IMG/VR virus record: IMGVR_UViG_3300035034_001123
Location: 1 to 34,659 of that record
Source: a virus
Length of the DNA stretch: 34,659 nt
Direction: 5' to 3' (one strand)
Shown: one piece after another, positions 1 to 34,659 of the stretch
How the letters are laid out: each line of letters begins with the position of its first letter
Position numbering within the stretch: position 1 is the stretch's first letter
Made by a program: the position numbers and the translations under genes
Notes under the pieces: generated by a model
The model's database searches: none
Seen by the model: only the letters and a program-made list of their open reading frames with translations
What the model was told of the DNA's origin: nothing

Positions 1-155
1 TACCAGCGATTAATTTTAACGATTTGCTTGTCATTCCAATCTGCTTTATATTCCAAAAATCTAACAAATGTCCCCCAACTTGCATCAGATATATGTTTGG
101 AAAGTTTTCTATTTTTAATCATTTCCTTTGATGTTATTTTCCATATTATTTTCTT
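1..155 (-). pseudogene. TnpB (IS605 OrfB) fragment, truncated by window edge
   Basis: The minus strand from about 155 to 1 encodes KNRKLSKHISDASWGTFVRF followed by LEYKADWNDKQIVKINRW. This matches the conserved stretch of IS605-family OrfB/TnpB proteins just before the C-terminal zinc ribbon. The rest lies beyond base 1. Upstream in a different frame is ENNIKGN; TnpB proteins usually read E-x-x-IKGM-x-KN here, so a one-base insertion in an A-run near 121-128 probably broke the gene. The frame is closed by TAA at 156-158, so no intact N-terminus exists in the window. A TnpB piece also lies at the other window end, but its relation to this one cannot be settled. Confidence 0.75.
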
Positions 156-225
156 TTAAAAATGGGTGTTAAAATCTATTTTTAACTTCTTTTTTGTGAG
201 GTGTCAATTTAATTGACTAAAACGC

Positions 226-564
226 CTATTTTGTACTCGCAACCACCCTACGAGGTATTTCTACATTATCTGACTCGACTTTAACATCCCATTGTTTTTT
301 AAAGATGTGATAACTATATCCCAATCTTTCTTGTATTTCTTTTATAAAAACTAACTTAAAGTTACAACCTAATTCTTTAAATAATTTATGTTTCATTTTA
401 TGTTTTTCAGTTAATTGTCCTTTAACATCAATCCATAAATCTTGTTCTTTTAAATAAAAGTCTGGGGTATATCTAACACCATCTTTTAGTTTAAATCGTT
501 TAGGTTCATACTCCCATTCAACGACCCTCTGTTTAGCAAATAACGACAGACATCGAGCCTGCAT
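226..564 (-). CDS. PD-(D/E)XK nuclease-like small protein
   Basis: A 112-aa product if started at the ATG at 562-564, which has a GGAG Shine-Dalgarno-like sequence 6 nt upstream; the in-frame ATG at 576 lacks one. The centre reads EWEYEPKRFKLKDGVRYTPD then FYL and, about ten residues on, WIDVKG. This E...PDF...(I)DVKG pattern is the catalytic core of small phage PD-(D/E)XK nucleases such as the DUF1064/T7 endonuclease I-like group (family knowledge). Flanks are short and basic. It sits immediately 3' of the tRNA array and likely shares its transcript. Nuclease function is inferred from motif spacing; a Holliday-junction or structure-specific role is possible but not shown. Confidence 0.7.
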   Translation of the reverse strand: MQARCLSLFAKQRVVEWEYEPKRFKLKDGVRYTPDFYLKEQDLWIDVKGQLTEKHKMKHKLFKELGCNFKLVFIKEIQERLGYSYHIFKKQWDVKVESDNVEIPRRVVASTK

Positions 565-579
565 TATACTCTCCATAAA

Positions 580-667
580 TGGCGGAAGTCGGGGTGCACG
601 ATACCCAAACCCTTTCGAGTTCCATCTGCTTAGCAGGCAGTGACGATTCCCAATCGCTTCAACTTCC
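580..667 (-). tRNA. tRNA-Ser(GCT)
   Basis: Acceptor GGAAGTT/GACTTCC, discriminator G, CCA encoded. Anticodon loop CTGCTAA. Long variable arm with a CGAAAG tip, as expected for class II serine tRNA. T loop ATCGTGC. Confidence 0.93.
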
Positions 668-743
668 ATATAAATTAACTTCCGGCGGTCTCCGATCATT
701 CGAACTACAATTGTTCAAGGAGGGAGTCTGGTTGCGGAATAAA

Positions 744-819
744 TGGAGTTGCCAGTCGGGAATGATCCGACGACCTCAGCAATACCAATGCTGTGCTCTA
801 CCAATTGAGCTATGGCAAC
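744..819 (-). tRNA. tRNA-Thr(GGT)
   Basis: Acceptor GTTGCCA/TGGCAAC, T stem GTCGG/CCGAC, anticodon loop TTGGTAT on a CAGCA/TGCTG stem. CCA encoded. Confidence 0.93.
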
Positions 820-828
820 ATTAAAGAG

Positions 829-913
829 CGGAGAGAAACGAACACGATTCGTAAAGCCTTGCGACTTCCATCTACTTTCCAAGTAGCGCCTCTACCTTAG
901 AGGTTTACTCTCC
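829..913 (-). tRNA. tRNA-Ser(GGA), CCA not encoded
   Basis: Acceptor GGAGAG/CTCTCC, anticodon loop TTGGAAA on CTAC/GTAG, long variable arm, discriminator G. The 3' end reads G-CTC rather than G-CCA, so CCA would have to be added. The 5' acceptor strand contains the stop codon of the neighbouring gene 905-1117. Confidence 0.85.
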
Positions 914-1117
914 AAATTCGACTAAGTCTAAACTATGTATCAAAGGATGTGATCTTCCTGGCAAAAGTAATGCTACTTGACCTGACTCAGTGTTACGTTC
1001 TATGTTTGGAATCATCTTTCTAACCCTCATGTCGGATACACCTAAAACATCAACCCAAGTATCCTTCGGATACAAATCATCGTGTACAACTAAATTATAT
1101 TTCAATTTCGCTTTCAT
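905..1117 (-). CDS. small hypothetical protein inside the tRNA array
   Basis: 70 aa, starts MKAKLKYNLVVHDDLYPKDT and ends LDLVEFGE. No family recognised. Regular codon pattern and a short basic N-terminus. Its TAA stop (905-907) lies inside the acceptor stem of tRNA-Ser(GGA), so gene and tRNA overlap by 9 bases and translation and tRNA maturation compete on that transcript. No clear Shine-Dalgarno; upstream is the AT-rich stretch 1120-1165. Confidence 0.5.
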   Translation of the reverse strand: MKAKLKYNLVVHDDLYPKDTWVDVLGVSDMRVRKMIPNIERNTESGQVALLLPGRSHPLIHSLDLVEFGE

Positions 1118-1167
1118 AGAACTTATAGTATATATAGTTGAAAACTTTAAAAATGTGTAAAAAAAAT

Positions 1168-1243
1168 TGGCAGGCCATAGAGGACTCGAACCCCTACTAA
1201 TTCGTCCGAAGCGAATCGTGCTAATCCATTACACTAATAACCC
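1168..1243 (-). tRNA. tRNA-Arg(TCG)
   Basis: Anticodon loop CTTCGGA on ATTCG/CGAAT. Acceptor GGGTTAT/ATGGCCT with G1-U72 wobble, discriminator G, CCA encoded. Confidence 0.9.
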
Positions 1244-1248
1244 GCAAA

Positions 1249-1371
1249 TGGTAGCAGCGAAGGGACTCGAACCCTCAATCCCTTACGGGCGCAAGATTTT
1301 TGCTAACCCTTCAAATCAAATTCAAAGAGTTGGAAAAAGTCTTGTGTGTATACCAATTCCACCACACTGCC
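1249..1371 (-). tRNA. tRNA-Leu with a 36-nt insertion in the anticodon loop
   Basis: All other parts are canonical for class II leucine tRNA: acceptor GGCAGTG/CGCTGCT, D arm, anticodon stem CAAGA/TCTTG (1340-1344 and 1292-1296), variable arm GCCCGTAAGGG, T loop TTCGAGT, CCA encoded. Between the two anticodon-stem strands lie 43 nt (1297-1339) instead of 7. The insert folds on itself: AACTCTT pairs with AAGGGTT around a 13-nt loop, and a T5 run can pair with an A5 run next to the stem. Removing 36 nt as CTT|AAAA gives loop CTTAAAA, anticodon TAA, with the break after position 34. Other breakpoints in the T/A runs would give TTA or TTT, so the mature anticodon is not certain. Confidence 0.8.
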
Positions 1372-1383
1372 ATAAATTGAAAA

Positions 1384-1460
1384 TGGTAGCCACAATCGGA
1401 TTCGAACCGACAGACATCACGTTTTAAGCATGATAGGCGTCCCTCTTACCTCATACGGCC
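1384..1460 (-). tRNA. tRNA with anticodon TAA (Leu codon UUA), short variable loop
   Basis: Anticodon loop CTTAAAA on TCATG/CGTGA, acceptor GGCCGTA/TGTGGCT (G1-U72), T arm GTCGG/CCGAT, discriminator A, CCA encoded. The variable region is only five nt (TGTCT), whereas bacterial leucine tRNAs are class II. Amino-acid identity is therefore uncertain. Confidence 0.85.
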
Positions 1461-1468
1461 ATAAAGAA

Positions 1469-1553
1469 AGCTGAGTAAGAGATTCGAACTCTTGTATGAT
1501 TTCTCATGATCGGGTTTGCAATCCGTCCTATTAGGCCACTCTAGCAACTCAGC
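1469..1553 (-). tRNA. tRNA-Cys(GCA) with long variable arm, CCA not encoded
   Basis: Perfect acceptor GCTGAGT/ACTCAGC, anticodon loop TTGCAAA, discriminator U as required for cysteine. Long variable arm with ATGA-GAAA-TCAT hairpin, so class II. The 3' end is T-TTC, not CCA. Confidence 0.85.
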
Positions 1554-1563
1554 ATAAATTAGA

Positions 1564-1650
1564 TGGTAGTCACGGTGGGATTCGGACCCACACGGCCTTT
1601 CGGCCACAACATCCTTAGTGTTGCGGGTCTACCAATTCCCCCACGCGACC
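1564..1650 (-). tRNA. tRNA-Leu(AAG)
   Basis: Class II with variable arm GGCC-GAAA-GGCC. Anticodon stem CAACA/TGTTG, loop CTAAGGA giving anticodon AAG; A34 is rare in bacterial leucine tRNAs. G1-U72, CCA encoded. Confidence 0.9.
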
Positions 1651-1746
1651 ATAAATTGTTCCCTTCCTACCACATCTCTGATCAAGAGAATAAGGGCCCA
1701 ACTGATCAAATTGAGAAACACGATTCGAACGCTATCGGAAATAAAT

Positions 1747-1830
1747 TGGTAGCGGTGAAGGGAGTCGAACCCTTATACCTTTCGGCCACTGAATTTGAAC
1801 CAGCTGCGTATACCTTTCCGCCACACCGCC
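1747..1830 (-). tRNA. tRNA-Leu(CAA)
   Basis: Acceptor GGCGGTG/CACCGCT, anticodon loop TTCAAAT on GCTGG/TCAGT, variable arm with GGCCGAAAGG tip, T loop TTCGACT, CCA encoded. Confidence 0.9.
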
Positions 1831-1900
1831 ATAAATTATTAGATCAGACTTTATTCAGCGTGACCATGTGTTCTCTCCGCCGTAAACATTTTGGGTTATT

Positions 1901-2269
1901 TTATTGTTCAACTGTAATCTTTTGAAGTTTCTCAGCGGATACCCCATTTGATCTAAGCGTGTCTGTAAATTCTTTCATAACAGCGTCAAACCGTTTACGA
2001 ACTCCATACAAGGTCGTTACGTCTTGATATTCAGCATCGTATATTTGTCCAGATTGACTAATTTCTTGAAACATGGCAGCCATTACCCAATTCCCCTTTT
2101 GTTTGAACAAACGATATCCATAGATACCATCCGAAGATAATGACAACGTATAACCTCCATTAACAGAATTAAACTTGAAATTCTTATCCGAATATAATAT
2201 CTGTCCTAATGAGGTTGATTTTACAAGTTCTGTTGAAAGGCTTTCCATGATTAGTGTTTTTAATTTCAT
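1901..2269 (-). CDS. hypothetical protein
   Basis: 122 aa beginning MKLKTLIMESLSTELVKSTS. Not recognised. Predicted mixed alpha/beta with a central strand-rich part (GGYTLSLSSDGIYGYRLF) and a helical C-terminus (RKRFDAVMKEFTDTL). It follows gene 2281-3030 by 11 nt and is probably in the same transcript. The N-terminus resembles that of the neighbour (short amphipathic LK-x-L-LxE helix), which may mark a shared packaging or assembly signal; that is inference only. Confidence 0.65.
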   Translation of the reverse strand: MKLKTLIMESLSTELVKSTSLGQILYSDKNFKFNSVNGGYTLSLSSDGIYGYRLFKQKGNWVMAAMFQEISQSGQIYDAEYQDVTTLYGVRKRFDAVMKEFTDTLRSNGVSAEKLQKITVEQ

Positions 2270-2280
2270 ATTAATATATA

Positions 2281-3030
2281 TTAGTGATTGGAATCATTTC
2301 CCACATCAAAGAGTTTTTTAATCAAATGATTGGTTACAGTAACACTTGTACTTGAAAAGTATTTTCTTAGTTTCTCAATACCCGACCACTTCTTCTTGTG
2401 AATGGATGGTTTGTAACCTGATAACACCGTGCCGTTGAGGTCCACTAAAACAACCACTCCTTCTTTTATAGAAGTCACAACATAAATTTTTGATCCTCTG
2501 CTTTCAACCGTAAATTTAAGAGTATCTGTCTTTTTTAAGACCTCTCTTATTTCATCGACGGTTTTTAGTTCTGAAACGTCAACTGATTTTTGAATTATAG
2601 AAACTAACATAGATTCATACCTATCAGTCAAAACTTTAAGATGACTAGCAATTTTTTGCTCCTCTGGATGTAATTCGTCTTTAAGTGAAATCTTGTCATT
2701 TACCATATCCATAGTGTTTATTACAACACCTTTTGGATACGGATACCCAAATCCTTTTTCCGGTCGTTCGTTTTGACTGTTAAGTAAAATAGAATTCGGA
2801 GAGTTCTTAATAATCTTGTTAGTCTCAGATATAACCTTTTCATACAATTCAAGATCAAATTCATATCCGTGTTTTATAGCATGACTCATTAAACCATGAG
2901 TTTTTCCTTTTGTAATGTATTTGTCGTTGGGATTGAAAACGAACACAGTTTTAGCACCCGATGGTCTATCGGAGTCGTAACCTGATTGAAACTTAATGTC
3001 TTCATTCAACAAACGTTTTAAAGTAATCAT
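2281..3030 (-). CDS. hypothetical protein
   Basis: 249 aa from the ATG at 3028-3030 (MITLKRLLNEDIKFQSGYDS); a TTG 21 nt upstream is less likely. Middle region contains THGLMSHAIKHGYEFDLELY, a histidine-rich stretch, followed by a helical region and a C-terminal strand-rich part (GSKIYVVTSIKEGVVVLVDL). No family assigned. TATTTATA lies three bases before the start, as in gene 32423-33550. It forms a two-gene block with 1901-2269 inside the tRNA array. Confidence 0.7.
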   Translation of the reverse strand: MITLKRLLNEDIKFQSGYDSDRPSGAKTVFVFNPNDKYITKGKTHGLMSHAIKHGYEFDLELYEKVISETNKIIKNSPNSILLNSQNERPEKGFGYPYPKGVVINTMDMVNDKISLKDELHPEEQKIASHLKVLTDRYESMLVSIIQKSVDVSELKTVDEIREVLKKTDTLKFTVESRGSKIYVVTSIKEGVVVLVDLNGTVLSGYKPSIHKKKWSGIEKLRKYFSSTSVTVTNHLIKKLFDVGNDSNH

Positions 3031-3066
3031 GACTATAAATATAACCCACAAGTGAATTTAGTTAAA

Positions 3067-3141
3067 TGGTGCGGATGGAGGTAATCGAAACCTCATCTCA
3101 ACGTTGGCAACGTCATGTAATAGCCGTTATACGACATCCGC
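3067..3141 (-). tRNA. tRNA-Gly(GCC)
   Basis: Acceptor GCGGATG/CATCCGC, anticodon loop TTGCCAA, T loop TTCGATT, CCA encoded. Confidence 0.92.
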
Positions 3142-3151
3142 GTAAATAAAA

Positions 3152-3236
3152 TGGTAGTCGGAGAGGGACTCGAACCCTCATACCTTTCGGCACTAGAGCC
3201 TAAATCTAGCGTGTCTACCAATTCCACCACCCGACC
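3152..3236 (-). tRNA. tRNA-Leu(TAG)
   Basis: Class II, anticodon stem CTAGA/TCTAG, loop TTTAGGC, variable arm GCCGAAAGGT, acceptor GGTCGGG/TCCGACT with G1-U72, CCA encoded. Confidence 0.93.
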
Positions 3237-3547
3237 ATATAAATTAAAATCTGTAAATGAACCGTAGCTAACCGTTCAACCAATGCGGGTTATGGATAGT
3301 CATACGTTTGTCCGGAATGTGTATGATAATCGAACCGCGTGCCGCAAGAACAAACCCTTAATAGGTTCCGCTAACCATTGTCAGATAAAAGGAGCCAAAT
3401 ACGGTTCTTCGTATCCTATTACTGGGTATACACTGGAAGTGATTTTATTACACTAAACTGACTTAAAACCGGCAGTAACTTTTGATTTGTCAACAATAGT
3501 TCCTTTGGAAGCGAACATCCGTATTACTGTATGAGTACTATTTTTTA
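3237..3547. other. 311-bp stretch with no recognised gene
   Basis: No credible ORF. Contains a T-arm-like GCGGTTCGATT near 3325-3345 without the rest of a cloverleaf and a short hairpin CACT-TCC-AGTG near 3430. Probably spacer with decayed tRNA pieces. Confidence 0.4.
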
Positions 3548-3624
3548 TGGTGGGAAATATCAGATTTGAACCGAATACCCAAGTGTACAAAAAATAGAAT
3601 GTTATCAGATTAGACTATGTGGAC
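3548..3624 (-). tRNA. degenerate tRNA-like sequence
   Basis: Exactly 77 nt between the usual TTTATG leader and an encoded ACCA end, with a T-arm-like TCGG-TTCAAAT-CTGA. The 5' strand (GTCCACA) does not pair with the 3' strand (ATTTCCC) and no standard anticodon arm is visible. Likely a decaying tRNA. Confidence 0.4.
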
Positions 3625-3632
3625 ATAAATTG

Positions 3633-3883
3633 TTTGATTGCGTCAATAGCCAGGGTTCTGTTTTACAGATTGACATTTGTCTCAGAAGAATTCTTCTGGT
3701 AACGTGCTAATAGTTACTGCCCTCTACCTGCTGCTATGAGAACGATTACTCTACAGCGACTTGAGGTTACATCTACCTTGGCGTGTTAACGACTTACGTC
3801 TCCGCTCGGCTCGTTGGATGGCCTGAACTTGTCCTCAAAAACAAGGCTTTACTTGTTCCTGTGTCAATCTTTCAGCAATCAAA
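3633..3883 (-). ncRNA. rnpB: RNase P RNA (phage-encoded, compact)
   Basis: Catalytic RNA of RNase P, which removes 5' leaders from pre-tRNAs. Read on the minus strand: P1 is a 9-bp helix TTTGATTGC (3875-3883) with GCAATCAAA (3633-3641); P2 is GATTGACA (3862-3869) with TGTCAATC (3668-3675); P3 is AACAAG/CTTGTT (3840-3857). The conserved GAGGA-box follows P3 (3831-3838). P4 pairs AAGTTCAGG (3822-3830) with CCTGGCTA (3647-3654), keeping the universal bulged U and showing an A-U change relative to the E. coli CCGGG/CCCGG. The 3' core AGACAAATG...ACAGAACCCTGGC matches the bacterial AGATGAATG...ACAGAACCCGGC. Length is 251 nt against 377 in E. coli, so the specificity domain is reduced. It lies inside the tRNA array on the same strand. 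No protein subunit gene is seen, so it would depend on the host protein. Confidence 0.93.
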
Positions 3884-3898
3884 ATGGTGATCAATAAT

Positions 3899-4102
3899 CT
3901 AAAGTAATTTCACCCTCAAAAATCGATATCCAATAAAATTTGGTGTATTGTTGGCATACTCTACTTCAGAAGCAATCACATACGGGTATTCTGTATAGAA
4001 TTGGATTAGTCGTAATATAGGATTACATACCAATTTAATTGGGGTTCGGTGGGCGATATACCCATCGTCAAAAGTAACAAAGTATTTATTTTTCTTATTC
4101 AT
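3899..4102 (-). CDS. small hypothetical protein between RNase P RNA and a tRNA
   Basis: 67 aa, MNKKNKYFVTFDDGYIAHRT at the N-terminus, ending in a basic RFLRVKLL. Not recognised. Starts directly after the 3' end of the tRNA-like gene at 4109, without a visible Shine-Dalgarno sequence, and stops (TAG) 15 nt before the RNase P RNA 5' end. Confidence 0.45.
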   Translation of the reverse strand: MNKKNKYFVTFDDGYIAHRTPIKLVCNPILRLIQFYTEYPYVIASEVEYANNTPNFIGYRFLRVKLL

Positions 4103-4108
4103 AATCGG

Positions 4109-4198
4109 TGAACGTGACAGGATTCGAACCTGCTATTGAAGTACAGGATCACCCTCTTCATATTATGGCTTCTAACCGACCAATCGGTGTCTCCGTTC
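4109..4198 (-). tRNA. irregular tRNA-like gene, anticodon unclear
   Basis: Good T arm (GCAGG-TTCGAAT-CCTGT) and D-like arm (ACCGA-TTGG-TCGGT), acceptor GAACG/CGTTC with two inner mismatches, 3' end A-CCG. The region between D and T arms is too long; GAAG/CTTC can pair around a 27-nt loop containing CATAATATG. It may be a class II tRNA, an interrupted one or a pseudogene. Confidence 0.5.
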
Positions 4199-4203
4199 AA
4201 AAA

Positions 4204-4277
4204 TGGTAGTTCCTACTGGATTCGAACCAGTGTCTCTCAGTAATCGGCCAAGCGTTGCGCCACTCAACTAAGAAGAC
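4204..4277 (-). tRNA. tRNA-Ile(GAT), degenerate acceptor
   Basis: T arm ACTGG-TTCGAAT-CCAGT perfect, D stem GTTG/CAAC, anticodon loop CCGATTA (C33 instead of U33). Acceptor GTCTTCT/AGGAACT has two mismatches. A better tRNA-Ile(GAT) occurs at 9245. CCA encoded. Confidence 0.65.
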
Positions 4278-4370
4278 ATAAATTATTTAAATCGGTTCTT
4301 CATTATTCCACGACTACGGATTCCTAAAAGGAATCCTTCAAGTCTTTGGCGAATTGAAACCTTATCAAAA

Positions 4371-4445
4371 TGGCGGGAGCCTAGGGATTCGAGCCCTATC
4401 CTACTGAGCTTCAATCAGCCATGCCACCAGTTACACCAGACTCCC
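4371..4445 (-). tRNA. tRNA-Phe(GAA)
   Basis: Acceptor GGGAGTC/GGCTCCC, anticodon loop TTGAAGC on GCTGA/TCAGT, T loop CTCGAAT, CCA encoded. Confidence 0.9.
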
Positions 4446-4504
4446 ATGAACTCGGCCATTATTTACATTCACTTTCGTCAAGAGGTAAACCGAGTAATTA
4501 AAAA

Positions 4505-4578
4505 TGGCAGGACATAAAGGATTTGAACCCTTACAAGCAGGTTTGGAATCTGCGGTGCTACCGTTACACTAATGCCCC
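4505..4578 (-). tRNA. tRNA-Trp(CCA)
   Basis: Anticodon stem GCAGA/CCTGC, loop TTCCAAA, discriminator G, acceptor GGGGCAT/ATGTCCT with G1-U72, CCA encoded. Confidence 0.92.
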
Positions 4579-4583
4579 ATAAA

Positions 4584-4660
4584 TGGCGGGATGTACCGGA
4601 TTCGAACCGGCAGATCGCTCGCGTGACAGGCGAGTGCTTTGCCAATTAAGCTAACACCCC
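4584..4660 (-). tRNA. tRNA-Asp(GTC), copy 1
   Basis: Acceptor GGGGTGT/ACATCCC, anticodon stem CTCGC/GCGAG, loop CTGTCAC, discriminator G, CCA encoded. Confidence 0.93.
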
Positions 4661-4720
4661 ATAAATTATTAATAGTCTCTCCTAATAGTCAAGCCGTTTT
4701 GAACCGCTTTAGAAAATAAA

Positions 4721-4812
4721 TGGTGTTATGTCTCAGGTCGTTATTGGACGGGAAAGGCTCTACTAGATACACCTTTTTAACCCTTGGTTATCCAACCCTC
4801 AATGAACACAAC
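4721..4812 (-). tRNA. irregular tRNA-like gene, anticodon unclear
   Basis: Seven-pair acceptor GTTGTGT/ACATAAC, discriminator A and encoded CCA, with the usual TTTATG leader. The body (92 nt in all) is unusual: hairpin TTGG-ATAA-CCAA, a stem AAAGG/CCTTT around a 14-nt loop, and no standard T loop. Confidence 0.5.
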
Positions 4813-4817
4813 ATAAA

Positions 4818-4893
4818 TGGAGCCGCCTACCCGATTTGAACGGGTGACATCCATATTACAAGTATGGCGCTCTACCAACTGAGCTAAGGCGGC
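4818..4893 (-). tRNA. tRNA-Thr(TGT)
   Basis: Acceptor GCCGCCT/AGGCGGC, anticodon stem CCATA/TATGG, loop CTTGTAA, T loop TTCAAAT, CCA encoded. Confidence 0.94.
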
Positions 4894-4898
4894 ATAAA

Positions 4899-5111
4899 TT
4901 ATTTAAGTTTTTCTTTAAATTGTTTAAATAGATTTCCGTTATACGCAAATCCATGTTCGGTGAATGCCTTCGATAAGACTTTCCCATTATTCATATAAGA
5001 TTCATATATCAAGTCGAAATGGTCATTGACCACGTTAGGTTTACTATCAATAACACACTGACGACTACAAGTTTTTCTCTTAGAATCGGATTTGAATGAA
5101 TCCCCACACAC
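4899..5111 (-). CDS. small zinc-ribbon-like protein
   Basis: 70 aa from a GTG at 5109-5111. N-terminus reads CGDSFKSDSKRKTCSRQC, the second half of a C-x-x-C-G...C-S-x-x-C zinc knuckle; the open frame continues upstream to a further cysteine (INCSKSSVCG) but has no good start there. The C-terminal half is helical. Such knuckles occur in HNH and other homing endonucleases, so this may be a remnant of one. No Shine-Dalgarno seen. Confidence 0.4.
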   Translation of the reverse strand: MCGDSFKSDSKRKTCSRQCVIDSKPNVVNDHFDLIYESYMNNGKVLSKAFTEHGFAYNGNLFKQFKEKLK

Positions 5112-5177
5112 CGAACTTTTTGAACAGTTGATTACAAATTACAAATTAAGGCGGCAATAATAAATTAATGATCACGA

Positions 5178-5245
5178 TATAGTAGATTGGATTCGAACCA
5201 ATGTCTCCGGCCGTCAAGGCCAGCGTATTATCCGCTATACTACGT
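5178..5245 (-). tRNA. tRNA-like gene with anticodon loop CTTGACG (TGA)
   Basis: T arm ATTGG-TTCGAAT-CCAAT and anticodon stem CTGGC/GCCGG are good, D stem AGCG/CGCT. Overall body resembles Glu/Asp tRNAs, variable loop four nt, yet the loop gives anticodon TGA (Ser codon UCA). The acceptor pairs only with a bulge (TAGTA/TACTA) and CCA is absent. Possibly non-functional. Confidence 0.5.
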
Positions 5246-5578
5246 CCATCACAAAATTCACAACTGTTAGCGCAGTTGTTTCAAATGAGGTAATCATACA
5301 TCCACCCAACTCCACTAAAAGTTGAGTTTCAGAAATTGATGGAACCGCTGAACGATTCCGTTACCTTTTCTACACATGGCAGATAGGTTAAAAAGTTTTT
5401 TATTCACCGCTAAGCGTCGAATTTTTACAGGCAATAATTACTTGCCTCCTGACGTAAGGCCTTACGGAGCAGGGAATCTCACAGTATTATTGAGCCATGT
5501 ATCTCCGATAAGGTTGCGGTCCTTGGGAGCCAATACTTCTTTCATCTGTGCTAATCAGACTTCTGCGTGAATAAAAAA
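5246..5578. other. gene-free, hairpin-rich block
   Basis: 333 bp with no convincing ORF. Contains a perfect 7-bp hairpin ACAACTG-TTAGCG-CAGTTGT (5261-5280), CAACT/AGTTG (about 5309-5327), AGGCAA/TTGCCT (about 5430-5453) and the 12-bp palindrome GTAAGGCCTTAC (about 5455-5466). May be a structured RNA; not assigned. Confidence 0.4.
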
Positions 5579-5654
5579 TGGAGCAGAAGGTGGGAGTTGA
5601 GCCCACAACCGTCTCGTTGGAAACGAGGTGCTCTGCCGATTGAGCTACTTCTGC
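5579..5654 (-). tRNA. tRNA-Gly(TCC), copy 1
   Basis: Acceptor GCAGAAG/CTTCTGC, discriminator U, anticodon loop TTTCCAA, T loop CTCAACT, CCA encoded. Confidence 0.92.
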
Positions 5655-5660
5655 ATTAAA

Positions 5661-5748
5661 TGGTGGTGTCATGCGGAATCGAACCACCCCCCCATTACAG
5701 AGAACGGATTTACAGTCCGCGTGTTAGAACCACTAACTTTATGACACC
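5661..5748 (-). tRNA. tRNA-Tyr(GTA), copy 1
   Basis: Class II. Acceptor GGTGTCA/TGACACC, anticodon stem GCGGA/TCCGT, loop CTGTAAA, long variable arm, CCA encoded. Confidence 0.92.
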
Positions 5749-5971
5749 ATATATAAATTGTAGACCTCGTTATACCGACTCTTACGGTTATCTTAGATGA
5801 CGTCAACGGATCAGAAACACATCACAGTTTTCTCGATAAGAGCGACTTATCGATTAATTTACAACACGTCTCATGTAAGCACTATCTGCATGATAATTTG
5901 ACGGGTTTCCCAGCTTTCTTTTGACACAATATGATTAGGGATGCTTGCCCTAAAATTGATCGTTGTAAAAA

Positions 5972-6047
5972 TGGTAGTTCCATTGGGACTCGAACCCAAA
6001 TCTTTTGCTTAGAAGGCAAAGGCCCTAATCCTTTAGACGATGGAACC
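5972..6047 (-). tRNA. tRNA-Arg(TCT)
   Basis: Acceptor GGTTCCA/TGGAACT with G1-U72, anticodon stem TTTGC/GCAAA, loop CTTCTAA, CCA encoded. Confidence 0.93.
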
Positions 6048-6065
6048 ATTTGGGTACATAAGAAA

Positions 6066-6142
6066 TGGTGCACCGAGTGAGATTCGAACCCACGAGCATC
6101 TGCTTGGAAGGCAGTGACAATAGGCCGCTATGTGACCGGTGC
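6066..6142 (-). tRNA. tRNA-Gly(TCC), copy 2
   Basis: Acceptor GCACCGG/TCGGTGC, anticodon loop CTTCCAA, T arm GTGGG-TTCGAAT-CTCAC, discriminator A rather than U, CCA encoded. Confidence 0.88.
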
Positions 6143-6144
6143 GT

Positions 6145-6230
6145 AAAAAGTTATCTATTTCAGATTTAATGTATCTCCGACTTTCTTGTGCCGGTGACTT
6201 TACCATTAGTCCAATTGATAATTCACTTTA
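6145..6230 (-). pseudogene. tRNA fossil
   Basis: Retains a D arm (GAC-TAATGGTAAA-GTC) and an anticodon-like stem CCGGC/GTCGG with an 8-nt loop, but no proper T arm, acceptor stem or CCA. Confidence 0.45.
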
Positions 6231-6233
6231 AAT

Positions 6234-6310
6234 TGGTGGAAAATATCGGTAACGATCCGATCAGCCTACAAACGTGCAAAGTTCGTGCGGGTAACCCACG
6301 CCCATCCCCC
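6234..6310 (-). tRNA. tRNA-Ala(TGC), copy 1
   Basis: Anticodon loop TTTGCAC on CGAAC/GTTTG. Acceptor GGGGGAT/ATTTTCC with three consecutive G-U pairs, T arm ATCGG/CCGAT, CCA encoded. The cleaner copy is at 7318. Confidence 0.82.
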
Positions 6311-6322
6311 ATATAAATTCTA

Positions 6323-6516
6323 CGGTAACTACGGAGACATTCAAAGTTTCTCAACGTATTTACCGACCAACTCAAAGTTGGATTTTATCTTCATTTATTT
6401 ATGGTTTTAAAATTTCACCCCTCTCTGATTACTCAGGTTTGGATGCCATTTTTAAATGACGTTTAACCTAAATTTTTTATTTGGTCTTAGGAACCAATGG
6501 TCAACTTTAATAGTTG
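6323..6516 (-). ncRNA. structured RNA element, copy 1 of 2
   Basis: Paralogue of 10590-10803. A 108-bp core (6391-6498) is identical to 10674-10781 at 103 positions. On the RNA: 5' hairpin TCAACT/AGTTGA, stem-loop TTGGT-TCCTAAG-ACCAA, core with GTCATTT/AAATGGC, then hairpin CCAACT/AGTTGG, then a domain closed by CGGTAA/TTACCG holding TACG/CGTA and TTGAGA...TCTC. The flanking stems differ in sequence from the second copy but pair in the same places. It lies just downstream of promoter 6529-6556 and upstream of tRNA-Ala. Not a family I recognise. Confidence 0.75.
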
Positions 6517-6528
6517 ATGATGTATATA

Positions 6529-6556
6529 ACTATACACGACAGATATTCAAAGTCAA
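6529..6556 (-). promoter_or_regulatory. sigma-70-type promoter
   Basis: TTGACT (6551-6556), 16-bp spacer, TATAGT (6529-6534). Would start about 10 nt before structured RNA copy 1 and drive the tRNAs below 6310. Confidence 0.8.
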
Positions 6557-6598
6557 CCCTTTTTTATAAAAAAGTGAGAAATTTACAATAATTTAAAG

Positions 6599-6674
6599 TG
6601 GAAGCCGATAGGAGAATCGAACTCCCGTCTTCACATTGAGAATGTGACATCCTGGTCCACTAGACGAATCGGCC
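6599..6674 (-). tRNA. tRNA-Glu(CTC)
   Basis: Acceptor GGCCGAT/ATCGGCT with G1-U72, anticodon stem TCACA/TGTGA, loop TTCTCAA, discriminator U, CCA encoded. Confidence 0.9.
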
Positions 6675-6745
6675 ATAATCTCAGATTTGCCAGGCCGGCT
6701 CTGAGAAAGCCTTTGAAGGATACAATACCTCTGGTATGAATCAAA

Positions 6746-6840
6746 TGGTAGTCAGTAAGGGATTCGAACCCTTATCATCCCCTCATCTAGGAGCATAGCC
6801 AGTGTATAAAACTGGAGCATTACCATTATGCTAACCGACC
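6746..6840 (-). tRNA. tRNA with anticodon TAT (Ile), long variable arm
   Basis: Acceptor GGTCGGT/ACTGACT, D arm GCATAATGGTAATGC, anticodon stem CCAGT/ACTGG, loop TTTATAC, perfect T arm AAGGG/CCCTT, CCA encoded. A 25-nt variable region can form CTCC/GGGG, unlike normal class I isoleucine tRNA; bacteria mostly read AUA with a CAT tRNA carrying lysidine. Confidence 0.75.
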
Positions 6841-6938
6841 ATAAAAATAAGTGGTTCCCTCAGTTCACCAATTCACGGTTTAACGGACCGGCGTGTTACG
6901 TTGCGTATTACTTTGACACTACGAAGGAATAAATAGAA

Positions 6939-7013
6939 TGGCAGGTCTAAGAGGATTTGAACCCCTACCCCAAAGACCAAAACTTTGTGTGCTAGCCGTT
7001 ACACTATAGACCC
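6939..7013 (-). tRNA. tRNA-Gln(TTG), copy 1
   Basis: Anticodon stem CAAAG/CTTTG, loop TTTTGGT, acceptor GGGTCTA/TAGACCT, discriminator G, CCA encoded. Confidence 0.92.
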
Positions 7014-7019
7014 ATAAAT

Positions 7020-7110
7020 TAATTGTAAATCATCACTCACATCAAACTGAGTTAACAGCCTCGGACTTCGAACCCGATATAGTGTCCCGTTGAGTGTATT
7101 TATACACAAT
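7020..7110 (-). pseudogene. tRNA fossil (T arm only)
   Basis: Perfect T arm TCGGG-TTCGAAG-TCCGA followed by seven bases and no CCA; no matching 5' acceptor or anticodon arm. Confidence 0.4.
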
Positions 7111-7121
7111 GATTCACAAAA

Positions 7122-7195
7122 TGGCAGGTATACGAGGATTTGAACCCCGAATATTTGGATCAGAACCAAACGTGTTACCGTTACACTATATACCT
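7122..7195 (-). tRNA. tRNA-Gln(CTG)
   Basis: Acceptor AGGTATA/TATACCT, anticodon stem TTTGG/CCAAA, loop TTCTGAT, discriminator G, CCA encoded. Confidence 0.92.
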
Positions 7196-7317
7196 ATAAA
7201 CTTTAAATATCAGAAGCCTTTCGTGTCTTCCCGATGTCCCCCACGTTGTAATTAAATGGCAATCAGTAATTCCCGGTATTCTTCAAAGCCGAAACTTTGT
7301 TATCCGCCGCTCATAGA

Positions 7318-7393
7318 TGGTGGAGGTAAACGGGATCGAACCGATGACCTATTGCTTGCAAAGCAACCGCTCTACCGACTGAGCTATACCCCC
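7318..7393 (-). tRNA. tRNA-Ala(TGC), copy 2
   Basis: Acceptor GGGGGTA/TACCTCC, anticodon loop TTTGCAA, discriminator A, CCA encoded. Confidence 0.93.
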
Positions 7394-7557
7394 ATAAATT
7401 TAAAAGAAATAATAAGGATTTATTACATCTACATAACCGAACTTTTGTTATGTATCTCTATATCGTAAATGTTGGATAGCTCTTACCCATTTATTCATCT
7501 ACATTATATATACAACCTCATATTTCTTTATGGTATCGCATCATGGGATACCTTAAA

Positions 7558-7633
7558 TGGTAGACGATACGGGATTCGAACCTGTGACCTTTGGTATGTA
7601 ACACCACTGCTCTAGCCGCTGAGCTAATCGTCC
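7558..7633 (-). tRNA. tRNA-Val(TAC)
   Basis: Acceptor GGACGAT/ATCGTCT with G1-U72, anticodon stem TGGT/ACCA, loop GTTACAT, CCA encoded. Confidence 0.92.
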
Positions 7634-7646
7634 ATAAAAATTAAAA

Positions 7647-7724
7647 TGGTCGCGGAGACAGGATTCGAACCTGCGGCATCCGACTCCCAAAGACGGCGCT
7701 CTGACCAAGCTGAGCTACTCCACG
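7647..7724 (-). tRNA. tRNA-Pro(TGG)
   Basis: Acceptor CGTGGAG/CTCCGCG, anticodon loop TTTGGGA, discriminator A, CCA encoded. Confidence 0.93.
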
Positions 7725-7823
7725 TAAATAAATTTGATACGCTTTGTCAGTCCTCCGCTTTTGGAGAAACACTTCAGCATTAACTGTTAAGAGGTTCATA
7801 TCTCACCTATCGTGTCATGACAA

Positions 7824-8165
7824 CTAAGTCAAGTCCCACCACATAGAATTCTTCATTTCAACGAAGAGTGTATCATCCCAATCGTTGAGACGACTTCTCA
7901 TTACGTTTTTGTTTTTGGCACGACGTCGTCTACTTGAGGATTGTTTGTAACTCTTAGTATCACCACCGTGATAACCAACAGGGAATCCCTTGTCGAAATA
8001 ACGAGCTGTCTTTTCGATAGTCTTACTGTAATCCTTTTTGGAATTCTCAAATTCTTCTTTCAAAGATTTTTGAGGATACCGACTATAAAAATAGAAAGGG
8101 CACATAATTCTAGCCTTCCTACGAGCTTTCTCTTTATACTTCTTGTTTAGTTCATATCTGTTCAT
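7824..8165 (-). CDS. basic hypothetical protein
   Basis: 113 aa, strongly basic: N-terminus NRYELNKKYKEKARRKARIM and an internal SSSRRRRAKNKN, ending in WWDLT. No family recognised; could bind RNA or DNA by charge. Weak Shine-Dalgarno GAG eight nt before the ATG. Stop codon TAG. It is an island in the tRNA array, so it is probably translated from the unprocessed tRNA transcript. Confidence 0.6.
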   Translation of the reverse strand: MNRYELNKKYKEKARRKARIMCPFYFYSRYPQKSLKEEFENSKKDYSKTIEKTARYFDKGFPVGYHGGDTKSYKQSSSRRRRAKNKNVMRSRLNDWDDTLFVEMKNSMWWDLT

Positions 8166-8221
8166 ATTTACTCAAAAAGAGTAGCCGAACTAAATTGAAC
8201 TTTGTTTTTGTTTTTCATAAA

Positions 8222-8296
8222 TGGCAGGTCTACTCAGAATCGAACTGAGGCTATTTGCTTCAAAGGCAATATTGCTACCACTACAATCATAGACCA
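8222..8296 (-). tRNA. tRNA-Gln(TTG), copy 2
   Basis: Anticodon loop CTTTGAA on TTGC/GCAA, T arm CTCAG/CTGAG. Acceptor TGGTCTA/TAGACCT with a U-U first position, discriminator G, CCA encoded. Confidence 0.85.
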
Positions 8297-8611
8297 ACAA
8301 ATGGGATAAAAGCGCCGCCGTAATATACGTCAAGTTCTCATTAATCCGAGCTTATCTGGATTGACTGAGGCTAACTCTTAAAGTGAGTATTGTCACAATA
8401 TACACAGCTATTAAATTTGTCAATATGAACACGTTACATTATGCCGCAATCCAGCGGAAATACCGCCGTTAAGTTACTCTAAAATTGACACTTCATATCA
8501 CGACGATCCAACCATCCGTATCTTATAAAGAAATTGTCATGATTAGCTGTCACACTAATATTTCCGCACTAAAACGCCCGGCGTCCTAAACATTTAGACG
8601 ACATGAACAAA
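8297..8611. other. gene-free stretch containing a promoter
   Basis: No credible ORF. Apart from the promoter at 8395-8423 it holds short hairpins: AATCC/GGATT (about 8341-8360), GCGG-TATTT-CCGC (about 8455-8467) and ACGC/GCGT (about 8573-8583). Confidence 0.4.
8395..8423 (-). promoter_or_regulatory. sigma-70-type promoter inside the tRNA array
   Basis: TTGACA (8418-8423), 17-bp spacer, TATTGT (8395-8400). Positioned to drive the tRNAs from 8296 downward. Confidence 0.65.
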
Positions 8612-8692
8612 TGGTGGCCAAGGTAGGATTTGAACCTACGTTTCCTTCCGGAATATGGAAGGCGTCCTGTATCGCAATTAGACGACCTGGCC
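8612..8692 (-). tRNA. tRNA with anticodon ATT (Asn)
   Basis: Acceptor GGCCAGG/CTTGGCC, T arm GTAGG-TTCAAAT-CCTAC, anticodon stem CTTCC/GGAAG, loop ATATTCC. A34 is unusual. Enlarged D region. CCA encoded. Confidence 0.78.
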
Positions 8693-8702
8693 ATAAATTA
8701 AA

Positions 8703-8777
8703 TGGAAGCGCATGAGGGTATCGATCCCTCTTCTCAGATTTGAAAAAACTGAATCCTAGCCAGTAGACGAATGCGCC
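8703..8777 (-). tRNA. tRNA-Glu(TTC)
   Basis: Acceptor GGCGCAT/ATGCGCT with G1-U72, T arm GAGGG/CCCTC, anticodon loop TTTTCAA, discriminator U, CCA encoded. Confidence 0.88.
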
Positions 8778-8786
8778 ATAAAAATT

Positions 8787-8863
8787 TGGAAGCACCGGTG
8801 AGACTTGAACTCACGACTTTCGCCTTATGAAGGAGACGCTCTAACCAACTGAGCTACGGTGCC
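8787..8863 (-). tRNA. tRNA-Met(CAT), elongator type
   Basis: Acceptor GGCACCG/CGGTGCT with G1-U72, anticodon loop TTCATAA, T arm GTGAG/CTCAC, CCA encoded. An isoleucine (lysidine) tRNA cannot be excluded from sequence alone. Confidence 0.85.
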
Positions 8864-8943
8864 ATAAATTAATCGTTTTGTAAACTTCTAAATTTCATAT
8901 GATGGTAATGAGTTCAACTTTATTGAACTTTTATTGAATAAAG

Positions 8944-9017
8944 TTGCAGGAATCAGAATCGAACTGATTTTATGTTCTGGTTATGAGCCAGAGAGAATGC
9001 CTTACCCCCCTCCTGCG
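8944..9017 (-). tRNA. initiator tRNA-fMet(CAT), CCA not encoded
   Basis: Acceptor CGCAGGA/TCCTGCA has the initiator-specific C1:A72 mismatch, discriminator A, anticodon loop CTCATAA on TCTGG/CCAGA, T arm ATCAG/CTGAT. The 3' end reads A-CTT, so CCA is added after transcription. The D arm is unusual (GGGG/TCTC). Confidence 0.85.
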
Positions 9018-9074
9018 CTAAATTAATGAACATACGACTAACTTAACATATGTGTTAAACTAACAGTATGAAAA

Positions 9075-9149
9075 TGGTGGGCTATAAGAGGATCGAACTC
9101 CTGTCTCATCCTTCGCAAAGATACGTGTTATCCGTTACACTAATAGCCC
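9075..9149 (-). tRNA. tRNA-Arg(GCG)
   Basis: Acceptor GGGCTAT/ATAGCCC, anticodon loop TTGCGAA on TATCT/GGATG, T loop TTCGATC, CCA encoded. Confidence 0.87.
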
Positions 9150-9154
9150 ATAAA

Positions 9155-9230
9155 TGGTGGATATGATGGGCAACGATCCCATAACCTTTCGTTTAAGAGA
9201 CGAATACTCTGCCGATTGAGTTACATATCC
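9155..9230 (-). tRNA. tRNA-Lys(CTT)
   Basis: Acceptor GGATATG/CATATCC, anticodon stem TTCGT/ACGAA, loop CTCTTAA, T arm ATGGG/CCCAT, CCA encoded. Confidence 0.93.
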
Positions 9231-9244
9231 ATGAAAATTATAAA

Positions 9245-9319
9245 TGGTCCCTGAGGAGAATTTCGAAATCTCGACCTATCGGTTATCAACCGATTGCTCT
9301 CCCTCTGAGCTACCCAGGG
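9245..9319 (-). tRNA. tRNA-Ile(GAT)
   Basis: Acceptor CCCTGGG/CTCAGGG, anticodon stem ATCGG/CCGAT, loop TTGATAA, CCA encoded. The intact isoleucine tRNA of the array. Confidence 0.92.
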
Positions 9320-9456
9320 TTGAAAAATTATCATCTATTATAAAGTTGTGTTTGTTGTTAGGGTTACGAATTATCTACACTCTGTTTACCCAACATTACA
9401 ACCAACAAAGCCGTTCCTCAATTACTGGTGTCGCTGTTTTAATCCAGATCAGAAAA

Positions 9457-9531
9457 TGGCGCCGTTACGGAGAATTGAACTCCGATTTGAAGATTGACAA
9501 TCTTCCGTCCTAACCGTTAGACGATAACAGC
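9457..9531 (-). tRNA. tRNA-Asp(GTC), copy 2
   Basis: Acceptor GCTGTTA/TAACGGC, anticodon stem GAAGA/TCTTC, loop TTGTCAA, discriminator G, CCA encoded. Confidence 0.92.
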
Positions 9532-9538
9532 ATAAAGA

Positions 9539-9614
9539 TGGTAGGAGCGATGGGGCACGATCCCACAACCAATGAATTAAAAGTTCACGGCTCTACCGAT
9601 TGAGCTACACTCCC
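9539..9614 (-). tRNA. tRNA-Lys(TTT), copy 1
   Basis: Acceptor GGGAGTG/CGCTCCT, anticodon stem GTGAA/TTCAT, loop CTTTTAA, CCA encoded. Confidence 0.92.
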
Positions 9615-9679
9615 ATAAAAAGTTAATTACATAACACGGATTCGAACCCAACTGGAACCTTTTCCGTTATACAAAAAGG

Positions 9680-9751
9680 AGTCCTCTATCGGATTCACAC
9701 CGATTTCATTCTCATGTACTTGAGAATACGTTACTATCTAACCGAGAAGAC
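9680..9751 (-). tRNA. tRNA with irregular anticodon loop
   Basis: Seven-pair acceptor GTCTTCT/AGAGGAC, D arm GTTA/TAAC, T arm ATCGG-TGTGAAT-CCGAT. The anticodon arm is ATTCTC/GAGAAT around an 8-nt loop AAGTACAT, so the anticodon is ambiguous. The 3' end reads T-CCT. Confidence 0.65.
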
Positions 9752-9756
9752 ATAAA

Positions 9757-9831
9757 TGGTAGGCCTGAGGAATATTGAAATCCTGCACATCTCCTTAAAA
9801 GGGAGCCGCTCTGCCTCTGAGCTACAGACCC
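9757..9831 (-). tRNA. tRNA-Lys(TTT), copy 2
   Basis: Acceptor GGGTCTG/CAGGCCT with G1-U72, anticodon stem CTCC/GGAG, loop CTTTTAA, CCA encoded. Confidence 0.91.
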
Positions 9832-9941
9832 ATAAAATTAATTACAACCCGTCATCCAAGGTGTAAACATTGTAACATAATCGAGTTAACGATTGAATGG
9901 ATATGTCTTCGAAGAATCTTAATTTTTCTTCGGTTGTAAAA

Positions 9942-10034
9942 TGGTGGAAGAAGAGAGAATTGAACTCTCACTGTGTCTTAGCACACTACGGGTTTACAAT
10001 CCGCGCCGACTTAACCAATATTCGGGTCTCTTCC
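9942..10034 (-). tRNA. tRNA-Tyr(GTA), copy 2
   Basis: Class II. Acceptor GGAAGAG/TTCTTCC, anticodon loop TTGTAAA, variable arm GTGT/ACAC, T arm GAGAG/CTCTC, CCA encoded. Confidence 0.9.
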
Positions 10035-10292
10035 ATAATAAAATTGCAACACAAGAAATCGAATTAAAACTTGTGTAAGTCTGTTGATTCGCCAGTCCGG
10101 TCTGGTTCAACGAAACCTCCTACGATTTTTTAAATTAATGATGATAGACATTCACAACACAGTTATTAACTGAGAGGGGTGGCTGATGTTTACCTTGCGG
10201 CATCCGTTACATCTTTGTTCCACACCTATTACGTGTTACCTATCATCCGACAAGGATACAGTCGAAACGTTTTACGATCCGTTTATAAAGCG

Positions 10293-10364
10293 GGTGGTAT
10301 ACGAGATTTGAACTCGCTCACTTTGCGTCACAGGCAAATATGCTGCCAATACATCAATACCACC
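10293..10364 (-). tRNA. tRNA-His(GTG), CCA not encoded
   Basis: Acceptor GTGGTAT/ATACCAC with an extra G at -1 opposite discriminator C, the histidine identity pair. Anticodon stem TTTGC/GCAAA, loop CTGTGAC. The 3' end reads C-CGC. Confidence 0.9.
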
Positions 10365-10373
10365 ATAAAAATC

Positions 10374-10476
10374 ATGATACACCCAACTTGCATGGATTGT
10401 ATAGTTCGATAACGACATCACCTTAAAGGTTCTGTTTTTGAGGATATCGACCCTCAACGTTTTCATTAGGTATCAT
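10374..10476 (-). tRNA. tRNA-like RNA, probably decayed
   Basis: Seven-pair terminal stem ATGATAC/GTATCAT with a T-arm-like ATCCA-TGCAAGT-TGGGT directly beside it, as in a tRNA. The rest (hairpins TTGAGG/CCTCAA and ACCTT/AGGT, 103 nt in all) does not make a standard cloverleaf and CCA is missing. Confidence 0.35.
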
Positions 10477-10488
10477 AAATATTTAAAT

Positions 10489-10578
10489 TGGCTCCGTTTC
10501 GAGGATTCGAACCTCGCCCACCTTTCGATGGTCATCGGATTAACAGTCCGTAGCTTTCACCAAGCCAGCCCAAACGGA
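10489..10578 (-). tRNA. tRNA-Asn(GTT) with long variable arm
   Basis: Acceptor TCCGTTT/AAACGGA, anticodon stem CGGA/TCCG, loop CTGTTAA, discriminator G, CCA encoded. The variable arm CCATC-GAAA-GGTGG makes it class II, unlike normal asparagine tRNA. Confidence 0.85.
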
Positions 10579-10589
10579 ATAAATTTATA

Positions 10590-10803
10590 CGGTGAGTCAA
10601 CATAGTTGAATTGTGCGGAGACGAATCTCAACGCCTCACCGACCAATCAATAGATTGGTTTTGTCTTCTTTTTTCATTTATTTATGGTTTTAAAATTTCA
10701 CCCCTCTCTGATTACTCAGGTTTGGATGCCATTTTTAAAAGACGTTTAACCTAATTTCTTTATCTGGTATTAGGAACCAATATCAGTGATTTGGAAATCA
10801 CCT
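10590..10803 (-). ncRNA. structured RNA element, copy 2 of 2
   Basis: Second copy of the element at 6323-6516. Core 10674-10781. On the RNA: hairpin GTGATTT/AAATCAC, TGGT-TCCTAAT-ACCA, core, hairpin ACCAATC/GATTGGT, then a domain closed by CGGTGAG/CTCACCG with GCG/CGC and TTGAGA...TCTC. Lies at the head of the tRNA array, before tRNA-Asn. Confidence 0.75.
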
Positions 10804-10849
10804 ATGTAAAATTTGTTGTTTCTTTAAAATGACATGAATTAAATCGGTT

Positions 10850-10958
10850 GTCAATACTTATTTTTCAGTTTTTCTTATTTTTTTAAATTTATGTTGTTGA
10901 AGTTATTTCTAATAGTGAAGATGTTTTTTTTAAAGTCAATACTTATTTTTCAGTTTTT
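10850..10958 (-). promoter_or_regulatory. tandem promoter-like region at the head of the tRNA array
   Basis: A 24-bp direct repeat occurs at 10850-10873 and 10935-10958; each ends on the minus strand in AAGTATTGAC, placing a TTGACA (10849-10854) and a TTGACT (10934-10939) -35-like hexamer. The -10 matches are weak (ACTATT at 17 bp or TATTAG at 19 bp for the second). Probably two start sites for the array. Confidence 0.5.
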
Positions 10959-10975
10959 TGAGAAAGTGTAAAAAT

Positions 10976-11009
10976 AAAAAACCCACTTCTTTTTGGAAGT
11001 GGGCGGTTT
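10976..11009 (-). terminator. rho-independent terminator
   Basis: Minus-strand hairpin CCCACTTCC-AAAAA-GAAGTGGG followed by TTTTTT. Ends the transcript of the 54-aa gene, so the tRNA array needs its own promoter. Confidence 0.88.
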
Positions 11010-11031
11010 ACTTTAGAAATTCGGTTATATT

Positions 11032-11196
11032 TTAGTAACCTGGTCTATCTTCAGTTTGCGTCCGGCTTCCAACCATTCTTGGTTGTTCGTTCCCTTTGCG
11101 ATTAATATCTTCATGACTATATAAGTCCAGAACACCACACACGGGAACGGTTGTCGCCCATTTAGAATTCGGTGTAAATGTTGATATATTTGTCAT
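11032..11196 (-). CDS. 54-aa hypothetical protein with its own promoter and terminator
   Basis: Starts MTNISTFTPNSKWATTVPVC, ends TQTEDRPGY. Not recognised, no membrane segment. It has an AAGGA Shine-Dalgarno-like sequence about 10 nt upstream of the ATG, the strong promoter 11232-11259 about 35 nt before the start, and a textbook terminator just after the stop. That arrangement suggests a small, strongly and separately expressed phage protein, perhaps early. It sits between the tRNA array and the ligase operon. Confidence 0.78.
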   Translation of the reverse strand: MTNISTFTPNSKWATTVPVCGVLDLYSHEDINRKGNEQPRMVGSRTQTEDRPGY

Positions 11197-11231
11197 TGAA
11201 AATGTTTCCTTTATTTAAGTTTGTAGATATA

Positions 11232-11259
11232 ACTATAAGTATGTATCTAAAAAAGTCAA
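11232..11259 (-). promoter_or_regulatory. sigma-70-type promoter
   Basis: TTGACT (11254-11259), 16-bp spacer, TATAGT (11232-11237). Same spacing and -10 as the promoter at 6529. Confidence 0.82.
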
Positions 11260-11319
11260 GCCTTTAGTGATTTTTTAGTGATTTTTTGTGTTTTTTCTGT
11301 AAGTCATTGGTAATAACCT

Positions 11320-11766
11320 TCATATTCTCATTCCTTCTGTTTTTATATGTTTAATTGGCTTCCGCCCGTAAAACCTATGTCTCAGCTCTGAGATTTTATG
11401 TTCTCTGTGTTTCTTCTCTTGTATAAGTCTGTCATATTCCAATATACTGCTTTTGATATTGTCTTCAAGAAACTTGATTCTAGAATCCAGAAAGAACTTA
11501 TACTCTCTGAATGTCAAGGTTTTTTCGTCTCTACTGTCAATGTATACCAAAGCATCTTGTTCTCTTGCTCTAGCACACAATCGACTTATCTGACGATTCG
11601 TGTAGTTACTGTCTAAAACCCGTTGACAGTCTCCAATTCTTTGAATACCCATCCCACGTACAATAAGAGGATGATACCATCCCTCTAACTTCCGGTGTGC
11701 ATCTTTAATGCACAGTTTAATCAACCGGCGGCTGCATATTTTAGATATGTCAATATCTTTGTTCAT
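11320..11766 (-). CDS. hypothetical protein with coiled-coil region
   Basis: 148 aa. N-terminal half has cysteines and basic residues (SKICSRRLIKLCIKDAHRKL); the C-terminal half (FFLDSRIKFLEDNIKSSILE onward to EKKHREHKISELRHRF) is a long charged helix with heptad spacing, likely a coiled coil. No family assigned. AAGG lies about 7 nt before the ATG. Downstream is the promoter of the 54-aa gene. Confidence 0.7.
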   Translation of the reverse strand: MNKDIDISKICSRRLIKLCIKDAHRKLEGWYHPLIVRGMGIQRIGDCQRVLDSNYTNRQISRLCARAREQDALVYIDSRDEKTLTFREYKFFLDSRIKFLEDNIKSSILEYDRLIQEKKHREHKISELRHRFYGRKPIKHIKTEGMRI

Positions 11767-11884
11767 AATCCTTAAAATCCTCCCAGTCAGAGTATGACAT
11801 TATCCATAACAGAATAAGAGATGGAATGGAATCGTGCAAATCTCTGTCATACCGTGTTTTTTTTTTTGTTGTTGTTTTTATTTG

Positions 11885-11916
11885 GCCGATTGACCAAAAA
11901 ATCTAGTAGATTTTTA
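11885..11916 (-). terminator. possible AT-rich terminator after the Nudix gene
   Basis: Minus-strand AAAATCT-ACT-AGATTTT with a following T-run, overlapping the Nudix stop codon. Confidence 0.4.
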
Positions 11917-12453
11917 ATCATCGTCAGTTCTAGTTTCACCCATAACTATTTCTTTGAAATTTGTCTTGTCATACTTTTCAACAATCGCCTTTCGTTGTTT
12001 CTTACTCGGTAATACATTCTTTACGTGGACGCCGTGTAACAAATCTTTAAGTTCTTTTTTAGTCGCCCAATACCAAGCATCAACCTCTGGGAAACCAGTA
12101 ACATTATCTATAGACGGAGTTAGTGAATTACACTCAAATATGTGATTCATCAATTCCATATCAGTGTCAACATATTGATACAATATGAAATTCTTCTTCT
12201 CACCTTCATACACATTAAGCAACTGAGTTTGAAATTTTTTGTGACGTAGATTGATTCCCGTTTCTTCTTCAAGTTCTCGTATAGCACACTCTTTTGGATG
12301 TTCATCTTCATCCAATTGACCCTTTGGAAATCCCCAATAACCATCATCAACTTTTAAAGGCGCCCATGTCTTTGTAGCATGTACTACTAAATATCGTTTT
12401 CCACATTTTACTAAAATGCCACAACTTATCGGTTTGTTTTCTTTGTCTTCCAT
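11914..12453 (-). CDS. Nudix hydrolase
   Basis: 179 aa. Nudix hydrolases cleave nucleoside diphosphates linked to another group. The full Nudix box is present at about residues 43-65: GFPKGQLDEDE, then seven residues, then RELEEETGI, fitting G-x5-E-x7-REUxEExGU with all metal-binding glutamates. The N-terminal strand CGILVKCGKRYLVVHA is typical of the fold. The sequence after the box is longer than in minimal MutT proteins. Substrate unknown (dNTP, NAD-type, capped RNA or ADP-ribose are options). It follows the ligase operon by a short gap and precedes 11320-11766. Confidence 0.9.
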   Translation of the reverse strand: MEDKENKPISCGILVKCGKRYLVVHATKTWAPLKVDDGYWGFPKGQLDEDEHPKECAIRELEEETGINLRHKKFQTQLLNVYEGEKKNFILYQYVDTDMELMNHIFECNSLTPSIDNVTGFPEVDAWYWATKKELKDLLHGVHVKNVLPSKKQRKAIVEKYDKTNFKEIVMGETRTDDD

Positions 12454-12484
12454 ATCAAATTGAGTTCGTCTGTTGTTATAATTC

Positions 12485-12739
12485 TCAACCAGTCACCATT
12501 ACACTCAAATCATTAACAACCTCTCTCCATATATCAAACACTTGTTCGTCATCGTCATCAAAGTCAGTGTCATACATAAAATCCATAAGATTATTAAATT
12601 CAAAATCGACCTTACTCAAGCTACGAATATCAACAGCAAACTGTAGAGATTCAATCATGTCATGGTATCGAACGTGAAAATCATATGGTTTCACAGCTAT
12701 ATGAAACTCCAAGAAACTAAGTTTGTCAGTAATATTCAT
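12485..12739 (-). CDS. acidic hypothetical protein
   Basis: 84 aa, acidic, with DFMYDTDFDDDDEQVFDIWR near the C-terminus. Not recognised. Its ATG overlaps the ligase stop codon by one base (TAATG), so it is probably translationally coupled to the ligase. Confidence 0.65.
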   Translation of the reverse strand: MNITDKLSFLEFHIAVKPYDFHVRYHDMIESLQFAVDIRSLSKVDFEFNNLMDFMYDTDFDDDDEQVFDIWREVVNDLSVMVTG

Positions 12740-14733
12740 TAATTAAAAAAGTCTTTAAGTGTATCGTTAAAATTGTTGAGTTTAGATATACCGACTATCT
12801 GTTGAAAATCGTCTCTTGATACGATGTCAATTCCTAAGTCTTTAGCTTTTGTCGTCTTGCCACTGACAGCATCAGTATCGTTAGCAACTACAAGAGTTGT
12901 CTTTTTAGATACCCCACTGACAATTTCGCCGCCATTAGACTCAACAAACGTTTCCCATTCCTTGTTTCGGAAACCCGTGAAACAAATTTTCTGGCCATCA
13001 AACTTCTGACCAGAAGGTGTTTGATCTGTTGTTATAACAGTGACTTTGGATTTGATATCGTTGTAATATTCTACAAATTCATTCAAACCCTCAAGAATGA
13101 TTGAAGCGGTCTTTTTGTCAAATCCATCAGTACCAGAAATTTCTTTTTCTGTAATCTTACCTTCTAATAATTCCGCAGGATTTCTCAGTTGTTTAACAAG
13201 CATCTTAAACTTACGAACACCAACACCAACACCAAATGAAGGATAACTACCCAGCAAAGTTTCAAGTGCAATCGGATTGAGTTTTGAGGCGATGCCCTTG
13301 GCAATCTTCTCACCATTCTTTCCGATGATACCCTTCAACTGAGTTGAAGTCATGTTCACAATCTTCTCAGGCGTGTTATATCCATGTTCAATGATCTTCT
13401 TGATACTTCCCTCTTTCAAGTTTGGAATGTCAAGAGCAGTCGCCCATGAAGTTAATCGTTTCAATGCCACATCTGAGTTTGAAGACTTGTCTTTCAATAC
13501 CAAATCGACGTCCGTTTCATTCCACTCATAGTCTTCTATGTTTTCAGGCATTTCTGCGACCGCTGGTGTAATAACTTCTAAGATATAAGGAATAACATCA
13601 CCACTACGGGTCATTTTTACAACCGCACCTTTACCAATTTTATTTTCTTGGATATACTTTGCGTTGAAGCCTGTAGTGTGAGAAATTGTTACACCTTGAA
13701 GATTAAACGGAATCAATTTGATTCGTGGTTTAGCCTTGCCGTGTTTAGAGACGTTCCATTCAACACAATCGACGGTCGCTGAATAAATATTTTCAATATC
13801 AGTAATTTTATATTTGATGGAATATGCTGGATTGATAGAGTCTGACTTTCGTGAGTTGGACAACTTTTCTCTAACATCTGAATCGTCAACATCGATTACA
13901 ATCCCATCGATATCGTAGTCTAAAAGTTTCTTACGTTCGATGATGTAACCGTTTAACGTTTCGTCTGTAAGTTCAAAGTCTTCGAAGATTTTATAACCAA
14001 CGGTCTTGAACCCCAACGACTTTAATTCAGTTAGTTGTTGAGTTTTTGCCATATAAAAATGTGATGTAACTGGCATGATTTCATACGCAAAACAATCTAC
14101 ATATCTAAATAGACCAACAGGGGAGGAATCGGTATTCAATACCCCTGCCATGAAGTTCCTAGCATTCTTATACTGATCCCCACCTTTCCGAGTGTAAATA
14201 CTAACAATCTTATCGAAATTGATATTAGAAATCTCAATCTCAACACGTACTGTGACCTTACGTCCTACGTTCTTTGGAACCGATGGAATTTGTTTTACGT
14301 GTCGTGTAATGTCTTGGCCTTCGTAACCATCCCCTCGTGTTAAAGCGATTTGTAAAGTTCCGTCTGTACCGTAAACCAACAGAGCAGAAATACCGTCCAT
14401 CTTATCAGTGATGATGAATCGTTGGTCATTTAGATTTTTATTCTTAATCCATTTTCCAATTTCACCGAATTGAACTTGGTCAAGACTTCCCATTGTATAC
14501 GGAAGTTTAATTTTATCAGTACGAACTGAGGAACCTATACCCAAGAAATATTGGTTTGTAGGGTCAATTTTCCCAGCGATAACACGGAGAGAGTCATACT
14601 CCGAATCCGTAATAAATGATTCCCCGTCGTTCGTATATTTGTCATCCGATAAAGATAACAAGTTAAAAATCTCATCGACTTCATCAGACGACTGATCATT
14701 TAAAATTGACAATACTTTCTCGCGGTTGTTCAT
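12739..14733 (-). CDS. ligA: NAD-dependent DNA ligase, zinc finger lost
   Basis: 664 aa. Seals nicks in DNA using NAD+. A partial Ia-like region (ITDSEYDSLR) is followed by the adenylation domain with the lysine motif KMDG at residues 111-114, then RNFMAG, DGIVIDVDD and SIKYK. The OB domain (KIGKGAVVKMTRSGDVIPYI) leads directly into the helix-hairpin-helix region and a C-terminal BRCT domain (GQKICFTGFRNKEW ... about 590-655). The four-cysteine zinc finger normally between OB and HhH is absent: no cysteines occur in that stretch. Start and stop overlap neighbours (TAATG on both sides), placing it in a coupled four-gene operon with the MBL protein. It probably joins Okazaki fragments of the phage. 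Confidence 0.95.
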   Translation of the reverse strand: MNNREKVLSILNDQSSDEVDEIFNLLSLSDDKYTNDGESFITDSEYDSLRVIAGKIDPTNQYFLGIGSSVRTDKIKLPYTMGSLDQVQFGEIGKWIKNKNLNDQRFIITDKMDGISALLVYGTDGTLQIALTRGDGYEGQDITRHVKQIPSVPKNVGRKVTVRVEIEISNINFDKIVSIYTRKGGDQYKNARNFMAGVLNTDSSPVGLFRYVDCFAYEIMPVTSHFYMAKTQQLTELKSLGFKTVGYKIFEDFELTDETLNGYIIERKKLLDYDIDGIVIDVDDSDVREKLSNSRKSDSINPAYSIKYKITDIENIYSATVDCVEWNVSKHGKAKPRIKLIPFNLQGVTISHTTGFNAKYIQENKIGKGAVVKMTRSGDVIPYILEVITPAVAEMPENIEDYEWNETDVDLVLKDKSSNSDVALKRLTSWATALDIPNLKEGSIKKIIEHGYNTPEKIVNMTSTQLKGIIGKNGEKIAKGIASKLNPIALETLLGSYPSFGVGVGVRKFKMLVKQLRNPAELLEGKITEKEISGTDGFDKKTASIILEGLNEFVEYYNDIKSKVTVITTDQTPSGQKFDGQKICFTGFRNKEWETFVESNGGEIVSGVSKKTTLVVANDTDAVSGKTTKAKDLGIDIVSRDDFQQIVGISKLNNFNDTLKDFFN

Positions 14734-14924
14734 TATAAGTTTTCTGATTGGATTTTTAGGTGACCTTTTAAATCGGGTCTCAACAACTCAACTTTCTTCA
14801 CATACTTTTCAGCGAAGGCGAAGGATGGGAACTTAGTAGCTTGGCAGGTTGTCCAAACGAAAAGATGGATACCTCCTGAGTAAAATGATGGTATTTGATA
14901 TTTTGATGTTTTTATAACGAACAT
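14733..14924 (-). CDS. small hypothetical protein
   Basis: 63 aa: MFVIKTSKYQIPSFYSGGIH ... ending LKGHLKIQSENL. Not recognised. Coupled on both sides by TAATG overlaps (with the MBL gene upstream and ligA downstream), which supports it being a real gene. Confidence 0.65.
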   Translation of the reverse strand: MFVIKTSKYQIPSFYSGGIHLFVWTTCQATKFPSFAFAEKYVKKVELLRPDLKGHLKIQSENL

Positions 14925-15721
14925 TATAGTTTCTTCTCTCCTGTGAATAAATCGAACGTATCGAATGTGTTTACGAATCCTCTAAAACCGTCTTCGGCGA
15001 CAGATTCTACCTTCTTACTGTAATGATATAACCACATTTTGGCCTTAGTGTCAAGAGCAATCTGATCTTTCATATCAGTATATTGAGTGTGTACCTTGCT
15101 ATTAACCCCAACTTCACATTCATGAAATATTACATCAGCACATTCAAGATAATCGAAAGTTTCGCCGGATTTAGCGTCTGTAGAAATGAATGTGATTCTT
15201 TCGGAATCCACACCATCAGAAATCATCAATCCATAAGAAATCATATCATTAGAATCGACTTTCACATGAATTAAGGGTATGAGGTCGAATATACATTCTT
15301 CCCATATAAAACTCTCATCAGAATCGATGTCGTCTGGTATAATATCGACTGGCTGACAATTAAAGTAATCCTTCAAAGTCATATTGGTATCGTCGATACG
15401 AGACATACCTCCTTTGAGCGTGTTTTCCCAAAGGCTGGTTAATGTTTCCTTCTCACCAAACAGAGTCGGTTTATGATCTGATGTGAAATAAGTCATGAAC
15501 CCCAACCATTCCAAACCCCCAACATGATCTGAGTGAAGGTGTGAGATATAAACCGCATCAATATCATTTGCTGATATTCCAAGTTTCTTTAACTTGAAAG
15601 GTGCTGTAGTTCCGCAGTCAATCAACAATTTCTTTCCTGTATCAGACTCAATCAACATATTTGATTGTCCTTGTTCTATTGAGGCGAATGCCCCTCCTGT
15701 ACCTAAAAATGTTATTTTCAT
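14924..15721 (-). CDS. metallo-beta-lactamase-fold hydrolase, possibly RNase Z-like
   Basis: 265 aa. The N-terminus KITFLGTGGAFASIEQGQSN and the metal motif HLHSDH (about residues 60-65) are diagnostic of the MBL fold. Later ligands fit FISTDAKSGET (Asp), FHECE and WLYHYSKK (His). The compact layout, glycine-rich start and HxHxDH resemble tRNase Z/ElaC and phosphodiesterase branches, but I see no clear exosite arm, so tRNA 3'-end cleavage is only a hypothesis prompted by the tRNA array. First gene of the operon running into ligA; promoter 15732-15759 lies so close that the mRNA would be almost leaderless. Confidence 0.85.
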   Translation of the reverse strand: MKITFLGTGGAFASIEQGQSNMLIESDTGKKLLIDCGTTAPFKLKKLGISANDIDAVYISHLHSDHVGGLEWLGFMTYFTSDHKPTLFGEKETLTSLWENTLKGGMSRIDDTNMTLKDYFNCQPVDIIPDDIDSDESFIWEECIFDLIPLIHVKVDSNDMISYGLMISDGVDSERITFISTDAKSGETFDYLECADVIFHECEVGVNSKVHTQYTDMKDQIALDTKAKMWLYHYSKKVESVAEDGFRGFVNTFDTFDLFTGEKKL

Positions 15722-15731
15722 ACTATTTCTG

Positions 15732-15759
15732 ATAATAGATGTGAATATTCAGTTGTCAA
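15732..15759 (-). promoter_or_regulatory. sigma-70-type promoter of the MBL-ligase operon
   Basis: TTGACA (15754-15759), 16-bp spacer, TATTAT (15732-15737). The start codon lies 11 nt after the -10, so the transcript is nearly leaderless. Confidence 0.8.
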
Positions 15760-15771
15760 TCATTTTTAATT

Positions 15772-15880
15772 GTACTGTACTTTAGTACTGTACTTTACTT
15801 TAGTACTGTACTTTACTTTAGTACTGTACTTTACTTTAGTACTGTACTTTACTTTAGTACTGTATTTTAGTACTGTACTT
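15772..15880. repeat. 18-bp iteron-like tandem repeat
   Basis: Four perfect copies of GTACTGTACTTTACTTTA at 15785-15856, flanked by 13-bp truncated copies at 15772-15784 and 15857-15869 and an 11-bp piece at 15870-15880. Next to it (15881-15912) is a nearly pure A/T stretch. Such an array beside an AT-rich tract is typical of replication origins, and it separates the two replication operons; an origin role is inference. Confidence 0.9.
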
Positions 15881-15940
15881 AATTTAATATAATATATTTA
15901 TAATATATTTTTGTCCTTGTCCTTTTTAGTTGTACTTTAT

Positions 15941-15969
15941 ATTGTACAATAACAGTACATTACTGTCAA
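15941..15969 (-). promoter_or_regulatory. sigma-70-type promoter reading into the iterons
   Basis: TTGACA (15964-15969), 17-bp spacer, TACAAT (15941-15946). No ORF follows before the repeats, so the product would be an untranslated RNA across the AT-rich tract and the iterons, perhaps an origin primer transcript. Confidence 0.7.
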
Positions 15970-16064
15970 CTTATAATAACTTAACATTGACATTTTTTAA
16001 AACTGTTAGAGTGAACTACTCACCAATATTAGAGGCGATGGGTTGGGTTTTACGTTCCGTTTAT

Positions 16065-16098
16065 AAAAAACCCTCAACTTTTTACAATTGAGGGTTTT
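16065..16098 (-). terminator. rho-independent terminator of the replication operon
   Basis: Minus-strand CCCTCAA ... TTGAGGG hairpin (16088-16094 with 16071-16077) followed by TTTTTT, 16 nt after the clamp-loader stop. T-runs on both sides make it bidirectional. Confidence 0.88.
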
Positions 16099-16113
16099 CA
16101 GTAATATTATGAA

Positions 16114-17262
16114 TTATAAACCTTCTAAGATTGATAATATACAGCTGGCGAAATTCAGTTCCTTGTTCGCTGATACAACGTCATCAACTTGCCAACTGTG
16201 TAGCGCCTTAATTGTTGTTGCTTTCGCATTTGGAGCATAATCATCTAACTTCTCATACAGATAATCTGCATACTCTTGGAAATCTCCAATATCATTATCA
16301 GCAAGAAACTGTCTACAATCCTTGAGTTTCGTTTTCTTGTCACTTCCAGCTTTTAAGATTTCAATTAACTTAAACTTAGCATCACTTTCGATAACTTGTT
16401 TTTCTGAGATTGATAGTTTACCACTCACCGAATGTTGTTGGGCATTTTGAATAATACGTCGGATGTCAGGATAGTATTTCATTAACGCCTTGAAATCAGA
16501 AACCTCATATGTAACATTCTCTTTGTCAAGTATACCAGCGACATGTTTAGCCACATCTGACTTCGATGGTGGTTGTATATGGAACACCTGACAACGGCTT
16601 ACAAGCGGTTCAATAAGCTTCTCATGATAGTTACAGGTCAAAATGAATCTTGTCTGACCAGCATAAGTCTCCATAATATTACGGAGTGCCATCTGAGCAT
16701 GAATATTCATTCTATCCGCTTCATCTAATATCAAAACTTTCAATCGGTGAAATCCTAAATTCCCAGCAAACGTTTTTACCTTATCACGGATATCATCTAT
16801 TCGACTTTCATCAGATGCGTTGATGTATAAACTATCACATTCAATGCTCGATGCTAACATCTTAGCGATTGTAGTATTATGGCAAATTACACCGTCGGAT
16901 GTCACATACGTATGGGGATCGTCTAATGCCATATCATACACATCTCGGTATTCATTATACGTTGTATTCACAATCTTACGGTTTCCATGAATCGTGTCAA
17001 TCGAGTCACAGTCTTTAATATACTTCCACTCACCGTTTGACTTCACCACATGGTTTTCATCACATTTGATGCTACCTGTATCGTAGTCATATGTATGCAC
17101 ATGACCTTGTTTACGAACCAAATGATTTATATCCACATATTCACCATTCAATGTTTTTATTTTTAAATGTCGGGTTATCTCAACTTCTTTATTGAGGTTA
17201 AATAACTCCATTCCAAGAAAATTAAATAATTCTCCGATAGGTAATCTATATTTTTTTTTCAT
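16114..17262 (-). CDS. clamp loader subunit, C-terminal part with split-intein C fragment
   Basis: 382 aa. Residues 1-129 (16876-17262) are an intein C fragment: block B KCDENHVVKS, block F/G VYDMALDDPHTYVTSDGVIC ending in the obligatory HN. The following residue is threonine, a valid splice nucleophile. Residues 130-382 (C-extein) begin TTIAKMLASS, which continues the Walker A motif left unfinished in gene 17273-17554, and go on with Walker B LKVLILDEAD, the sensor LTCNYHEKL, SRC and a helical collar domain. Joined to its 66-aa N-extein the product is 319 aa, the size of T4 gp44/RFC small-subunit-like loaders that open the sliding clamp with ATP. No homing endonuclease lies in the intein. 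Last gene of the replication operon. Confidence 0.92.
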   Translation of the reverse strand: MKKKYRLPIGELFNFLGMELFNLNKEVEITRHLKIKTLNGEYVDINHLVRKQGHVHTYDYDTGSIKCDENHVVKSNGEWKYIKDCDSIDTIHGNRKIVNTTYNEYRDVYDMALDDPHTYVTSDGVICHNTTIAKMLASSIECDSLYINASDESRIDDIRDKVKTFAGNLGFHRLKVLILDEADRMNIHAQMALRNIMETYAGQTRFILTCNYHEKLIEPLVSRCQVFHIQPPSKSDVAKHVAGILDKENVTYEVSDFKALMKYYPDIRRIIQNAQQHSVSGKLSISEKQVIESDAKFKLIEILKAGSDKKTKLKDCRQFLADNDIGDFQEYADYLYEKLDDYAPNAKATTIKALHSWQVDDVVSANKELNFASCILSILEGL

Positions 17263-17272
17263 TATGTAAATA

Positions 17273-17554
17273 TTATATTTCGAATTTTGCTAATATTTTC
17301 CCTTCATCTTCAGATACCTCAATTTCTATATCAATGTATTCGGAATAATCCAGACATTTGCCCGTACCTGGTTTCCGTGAATAAAATAAAAGATGGGGAA
17401 TTTCCCCGGTCTTGATATACTCAGCTACACGTTCCTTAATCTGTTCGTTACCCAAGTATTCATTCAAGTCATGTGGCCGGTATTTCTCCGCCCAAATATA
17501 CATTGAATCTCTTTTATCTACTTTTTCACTTTCGTCGTTTTCAAAGAATGACAT
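17273..17554 (-). CDS. clamp loader subunit, N-terminal part with split-intein N fragment
   Basis: 93 aa. Residues 1-66 are the N-terminus of a gp44/RFC-type AAA+ clamp loader: WAEKYRPHDLNEYLGNEQIK and HLLFYSRKPGTGK, ending at the Walker A lysine. Residues 67-93 (17276-17356) start with cysteine (CLDYSEYIDIEIEVSEDEGK) and stop; this is an intein N fragment of only 27 residues. The stop is followed, 10 nt later, by the start of the matching intein C gene. Without protein trans-splicing neither piece could form an ATPase, because the P-loop threonine is in the other gene. Insertion between GK and T is the site also used by archaeal RFC inteins (family knowledge). Confidence 0.92.
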   Translation of the reverse strand: MSFFENDESEKVDKRDSMYIWAEKYRPHDLNEYLGNEQIKERVAEYIKTGEIPHLLFYSRKPGTGKCLDYSEYIDIEIEVSEDEGKILAKFEI

Positions 17555-17557
17555 AAC

Positions 17558-18325
17558 TTACTTTCCTTTTTTGGGTTTTATTTTTCTAACTTTCTTCGTA
17601 GCTTTCTTCTTAGCCGATTTCTTCTTAACTGAGTTCTTCAGCTTATTTTCTTCAATCGTAGATTCTTCGTTCATATACTCTTCAATTCGTATATTGTCTC
17701 TAGCCAATCGATGTGCTAACTTGTCATTGAAATCTTCAGCGTTGATAGGCAATTCAATCTGAACGGGTGGATTTTTCTTTAACGTAGGAAGGCCAATGAA
17801 ATCAATCACACCCAGTTCTTGTGCTGTCTTAGCATCGAACCAATAGTCATTTGTTTTGTGAGAATACGCCTTATCCACCCACCAATCAAGTGATTTGTTG
17901 GTTTGGTCAGCAAAAACTCTCACAGCTCTTTGACATTGTTTCTCAAATATCTTTTGAGTTTCTTTCAATTCTTCCATCTTTCCGTAATTCATCATCGCGG
18001 CATCGTGGAACATGAAGATTGATTGAGGTTGTGCCCATCGAAAACCACCTTGTGCCATTAACAGACAACCTGCTGAACATGCATATCCTAAATTGACTGT
18101 ATGATACGCAATCTCATCCGAATTAACAATTGCTTGAATTCCTTCAAAAGCGAAAACCGAACCACCAGGTGAGTTAACATAAATGAAAGCTTCTGTCACT
18201 CCTTCATCCACACTCTTTCTGTGAAATTCTACAAACTTGTTCAACAAATCATCATCAAACGTACCGATGATATTGAAGTATGGAATTTTAGGCGTACCCG
18301 TTTGTGTAACTGTCTCTGTATCCAT
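17558..18325 (-). CDS. ClpP-like serine protease with lysine-rich tail
   Basis: 255 aa from the ATG at 18323-18325, one base after the clamp stop; a TTG 18 nt upstream is possible. ClpP/SppA fold: FIYVNSPGGSVFAFEGIQAI (oxyanion region), serine in YACSAGCLLM, histidine in SIFMFHDAAM, and aspartate in NDYWFDAKTAQELGVIDFIG. The last ~60 residues form a basic tail (SVKKKSAKKKATKKVRKIK) not found in host ClpP. Phage homologues act as capsid maturation proteases or interact with host Clp; which applies here is unknown. Lies between the clamp and the clamp loader. Confidence 0.88.
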   Translation of the reverse strand: MDTETVTQTGTPKIPYFNIIGTFDDDLLNKFVEFHRKSVDEGVTEAFIYVNSPGGSVFAFEGIQAIVNSDEIAYHTVNLGYACSAGCLLMAQGGFRWAQPQSIFMFHDAAMMNYGKMEELKETQKIFEKQCQRAVRVFADQTNKSLDWWVDKAYSHKTNDYWFDAKTAQELGVIDFIGLPTLKKNPPVQIELPINAEDFNDKLAHRLARDNIRIEEYMNEESTIEENKLKNSVKKKSAKKKATKKVRKIKPKKGK

Positions 18326-18326
18326 A

Positions 18327-19064
18327 TTAATCAGATTGTTCAACCTCTGTTAGAAAGTATTCCGAAACATACTCTTCTGTATCGAATTTGATATAAGCAA
18401 GTCCCTTCGATGAAACATACAACTTAGCATCAGTAGCTTCTGAGTTAGCACTCAATAGTTCTTTGAAATACTTAGCTGCGAAACTTATAGGCTTACCAAC
18501 TGTATCCTTACCGTCTTCTGGAGTGATATCCAACGCAATTCGGTTAGAGTTAATCGAAGCATATCCGATAATCATATCCAACTTCTGTGTCTTCTTGTTC
18601 ATAAGAAGTGTAAATGTATTAACATCGGGCAAAGCATTCTTCGCTTTAATAAAACGATTCATGAAATCCTTGTTCAAAAGTAAAACCACATCCCAATCTG
18701 GAAGTTGCTTTACAATAGGAACTTTAGGAATAACCGATGTATCTGACAACATGTAATTAACCTTTGTATTCTTATCAGAAAAACCCAAAGATATAACTCT
18801 GTCGTCTGACGTTACAGTATCAACATCAATCTCACTGTTTAAAACTCCTAAGAGTTGCTTCAATTTACCTGTTTCAAGCACACCCATTTCATAGTCGCCG
18901 AAGTTTTCATTCTTCAACTCTACGTTCCCAAGGATATGTTTTTCCTCTGAAATGAATGATGTCTTTAACTTGTTGTCATCTTCCGATGAAACAATCTTTA
19001 CACTTTCTACACACCCATTCAAGTTGTAACGCTTGATGAATCCGTCTAATTTTGATTTATCCAT
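18327..19064 (-). CDS. sliding clamp (gp45/PCNA-like)
   Basis: 245 aa starting MDKSKLDGFIKRYNLNGCVE at 19064; the longer frame to 19121 would start inside the promoter. Two similar alpha/beta halves: the first ends near the PKVPIVKQLPDWDV linker, the second has IALDITPEDG, PISFAAKYFKELLSANSEAT and ends GLAYIKFDTEEYVSEYFLTE. This pattern is that of T4 gp45-type clamps, which trimerise around DNA and tether the polymerase. Context supports it: polymerase upstream, clamp loader downstream. The promoter at 19093-19121 allows separate expression. Confidence 0.88.
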   Translation of the reverse strand: MDKSKLDGFIKRYNLNGCVESVKIVSSEDDNKLKTSFISEEKHILGNVELKNENFGDYEMGVLETGKLKQLLGVLNSEIDVDTVTSDDRVISLGFSDKNTKVNYMLSDTSVIPKVPIVKQLPDWDVVLLLNKDFMNRFIKAKNALPDVNTFTLLMNKKTQKLDMIIGYASINSNRIALDITPEDGKDTVGKPISFAAKYFKELLSANSEATDAKLYVSSKGLAYIKFDTEEYVSEYFLTEVEQSD

Positions 19065-19092
19065 AATATTATTTTGTTTAACGTAACTACAT

Positions 19093-19121
19093 TTATAACA
19101 GTTGTTTATACCGACTGTCAA
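19093..19121 (-). promoter_or_regulatory. promoter of the sliding clamp gene
   Basis: TTGACA (19116-19121), 17-bp spacer, TTATAA (19093-19098). It overlaps the end of the NADAR gene and leaves a leader of about 25 nt. Confidence 0.72.
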
Positions 19122-19640
19122 TTACTCATTCTTAAAATAAGTTCTTATATCCATTAGGATTCTTCCTAAATTGTTTTCGCCTCCCAGTGCGACATCTACT
19201 CCCCAAAAAATGTCGTGCCACCAGTTTGTCTCTTCAATATATTTGTCACCAGTTTCTAATAAAAGATTTTTCAATCTTTCATTTCTGTTAAACTTGTCGA
19301 ATACTACAATATCCATCACACGATATTTGTGATTGTCCCAATCGGGAATGATAGCTTCTGTTGGAAATTCCTTAGACACTTCTACCCAGGCTTTCTTCGC
19401 CTCATAACCACTATACTGTGTGAACGGTCCTCTTAAACTACGAACCAGTTTAGCAGCTTGATAGGCACTTTCTGAATTCTTGTATGTCAATCCATCAAAG
19501 TAAACTTTACAATCCCAGAAGTTGGATATCCATCTATACGGACCAAACATTCCTTTAATGTTCTCTTCGTCGTGAATGGCGTATTTTTCCCACATCCCCT
19601 TTTTATAATCCGATGATTCATCATACATTAAATCACTCAT
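19122..19640 (-). CDS. NADAR-family protein (ADP-ribose N-glycosidase-like)
   Basis: 172 aa. Motifs of the NADAR/DUF1768 family: MFGPYRWISNFWDCKVYFDG, LTYKNSESAYQAAKLV, and the C-terminal WWHDIFWGVD...GENNLGRILMDIR. Proteins of this family remove ADP-ribose from guanine in DNA or act on NAD metabolites (family knowledge), and phages may use them against DarT-type ADP-ribosylation defences. Conserved W, E and N positions are present, so it is probably active. Overlaps 19633-19896 by 8 nt and precedes the clamp gene. Confidence 0.88.
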   Translation of the reverse strand: MSDLMYDESSDYKKGMWEKYAIHDEENIKGMFGPYRWISNFWDCKVYFDGLTYKNSESAYQAAKLVRSLRGPFTQYSGYEAKKAWVEVSKEFPTEAIIPDWDNHKYRVMDIVVFDKFNRNERLKNLLLETGDKYIEETNWWHDIFWGVDVALGGENNLGRILMDIRTYFKNE

Positions 19641-19896
19641 CTGGTATCCTTTGTAATCCTATACTTCTTAATCCATCATCATCCATCTTAGTTAATGTAA
19701 TGTGACTAGGCAACATAATAAAACTAACATTACCAAATTCAATGTCTTGTTTAACTGCTGATATAGTTTGTTGTAATGATTCGAAACTCTCTGGCATAAC
19801 ATCTTCCAGAAACTTTAAAATAACAATATCCTTTTTATCTTTAGTTCCCTCAAGTTTCAATTCTCTTATCTGTATTTTAAAATCTTCTTCGTTCAT
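19633..19896 (-). CDS. hypothetical protein
   Basis: 87 aa from the ATG at 19894-19896 (MNEEDFKIQIRELKLEGTKD); a TTG 24 nt upstream is less likely. Predicted strand-helix-strand with KKDIVILKFLEDVMPESFES and NVSFIMLPSHITLT. Not recognised. Overlaps the NADAR gene start. Confidence 0.65.
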   Translation of the reverse strand: MNEEDFKIQIRELKLEGTKDKKDIVILKFLEDVMPESFESLQQTISAVKQDIEFGNVSFIMLPSHITLTKMDDDGLRSIGLQRIPDE

Positions 19897-19916
19897 AGTA
19901 TTGCCATTTATATAGT

Positions 19917-20573
19917 TCAATTCCCTTCGATTGTATCATTTGTTTCAATTGAAATTAATTTATCTCTCAAGAATGTAACCTCATCGTCATTTGCATAAGT
20001 TAATACATGTCTTCGTAACGATTTGATTCTGCTCGTGGATTTCAAGAGTTCCGCTTTAACGGGGTATTCACCACGAAGGACTGTGTAAGCTGCTATCGAC
20101 ATTCTAGGAATTACTGTCTTATTTCTGATAGCCTCTTCAGTCATCTTCAGAAAGTTTTGTGATTTCTCTGTTATTTTGTATTCAACATACTCATCAAAAA
20201 TCTTTCGAATCAATTTCAAGTTTAACAAAACCTTTTTTGCTTCAACGATCTTACCTTTGTAATCACCACCGTCATAATATAAAGTTTCGGCTTCTTCAAC
20301 AAGAGTCAGATACTTCTCAATAATTTTGGTTTGATGAATCATATAACCTCCAAGTTCATTCGGATACGATTCGATATCAATATACTGAGCTTCAACCGCT
20401 TTATACAAATCCATCCAAATTTTGACTTCATCCAAACTATCAGCAATTTCTTGTTTGATTTCAATCTCAATTTCTTTTTGGACCTCCGACTGTAAAGTGA
20501 AGTCGTAGTCTTCGACTTCCGTAGCAAATACCGTGATGGGTAACAACAATAATAATAATAATAGTTTCTTCAT
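19917..20573 (-). CDS. exported hypothetical protein with signal peptide
   Basis: 218 aa from the ATG at 20571-20573. N-terminus MKKLLLLLLLLPITVFATEV is a signal peptide with a likely cleavage after VFA. The leucine run is encoded by a TTA/TTG trinucleotide tract. The mature part is mostly helical (KEIEIEIKQEIADSLDEVKI, EAKKVLLNLKLIRKIFDEYV). Not recognised; a periplasmic role such as envelope modification, lysis control or superinfection exclusion is guesswork. The longer frame to 20702 overlaps the upstream gene and is rejected. Confidence 0.75.
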   Translation of the reverse strand: MKKLLLLLLLLPITVFATEVEDYDFTLQSEVQKEIEIEIKQEIADSLDEVKIWMDLYKAVEAQYIDIESYPNELGGYMIHQTKIIEKYLTLVEEAETLYYDGGDYKGKIVEAKKVLLNLKLIRKIFDEYVEYKITEKSQNFLKMTEEAIRNKTVIPRMSIAAYTVLRGEYPVKAELLKSTSRIKSLRRHVLTYANDDEVTFLRDKLISIETNDTIEGN

Positions 20574-20578
20574 AATTC

Positions 20579-21130
20579 TTAAGTTTTTAGTTTTTTGATT
20601 TCGTCGCAAATTCCATATTCGATACATTCCTTCGAACTTAAATACGTATCTGTGGATGTTAAAAGTTTTTCTATAACCTGTTTCTTTGTAAGTGACGTAC
20701 ATTTTGTGATGTGATCTAACATTCTCTGCTGTGTCATATCTTGTTCTTTTCTAGTAGCTATGAGTTCGTGGTGTTGTCCACTCACACCCCATGAATACGG
20801 ATGACTCATGATAGACGTATTTGGTGTGAGAATTCTATTTTTTCCGTTTATGAAAATAAGAAATCCACAACTACAAATCTGACCCAACCCAACTGTATTT
20901 ATTGGTATTCTACTAGAACTCATGATATCAATGATAGCGAATCCGTCTGATATTTCTCCGCCTGCGGAATTTACAATCATAGTCAATTGTTTATGTTCCT
21001 TTTTTATATTGGATTCTAAAACCCACCTAATAACAGCGGTTGACGAAGACGCGTCTATATCTCCTGATAGAATAAAGATTCCATCGTCTTGTAATACTTC
21101 ATATGAAGCTTCATTTGTTTCTTCTGACAT
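20579..21130 (-). CDS. second ClpP-like serine protease
   Basis: 183 aa, compact. MIVNSAGGEISDGFAIIDIM, catalytic serine in GQICSCGFLIF, histidine in SIMSHPYSWG, aspartate in STDTYLSSKECIEYGICDEI. All three triad positions fit ClpP. Its length is close to host ClpP subunits (about 195 aa), and it lacks the basic tail of the paralogue at 17558-18325. Could form mixed rings with the paralogue or with host ClpP; unproven. It starts 5 nt after the polymerase C-terminal gene. Confidence 0.88.
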   Translation of the reverse strand: MSEETNEASYEVLQDDGIFILSGDIDASSSTAVIRWVLESNIKKEHKQLTMIVNSAGGEISDGFAIIDIMSSSRIPINTVGLGQICSCGFLIFINGKNRILTPNTSIMSHPYSWGVSGQHHELIATRKEQDMTQQRMLDHITKCTSLTKKQVIEKLLTSTDTYLSSKECIEYGICDEIKKLKT

Positions 21131-21135
21131 AATAT

Positions 21136-22617
21136 TTAAAATGAGAAGAATTCATCGGCTGATTCAGTCTTCTTCAATTTTGGTTTGGGTTCTTTTTTGG
21201 TTTTGTCTAATTTTACTGTCTTAGCACCTTCTTCATCATCGTCACCGAAGAACGTATCGATAATAACAGCTCCTTCACTCGGATAATCCCATTTCAGTGC
21301 ATCATAGAAATCGTCAAGTTTCTTGGCCATTTCCTTTTCGTATAATAAGCGTCCATCTGCATAAGTATCAATGAACTCAGTCAATTCTTTAGGATCGTGA
21401 TAACCACGGAAGGCAATCTCTTCAATACCCAAGAAGTTACGTTTCACATAAACATACTTGATTTTCTCACCATTTGTAATTGGTTCGACATTCTTATCCA
21501 ATCCATGATGTTTTATGAACTTGTTGAATGTAATAGCGGCCTTGACGTGGGCTGGATACCCTTTCGTCTTTCCATCTTCAACAATCTTCGGAAACTCACC
21601 CATAACAGCATCCTTACAATGTTTTTCAAATTTAGCAATATCTTTGATACCTGTGTTTCTAGCAATATCCACCACGTCAAACGATGACAATTTTCGTTTA
21701 AATTCTATAATTTTATCATCTACAATACGTTTTGGTGTTTTTAATAAGAAGTCTGAAATTACACCTGTTTTTTCTTCAGCGTTCAACATAAATTCTTTAA
21801 ATTTAGTCGGAAACGACGAACGAACAACATCCAATCCTTTGATGTGGAATTTATCCACATTCTTACATTTCTCCAAATCATATATTTTGTGGATACAATA
21901 TCGTTTTTTTGCTATCCATATACCGGTGATACCGACAGTTTCACCTGCTGTTTTAATAACATGGTCTTCACAATTAAAACACATTGTCATCAAGTTATCA
22001 TAAAATGAATTGACTACCTCAACTGTTTCGTTTGCTATTTTAATTGTTAATGATTTTGATTTCTCGGCGTCTGTGATGTTTAGTAATTTAATTAACGGTT
22101 CATTTGACATGTAATTTGAGTCGGTATCCACATACGTTACGTAATCATTATGTTTCACCGATTCATCTGCTCCATTATCCAACAAAGTCTGTATGTAATA
22201 TTGATTAATTTTCATCGATGATGATTTAATTATATCTTGACCGGTTAAAGTTACGGATAAAGCATTATCCAAATCATAAAACCGAAAAGATTCTAATCCC
22301 AATACACCATACAAGGAATTTAGTAGGATCTTTTGTACCAATTGTCGTTTGTCATAAAATCTCTCAGATACGGCATCGTTGTTATTAGATGCCTCCTTCA
22401 TTTTCGTTTGAAATTTCTGACGGTCTTCATACCAAACATCTAAAATATCCGCTAACAACCCACGTTTGTTTTTTTCGTATATTACACCTGCCGACGAAAT
22501 TGATAGATTGTTTTTATTCATTAAAGAAATGAATTCTGATTTGGTTAATGATTTAATGTCACCTCCCACGTCGATTGTGATGACTGCGTCCTCTTTTATA
22601 TAATTAAATGTATTCAT
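21136..22617 (-). CDS. family B DNA polymerase, C-terminal part (motifs B and C)
   Basis: 493 aa. Contains polymerase motif B KILLNSLYGVLGL (residues 96-108) and motif C YVDTDSNYM (about 162-170) with both catalytic aspartates, then the thumb domain. The extreme C-terminus SADEFFSF resembles the clamp-binding peptide at the end of T4 gp43. The N-terminal 90 residues cover the segment normally following motif A. It is separated by 27 nt from 22645-23886, which ends after motif A; together they make 906 aa, about the size of T4/RB69 gp43. The two chains must assemble to give one active site. Confidence 0.93.
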   Translation of the reverse strand: MNTFNYIKEDAVITIDVGGDIKSLTKSEFISLMNKNNLSISSAGVIYEKNKRGLLADILDVWYEDRQKFQTKMKEASNNNDAVSERFYDKRQLVQKILLNSLYGVLGLESFRFYDLDNALSVTLTGQDIIKSSSMKINQYYIQTLLDNGADESVKHNDYVTYVDTDSNYMSNEPLIKLLNITDAEKSKSLTIKIANETVEVVNSFYDNLMTMCFNCEDHVIKTAGETVGITGIWIAKKRYCIHKIYDLEKCKNVDKFHIKGLDVVRSSFPTKFKEFMLNAEEKTGVISDFLLKTPKRIVDDKIIEFKRKLSSFDVVDIARNTGIKDIAKFEKHCKDAVMGEFPKIVEDGKTKGYPAHVKAAITFNKFIKHHGLDKNVEPITNGEKIKYVYVKRNFLGIEEIAFRGYHDPKELTEFIDTYADGRLLYEKEMAKKLDDFYDALKWDYPSEGAVIIDTFFGDDDEEGAKTVKLDKTKKEPKPKLKKTESADEFFSF

Positions 22618-22644
22618 TTTTTAAATCTATTTATAACCGACAAT

Positions 22645-23886
22645 TCAATCGAATTTCAATTTAACTTCATCCCAATTCAATACCTTACCCACCTTAGTTT
22701 CGGGTGAAATGTTTAAACTTCTAATGATTGAGGGGTATAGTGAATTTATATCGCAGGAATATATCCAATCGTATAATCCAGGTATAGGCTTCTTAACATA
22801 AGCCCCCTCGAACCCAATTTCTTCATCGTCATCTGTTTTTCTTTTTCGTTTCGGTCTGTTTGGAGCGACCAAATTCTTTCTACGAAGATAAGTTAACAAA
22901 GCACCTTCAAGGAACTTGCTTGAGTATTGAATAAAATCATAAGGAACATGACAAATGTGACAAATTGTAATCGCCAATTCGATGAACTTATTTTTAGAAT
23001 CGATGGCACCAACGATGTCAATGTCAGTCAAGTTATACTGAATGAACTTGTCGATGTCTGTAACAAACAAAGTCTTCAAGTCTGTATCATATTCAAGTTT
23101 ATCCATATTGACTTCAATTTTACCGATAGTTCCCAATCGATAGTTTGGTTGTTCCGTATACGTAAACTGTTTATACAGACTCAGATAATCCAAACTTGAT
23201 ACCCCAGCGATGGTCATTACATAACTTCCATCTTTTCGTTGTGGTGAACAGTAAGCAATTCCAATCGGACTTAAGCGACACGCTTGTTTTCGGCCAAACG
23301 CCTTCTTGATACGATTGAACAGATAAGGATTGTCAAATCCGTCAACGTTCCAACCTGTCAAAATGTTTGGCCGGATTCTTTCGTATTCAACAAAAAATGC
23401 TTCAATTAAATCTTCTTCGTCGTCAAATCGTCTAATGATAACTTCTCCGATATCATCAGATTGTTCCGAATCAGAAACTAAATTCTCTTCGTCAACAACG
23501 AACACATATCGAATACCTGTTTCAGCATCTTTGAATGCTATTGAAATAATAGGTTGCCAAGGGTCATCAGGAGAAGCAAATCCACCTTCTGTCTCAACCT
23601 CAATGTCGTAGTTGAAAACGATGTTTCCTTCACTAATGTCATCTTGGTCTCCATACAAATCAATCAGTGTTCGTGTTTCTGGTAACACATCAGATTCAAA
23701 TAAACCGTCGGCATGATCTTGATAGTCAAATACTTTTTCTAATTCATCTCCGTAAATTGAAGTATGTGAACCACCCGCCCGCTTACAATAAGCATAACGT
23801 TCATATTCAAATTCTACATATCCTTGTTCATCATCCCATAAATGGACAATATTGGATCGTCTATCATAAAAAATATTCCTATACAT
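22645..23886 (-). CDS. family B DNA polymerase, N-terminal part (exonuclease and motif A)
   Basis: 413 aa. 3'-5' exonuclease motifs: ExoI FNYDIEVETEG, ExoII LTGWNVDGFDNPYLF, ExoIII YNLTDIDIV. Near the end is polymerase motif A, DINSLYPSIIRSLNISPETK, with the catalytic Asp at residue 379. The chain stops 35 residues later, so the palm is cut between motifs A and B. The N-terminal domain (FYDRRSNIVHLWDDEQGYVE) is gp43-like. No intein signatures at the break, so joining would be non-covalent. First gene of the replication operon, under the promoter at 23896-23923. Confidence 0.93.
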   Translation of the reverse strand: MYRNIFYDRRSNIVHLWDDEQGYVEFEYERYAYCKRAGGSHTSIYGDELEKVFDYQDHADGLFESDVLPETRTLIDLYGDQDDISEGNIVFNYDIEVETEGGFASPDDPWQPIISIAFKDAETGIRYVFVVDEENLVSDSEQSDDIGEVIIRRFDDEEDLIEAFFVEYERIRPNILTGWNVDGFDNPYLFNRIKKAFGRKQACRLSPIGIAYCSPQRKDGSYVMTIAGVSSLDYLSLYKQFTYTEQPNYRLGTIGKIEVNMDKLEYDTDLKTLFVTDIDKFIQYNLTDIDIVGAIDSKNKFIELAITICHICHVPYDFIQYSSKFLEGALLTYLRRKNLVAPNRPKRKRKTDDDEEIGFEGAYVKKPIPGLYDWIYSCDINSLYPSIIRSLNISPETKVGKVLNWDEVKLKFD

Positions 23887-23895
23887 ATAGTTTTA

Positions 23896-23923
23896 ACTAT
23901 ACGATGTGGAATCCTTATGTCAA
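23896..23923 (-). promoter_or_regulatory. promoter of the DNA polymerase/replication operon
   Basis: TTGACA (23918-23923), 16-bp spacer, TATAGT (23896-23901). The polymerase ATG lies 9 nt after the -10, so the mRNA is essentially leaderless. The -35 overlaps the stop of the upstream gene. Confidence 0.82.
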
Positions 23924-24198
23924 TCCCAAAGAATTTTTATAGATGGGTTTTCGTAGAATTGGATTATTTTAAATTTTGTATCAGTTGATACATTCACACA
24001 GTATTTGCTAAATGTACAATAATCTGGCTGCTCTTCATAATAAGTCTCAACCAGTTTATCCATGTAATATTGTTCACATACTAAAATATCTACCTCTGTT
24101 AAAGACTCATTCGCGATAAATTCAAAGTAGTAATCGAACATATCCGATTTCTCTTTTTGCCATATTTTAAGAACAGTGTTCTCAACCATAATATTCAT
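23920..24198 (-). CDS. hypothetical protein
   Basis: 92 aa: MNIMVENTVLKIWQKEKSDM ... ending NPSIKILWD. Acidic, tyrosine-rich; not recognised. Good Shine-Dalgarno GAAAGG 5-7 nt before the ATG. Its last codons contain the -35 box of the polymerase promoter. Confidence 0.65.
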   Translation of the reverse strand: MNIMVENTVLKIWQKEKSDMFDYYFEFIANESLTEVDILVCEQYYMDKLVETYYEEQPDYCTFSKYCVNVSTDTKFKIIQFYENPSIKILWD

Positions 24199-24290
24199 AG
24201 TAGCCTTTCTTTAAGTTAAACTACATATAAATATCGATGGAATGTGTTAGGCGACTAAAAACTCATTAAACTTATATCGTGTGTTGAATT

Positions 24291-25613
24291 TTATGTTTTT
24301 ATATATCTATCTTTAGTAAATATTATATTGGGTTCTTGACGTAACCGGTTTCTATAACCGGTCCAACCGATTCTGATTCCCCATCCCATATAATCTAATA
24401 TATCTCGTTTCGACACGTTACCTCTATCTAAAATAAACTGTCGTAACTTTTTATAAGAATCTGTCTCTTCCTTGATTTGTGGCAGATCAAATATATCCCA
24501 ATTGTTGAACCACTTTGGAACTTGTTTATCCCATGTCATATCCTTGATTCTATCCGATACATACTCTGAGGCGTCACTTATATCTTGATTGTTGTTATCA
24601 TCCAATATAGCTAACAATTTTGACTTGAAATCGTCGTTCCCGTCATAAAACAAAGGATACTCTTCACCCATTAACTCAGGGTAACATAATTTGTTTGGTA
24701 CAAGATATGGAACGCCCCTGCTCATACCGTCAGTAGTCGAAATACTCCAAGCACTATATTTTTGAAAGAACCCAATTCCAACGACCATTTTTTTAATAAA
24801 GTTTAAGTAATCGGATCGTTGAGGAAATCGAACTCTTTCAATATACGGCCGTTCAGCTTCAATTAAAGTTCCGTAAACTTTGAAGTCTTGACGTTCTTCA
24901 TAAATTTCATCCATCACTTTCAAGAACTTTTTCCAGCCGGTGTATTCTGAAGGTCTATGGTTAAATAAAATGCTATTAGGAATTTTGGGAATCGGTTTTA
25001 GGTCATAGTCATCAACTCCGAGATAGTGGGGTTTAATAATGGTTTGGAGTCTTTTTAATGTATTTTCATTGAATGTATCTTTACATTTTTCCAATACTAG
25101 ATTCCGAAGCCACATTGTATTAACACCACATTCATCCATTTCCAACGTTCCTAACAGATTTTGATTTATAAGTCGTTTGTTGTATGCTGTGTTTTCATTA
25201 ACTTCATACCAATGACAATATCCAATTATCTTCGGAGACAGATGGGTATTGTTGTGTAATATGTTTGAGATTTGAGCGGTGTGTTCTGGAAGGTGAGAAT
25301 ATATAATATCCCAATCTTTATTTTCCCAATCAACTAATTTTAAAAATCGTTTCGTATCAAAGTCGCACCGCATGGTATTTGGGTATGACGGGAAATCATA
25401 AATTACTTGTTCAACATTATCGAACTCATTTAATGCTTTAACATTATATGGAACAGGTATTGTCCAATGTATCTTGTCCGATAGTTGAGGAATTACATTT
25501 CTTATAACAATGGTAAAAGAGTCTGCTTCTAAGTTTTTTTGGAATGTCCAGTTCGGCCATACTAGAATCTTATAATCATATTCAGCATCTGTTGTGTCTG
25601 TAAAAAAATTCAT
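24291..25613 (-). CDS. putative GT-B glycosyltransferase
   Basis: 440 aa. The second half has the layout of a GT-B C-terminal domain: SILFNHRPSEYTGWKKFLKV, KVYGTLIEAERPYIERVR, and VGIGFFQKYSAWSISTTDGM followed by SRGVPYLVPNKLCYPELMGE, where the S-x-x-EAM-like region would bind the sugar nucleotide. The first half has the Rossmann-like start YKILVWPNWTFQKN. Acceptor unknown; phage enzymes of this type modify DNA bases or surface glycans. Its first 16 codons are duplicated beyond the GIY-YIG gene at 26296-26343. Confidence 0.6.
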   Translation of the reverse strand: MNFFTDTTDAEYDYKILVWPNWTFQKNLEADSFTIVIRNVIPQLSDKIHWTIPVPYNVKALNEFDNVEQVIYDFPSYPNTMRCDFDTKRFLKLVDWENKDWDIIYSHLPEHTAQISNILHNNTHLSPKIIGYCHWYEVNENTAYNKRLINQNLLGTLEMDECGVNTMWLRNLVLEKCKDTFNENTLKRLQTIIKPHYLGVDDYDLKPIPKIPNSILFNHRPSEYTGWKKFLKVMDEIYEERQDFKVYGTLIEAERPYIERVRFPQRSDYLNFIKKMVVGIGFFQKYSAWSISTTDGMSRGVPYLVPNKLCYPELMGEEYPLFYDGNDDFKSKLLAILDDNNNQDISDASEYVSDRIKDMTWDKQVPKWFNNWDIFDLPQIKEETDSYKKLRQFILDRGNVSKRDILDYMGWGIRIGWTGYRNRLRQEPNIIFTKDRYIKT

Positions 25614-26293
25614 AATCTTTTAAGTTTGAAATGTTTGTGTTGGCCTGCTCGGAAGAGTATATCTCCGTTAATTTTATCACGTTTCGTGAATTTATTCTGT
25701 GTATTAAAATTCTTTATATACTCGATGACATTCGACTTTCCTTTTATAACTACATCATGATTGACCAACGAATTTGTTACACGGTAACTCTTTTGTAAAG
25801 ACTCCGATAATTTTCGTTTGTGTTTGTCGGTTAATGGGGTTCCTCGATGTAAATCGGCTGCTATACTAATAAGTTTAGACATGTCTCTACCTTTACATTT
25901 GTTACTCATCATATGTTTCCATTTCTCTGTCTTTTTATATTTTCCACTGTTGATTCTGAACTCAATATCTTTCCTCGAATATCTAGTTGAGTTTCCTCCT
26001 GATTTCATATTATATAAATTGTCGCCATCCTTAAAGTATTCAATCATACAGTGTTCGTGAAAATCTAATAAATCATATGAGCTAACATTCTCATACAGAA
26101 CTGAGAATTCAAAACTACCACTGCCATACTTGTCCCAAGCGTTTTGTAAATGTCGGTTTTTATGTTTGTTTGAATTTAACCGATTTATGTGAATCCATCT
26201 TATATAGTTTTCATATAGTTGAATAGTCTGTCCAATATATACTTTTCCATTTACTAAATTTTTTATCTTATATATTGTTCCGTTAATTTCCAT
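25610..26293 (-). CDS. GIY-YIG homing endonuclease
   Basis: 227 aa. GIY-YIG nuclease domain at the N-terminus: GTIYKIKNLVNGKVYIGQT, the conserved RW-I-H-x-R-L region, NAWDKYGSGSFEF with the E-type metal site in HEHCMIEYF. A NUMOD3-like DNA-binding motif follows (HRGTPLTDKHKRKLSESLQK). Stop overlaps the start of the glycosyltransferase gene by 4 nt. It is bounded by a 48-bp direct repeat (25566-25613 and 26296-26343) that encodes the start of the glycosyltransferase, indicating insertion with duplication of the target 5' end. Confidence 0.92.
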   Translation of the reverse strand: MEINGTIYKIKNLVNGKVYIGQTIQLYENYIRWIHINRLNSNKHKNRHLQNAWDKYGSGSFEFSVLYENVSSYDLLDFHEHCMIEYFKDGDNLYNMKSGGNSTRYSRKDIEFRINSGKYKKTEKWKHMMSNKCKGRDMSKLISIAADLHRGTPLTDKHKRKLSESLQKSYRVTNSLVNHDVVIKGKSNVIEYIKNFNTQNKFTKRDKINGDILFRAGQHKHFKLKRL

Positions 26294-26343
26294 ACCATTT
26301 TATAATCATATTCAGCATCTGTTGTGTCTTCAAAAAATTGCAT
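26263..26343 (-). pseudogene. duplicated 5' fragment of the glycosyltransferase gene
   Basis: 26-codon ORF starting MQFFEDTTDAEYDYKM, nearly the same as the glycosyltransferase start MNFFTDTTDAEYDYKI, then running into the GIY-YIG gene in another frame and stopping. A relic of the homing insertion. Confidence 0.75.
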
Positions 26344-26346
26344 AAT

Positions 26347-26556
26347 TTATTTATCGTTTTTAGATTTCTTTTCTTTCTCAATACCGTCTTCAACTCCTGC
26401 TCTATACATAGCATTCATTTCAAATACAAAGCTCTGAACAATATCCGGCGGTATCATACCTTCCGAAATCGCTTCACCTTTGAACACAAGTTGATACTTT
26501 CCGTCTTTCAACCAATGCAACTTTACTGGATCTGGATCTATATTACCTTCCCACAT
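26347..26556 (-). CDS. small hypothetical protein
   Basis: 69 aa, MWEGNIDPDPVKLHWLKDGK ... with a lysine-rich end. Not recognised. Its start overlaps the end of the DUF4338-like gene by 14 nt, consistent with a coupled operon. Confidence 0.6.
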   Translation of the reverse strand: MWEGNIDPDPVKLHWLKDGKYQLVFKGEAISEGMIPPDIVQSFVFEMNAMYRAGVEDGIEKEKKSKNDK

Positions 26557-27724
26557 TACTAAAGTACCTATCCTTTCCTTCTTGATACGATTTGTGAATC
26601 ATTCCGCTGTAATAAGTAACCTCTGGTAACAGATTGCCATTTTCATGCAACTTCAAATATCTGTTGATTGCTTTAGGTTTCCACCAATCAATCATAAGTT
26701 GATCATCAGAATGCTTCTTCTTTTCTATTAGTTCGGATTCTTCGATTTCGTCTCTAAAAAATTCCAAACTATTATCATAAAAGGTGGAGTAATACACACC
26801 ACGTAAATAACCATGAGTGTAATTACTACTCTTTAACTTCAAGTGTCTAAATATCATGTCAATGACTCTCTGTTTTGCACCTGTAACAGGTCCTGAGATG
26901 CCTTCCTTCTGAGTCATCTTTTTAATGTATTCATCAGCATACTCTCTTCTCATATAATCATGAAAATACTGATAATACTTTTCATCAGGTTTCAATGATA
27001 TCTTACCAGCAGATGCCCCACATTTTTTCCAATACGGAACTCCATTATAAAAAGACTTTGTTCCGTATAGACTTGTGGTTGTCATTCCAACAAGAACGTT
27101 GTCATACAATTCTTTCCATTTGTCTCTGACAGCATTTGACACAACCAAACTAGCAACCAATTTACTTCCCAAGAAGTTGTAACCAAATGGTTGAGTTGCC
27201 ATGATACAACTTCCTATAGCGGAGTTAGTTAATAAACCTTTCTCAAGTTTTGTTTCTTTAGTCCACTTGATATAATTATCACGAACAGTAATGCAAATAA
27301 CATCACTCGAAACCGATGTAGCTCCTAAATATTTTCCTGTAACTTTATCTCTTACCAAGAAACGAAGAAACCGACCAGGAGTTTGATCGAATGGCATTGT
27401 GTGACAAAACACACGAATCATTAACCAGTCGTTCATCAGAGCTTGATTCTCCATAGAAACGAAAACAATCTCTGGTTCCAACTGCTCAATTTCTTTTACT
27501 GTCGATTCCTTATTTTGGATATCAACAGGTTTCCAAATCTGAGCTTTAGTAACATCAGATTGGTTAGCGAATTTTACATAGTCTTGTACTTCAGAGTGTT
27601 TTTTATAAAACGTTGCTTCTTCAACTGACAATGATTTTAGATAATTAAGATTCTCTTTAATCCCATTCACCATCTCGTCGTATTCGCTTAGACCATCGGA
27701 CATTTCAAAAAATTCATCAAACAT
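26543..27724 (-). CDS. DUF4338 (DruA)-like phage protein
   Basis: 393 aa from the ATG at 27722-27724; the 36-nt longer frame starts with TTG. The middle reads PGRFLRFLVRDKVTGKYLGA then TSVSSD, RDNYIKW, and after a gap GSKLVASLVVSNAVRDKW and SLYGTKSFYNGVPYWKKCGA. This order (substrate-like strand pair, then a W/N-A-x-F-like helix, then Y-x-A-x-x-W-x-x-x-G) resembles DUF4338 of the Druantia protein DruA. Biochemical function of the family is not settled. A C-terminal helical extension of about 120 residues has no match I know. Confidence 0.5.
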   Translation of the reverse strand: MFDEFFEMSDGLSEYDEMVNGIKENLNYLKSLSVEEATFYKKHSEVQDYVKFANQSDVTKAQIWKPVDIQNKESTVKEIEQLEPEIVFVSMENQALMNDWLMIRVFCHTMPFDQTPGRFLRFLVRDKVTGKYLGATSVSSDVICITVRDNYIKWTKETKLEKGLLTNSAIGSCIMATQPFGYNFLGSKLVASLVVSNAVRDKWKELYDNVLVGMTTTSLYGTKSFYNGVPYWKKCGASAGKISLKPDEKYYQYFHDYMRREYADEYIKKMTQKEGISGPVTGAKQRVIDMIFRHLKLKSSNYTHGYLRGVYYSTFYDNSLEFFRDEIEESELIEKKKHSDDQLMIDWWKPKAINRYLKLHENGNLLPEVTYYSGMIHKSYQEGKDRYFSNVGR

Positions 27725-27766
27725 AACTTGTAGTTTCACACGTAAAAAATGGTTTGTCAATTTATA

Positions 27767-28474
27767 TTAACGTATACCGTAGATCTCATCTCTTTTTTTA
27801 ATTCTAAGTTCTTGTGTTGTTAGTTTCAACTTAGTTTTATCAGTTCTTTTAACTTTGACTAGATTTTCTGTTTTCTTTTTAGCATTCGTTAACTCAAACT
27901 TTTTCATATCTGTGTCACCGTCAACTAATCCGGCGGATGAGTCTACCTTTAAACTGTAAACAACTACATCATCGGGTAGACTTTTTATAAGCATCAACGT
28001 TTGTTTCTTTGTGCTCGACCTTACCAAGAACTTATTATTGTTGTTATCTGATACTTGACCCATTAAAGGATTTCCAAAATCGTAGTCATACAGAAAATAG
28101 TTCTTTCCAGATTGAATGCAATAGAAAATTTTCGTTTCCTCTACTAATAGTTCATATGCCGGTGGTTTAGATAAAGGCGTAAATTTGAATCGATTTTGTT
28201 TATATAAGTCTCCTGTGATTTTTCGTGGTGTTGGACATTCAACCAATCCTTTAGATTGGTTAGATTCAAAATACATGATTTTGATTCTATCGACCTTACG
28301 TTGTTTTCTCATATAATCAACAAGCTTTGTAACTCTGTTGATTGGTCCGTATGCTGTTTGAGAATATATTTTAATGAGATTTCCAAAGCCTGTCTCATAC
28401 ACCATATATGTGCCAAATACATTCAACACAAAAAATGTGGTGTTGCCGGATTGTATGTCTCTTGAGTTGACCAT
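27767..28474 (-). CDS. hypothetical protein
   Basis: 235 aa. Mostly predicted beta structure (NTTFFVLNVFGTYMVYETGF, KIFYCIQSGKNYFLYDYDFG) with a lysine-rich C-terminus (KVKRTDKTKLKLTTQELRIK). Not recognised. TATTTATA lies four bases before the start codon. The terminator at 28487-28515 separates it from the gene upstream. Confidence 0.65.
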   Translation of the reverse strand: MVNSRDIQSGNTTFFVLNVFGTYMVYETGFGNLIKIYSQTAYGPINRVTKLVDYMRKQRKVDRIKIMYFESNQSKGLVECPTPRKITGDLYKQNRFKFTPLSKPPAYELLVEETKIFYCIQSGKNYFLYDYDFGNPLMGQVSDNNNNKFLVRSSTKKQTLMLIKSLPDDVVVYSLKVDSSAGLVDGDTDMKKFELTNAKKKTENLVKVKRTDKTKLKLTTQELRIKKRDEIYGIR

Positions 28475-28486
28475 CTAATATAAATA

Positions 28487-28515
28487 GAAAGACGGTGGAT
28501 TTCTCCACCGCCTTT
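28487..28515 (-). terminator. rho-independent terminator
   Basis: Minus-strand hairpin GGCGGTGGA-GAAA-TCCACCGTC followed by TTTCTATTT, just after gene 28539-28892. Confidence 0.8.
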
Positions 28516-28538
28516 CGAAAGTCAAATAACTGTGTTAT

Positions 28539-28892
28539 CTAAACTGTTTGTTTTGTAGTTGCCGGAACGGTCGGAGTAACCTCAACTCCTTCAGCGGTTG
28601 TTGCCTTAGCAACGTCAACTACCTTGTTTCCGAAAGATTCATCCAACAAGATACCGCTTTCGACGGCGCTTTCCAAGATTTTACTTGTAACGGGTTCTGG
28701 AGAAAATACGATTGTAGGTCTTCCAACCTTCGTGTCGTTTTTCCCGATATACGTAATCAAACCATTTTCAATAGCTTTTGATATACGATACCGTAAGGTA
28801 ATATTCTTGGCATCAGTGTGAGCGTCTTGAATATCTTGAATGGTAAAGTGTGACTTTGGCCACTCAATTGTTAGTTTCTTTTTCTTTGTCAT
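28539..28892 (-). CDS. putative winged-helix DNA-binding protein
   Basis: 117 aa. The first 70 residues (FTIQDIQDAHTDAKNITLRY, RISKAIENGLITYIG, then KVGRPTIVFSP) fit a winged-helix fold: two helices, a recognition helix and a beta wing. The C-terminal third is low-complexity (T/V/A). A transcriptional role is inferred from fold only. Followed directly by a strong terminator, so it ends its transcript. Confidence 0.6.
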   Translation of the reverse strand: MTKKKKLTIEWPKSHFTIQDIQDAHTDAKNITLRYRISKAIENGLITYIGKNDTKVGRPTIVFSPEPVTSKILESAVESGILLDESFGNKVVDVAKATTAEGVEVTPTVPATTKQTV

Positions 28893-28924
28893 AATATGTT
28901 ATTGTTTATTATCTATTGTTTGTT

Positions 28925-29011
28925 TTAAACTTCAAAAACCGGCGTTGTCGTGGCCGTGTTTGTATCCTCATCAATAATTTCACGGATTTTGTGGTATCGA
29001 TGGGTATTCAT
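28925..29011 (-). CDS. possible 28-aa protein
   Basis: MNTHRYHKIREIIDEDTNTA then TTTPVFEV. Short ORF in the gap between 28892 and the VWA gene; a TTGACA lies 33 nt upstream (29044-29049) with AT-rich sequence between. Weak AAAG ribosome site. Tentative. Confidence 0.35.
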   Translation of the reverse strand: MNTHRYHKIREIIDEDTNTATTTPVFEV

Positions 29012-29094
29012 CTTTATATTAATATTGTCTATATTATAGCGATTGTCAATCTGTTTTTATTAAAATAACTTTTTATACACCGTTGGTTGTCTTC

Positions 29095-29190
29095 TTAAAA
29101 CAATGAAGCCACGTAAAGAATGACAGCTGTTGCAAAGTCATTGATTTGTTGAGAATATAGGATATAACTATTTTTGATTTTGTTTTTCAT
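29095..29190 (-). CDS. possible 31-aa hydrophobic protein
   Basis: MKNKIKNSYILYSQQINDFA then TAVILYVASLF. Starts 26 nt after the VWA stop codon; hydrophobic C-terminal half could span a membrane. No Shine-Dalgarno. Tentative. Confidence 0.3.
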   Translation of the reverse strand: MKNKIKNSYILYSQQINDFATAVILYVASLF

Positions 29191-29216
29191 ATTTTTATAA
29201 TATTAAGTTGAGTGTA

Positions 29217-31265
29217 TTATGCAACTTGTTTAGTTAAGAATTTCTTGTTCATTGTGAGAGCCACCGATTGAACATTCGTAACGTCTACATTCTGTGCGTC
29301 TTTACCATACATTGTTTTAAAGTTTGAAATCAGACCTTCGTCTCGGCCGGAAATGAAGTAAGATAACACTTCCACACCCTTAGCACGAATACGATTTACT
29401 TGTTGTTTCGTATGACGAGTAGCACTATCCGAACCATACACAAAACCTGGTCCGTGAAAGTATGGTTCACCGTCTGAGAAATTCAAAAAATATGAATCGA
29501 ACTCAGAGTTGGATGGTGAGATCATGTCCATGATAGCTTCGAAGGCCAATCCTTCGGGAGTTCCACCTCTCGGTCGTAAGTCGGGAAACAAAGACTTAAC
29601 CTTCACGATAGAATCCTCTGTGGAGTCATATGCCTTCACAATATAAGGAACGGACTCAGTTGATGTTCTGAATGAGATAACAACATCCAAGTTGTTAATC
29701 ATCGAAGCAGCCTTAGCGATAGCAACAACCGAAGTCATTGTTTTATTCCATTTGTCACCCGTCATTGAATATGAAGCATCAACTGAGATATGAATCTTAG
29801 CATCTTTGTATGTATCAATTTCAACATGAGAGAAAACATTCTCAACCGAATAGCCAAGACTTGAAATCAAACGTTTGTCGATTCGTCCTCTGCGTTGACG
29901 AGTATATTTAGTAGAACGTGATTCACCCCGAACTTTTAACCTTTTACCCAAGATAGTACCCATACGTAGACCGTCATTGACTGCCCTACGAGTTGGCGTA
30001 TCATCTGAATACAATTTAGAGAAAGTATCCGACAAAGGGAATGTGTTGAGATTCATGACTTCACGAGTCATCTTCTTAACCACAACACAATTCATCTTTT
30101 TAATTATACCATACGAATCGAATCCAACAGGAACATATTCAGTACCCGACTCTTCGATATACTTAATTTGGTTCTCATCCTCTTCTGACAGAGGCGATTT
30201 TTCAATTTCACCATTCAAGAATTTCTTCTGATCTTCAAAATCCCTCTTAGCACGCTTCAATGTTCTTTTACCTACATTGTCAACTTTAGCACCATCTTCC
30301 GAATCTTTTGACTTCTCAGCAGAGTTGTCAGCTTGTTCGATTTGATTGTCAATGCCACCGAAAATGTCTCCACTGAAAGCTTCTCCCAAGATATCATCCA
30401 CTTCCTCTTCGTTGTTCTTCCCACAGGTCGAAGAATTGTTTTCGTCTTCATCCTCCATATCCTTATACTTTGAAGGAAACGGTTTAGCGCCCTCTTGTGG
30501 TTCAGCACCAGGAATCGTAGAGTAATCGTCTTTTGTCTTTTTAGGTTTAGGATTTTCGACTACGTTATTCAAGATAACTTCAACAATATTAAATGCGAGC
30601 CGGAAACGATCAATTGGCTTCTGTAATCGAGTGATATCACTGAACCCAATCATCTTAGCAATTTCTAACAAACCATTAAGAGCTTTCAAATCGGTTGATG
30701 GATTCGTAAGGTTGATAATCCGATACATGTAAGATTCAATAGATTCGTCTCTGTAAGCAACGGAAGCAATAACTTCTGTAATAGCATCTGAATGCCAATG
30801 TTGACGATACATTGCTCGGTAGTATTCACGATATCCAGGAGCAGAGTCGAAAACTGTCTTGTCAATAAAACGGTCTTCAACATAATTCCAACAATCCTTG
30901 ACACAATCCTTTAAAGCGTTTATGCTAATATTCTTTTTATTTGCCTGTGCGAACAGACGTTGAGGCATCATCGAACCCAACTGTTTCAACAAGTCGAAAT
31001 CTGAGTATACGATGTGAGCACCTTCGTGTAAAGCAGTCCCAACCGTAGCATCAAAGTTTTCCATCTTGATATCAGCAGAAATTGTCACCGACTTTCCGTC
31101 TGTGAAAGACAACCCTCTATCATTTGAATAAAAACGAACAGGAATTCTCTGGCATGTCAAGATATTGACGAAATTGCCGATTGACCTGCGGATTGATGCC
31201 AATCGAATGTGATCGATTTCATCGTCTGATTTAAAGTCAAACCAAAAATTTGAATGTATATCCAT
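29217..31265 (-). CDS. VWA-domain protein with HExxH motif (CobT-like)
   Basis: 682 aa. N-terminal domain carries HEGAH at residues 80-84 (GTALHEGAHIVYSDF), a zinc-metallopeptidase-type motif. The middle (about 230-330) is acidic and low in complexity. The C-terminal von Willebrand factor A domain has a complete MIDAS: HISVDASYSM (DxSxS), RPRGGTPEG (Thr) and LNFSDGEP (Asp). This order matches CobT-like partners of MoxR/CobS AAA+ ATPases, and the MoxR gene sits 19 nt upstream. The pair probably remodels a protein complex; the target in phages is not known. Confidence 0.88.
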   Translation of the reverse strand: MDIHSNFWFDFKSDDEIDHIRLASIRRSIGNFVNILTCQRIPVRFYSNDRGLSFTDGKSVTISADIKMENFDATVGTALHEGAHIVYSDFDLLKQLGSMMPQRLFAQANKKNISINALKDCVKDCWNYVEDRFIDKTVFDSAPGYREYYRAMYRQHWHSDAITEVIASVAYRDESIESYMYRIINLTNPSTDLKALNGLLEIAKMIGFSDITRLQKPIDRFRLAFNIVEVILNNVVENPKPKKTKDDYSTIPGAEPQEGAKPFPSKYKDMEDEDENNSSTCGKNNEEEVDDILGEAFSGDIFGGIDNQIEQADNSAEKSKDSEDGAKVDNVGKRTLKRAKRDFEDQKKFLNGEIEKSPLSEEDENQIKYIEESGTEYVPVGFDSYGIIKKMNCVVVKKMTREVMNLNTFPLSDTFSKLYSDDTPTRRAVNDGLRMGTILGKRLKVRGESRSTKYTRQRRGRIDKRLISSLGYSVENVFSHVEIDTYKDAKIHISVDASYSMTGDKWNKTMTSVVAIAKAASMINNLDVVISFRTSTESVPYIVKAYDSTEDSIVKVKSLFPDLRPRGGTPEGLAFEAIMDMISPSNSEFDSYFLNFSDGEPYFHGPGFVYGSDSATRHTKQQVNRIRAKGVEVLSYFISGRDEGLISNFKTMYGKDAQNVDVTNVQSVALTMNKKFLTKQVA

Positions 31266-31284
31266 TTTCTATAAGTATCTTAGA

Positions 31285-32232
31285 TTAAAACGGGAGTTCT
31301 TTACTACCGCCGGAAGCAGACATCGGATCGGTGAAAACATCATCACCGTCGTCAGGAAGATATTTTTGAACGATTTGTCGTATCTTAGTCCGTTCACTGT
31401 CAGCACCACCATCTTCCGAAAATTCTGGATAAACGTGAGCGTCAACAACTTCAAGCATACTGAAACCATCTTGAACTAATGATGCCATTTCGACCACAGC
31501 ACGGGTCGATACGAAATTTGTGATTTGTGGATTTTCACTGAAATAGTCAGCACGGATTTGAGCAGCCATGCCACAAATATTCCTTAAAATATTGGAGTCG
31601 CCGTGCGGTGATTTCATCGAAATTAGTTCGAATTCTTGTTCTTCTGTAAGAATGTCAATCTCAATCTTTGTAAAACGGTCACTCATAGCACGGTCAATCT
31701 GCCGTGTAGCGGTATATTCGTTACCGATATTAGCAGTAGCGATAAATGTAACATCATCCGCCACTTCAATAACCTTTGTATCACTTGATTCATCCAAACG
31801 AACATAACGTTGGATAGGGTCTGTGACTGTCATAAGGATATTCCAAGCCTCCGGGTGAGCCCGTGAGATTTCATCCAACAGAATGACAGAACCTGGCGTC
31901 TGAATGGCGGTGATAAACTCAGATTGGTCAAAGAATGTTCCGTCATCCTTGTTAAAGTGTGTGTTGCCAATCAAAGTAGCTCGCGGGTCTTGAGTCGCAC
32001 CCAAGTTGAAACGAAAGAACTTTTCAAGTCGATTTGTAGCTTTCGCGATACATTCACTGGCAAATGTCTTTCCTGAGCCAGTAGGCCCAACCATGAGGAT
32101 ATTTCGACCCCGTAGAACTGATCGAACCATCAGTTTCCATTTTAAGTCGTTCATAATCAACTCCTTTGGTCGGAGCTTGACGCAATTTTTGAGCTTTTTA
32201 GCGACTTCGGTGTGTGTTAGTGTGTCATTCAT
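31285..32232 (-). CDS. MoxR/CobS-like AAA+ ATPase
   Basis: 315 aa. Walker A MVGPTGSGKT, Walker B SVILLDEISR, sensor I FIATANIG, arginine finger region AMSDRF. The helix insert and PEAWNILMTV fit the MoxR/CobS clade. A chelatase-type or chaperone ATPase acting with the VWA protein encoded immediately downstream. Its promoter (32239-32267) is so close that the mRNA would be leaderless. Confidence 0.92.
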   Translation of the reverse strand: MNDTLTHTEVAKKLKNCVKLRPKELIMNDLKWKLMVRSVLRGRNILMVGPTGSGKTFASECIAKATNRLEKFFRFNLGATQDPRATLIGNTHFNKDDGTFFDQSEFITAIQTPGSVILLDEISRAHPEAWNILMTVTDPIQRYVRLDESSDTKVIEVADDVTFIATANIGNEYTATRQIDRAMSDRFTKIEIDILTEEQEFELISMKSPHGDSNILRNICGMAAQIRADYFSENPQITNFVSTRAVVEMASLVQDGFSMLEVVDAHVYPEFSEDGGADSERTKIRQIVQKYLPDDGDDVFTDPMSASGGSKELPF

Positions 32233-32238
32233 ACTTAT

Positions 32239-32267
32239 AATATAGTGTATGAATTATAAAAAGTCAA
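32239..32267 (-). promoter_or_regulatory. promoter of the MoxR-VWA operon
   Basis: TTGACT (32262-32267), 17-bp spacer, TATATT (32239-32244). The ATG lies 6 nt after the -10, giving a leaderless transcript. Confidence 0.8.
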
Positions 32268-32276
32268 TGGCTTTTT

Positions 32277-32369
32277 CTAACTTTTCCGTGTTTTTTTGGA
32301 TTTTATCAATCCTGAGACTTTATCTCTGATTCCGTGTTGGCGTGTAATAGGTACAATGGCAGCTCTCAT
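32277..32369 (-). CDS. possible 30-aa basic protein
   Basis: MRAAIVPITRQHGIRDKVSG then LIKSKKTRKS. Lies in the 190-bp gap after gene 32423-33550, and ends just before the MoxR promoter. Coherent but short, with no clear ribosome site. Confidence 0.35.
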   Translation of the reverse strand: MRAAIVPITRQHGIRDKVSGLIKSKKTRKS

Positions 32370-32422
32370 CTGTTTTGTTGGGATGCCTTGGCTGCTAGAA
32401 CTTCTTACGGATGCTCAAAGCC

Positions 32423-33550
32423 TCATTTGCTTTTTTTCGACTTCTTCGACGGAGTGTATTTTTCGTCTTTTCCGGAAGATTTAGCCTTGCGGTCATCTTT
32501 CTTATAATCAGCCGGTTTTCCAGACTTAACCTTTGTAGTTTCACCTTTCACTGCTTTATCAGTTTCGTGTTCCTTTGGTTTATCTTTCATTTTGTCAGTC
32601 TTTGAAGAGTGACGTTTCTGTTTTGTAACAGTATGTCCATGTTTCTTAGTATCGGAATCCTTAGAATCGTGTTCTGCTTTAGCTGTTTTCGGGTGAGTGG
32701 TTTCAGCTTCTCTTTTGATAGCACCCCATACTTTGTTGTAAATTTCATCAGCAAGCTTCTCTAAATTCAATCCTTTAAGTACTGATTCCTCATCAACCTC
32801 TCTTTCAGCGCCAAGGTCGTCAACTTCGTTTTGTTTCTTGAACTTCTTCACTTCCTCCATTTCATCGTCGCTGTCTTTTTTATCGACTGTGGACTTTTTA
32901 TTTTCTGACAACAATCCTCTACGGGCTAACTCTTTAGAAAGAATTCTCTTTTGAATAGCTTGTTCACCTCCACTTTGCATGTCTTTAAGTGAATTGTGTA
33001 ATTGTAATGCTACACCATCGGATAACTTGTGTACACTGTTAGCAATCTGTTTTGGCGTAGAATTGAACCACAATTTAAATATCTTAGATTTTATATCTTC
33101 GTGAATTGGACCAGTTTTATACTCTTGACTGTCAGCACCCTCATATGGTTTCTTACCTTTATTAAGAGCTTTGTTAACATACGACTCATCTTCATCAATT
33201 AAACCCTTCAAGTCATCTTTGATGAAATCACACAACTCTTCGCAAGTTAATCCTTTTTTATAAACTCTGTCGGTATTGTGGATATACGCTCTTACATCAT
33301 ATCTATTAACGTCTTCAGCTACTGAATCAACTACTGGATGGATTTGAACATCGAACAATTTACCGTTCTGACCATCATCTAACACGATTCGTGAGAATGA
33401 ATTGTTAATCATCGCCTTATAATCAGAGTCGATTGATTTAACAGACTTCTCCATCTTATCCAACTCCTTAACCATTGTACGGTCAGTGTTGATTTGTTCG
33501 GTGACTAATGTTTTAAGTAATTTTCTTAATTTTGAAATTTGAGCGCTCAT
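32423..33550 (-). CDS. lysine-rich hypothetical protein
   Basis: 375 aa. The N-terminus SAQISKLRKLLKTLVTEQIN is an amphipathic helix like that of 2281-3030. A folded part to about residue 215 (FSRIVLDDGQNGKLFDVQIH, WFNSTPKQIANSVHKLSDGV) is followed by a long acidic then very basic tail (HSSKTDKMKDKPKEHETDKA) ending SKKSKKSK. Such tails occur in DNA-packaging or head-internal proteins; this is only a suggestion. TATTTATA lies three bases before the ATG. Confidence 0.65.
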   Translation of the reverse strand: MSAQISKLRKLLKTLVTEQINTDRTMVKELDKMEKSVKSIDSDYKAMINNSFSRIVLDDGQNGKLFDVQIHPVVDSVAEDVNRYDVRAYIHNTDRVYKKGLTCEELCDFIKDDLKGLIDEDESYVNKALNKGKKPYEGADSQEYKTGPIHEDIKSKIFKLWFNSTPKQIANSVHKLSDGVALQLHNSLKDMQSGGEQAIQKRILSKELARRGLLSENKKSTVDKKDSDDEMEEVKKFKKQNEVDDLGAEREVDEESVLKGLNLEKLADEIYNKVWGAIKREAETTHPKTAKAEHDSKDSDTKKHGHTVTKQKRHSSKTDKMKDKPKEHETDKAVKGETTKVKSGKPADYKKDDRKAKSSGKDEKYTPSKKSKKSK

Positions 33551-33596
33551 GATTATAAATATCTACATGTTGCACTTTTAAACAAATAAATTATTT

Positions 33597-34427
33597 CTAC
33601 CCTTTTTTTAATATCATCTTCAAATGAGTATTTTTTCTAAGAGGAATTTTGAAGTCTTTAGCGAATGACGTTTGGATCGGTTTAAACTTAAATTGTTTAT
33701 TGTAAAGTATTTTATAGGTAGAACTGTCAATCTTGTTTGTCAAATCTTCATAATTGATTGGTAAGTAATCTTCCAGACGTTCCCGACTCCAATTTTCTTT
33801 GTATCTATACATAAGAACAAACCGAATGAAATTTTTATAATCCTTGTCAATGGAACCCCAACGACTTTCATAATCCGCCAATAACTCCTTATCCACAATC
33901 TGTTTGACCGAATCTACATCTTTTCTGAAGTTCTTAATCTTGTTCAAATTAATTGATGGTATTGTATCTCTTATAACAATATATTTGAAGCCAGAATTAA
34001 ACATGACTTTCCAAAACTTATCAATTCCAGCTTGGTCTGAGTAGGAATATACCTCATGGATAACAGAAGACAGTAACAGAGTAGGATTCTTATACTTGGA
34101 AATCTCAGTCTGTATTTGATTCCACCTGTTAGTAAATTTAATTTTTGGGTGGGATTCTGATGACAACTGTATCATATCTGGAGAGATATCATATCCAATT
34201 AAACCAATGTGAGGATAATCGTCTCGAATTTGAGATAGTATATAACCATCAGCTGACCCAAAATCAACGACCAAATCGGGTCTAATATGATGGAGAAAGA
34301 ATAACTTATCGTCTTTTCCCTTCCTCATACCTTGAAGGTACTTTTCTTTGTCCGCCATTGGATTGTCGGTCAAACCGACTTCCTTTAACAGTGAAATGAT
34401 TTCCGACAGATAGTTACTTAAAATCAT
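33597..34427 (-). CDS. class I SAM-dependent methyltransferase
   Basis: 276 aa from the ATG at 34425-34427; the longer frame to 34526 runs through the TnpB sequence. SAM-binding motif I VVDFGSADGYIL, motif II acidic residue in GLIGYDISPDMIQ, and a later LLLSSVIHEVYSYSD (motif IV region). The N-terminal 50 residues are helical. The C-terminal third (RYKENWSRERLEDYLPINYE) may recognise the substrate, which is unknown. Its start overlaps the end of the TnpB reading frame, suggesting the insertion lies just upstream. Confidence 0.75.
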   Translation of the reverse strand: MILSNYLSEIISLLKEVGLTDNPMADKEKYLQGMRKGKDDKLFFLHHIRPDLVVDFGSADGYILSQIRDDYPHIGLIGYDISPDMIQLSSESHPKIKFTNRWNQIQTEISKYKNPTLLLSSVIHEVYSYSDQAGIDKFWKVMFNSGFKYIVIRDTIPSINLNKIKNFRKDVDSVKQIVDKELLADYESRWGSIDKDYKNFIRFVLMYRYKENWSRERLEDYLPINYEDLTNKIDSSTYKILYNKQFKFKPIQTSFAKDFKIPLRKNTHLKMILKKG

Positions 34428-34659
34428 GAAAAACATGATCTTTCGTTTTATTGATAAGGGGACTATAAACTCCCTTATGTAGAATATTAATAGCTGCATT
34501 AAAATCTGCATCCATTTGGTTCCCACATGTCACACATTTATAATTCTCTCCCTTACGGGAAGCCTTATTAGAGGTTTGACAATTAGAACAAGTCTGTGAT
34601 GTATAAGCTGGATTGACTTGAGTAAATAAAACACCGTTTTCTTGACTCATTCTTTCTAA
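34414..34659 (-). CDS. TnpB (IS605 OrfB) C-terminal part, cut by window edge
   Basis: Open to the right edge; reads ERMSQENGVLFTQVNPAYTS then QTCSNCQ, CVTCGNQMDADFNAAINIL. This is the zinc ribbon (C-x2-C ... C-x2-C) and the RuvC-III segment DADFNAAINI with the catalytic Asp of TnpB nucleases. After NIL the frame continues about 25 residues before its stop. Belongs to an IS605-type element or a stand-alone RNA-guided TnpB. The N-terminal part lies outside. Confidence 0.88.
   Translation of the reverse strand, partial: LERMSQENGVLFTQVNPAYTSQTCSNCQTSNKASRKGENYKCVTCGNQMDADFNAAINILHKGVYSPLINKTKDHVFHDFK

Follow-up and report, generated by a model that had tools for sequence, protein, structure and literature searches.

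Using exact patterns, at least 27 distinct tRNA genes with a short insert between positions 34 and 35 of the anticodon loop were identified: that of the window (the whole 34,659 nt stretch of DNA analysed here, a tRNA-rich virus fragment from IMG/VR), 25 further genes from IMG/VR, and one from GTDB. The inserts are 27 to 50 nt. Leu(UAA) accounts for 24 of these genes, with one each for Leu(CAA) (L224), Val(UAC) (L297), and a tRNA with a CAU anticodon (L363). Judged from the gene sequences, the inserts are probably mini-introns that are excised by enzymes, the tRNA halves then being resealed by a phage RNA ligase. Their recurrence at one site with differing hairpins suggests a new type of small tRNA intron in bacterial viruses. 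In the literature searched, mostly non-subscription, such inserts in phage tRNAs seem to be undescribed, and an earlier description is possible.

The interrupted tRNA-Leu(UAA) gene of the window

The window encodes a T4-like DNA polymerase, which is spread over two ORFs, an NAD-dependent DNA ligase, a clamp loader, and a Clp-type protease. An array of approximately 38 tRNA genes (744 to 10578, minus strand) was identified with ARAGORN and the Rfam tRNA model, and it holds the interrupted tRNA-Leu(UAA) gene at 1249 to 1371, also on the minus strand. A sequence-only reading had called this a class II leucine tRNA, and it is one: all stems are paired (acceptor 7/7, anticodon 5/5 as CAAGA/TCTTG, T 5/5), there is a long variable arm, A73 and an encoded CCA are present, and the Rfam tRNA model matches at its full length over the whole gene with 41.5 bits. 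The anticodon loop is 43 nt, made up of CTT, a 36 nt insert (1301 to 1336), and AAAA, just as had been read. The 5' exon (1371 to 1337), GGCAGTG..CAAGACTT, was delimited from the sequence and from uninterrupted relatives and ends in C32 U33 U34. The 3' exon (1300 to 1249), AAAATCTTG..CCA, starts with A35 A36 A37 A38 and continues through the variable arm, T arm, acceptor, and CCA. The break had been placed after position 34, which is the sole cut that gives back Leu(UAA). Without its intron option ARAGORN overlooks the unspliced gene; when introns are allowed, it lists the gene as a tRNA with an intron, c[1249,1371], and the spliced form is called as tRNA-Leu(taa).

The insert is a putative mini-intron of the type described below as class A. 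It consists of a 5' linker, TTTCC (1332 to 1336), the first four positions of which correspond to the consensus YUNC, a hairpin (1305 to 1331, AACTCTTTGAAT-TTG-ATTTGAAGGGTT), and a 3' linker, AGCA (1301 to 1304). The hairpin had been described as 7 bp, which understates it; the computed fold has 12 bp, including 3 G-U pairs, closed by a TTG loop. It is nevertheless the weakest hairpin of its class, with a fold that taken alone is borderline against dinucleotide shuffles (p ~0.05), and the z for the whole gene is -2.2. The insert is placed above chance because 26 further distinct tRNA genes share the insertion point, nearly all of them with far stronger hairpins.

The 28 nt 5' half of the gene is identical at 21 other IMG/VR loci, and a plain CTTAAAA loop is present in all 21. 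Therefore, an ordinary tRNA-Leu(UAA) of phages has here gained the insert. A sequencing error, to be recognized by absence of the insert elsewhere, had been named as what would undo the original observation; this is countered by the same architecture in many unrelated contigs, a recurrence that rules out either an error or a single freak.

Other tRNA genes of the window are also unusual. Adjoining the interrupted gene is a UAA-anticodon tRNA with the short variable loop of class I (1384 to 1460), and a tRNA with the Cys anticodon GCA has a long, Ser/Leu-like variable arm (1469 to 1553). Long variable arms unusual for the isotype are found in a 95 nt tRNA-Ile(UAU) (6746 to 6840) and a 90 nt tRNA-Asn(GUU) (10489 to 10578). 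A protein search with the neighbouring ORF at 2281 to 3051 gave no relatives. The two consecutive ORFs of the DNA polymerase, with a homing endonuclease gene close by, are in the stretches 21136 to 23886 and 25610 to 26293, and a DruA-like protein is encoded at 26543 to 27760.

Recurrence, exons, and architecture of the inserts

Searches of IMG/VR with gapped DNA patterns of the anticodon loop gave four further cases at once and later more. A stricter pattern including the T arm matched 31 stretches, of which 27 are genuine cases of an interrupted tRNA-Leu(UAA) and come from 21 distinct genes. The 27 genes of the final set are these 21 plus the window gene, L038, L224, L297, L363, and L205, the last from a bacterial MAG. 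In matches such as L026, L034, and L036 the gene is ordinary and another AAAA lies downstream of it; these chance pattern matches were removed by hand. Since the stricter pattern fixes both the CTT and the AAAA run, a second pattern was used that fixes neither. It gave 24 stem-forming interrupted Leu tRNAs, of the form CTT^..^AAAA in 20 cases and TTC^..^AAAA in one. A structural descriptor search, demanding only U33 and a hairpin of the loop, regained the class A cases with the identical junction. All clear cases are split at 34/35, where position 34 is always a pyrimidine and position 35 is always A. The split point or identity is ambiguous in three other tRNA genes with a 9 to 11 bp hairpin in the anticodon loop (L028, 605 to 701; G028, 27824 to 27925; G018, 95009 to 95117).

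Against the 27 real loci in IMG/VR, the strict pattern gave a single credible locus in 84,980 GTDB genomes (257 Gb). Of 12 matches there, ten arose by chance upstream of an ordinary tRNA gene and one (L199) has an anticodon loop of normal size, leaving L205, in an Armatimonadetes MAG, as the only one that looks real. No phage hallmark was found within 8 kb of L205, and an interrupted gene of this type is absent from the 100 relatives examined. Among isolated phages (INPHARED), eight loci opened behind half-tRNA matches held no interrupted gene, being ordinary tRNAs or half-tRNA matches that are likely attachment sites.

The exons, anticodon stems, and identity of the interrupted genes are intact. 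In its default mode, without the intron option, ARAGORN called none of the 27 unspliced genes; following removal of the insert at 34/35, it called the expected tRNA in all 27. With the cut moved by 1 to 3 nt, nearly all were assigned another identity or anticodon, apart from a few in which flanking bases are repeated. The genes lack the decayed stems or anticodon of a pseudogene: all 27 exon pairs give the expected anticodon and the stems of the window gene are fully paired. Most of the longer contigs have no Leu(UAA) gene besides the interrupted one. For example, G010 has 43 tRNAs including those with anticodons cag, caa, gag, and tag, and has Leu(UAA) only as the interrupted gene. An uninterrupted gene with the identical anticodon is also present in G023, G026, and G028.

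It is unlikely that the insert is never removed and that the tRNA body is a stable scaffold for showing the hairpin, which might serve as a decoy for a tRNA-cutting defence nuclease or make the gene a dead allele resistant to a homing endonuclease. A scaffold would have no need to preserve U34, A35-A36, or the constant 34/35 placement, yet the exons remain correct Leu(UAA) in 24 genes, most often with no other such gene on the contig. This weighs against the length and good form of the hairpins, the GIY-YIG homing endonuclease genes among the tRNA genes in several contigs, and the second UAA-anticodon tRNA of the window, which would all suit a scaffold.

Two classes of insert can be distinguished. 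Class A comprises 21 genes, including that of the window. The 5' linker is usually 4 to 5 nt and usually YUNC, with T at position 2 in 18 of 20 and C at position 4 in 15 of 20, the hairpin is 7 to 13 bp and exactly 10 bp in 12 genes, and the 3' linker is 2 to 5 nt, usually 3. Apart from that of the window, every class A insert (20/21) folds better than its dinucleotide shuffles (p<=0.008), and the mean fold z of the full set of 27 inserts is -4.0. A hairpin is thus preserved although the sequence that forms it varies, with wide differences between groups. Within one group (L025, L384, L187, L191, and L174) the inserts are 74 to 94% identical and the exons 68 to 79%. For four of these (L025, L384, L191, and L174) the insert identity of 0.78 to 0.94 exceeds that of the flanking exons, 0.70 to 0.74. 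This suggests that the insert itself is conserved or is mobile between tRNAs.

Class B comprises four genes (L042, L177, L181, and L205) with inserts of 47 to 50 nt, in which the stem starts at the 5' junction or no more than one base from it. In three of the four, ACCA, or ACC completed by the A of the exon, directly follows the closing stem at the end of the insert. The inserts of L181 and L205 hold a hairpin like that of a T arm (GAG-TTCAATT-CTC and AAGG-TTCGATA-CCTT, respectively). The class B insert thus resembles a miniature tRNA set within the anticodon loop. The inserts of L043, L186, and L176/L184 are at 34/35 without the class A plan and stand outside both classes.

Known introns and the proposed removal of the inserts

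The group I introns in tRNA-Leu(UAA) of cyanobacteria and plastids occupy the same junction as the phage inserts, after U34. The phage inserts differ from these in being about 30 to 50 nt rather than about 200 to 300 and in having no core and no terminal G. The remark that 36 nt is too short for a group I intron was right, and it extends to the whole set: at 27 to 50 nt there is no catalytic core (P3-P8), and Rfam sees only tRNA at these genes. The group I rule for the ends, by which the 5' site is preceded by U and the intron ends in G, does not hold either, the last base being A, T, C, or G and position 34 being C in L224 and L363. The coincidence of insertion point and tRNA might suggest that the inserts are the remnants of decayed group I introns and the tRNAs pseudogenes. 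This is highly improbable, given the lack of any Rfam intron match, the presence of the inserts in Val and CAU tRNAs as well, and a common hairpin plan, for independent decay would not converge on a 10 bp hairpin and a YUNC linker. All phage group I introns known by 2014 were in protein genes, despite the many phage tRNA genes (PMC3984707).

The tRNA introns of bacteria are described as group I only, enzymatic tRNA splicing being a feature of archaea and eukaryotes (PMC3400036). Like the protein-spliced introns of the latter, which in archaeal tRNAs are 16 to 44 nt (PMC3400036), the phage inserts are short, lie in the anticodon region of an otherwise normal precursor, and would be removed by cutting and ligation, as proposed here. 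Unlike them, they are at 34/35 rather than 37/38 and are in bacterial-type tRNAs. The bulge-helix-bulge motif (3 nt bulge, 4 bp, 3 nt bulge) is not present, with 0 or 1 of the 4 central helix pairs formed in the 13 members tested. No splicing endonuclease of the EndA family (PF01974) was found in 28 records, with positive controls in four archaea; IMG/VR contigs are mostly fragments. The RtcB ligase (PF01139) was found in none of 30 virus contigs.

RNA ligases of the T4 type are encoded on contigs with the interrupted genes, Rnl1 (PF09511) in 8 of 31 records and Rnl2 (PF09414) in 16 of 31. One or the other is present in all 11 contigs of at least 120 kb at E<=0.001, nine above the curated cut-off and two weakly. 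Large control contigs have Rnl1 or Rnl2 matches in 19 of 26, from which 11 of 11 does not differ significantly. The co-occurrence is consistent with a role for the ligases and not proof of one, because the controls match too. A relative of Pnkp was found, with a single-protein query, in 4 of 30 contigs; therefore either the cut would leave 5'-phosphate and 3'-hydroxyl ends or other healing enzymes would serve. The 34.7 kb fragment that is the window holds no RNA ligase gene. The best single piece of enzyme evidence is the linkage in contig G024, where the interrupted tRNA-Leu (L194, 21947 to 22067) is followed after 18 bp by Rnl1 (from 22085) and then by Pnkp (23998 to 24942). In addition, G024 has a second class A tRNA (CAU, 14536 to 14643), 1 kb after an Rnl2 gene (12519 to 13535). 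A comparison of gene content across contigs gave no convincing candidate for the nuclease that makes the cut; metallophosphoesterase, PhoH, and GIY-YIG and HNH endonucleases were shared.

Intervening sequences in rRNA are a known phenomenon in bacteria, and those of 23S rRNA are excised without re-joining. Their anatomy, a hairpin within a structural RNA, is that of the phage inserts, so the hairpin could be imagined to be excised by RNase III or another nuclease to leave a nicked tRNA. This is very unlikely. The 3 nt and 4 nt that lie beyond the 5 bp stem do not fit the 2 nt 3' overhang of RNase III, a tRNA nicked in its anticodon could not decode, and ligase types that seal nicks are encoded in all of the large contigs. 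Unlike the 23S rRNA, the exons of the interrupted tRNAs need to be joined to decode.

A closer likeness is to the T4 system, in which Pnkp and Rnl1 reseal the anticodon-loop break made by PrrC (PMC3400036, PMC10264068). In both, phage enzymes would seal an anticodon-loop break, and in G024 the cassette is directly behind the interrupted tRNA-Leu. The difference is that the break here would belong to the maturation of a tRNA encoded by the phage itself and would free a hairpin from it. The excerpts available from jumbo-phage reviews treat RNA ligases as tRNA repair enzymes and do not mention such inserts (PMC7824862, PMC13282480). For the archaeal virus HGTV-1, Rnl2 ligases have been considered as possibly serving tRNA introns (PMC8651126).

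From the site, exons, hairpin plan, recurrence, and ligase genes seen in the sequences, we infer the cutting, the joining, and the enzymes as follows. The precursor would fold as a tRNA with the hairpin stacked past the anticodon stem, and a host or phage nuclease would cut on the 3' side of U34 and on the 5' side of A35. The halves, kept together by the tRNA body, would then be joined by a T4-type RNA ligase of the phage, either Rnl1 or Rnl2, after end-healing by Pnkp where it is present, giving tRNA-Leu(UAA). For class B, resemblance to a mini-tRNA suggests that excision may be by RNase P and tRNA 3' processing. The sequence-only reading had offered a new small intron, an RNA repaired by end-joining, or a dead tRNA; the first two combined are favoured and the third is disfavoured. 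With moderate confidence this can be widened to viruses of bacteria in general, which would have widespread protein-removed tRNA mini-introns, always at 34/35, with class A hairpins removed via a dedicated nuclease and class B nested mini-tRNAs via RNase P and tRNA 3' processing, both then resealed by phage RNA ligase.

If true, bacterial cells would have their first case of tRNA splicing by cutting and ligation, and T4-type RNA ligases a second natural job. Phage tRNA inserts that recur, are structured, and do not self-splice would break the division between group I introns in bacteria and enzymatic splicing in archaea and eukaryotes, and would supply a biological substrate for the RNA ligases and kinases of many large phages. 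It is plausible that the uncut precursor hides the anticodon loop from defence nucleases or from homing endonucleases directed at tRNA genes; a review of tRNA introns considers the attack of anticodon nucleases on an anticodon that is exposed (PMC4090602). The inserts would thereby suggest how a phage could conceal the anticodon or delay its exposure. They would also mean that a set of phage tRNAs is overlooked by standard tRNA finders.

Other unusual genes in the phage contigs

A second group of interrupted tRNA genes (Lys, Asn, Thr, Ile, and Gly) has an insert of approximately 45 to 55 nt that splits the anticodon stem at 28/29. The inserts begin with TA, contain one hairpin, and share a conserved (A)CAGCAA; no Rfam family fits them. 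Splitting at 28/29 gave a perfect tRNA in 18 of 78 class I candidates and in none of the shuffled controls. Members include L313 (905 to 1029), L324 (477 to 593), L293 (615 to 737), L292, L295, L326, and L348. Very common among the matches listed (L056 to L171, for example L082 at 2408 and L101 at 2795) are tRNA-Leu-like genes of the form AGTCAGGTGGCGGAATTGG...CAGGTTCGAATCCTGTCCTGACTAC, in which acceptor, D, and T arms are present and 60 to 90 nt lie between them with no anticodon stem.

In several contigs with interrupted tRNAs, GIY-YIG endonuclease genes are dispersed within the tRNA arrays. In G024 (22085 to 24005; L469, 16871 to 18791) Rnl1 is split by an ORF on the opposite strand that resembles the neighbouring GIY-YIG endonucleases. 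The contig with the interrupted tRNA-Val, L297, has a short bacterial-type RNase P RNA at 4742 to 4963 (80.7 bits, E 5.7e-23, under the Rfam gathering score).

Follow-up and report, generated by a model that had tools for sequence, protein, structure and literature searches.

A family of structured RNAs at the head of phage tRNA arrays that probably helps viral tRNA genes to be transcribed or processed

The window, that is, the whole stretch of 34,659 nt analysed here (positions 1–34,659 of the IMG/VR virus record IMGVR_UViG_3300035034_001123), carries a 10-kb tRNA array and two copies of a structured RNA, both on the minus strand, as are all 36–37 tRNAs of the array. Copy A extends from its 5′ end at 10803 to 10590, 11 nt ahead of tRNA-Asn(GTT) (10578–10489), and copy B from its 5′ end at 6517 to 6323, 12 nt ahead of tRNA-Ala(TGC) (6310–6234), a gene missed by default ARAGORN and picked up by a relaxed run. 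Since each copy lies just 5′ of a tRNA, the proposal of an earlier sequence-only reading that both head a tRNA sub-cluster is correct, and the 108-nt core with 103 identical positions that it described between the copies was exact on recheck. A third copy is absent from the window according to our covariance model, which scores A and B at 103.8 and 103.2 bits and the next-best site at 13.3. With at least 36 tRNAs the array is the longest among those seen, and its phage is the only one with two copies.

From 5′ to 3′ on the minus strand, copy A comprises the P1 hairpin GTGATTT-CC-AAATCAC (10801–10786), which belongs to the window lineage only; P2/PK1 (10779–10750), drawn from the sequence, with stems S1 (TGGT 10776–10779/ACCA 10765–10768) and S2 (CCTAAT 10769–10774/ATTAGG 10750–10755) and an A-rich loop (10756–10764); the conserved AAACGTC (10747–10741; family consensus AACGNC); and P4 (10728–10699), whose outer stem CATCC (10724–10728)/GGGTG (10699–10703) is followed by an invariant internal loop, AAAC (10720–10723)/AGAG (10704–10707), and a CTGA/TCAG tip enclosing a GTAA loop. 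The 3′ appendages (10659–10590) consist of the P5 hairpin (10659–10642) and a three-way P6/P7/P8 arrangement (10641–10590). Copy B repeats this plan: P1 TCAACT-ATTAA-AGTTGA (6517–6501); P2/PK1 (6496–6467), again drawn from the letters, with S1 (TGGT 6493–6496/ACCA 6482–6485), S2 (CCTAAG 6486–6491/TTTAGG 6467–6472) and an A-rich loop (6473–6481); AAACGTC (6464–6458); P4 with the AAAC/AGAG loop (6445–6416); and 3′ appendages (6381–6323) made up of P5 (6381–6367) and P6/P7 (6365–6323).

Pattern and covariance-model searches of IMG/VR recovered 24 further elements, giving 21 distinct ones in all, from uncultivated phages of at least four lineages; like both copies, they present P2, AACGNC and P4 with AAACC/GAGAG at the head of a tRNA cluster. 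The two copies are thus almost certainly members of a real family of structured phage RNA, which is previously undescribed and located at the 5′ end of tRNA arrays in many uncultivated viruses. About 75 nt make up its minimal form: hairpin P2, which in some lineages can be drawn as an H-type pseudoknot, then the AACGNC strand, then hairpin P4 and its invariant 4×4 AAAC/AGAG internal loop; across the family the element measures 75–210 nt. The P4 pairs are formed in 100% of all 18 distinct sequences, four pairs having changes on both sides, and P2, at the place equivalent to that in copy A, is compensated inside two separate lineages. Covariation over the whole tested structure reached 0.491 against 0.228 when shuffled (0/500 reach the observed value), and at most 0.087 when the structure was slid. 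Selection on RNA structure, as the earlier reading had proposed, is therefore upheld, and the covariance model, phage search and covariation test that it had called for have been run. The identical core, which it had treated as unstructured, turned out to hold the widely conserved P2 (pseudoknot), AACGNC and P4. An outer AUGG/CCAU pairing (model R1) was dropped, because its pairs break and the alignment proved fitted once other lineages were included.

The hairpins flanking the core, which had been the original evidence for structure, are present in both copies with modest significance against dinucleotide shuffles (P1, joint p = 0.04; P5, joint p = 0.008; 3′ domains, z = −2.3 and −2.15), but they are confined to one lineage, the window and its syntenic relative G002. 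P1, P5, P6 and P7 are appendages, and other lineages lack them or carry a different 3′ pseudoknot. Folding of the whole element gave z = −3.8 for copy A and −3.0 for copy B.

The position of the element is constant. Same-strand tRNAs begin within 600 nt downstream at 23 of the 27 pattern-hit loci, compared with 0/63 and 0/80 control hits. The orthologue in G002, whose ligase is 54% identical, likewise precedes a tRNA, truncated by the contig end and recognised by eye. The first tRNA varies by lineage (Asn or Ala, Ser, Cys, Thr or Phe), as does the 5′ neighbour gene (HNH nuclease, NUDIX and others), and the distance between element and first tRNA is 11–18 nt in the window and lineage Ib and 90–573 nt in lineages II and III. 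In the records searched, the phage tRNA arrays L026, L031 and L032 yielded no element.

The RNA had been called unnamed, and it has no family match in Rfam 15: taking as membership a score above the curated threshold or an E-value below 1, only tRNA rose above threshold in the window and nine relatives at gathering cut-offs and in both copies and the orthologue at E≤10, the best non-tRNA matches lying far below it. INPHARED blastn with the window, lineage Ib, II and III elements gave no real match, and the family model matched none of T4, Mel-JY01, XacN1, Phosso, Atu_ph07, RAS14, F86, Bellamy, LR756502 and HK022. A looser pattern with the P4b closing pair freed added no true member in IMG/VR, nor any among the 80 loci examined of 95 matches in 84,980 prokaryote genomes. 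Scans with 18-mers and with TAAACGTC...TGGCATCC found chance matches only, plus L006; the possibility that the L006 element is protein-coding (an open frame continues for 60 codons until the contig ends) was rejected, as no relative of the frame was found and it enters a truncated tRNA-Ser. Weak model matches at L158–L162, L311 and L312, sites with no tRNA array, were taken as chance. Locus searches by ligase or by a single polymerase were too narrow, although the polymerase alignment did reach lineage Ib phages.

Sigma70-like promoters lie upstream of the element in three lineages (Ia, Ib and III), with matches of 12/12 in G002 (p = 0.003), 11/12 in 6/8 Ib members (p = 0.007–0.023) and 11/12 in L174 (p = 0.02). 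In the window, copy B stands immediately behind an internal promoter-like site (6556–6529, minus strand; TTGACT-16-TATAGT, 10/12, p = 0.07), and ahead of copy A there is a weak site (10854–10826, minus strand; TTGACA-17-CATTTT) whose 9/12 match is not significant; the operon that precedes copy A has its intrinsic terminator at 11004–10981 on the same strand. In lineage II an intrinsic terminator sits 61–75 nt ahead of the conserved motif and no promoter was found in the interval, so the elements there seem to be transcribed by read-through. No lineage has a terminator between element and first tRNA, so that a riboswitch or T-box is unlikely and the element would affect polymerase, processing or stability instead. 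The arrays themselves are almost devoid of intrinsic terminators: among those examined there is one, in L169, 371 nt into the array. Possible Rho sites apart, nothing visible thus requires antitermination. A boxA-like sequence (TGYTCTTTRA) is significant in L163 and L174 of lineage III (10/10, p = 0.007 and 0.003) and in L181 (9/10, p = 0.03) only; it is absent from the window, and boxA was not upheld as a general family feature. Lineages II and III have a GUUCUUU-like sequence 3′ of P4.

What might such an element do? The tRNA genes of large phages number in the tens, and the transcription and processing of such long untranslated operons are poorly understood; an RNA that stays fixed at the array start while tRNAs and neighbours are swapped offers a concrete, testable handle on array expression. 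The element probably helps viral tRNA genes to be transcribed or processed, and on the basis of position we favour a tRNA-operon leader over a stand-alone RNA. Our preferred and still tentative explanation, by analogy with the put RNA of HK022, is that it may be a cis-acting leader rendering RNA polymerase processive. The nascent element would fold on leaving the polymerase and bind the transcription complex, directly or via a protein of host or phage, and the enzyme could then traverse several kb of untranslated tRNA genes with neither pausing nor Rho termination, much as in the operons headed by put RNA or the rRNA leader; an RNase P cut at the first tRNA would then release it. In the window there is one copy for each of the two presumed transcription units.

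The element's fixed place at the array start, the promoters upstream, the absence of a terminator between it and the first tRNA, the way the longest array sets its second copy after an internal promoter-like site, and the similar design of put RNAs speak for the processive leader. HK022 put RNAs are cis-acting phage leaders of about 70 nt with two stem-loops, present in two copies, each downstream of a promoter, and they act on both intrinsic and Rho terminators at distances of 10 kb or more (PMC9378689). The minimal P2 and P4 element, at about 75 nt, is similar, and this promoter-proximal arrangement is seen in lineages Ia, Ib and III; it is not seen in lineage II or copy A. Unlike the element, put stands in front of early operons in a lambdoid phage. 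Against this reading stand the limited occurrence of boxA, the scarcity of intrinsic terminators within arrays, the lineage II terminator that precedes the element, beyond the reach of an antiterminator, the arrays with no element found, the non-significant promoter match of copy A and the lack of an HK022 match, in a comparison made in one direction only, element model against HK022. The rRNA-operon leader (boxB-boxA-boxC) and lambda nut are likewise promoter-proximal RNA signals for processive transcription of a long operon, but boxA is absent from the window lineage, and we know of no counterpart of P2 or P4 in either. EAR, the epsC RNA, is a pseudoknotted 5′ leader RNA for processive antitermination of a long operon; it heads exopolysaccharide genes, unlike the element, which matched no Rfam family. 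The family could perhaps, with somewhat less than even confidence, represent a new class of phage leader RNA controlling transcription of the whole array, a processivity signal for noncoding operons that needs no protein or recruits a host factor, has no sequence relationship to put, nut and rRNA leaders and is so far seen only in uncultivated phages. If RNA polymerase is its target, the family would constitute a new class of antiterminator, RNA-only or host-assisted, and provide a compact tool with which to express long noncoding arrays.

A possible, if doubtful, alternative is that the element is a stand-alone phage RNA whose only tie to the tRNA operon is a common promoter. RNase P (and perhaps RNase E) would free it to act in trans, for instance on a host protein, the ribosome or a defence factor; it would then join GOLLD, ROOL and T4 rnaC/rnaD as a new phage RNA. 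RNAs of this sort are known from phage tRNA islands, among them T4 rnaC and rnaD as well as GOLLD and ROOL, which are structured and of unknown function (PMC12286853); strict invariance of AACGNC and AAAC/AGAG together with lineage-specific appendages fits a ribonucleoprotein, and each phage record searched, the window excepted, has one copy. GOLLD and ROOL form cages and are far larger (GOLLD often >800 nt) than this element at the array's 5′ head, and their Rfam models do not match it. Against a stand-alone role, T4 rnaC and rnaD (species 1 and 2 RNA), also small stable RNAs within a phage tRNA cluster, close their array at its 3′ end, whereas the element comes first in nearly every member despite swapped tRNAs and 5′ neighbours. 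Moreover, copy B again lies behind a promoter-like site 12 nt before a tRNA, and the model found no copy remote from a tRNA array in the records searched.

It is unlikely that the RNA serves the processing or stability of the tRNA precursor at its 5′ end, shielding that end from nucleases or delivering RNase P or a modifying enzyme to the array. Its place right at the 5′ end, close to the first tRNA in the window and Ib, and its lack of an expression platform would suit that role, but a plain hairpin would suffice, leaving the invariant internal loop and AACGNC unexplained, and the first tRNA is much farther off in lineages II and III. A leader of the riboswitch or T-box type, turning the operon on or off in response to a metabolite or to uncharged tRNA, is very improbable: the conserved 5′ leader, pseudoknot and purine-rich internal loop resemble aptamers, and lineage II shows both a terminator and a short open frame ahead of the leader, but that terminator comes before the element, no lineage has a terminator switch after it, and no Rfam riboswitch or T-box matches. 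Coincidence, or a neutral spacer that was recently duplicated and forms hairpins by chance, is scarcely credible and already refuted by the existence of homologues, for although minimal-element folding energies are unexceptional (z from +0.5 to −2.1), the orthologue, the compensated stems and tRNA adjacency at 23/27 loci against 0/143 controls all contradict it.

The window, a 34.7-kb virus record, looks from its sequence like a fragment of a large T4-like phage. It encodes a family-B DNA polymerase in two adjacent open frames (21136-22617 and 22645-23886, minus strand; relatives carry a single frame of 837-844 aa), a clamp loader, an NAD-dependent ligase and a ClpP-like protein. Possible counter-defence genes, for an Anti-Pycsar Apyc1-like protein of metallo-beta-lactamase fold and a DruA-domain protein, lie at 14924-15721 and 26543-27760 (minus strand). 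All predicted tRNAs, spread over 744-10578, are encoded on the minus strand, and therefore both RNAs have to be read on that strand. Copy A (10803-10590) ends 11 nt before tRNA-Asn and copy B (6517-6323) ends 12 nt before tRNA-Ala(TGC), which was detected with relaxed ARAGORN settings. The 108-nt core with 103 identities that the sequence-only reading had described is exact, and the flank hairpins from which it proposed a structured RNA are present in both copies, modestly above chance. Its helices P1, P5, P6 and P7 exist in the window, yet they are additions of one lineage (Ia) and not family-wide. Folding of the whole elements gave z-scores of -3.8 (copy A) and -3.0 (copy B).

A gapped pattern identified a first relative, L006, in record G002. 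This record shares 17 tblastn matches with the window in conserved order, with identities of 33-70% (54% for ligase, 53-57% for polymerase), and its clamp-loader gene is interrupted (L006 2238-4601) by an insert resembling an intein or a homing endonuclease. The G002 element occupies the same place as in the window, downstream of ligase and NUDIX genes, and follows both a terminator, recognisable in the sequence, and a TTGACA-17-TATAAT promoter that fits the consensus perfectly. Close behind it starts a tRNA-Ser(UGA) cut by the contig end, identified by eye from its anticodon loop (CTTGAAA) and acceptor strand (GGAGAGT, facing a terminal ACTCT); neither ARAGORN nor Rfam reports it, as expected of a truncated gene. 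P1 and P5 hairpins can be read at matching places with unrelated sequences, and the P4 terminal stem is CUGA/UCAG in the window versus CAGC/GCUG in G002.

A covariance model from three sequences weakly matched two distant phages (L019 and L012), in which the element directly precedes tRNA-Cys, which opens arrays of 5 and 8 tRNAs. The pattern built on features common to both, AACGN{8,18}TCCAAACN{6,16}GAGAGGGG, matched 28 IMG/VR stretches. Leaving out L006, a tRNA follows on the same strand, 17-573 nt downstream, in 23 of 27 loci; these 23 are not all independent, since they include near-identical copies and contigs seen twice (L168 is the L012 record, L179 the L019 record); the remaining four were taken as chance matches. 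The same measure gave 0/63 for chance matches of another pattern and 0/80 for matches in prokaryotic genomes. Adding the window and G002 brings the total to 26 elements, 21 of them distinct. Judged by eye, they fall into at least four lineages: Ia (window, G002), Ib (L167, L168, L169, L170, L177, L179, L188, L189), II (L165, L171, L172, L173, L176, L181, L186 and copies) and III (L163, L174, L175). Polymerase identity to the window is about 52% in Ib and 34% in II; no polymerase match was found on lineage III contigs. A second model, R2, scores every member at 53-80 bits and anything else at about 16 bits or less, partly by construction, as most scored sequences built the model.

In its minimal form (Ib) the element consists, 5' to 3', of a 7-pair P2 hairpin, a 3-nt joint, the conserved strand AACGNC, a 10-nt joint, P4 and 17-18 nt leading to the tRNA. 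P4 has five pairs including a constant U-G, a 4x4 internal loop (AAAC/AGAG) and a stem closed by a constant C-G. Thermodynamic z-scores of this form do not stand out (+0.5 to -2.1), and the argument for structure therefore depends on covariation. The P4 stems pair at every position in 18 of 18 distinct sequences, with both-side changes in four pairs, and the whole tested structure scores 0.491 against 0.228 when shuffled and at most 0.087 when slid, in an alignment fitted to the model with P4a and the start of P4b anchored by the constant loop. P2 shows three compensated pairs within Ib and three within II. A lineage II 3' pseudoknot, AGACG-AGCCCCGGA-CGUCU...CCGGG, is compensated at two pairs of its second stem; its first stem is unsupported in the register tested, with a one-column shift in L181 and L186. 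Sequences of Ia, III and most of II also allow another putative pseudoknot, PK1, in which the loop of a short hairpin would pair with nucleotides immediately 5' of AACGNC; its stem S1 shows no compensation within II.

No Rfam family matches the element, blastn matched no INPHARED phage record, and the family model had zero matches in ten public phage genomes. We found no description in the literature covered, which is not proof. We class the element as a new RNA family within a familiar broad category, the leader or tRNA-island RNAs of phages, with transcription and function predicted from sequence.

How might it act? Upstream of the motif, lineages Ia, Ib and III have a sigma70-like promoter, its -10 box ending 40-42 nt (Ib), 55 nt (L174), 80 nt (L175), 65 nt (copy B) or 154 nt (G002) before AACG. 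The match reaches significance in G002, in L174 and in six of the eight Ib members; for copy B it is marginal and for copy A not significant, and none was found within the 190 nt tested at L163. The stretch from element to first tRNA lacks intrinsic terminators, and the arrays examined contain only one. The start of the array, the absence of a downstream switch, the strict loop sequence and the promoter upstream in three lineages fit a signal acting in cis on the transcription complex. The closest working model is the put RNA of HK022: two ~70-nt two-stem RNAs downstream of promoters render polymerase resistant to intrinsic and Rho terminators across at least 10 kb (PMC9378689). A boxA-like sequence (GUUCUUU-like) 3' of P4 in II and III would agree with such a role, but the window lacks it. 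This explanation is weakened mainly by the terminator upstream in lineage II and by the lack of internal terminators needing to be overcome. Nearly as likely is a stand-alone RNA set free by RNase P; several RNAs of this sort sit in the tRNA islands of phages (PMC12286853), T4 rnaC/rnaD being examples. Against it, chiefly, the element remains first while all its surroundings change, and copy B repeats the order promoter, element, tRNA.

Those surroundings differ between lineages, as does the identity of the first tRNA. In Ib and II an HNH endonuclease gene (PF01844/PF14279, two scanned; L167, L177, L171, L172, L181, L186) adjoins the element on its 5' side, but not in Ia (NUDIX) or L174 (weak phosphatase-like match). 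Within lineage II, the L165 group, L181 and L186 carry an intrinsic terminator, variable in sequence, 61-75 nt before AACG, and one is visible by eye in L171. Further upstream we saw by eye a 25-30 codon open frame and, in most, a TATAAATA-like late promoter, so that late promoter, open frame, terminator and leader RNA follow one another from ~60-250 nt 5' of the motif (L165, L171, L172, L173, L181, L186). The arrangement resembles an attenuator, or else a tiny gene from which read-through supplies the tRNA array. No element was found at the L026, L031 and L032 arrays, L031 and L026 being near contig ends.

The window array itself (544-10490, minus strand) has many 60-460 nt inter-tRNA gaps with strong hairpins and degenerate tRNA-like stretches, some of which may represent additional RNAs or tRNA remnants. 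Upstream of copy A, a 24-nt exact direct repeat, AAAAACTGAAAAATAAGTATTGAC (10850-10873 and 10935-10958, minus strand), has a -35-like TTGAC at its end; its 22-nt core does not recur in the window at up to three mismatches, and it is possibly a phage promoter element. Finally, a T4-like record carries a candidate phage tmRNA (L161, 483-893, minus strand) with an unusually long tag, ANVELSTMTFEDAMAWMNSFDYAVAA.

What the first reader, a model, noticed from the sequence alone, without database searches (positions are those of the whole stretch)
16114..17554. Clamp loader interrupted by a split intein exactly at the Walker A lysine, with a 27-residue N fragment
The upstream gene ends ...PGTGK followed by a Cys-initiated 27-aa tail; the downstream gene begins with a 129-aa sequence carrying intein blocks B, F and G and ending VICHN, followed by TTIAKML. 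Splicing restores GTGK-TT and a 319-aa gp44-size protein. The very short N fragment is like the atypically split inteins known from phage terminases. Loader activity would depend on trans-splicing.
Basis: partly seen in the sequence, partly recalled or inferred. Interest (0 to 1): 0.88.

Follow-up and report, generated by a model that had tools for sequence, protein, structure and literature searches.

The report
Phage clamp loader split by intein
A phage DNA-replication motor protein is encoded as two separate genes whose products almost certainly join by protein trans-splicing in the middle of the ATP-binding loop, and relatives in other phages show how such a gene carries an endonuclease at the break, loses it, and can fuse again.

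Summary
On the minus strand a 93-aa gene (17554-17273; 66-aa clamp-loader N-extein ending GTGK, then a 27-aa Cys-initiated IntN) is followed after 10 nt, in another frame, by a 382-aa gene (17262-16114; 129-aa IntC ending VICHN, then TTIAK and the rest of the loader). Splicing gives a 319-aa gp44/RfcS-type protein with an intact Walker A. Two frames joinable by one indel raise the suspicion of a sequencing error, but four further phage lineages in IMG/VR have the same gene split at the same place, with IntN of 27-28 aa and spacers of 107-1018 nt. HMMs built without the window find its IntN (E 5e-15) and IntC (E 3e-49). Every longer spacer carries an HNH endonuclease gene or its remnant; the window has lost it. 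Two relatives are contiguous: LR756508.1 may be ancestral; L018 is sister to a split member and looks re-fused. In two relatives a second split intein at Walker B makes the loader a three-piece protein. Best reading: a naturally, atypically (S1-type) split class 1 intein, a known kind in a new host gene. Splicing itself is inferred, not shown.

The parts
17273..17554 (-). gp44N gene (93 aa): N-terminal clamp-loader piece plus IntN
   Evidence: ORF; clamp-loader family phrog_168 E 1.4e-12 on residues 17-66; AAAGGAAA Shine-Dalgarno-like sequence upstream
17357..17554 (-). N-extein, 66 aa, ending Walker A ...PGTGK
17276..17356 (-). IntN, 27 aa, CLDYSEYIDIEIEVSEDEGKILAKFEI; Cys1 codon 17356-17354
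   Evidence: HMM of relatives' IntN (window left out) E 4.7e-15, full length; alignment of seven inteins
17263..17272 (-). 10-nt spacer TATTTACATA between the two genes; in the other split relatives this place holds an HNH endonuclease gene or its remnant
16114..17262 (-). gp44C gene (382 aa): IntC plus C-terminal clamp-loader piece
   Evidence: ORF; phrog_168 E 7.7e-51 from residue 130 on
16876..17262 (-). IntC, 129 aa, starting MKKKYRLPIGELF; N3 (block B) His71 codon 17052-17050, C2 (block F) Asp110 and His117, block G His128-Asn129
   Evidence: HMM of relatives' IntC E 2.6e-49; profile hits solved inteins, 7qil E 5.8e-5; AlphaFold model's leading matches are inteins; catalytic residues invariant in seven inteins
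16117..16875 (-). C-extein, 253 aa, starting TTIAK (Thr+1), with Walker B LDEAD and SRC motif
18327..19121 (-). Upstream gene in the position of the sliding clamp (gp45); phrog_12062, no function given. A similar gene lies just before gp44N in L006 (3951-4688)
   Evidence: identification as gp45 is by synteny and by resemblance to the L006 and LR756508.1 genes

Best explanation
The two genes encode the two halves of a T4 gp44-type sliding-clamp-loader ATPase, joined after translation by a naturally split class 1 (Cys1/Thr+1) intein with an atypical, N-terminal (S1-type) split: IntN 27 aa, IntC 129 aa. Steps: (1) both genes are translated from one message, the C gene probably by termination-reinitiation across the 10-nt spacer (inferred); (2) the short IntN docks into the largely pre-formed IntC and completes the Hint fold (inferred from fold and homology); (3) N-S shift at Cys1, transfer to Thr+1 and cyclisation of Asn129 excise 156 residues and create GTGK-TT, so ATP binding by the loader exists only after splicing (inferred; catalytic residues present). 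History, shown by comparison: an HNH homing endonuclease gene sits between the halves in one relative and survives as C-terminal remnants in three others; the window is the end state with the endonuclease gone. One relative has probably gone back to a contiguous intein.
For: ORFs and lengths. Five phage lineages share the split point, IntN of 27-28 aa ending K(K/Q)YEI or close, IntC starting M(K/I).K(F/Y)R(L/I)P(I/V)G(E/H)L(F/Y): window, L021, L013=L014=L010, L012, L006. HMM test without the window. Cys1, N3 His, C2 Asp and His, penultimate His, last Asn are invariant in seven inteins; +1 is Thr in all. Intein fold: PDB profile hits 7qil 5.8e-5, 7cfv 0.0024; Foldseek top hit VidaL 6vgv 3.3e-4, and nearly all leading hits are inteins; VIA-align Z 8.2-8.8 to inteins. 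Spliced protein: RfcS 1iqp 4.1e-41 and T4 gp44 3u5z 8.6e-30, aligned through the junction. HNH gene or remnant in the other four spacers. L012/L018 sister in the extein tree, 99/97.
Against: No protein data. The window intein misses Pfam's Intein_splicing cut-off. The N3 motif has Asp (D95 of the joined intein) where most inteins have Thr, in the whole family. A single indel between about 17289 and 17276 would fuse the frames. The C gene has no Shine-Dalgarno sequence, though few genes of this window have one. AlphaFold model of IntC alone is of moderate confidence (mean pLDDT 72.5, C-terminal end under 50), as expected without IntN.
Confidence: 0.91

Rival explanations
1. Sequencing or assembly error, or a re-fused contiguous intein like that of L018 with one wrong base: the two frames are really one gene.
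For: The C frame is open 14 nt into the N gene, so one indel near CAAAATTCGAAATATAA would give one ORF. Contiguous relatives exist.
Against: The stop falls after KFEI, exactly where the IntN of L012 and L013 stop (KYEI, QYEI), and the start MKKKYRLP matches MKKKFRLP of L013. In the relatives (spacers of 107-1018 nt) the C frame is closed by a stop before it reaches the N gene, so one indel cannot join them. Contiguous L018 lacks exactly the region of the split.
Confidence: 0.04
2. The halves assemble without splicing (as in split NrdA of phage Aeh1 or gp43A/gp43B), the intein being dead or only cleaving.
For: This phage also has a DNA polymerase in two ORFs without an intein; endonuclease-split genes that work without splicing are known (PMC2988022).
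Against: All catalytic residues and the whole Hint domain are conserved at 42-55% identity to relatives; unspliced halves would cut Walker A between Lys and Thr and leave about 155 foreign residues at the nucleotide site.
Confidence: 0.04
3. Programmed +1 frameshifting at the end of the N gene makes a contiguous intein that splices in cis.
For: Frames overlap by 14 nt in the window.
Against: No overlap in any relative with the same IntN and IntC ends; no recognisable shift site; the fused linker would have no counterpart in the contiguous relatives.
Confidence: 0.01

Closest known systems
Atypically split inteins with short IntN: VidaL (16 aa), PolB16 OarG (15 aa), AceL-TerL (25 aa), GOS-TerL (37 aa)
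   Same: Natural split near the N end, IntN within the known 15-37 aa, long IntC, class 1 chemistry; several lie in phage-type host genes; VidaL is the top structural match (PMC13014065, PMC10189870, PMC11766414).
   Different: Host gene is the clamp loader gp44, not terminase or PolB; sequence family distinct (best solved-intein sequence match E 5.8e-5); split at S1 with a longer IntN tail; endonuclease remnant at the split.
Fractured genes: split inteins with a free-standing endonuclease between the halves (gp41, NrdA/E, IMPDH; Dassa et al. 2009, cited in PMC11766414, not readable here; details from own knowledge)
   Same: Phage replication gene broken at an intein with an endonuclease gene between the halves (L006).
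   Different: Split at the N-terminal site, not the central endonuclease site; endonuclease carries an HNH-type motif; window has lost it and keeps 10 nt.
Archaeal RFC small-subunit inteins at the P-loop (Pyrococcus PRK04132 models)
   Same: Same host family and apparently the same GK|T insertion point: the RFC-intein models match the window N gene past its 66|67 junction (to residue 69-82) and the C gene from IntC residue 107-108 on.
   Different: Those are contiguous, in archaea; no close sequence kinship shown.
LR756508.1 (484-kb uncultured phage) and L018 contiguous gp44 inteins
   Same: Same insertion point and intein family, 42% and 47% identity to the window intein.
   Different: Contiguous genes; no annotation or report as inteins seen here.

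Membership tests
Class 1 intein (Hint, Cys1) | Cys1; N3 His; C2 Asp/His; penultimate His and terminal Asn; Cys/Ser/Thr at +1 | tested here: met
   Present in the window and invariant in seven inteins; N3 Thr is Asp in the whole family
Class 1 intein (Hint, Cys1) | Hint fold | tested here: met
   IntC model: top Foldseek hits are inteins, Z 8.2-8.8; contiguous L018 model likewise
Class 1 intein (Hint, Cys1) | Splicing activity | not testable with these tools
   needs co-expression and mass spectrometry
Naturally, atypically split inteins (short IntN) | Two separate genes, IntN about 15-37 aa, conserved in nature rather than an error | tested here: met
   IntN 27-28 aa in five phage lineages, same split point; range from PMC13014065
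Naturally, atypically split inteins (short IntN) | Split at S1 (after beta2) or S2 (after helix 1) | tested here: met
   IntC begins at residues 12-19 of solved inteins and keeps helix 9-15: S1-like
Fractured gene with free-standing homing endonuclease | Endonuclease ORF between the two intein halves | tested here: not met
   Window: 10-nt spacer, none. Met in L006; remnants in L012, L013, L021
T4 gp44 / RfcS clamp loader | Spliced sequence homologous over Walker A, Walker B and SRC to known loaders | tested here: met
   RfcS 4.1e-41, gp44 8.6e-30; phrog_168 on both halves; GTGKTT, LDEAD, SRC
T4 gp44 / RfcS clamp loader | Only loader gene of the phage | not testable with these tools
   the record is a 34,659-base fragment

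The most novel reading that the evidence does not exclude
In this phage group several P-loop ATPases of the replisome (gp44, gp41, UvsX) carry split inteins in or beside Walker A, so that splicing acts as a shared post-translational gate on DNA replication, responsive to a condition such as redox state or temperature, and not merely as tolerated parasitism.
Probability: 0.08. Interest if true: 0.85.

Novelty: new variant of a known kind. Interest (0 to 1): 0.62.

Why it matters
It adds a new host gene (clamp loader) and a separate sequence family to the handful of natural short-IntN split inteins, which are prized for protein semisynthesis because a 27-aa IntN can be made chemically. More generally the set of relatives gives, for one gene and one site, the stages of a fractured gene: endonuclease present, endonuclease decayed to remnants, endonuclease gone (the window), and intein re-fused. 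That makes the question of how split inteins arise and whether they can revert directly testable. The three-piece loader of L006 and L012 would be a natural two-step trans-spliced ATPase.

Tried and rejected
Single-sequence scan of IMG/VR with IntC and with the whole C protein found nothing; the family was found only through an alignment and degenerate DNA patterns around the splice junctions. GTDB bacterial and archaeal genomes: no relative of IntC. Plasmids: only HINT domains of toxins at E 0.1-0.2. Phage records: only LR756508.1 in full; Vibrio phage vB_VmeM-32 helicase and Campylobacter terminase inteins weakly. L007, L009, L015, L016 are contiguous inteins in other genes; L008, L017, L019, L020, L022, L023 are chance pattern matches. 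Pfam Intein_splicing does not ring in the window, which would have hidden this intein from a Pfam-only annotation. Alternative genetic code for the N stop: rejected, the stop is in another frame than IntC and TAA is the common stop here. Literature searches for a clamp-loader split intein gave no report, but the library lacks most subscription papers, and the primary paper on fractured genes could not be read.

Full report
Observation. Reading the minus strand, the N gene (17554-17273) gives 93 aa: 66 aa of clamp-loader N-terminus ending RKPGTGK, then CLDYSEYIDIEIEVSEDEGKILAKFEI and TAA. Ten bases later, one base out of frame, the C gene (17262-16114) gives MKKKYRLPIGELF...DGVICHN (129 aa) and TTIAKML... 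(253 aa). The spliced protein has 319 aa. Both pieces belong to the phage clamp-loader family phrog_168: residues 17-66 of the N gene match positions 7-55 of the profile (E 1.4e-12) and residues 130-376 of the C gene match 56-305 (E 7.7e-51), so the family profile itself resumes exactly across the proposed splice point. The spliced sequence matches the RfcS structure 1iqp (E 4.1e-41) and T4 gp44 3u5z (E 8.6e-30) through the junction.

Error or real? The C frame stays open 14 nt into the N gene, so one indel could fuse the two. This rival is answered by relatives. LR756508.1, a 484-kb uncultured phage, has the same intein at the same place in one contiguous gene. A two-sequence profile then found L006, and a DNA pattern for GTGKCL(D/G)Y found L012, L013=L014=L010 and L018; a pattern for the C junction found L021. 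Five lineages, window included, are split at the same place: IntN 27 (window, L012, L013) or 28 aa (L006, L021), IntC 129-133 aa, +1 always Thr, extein 316-325 aa. Inteins share 43-64% identity among the split members. HMMs made from the relatives alone find the window IntN and IntC and nothing else in six frames.

The endonuclease trail. The spacers are 10 nt (window), 107 (L021), 121 (L013), 205 (L012) and 1018 nt (L006). The L006 spacer encodes, with frame breaks, an endonuclease ending LHHIDFDKKMIK...NLIFLCHNCHAKTTNA, an HNH-type motif (weak phrog HNH hit, E 0.0093). L012 keeps LHHIDYDKRNDSRENLIFSCHSYHSKT, L013 NLIFLCHSCHART, L021 IFLCHNCHSKT; all six pairwise alignment scores exceed all 200 shuffles. 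So an endonuclease gene lay at the split in the common history of these genes, decayed, and in the window vanished. Whether its insertion caused the split or followed it is not decided by these data.

Back to one gene. L018 is contiguous but lacks just the residues around the split, including the LPIGELF segment, while keeping SDDEYQIL, a tail found otherwise only in split IntNs. It is sister to split L012 in the loader tree (99/97) and groups with L012 and L013 in the intein tree (100/99). Re-fusion of a split intein is the simplest reading; independent splitting at the same residue in the other lines is the alternative. LR756508.1 lacks the tail and may keep the older contiguous state; the tree is not rooted well enough to say.

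Fold and chemistry. AlphaFold on IntC (pLDDT 72.5) finds inteins as the leading solved structures, VidaL first, with Z 8.2-8.8 over 104-120 residues for the top ten. These Z values are only just above the level at which the tool warns of chance, but the rows are inteins nearly throughout and the sequence profile agrees. IntC residue 3 falls on residue 12 of Npu DnaE and residue 1 on residue 19 of VidaL, which places the split at the S1 site used by VidaL and PolB16, not at S2 as in AceL/GOS-TerL (sites as defined in PMC13014065). Cys1, His98, Asp137, His144, His155 and Asn156 (numbering of the joined 156-aa intein) are invariant in seven inteins; position 95 is Asp where most inteins have Thr.

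Site. The insertion point between Lys and Thr of Walker A is a known hot spot: P-loop sites are common for inteins (PMC5874633), and archaeal RFC small-subunit models that contain an intein (PRK04132) match both window genes across their extein/intein boundaries. The unspliced halves therefore cannot make a normal nucleotide site; that the phage needs splicing to replicate is inference.

Beyond the finding. In L006 and L012 a second, conventionally split intein (IntN 104 and 102 aa, IntC 40 and 42 aa) sits at Walker B, LDE|C, so the loader is made from three genes (in L012 TIGR01445 E 9.7e-8 and TIGR01443 E 1.1e-7). Vibrio phage vB_VmeM-32 has its gp41 helicase split at a P-loop site with a 27-aa IntN and an endonuclease-like ORF between; its IntC is a distant relative of this family (E 9e-11). 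The phage of L018 has UvsX split in the P-loop with an apparent IntN of 13 aa.

Verdict. Shown: the gene arrangement, its conservation, its intein identity, its host family, the endonuclease remnants. Inferred: that splicing happens, that it is needed, that translation of the C gene is coupled. Kind: an atypically split intein, a known kind, in a new host gene with an unusually complete evolutionary series; I found no report of a clamp-loader split intein in the papers that could be searched.

Noticed in passing
L006:4695-9240 and L012:9547-11878: Clamp loader in three genes joined by two split inteins, atypical at Walker A and conventional at Walker B (LDE|C).
   Followed up: partly
L047 (minus strand, N gene) and L045:5418-6680 (-): In the phage of L018, UvsX/RecA is split at GLEQ|SGKS with an apparent IntN of only 13 aa (CVTEDTLIDVIIE), shorter than the 15 aa called the shortest characterised (PMC10189870).
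   Followed up: partly
L045:1382-4267 (-): Same phage: gp41 helicase in pieces, with one split intein at the P-loop, an endonuclease-like ORF between, and the start of a second split intein.
   Followed up: no
L003:954-4029: Vibrio phage vB_VmeM-32: gp41 helicase split with 27-aa IntN CFVAGEEIEVEMNEQTHQEYLRFKNEN; the two helicase halves (954-1652, 2863-4029) are not annotated in the record.
   Followed up: partly
21136-23886: DNA polymerase B in two adjacent ORFs (22645-23886 and 21136-22617) with stops in the 27-nt gap and no intein, like gp43A/gp43B of some T4-like phages.
   Followed up: partly
744-10578: 36 tRNA genes in a 10-kb cluster, including repeated isoacceptors.
   Followed up: no
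17558-18343 and 20579-21130: Two different ClpP-like protease genes close to the replication genes.
   Followed up: no
15771-15880: Tandem array of an 18-bp AT-rich unit TGTACTTTACTTTAGTAC (5.5 copies, 97% matches) downstream of the clamp loader.
   Followed up: no
25610-26293: GIY-YIG-type free-standing homing endonuclease gene.
   Followed up: no
34414-34659: C-terminal end of a TnpB/Cas12f1-like protein at the contig edge.
   Followed up: no
L012:8619-9212: C-terminal half of a split intein in IMPDH just upstream of the split clamp loader.
   Followed up: no
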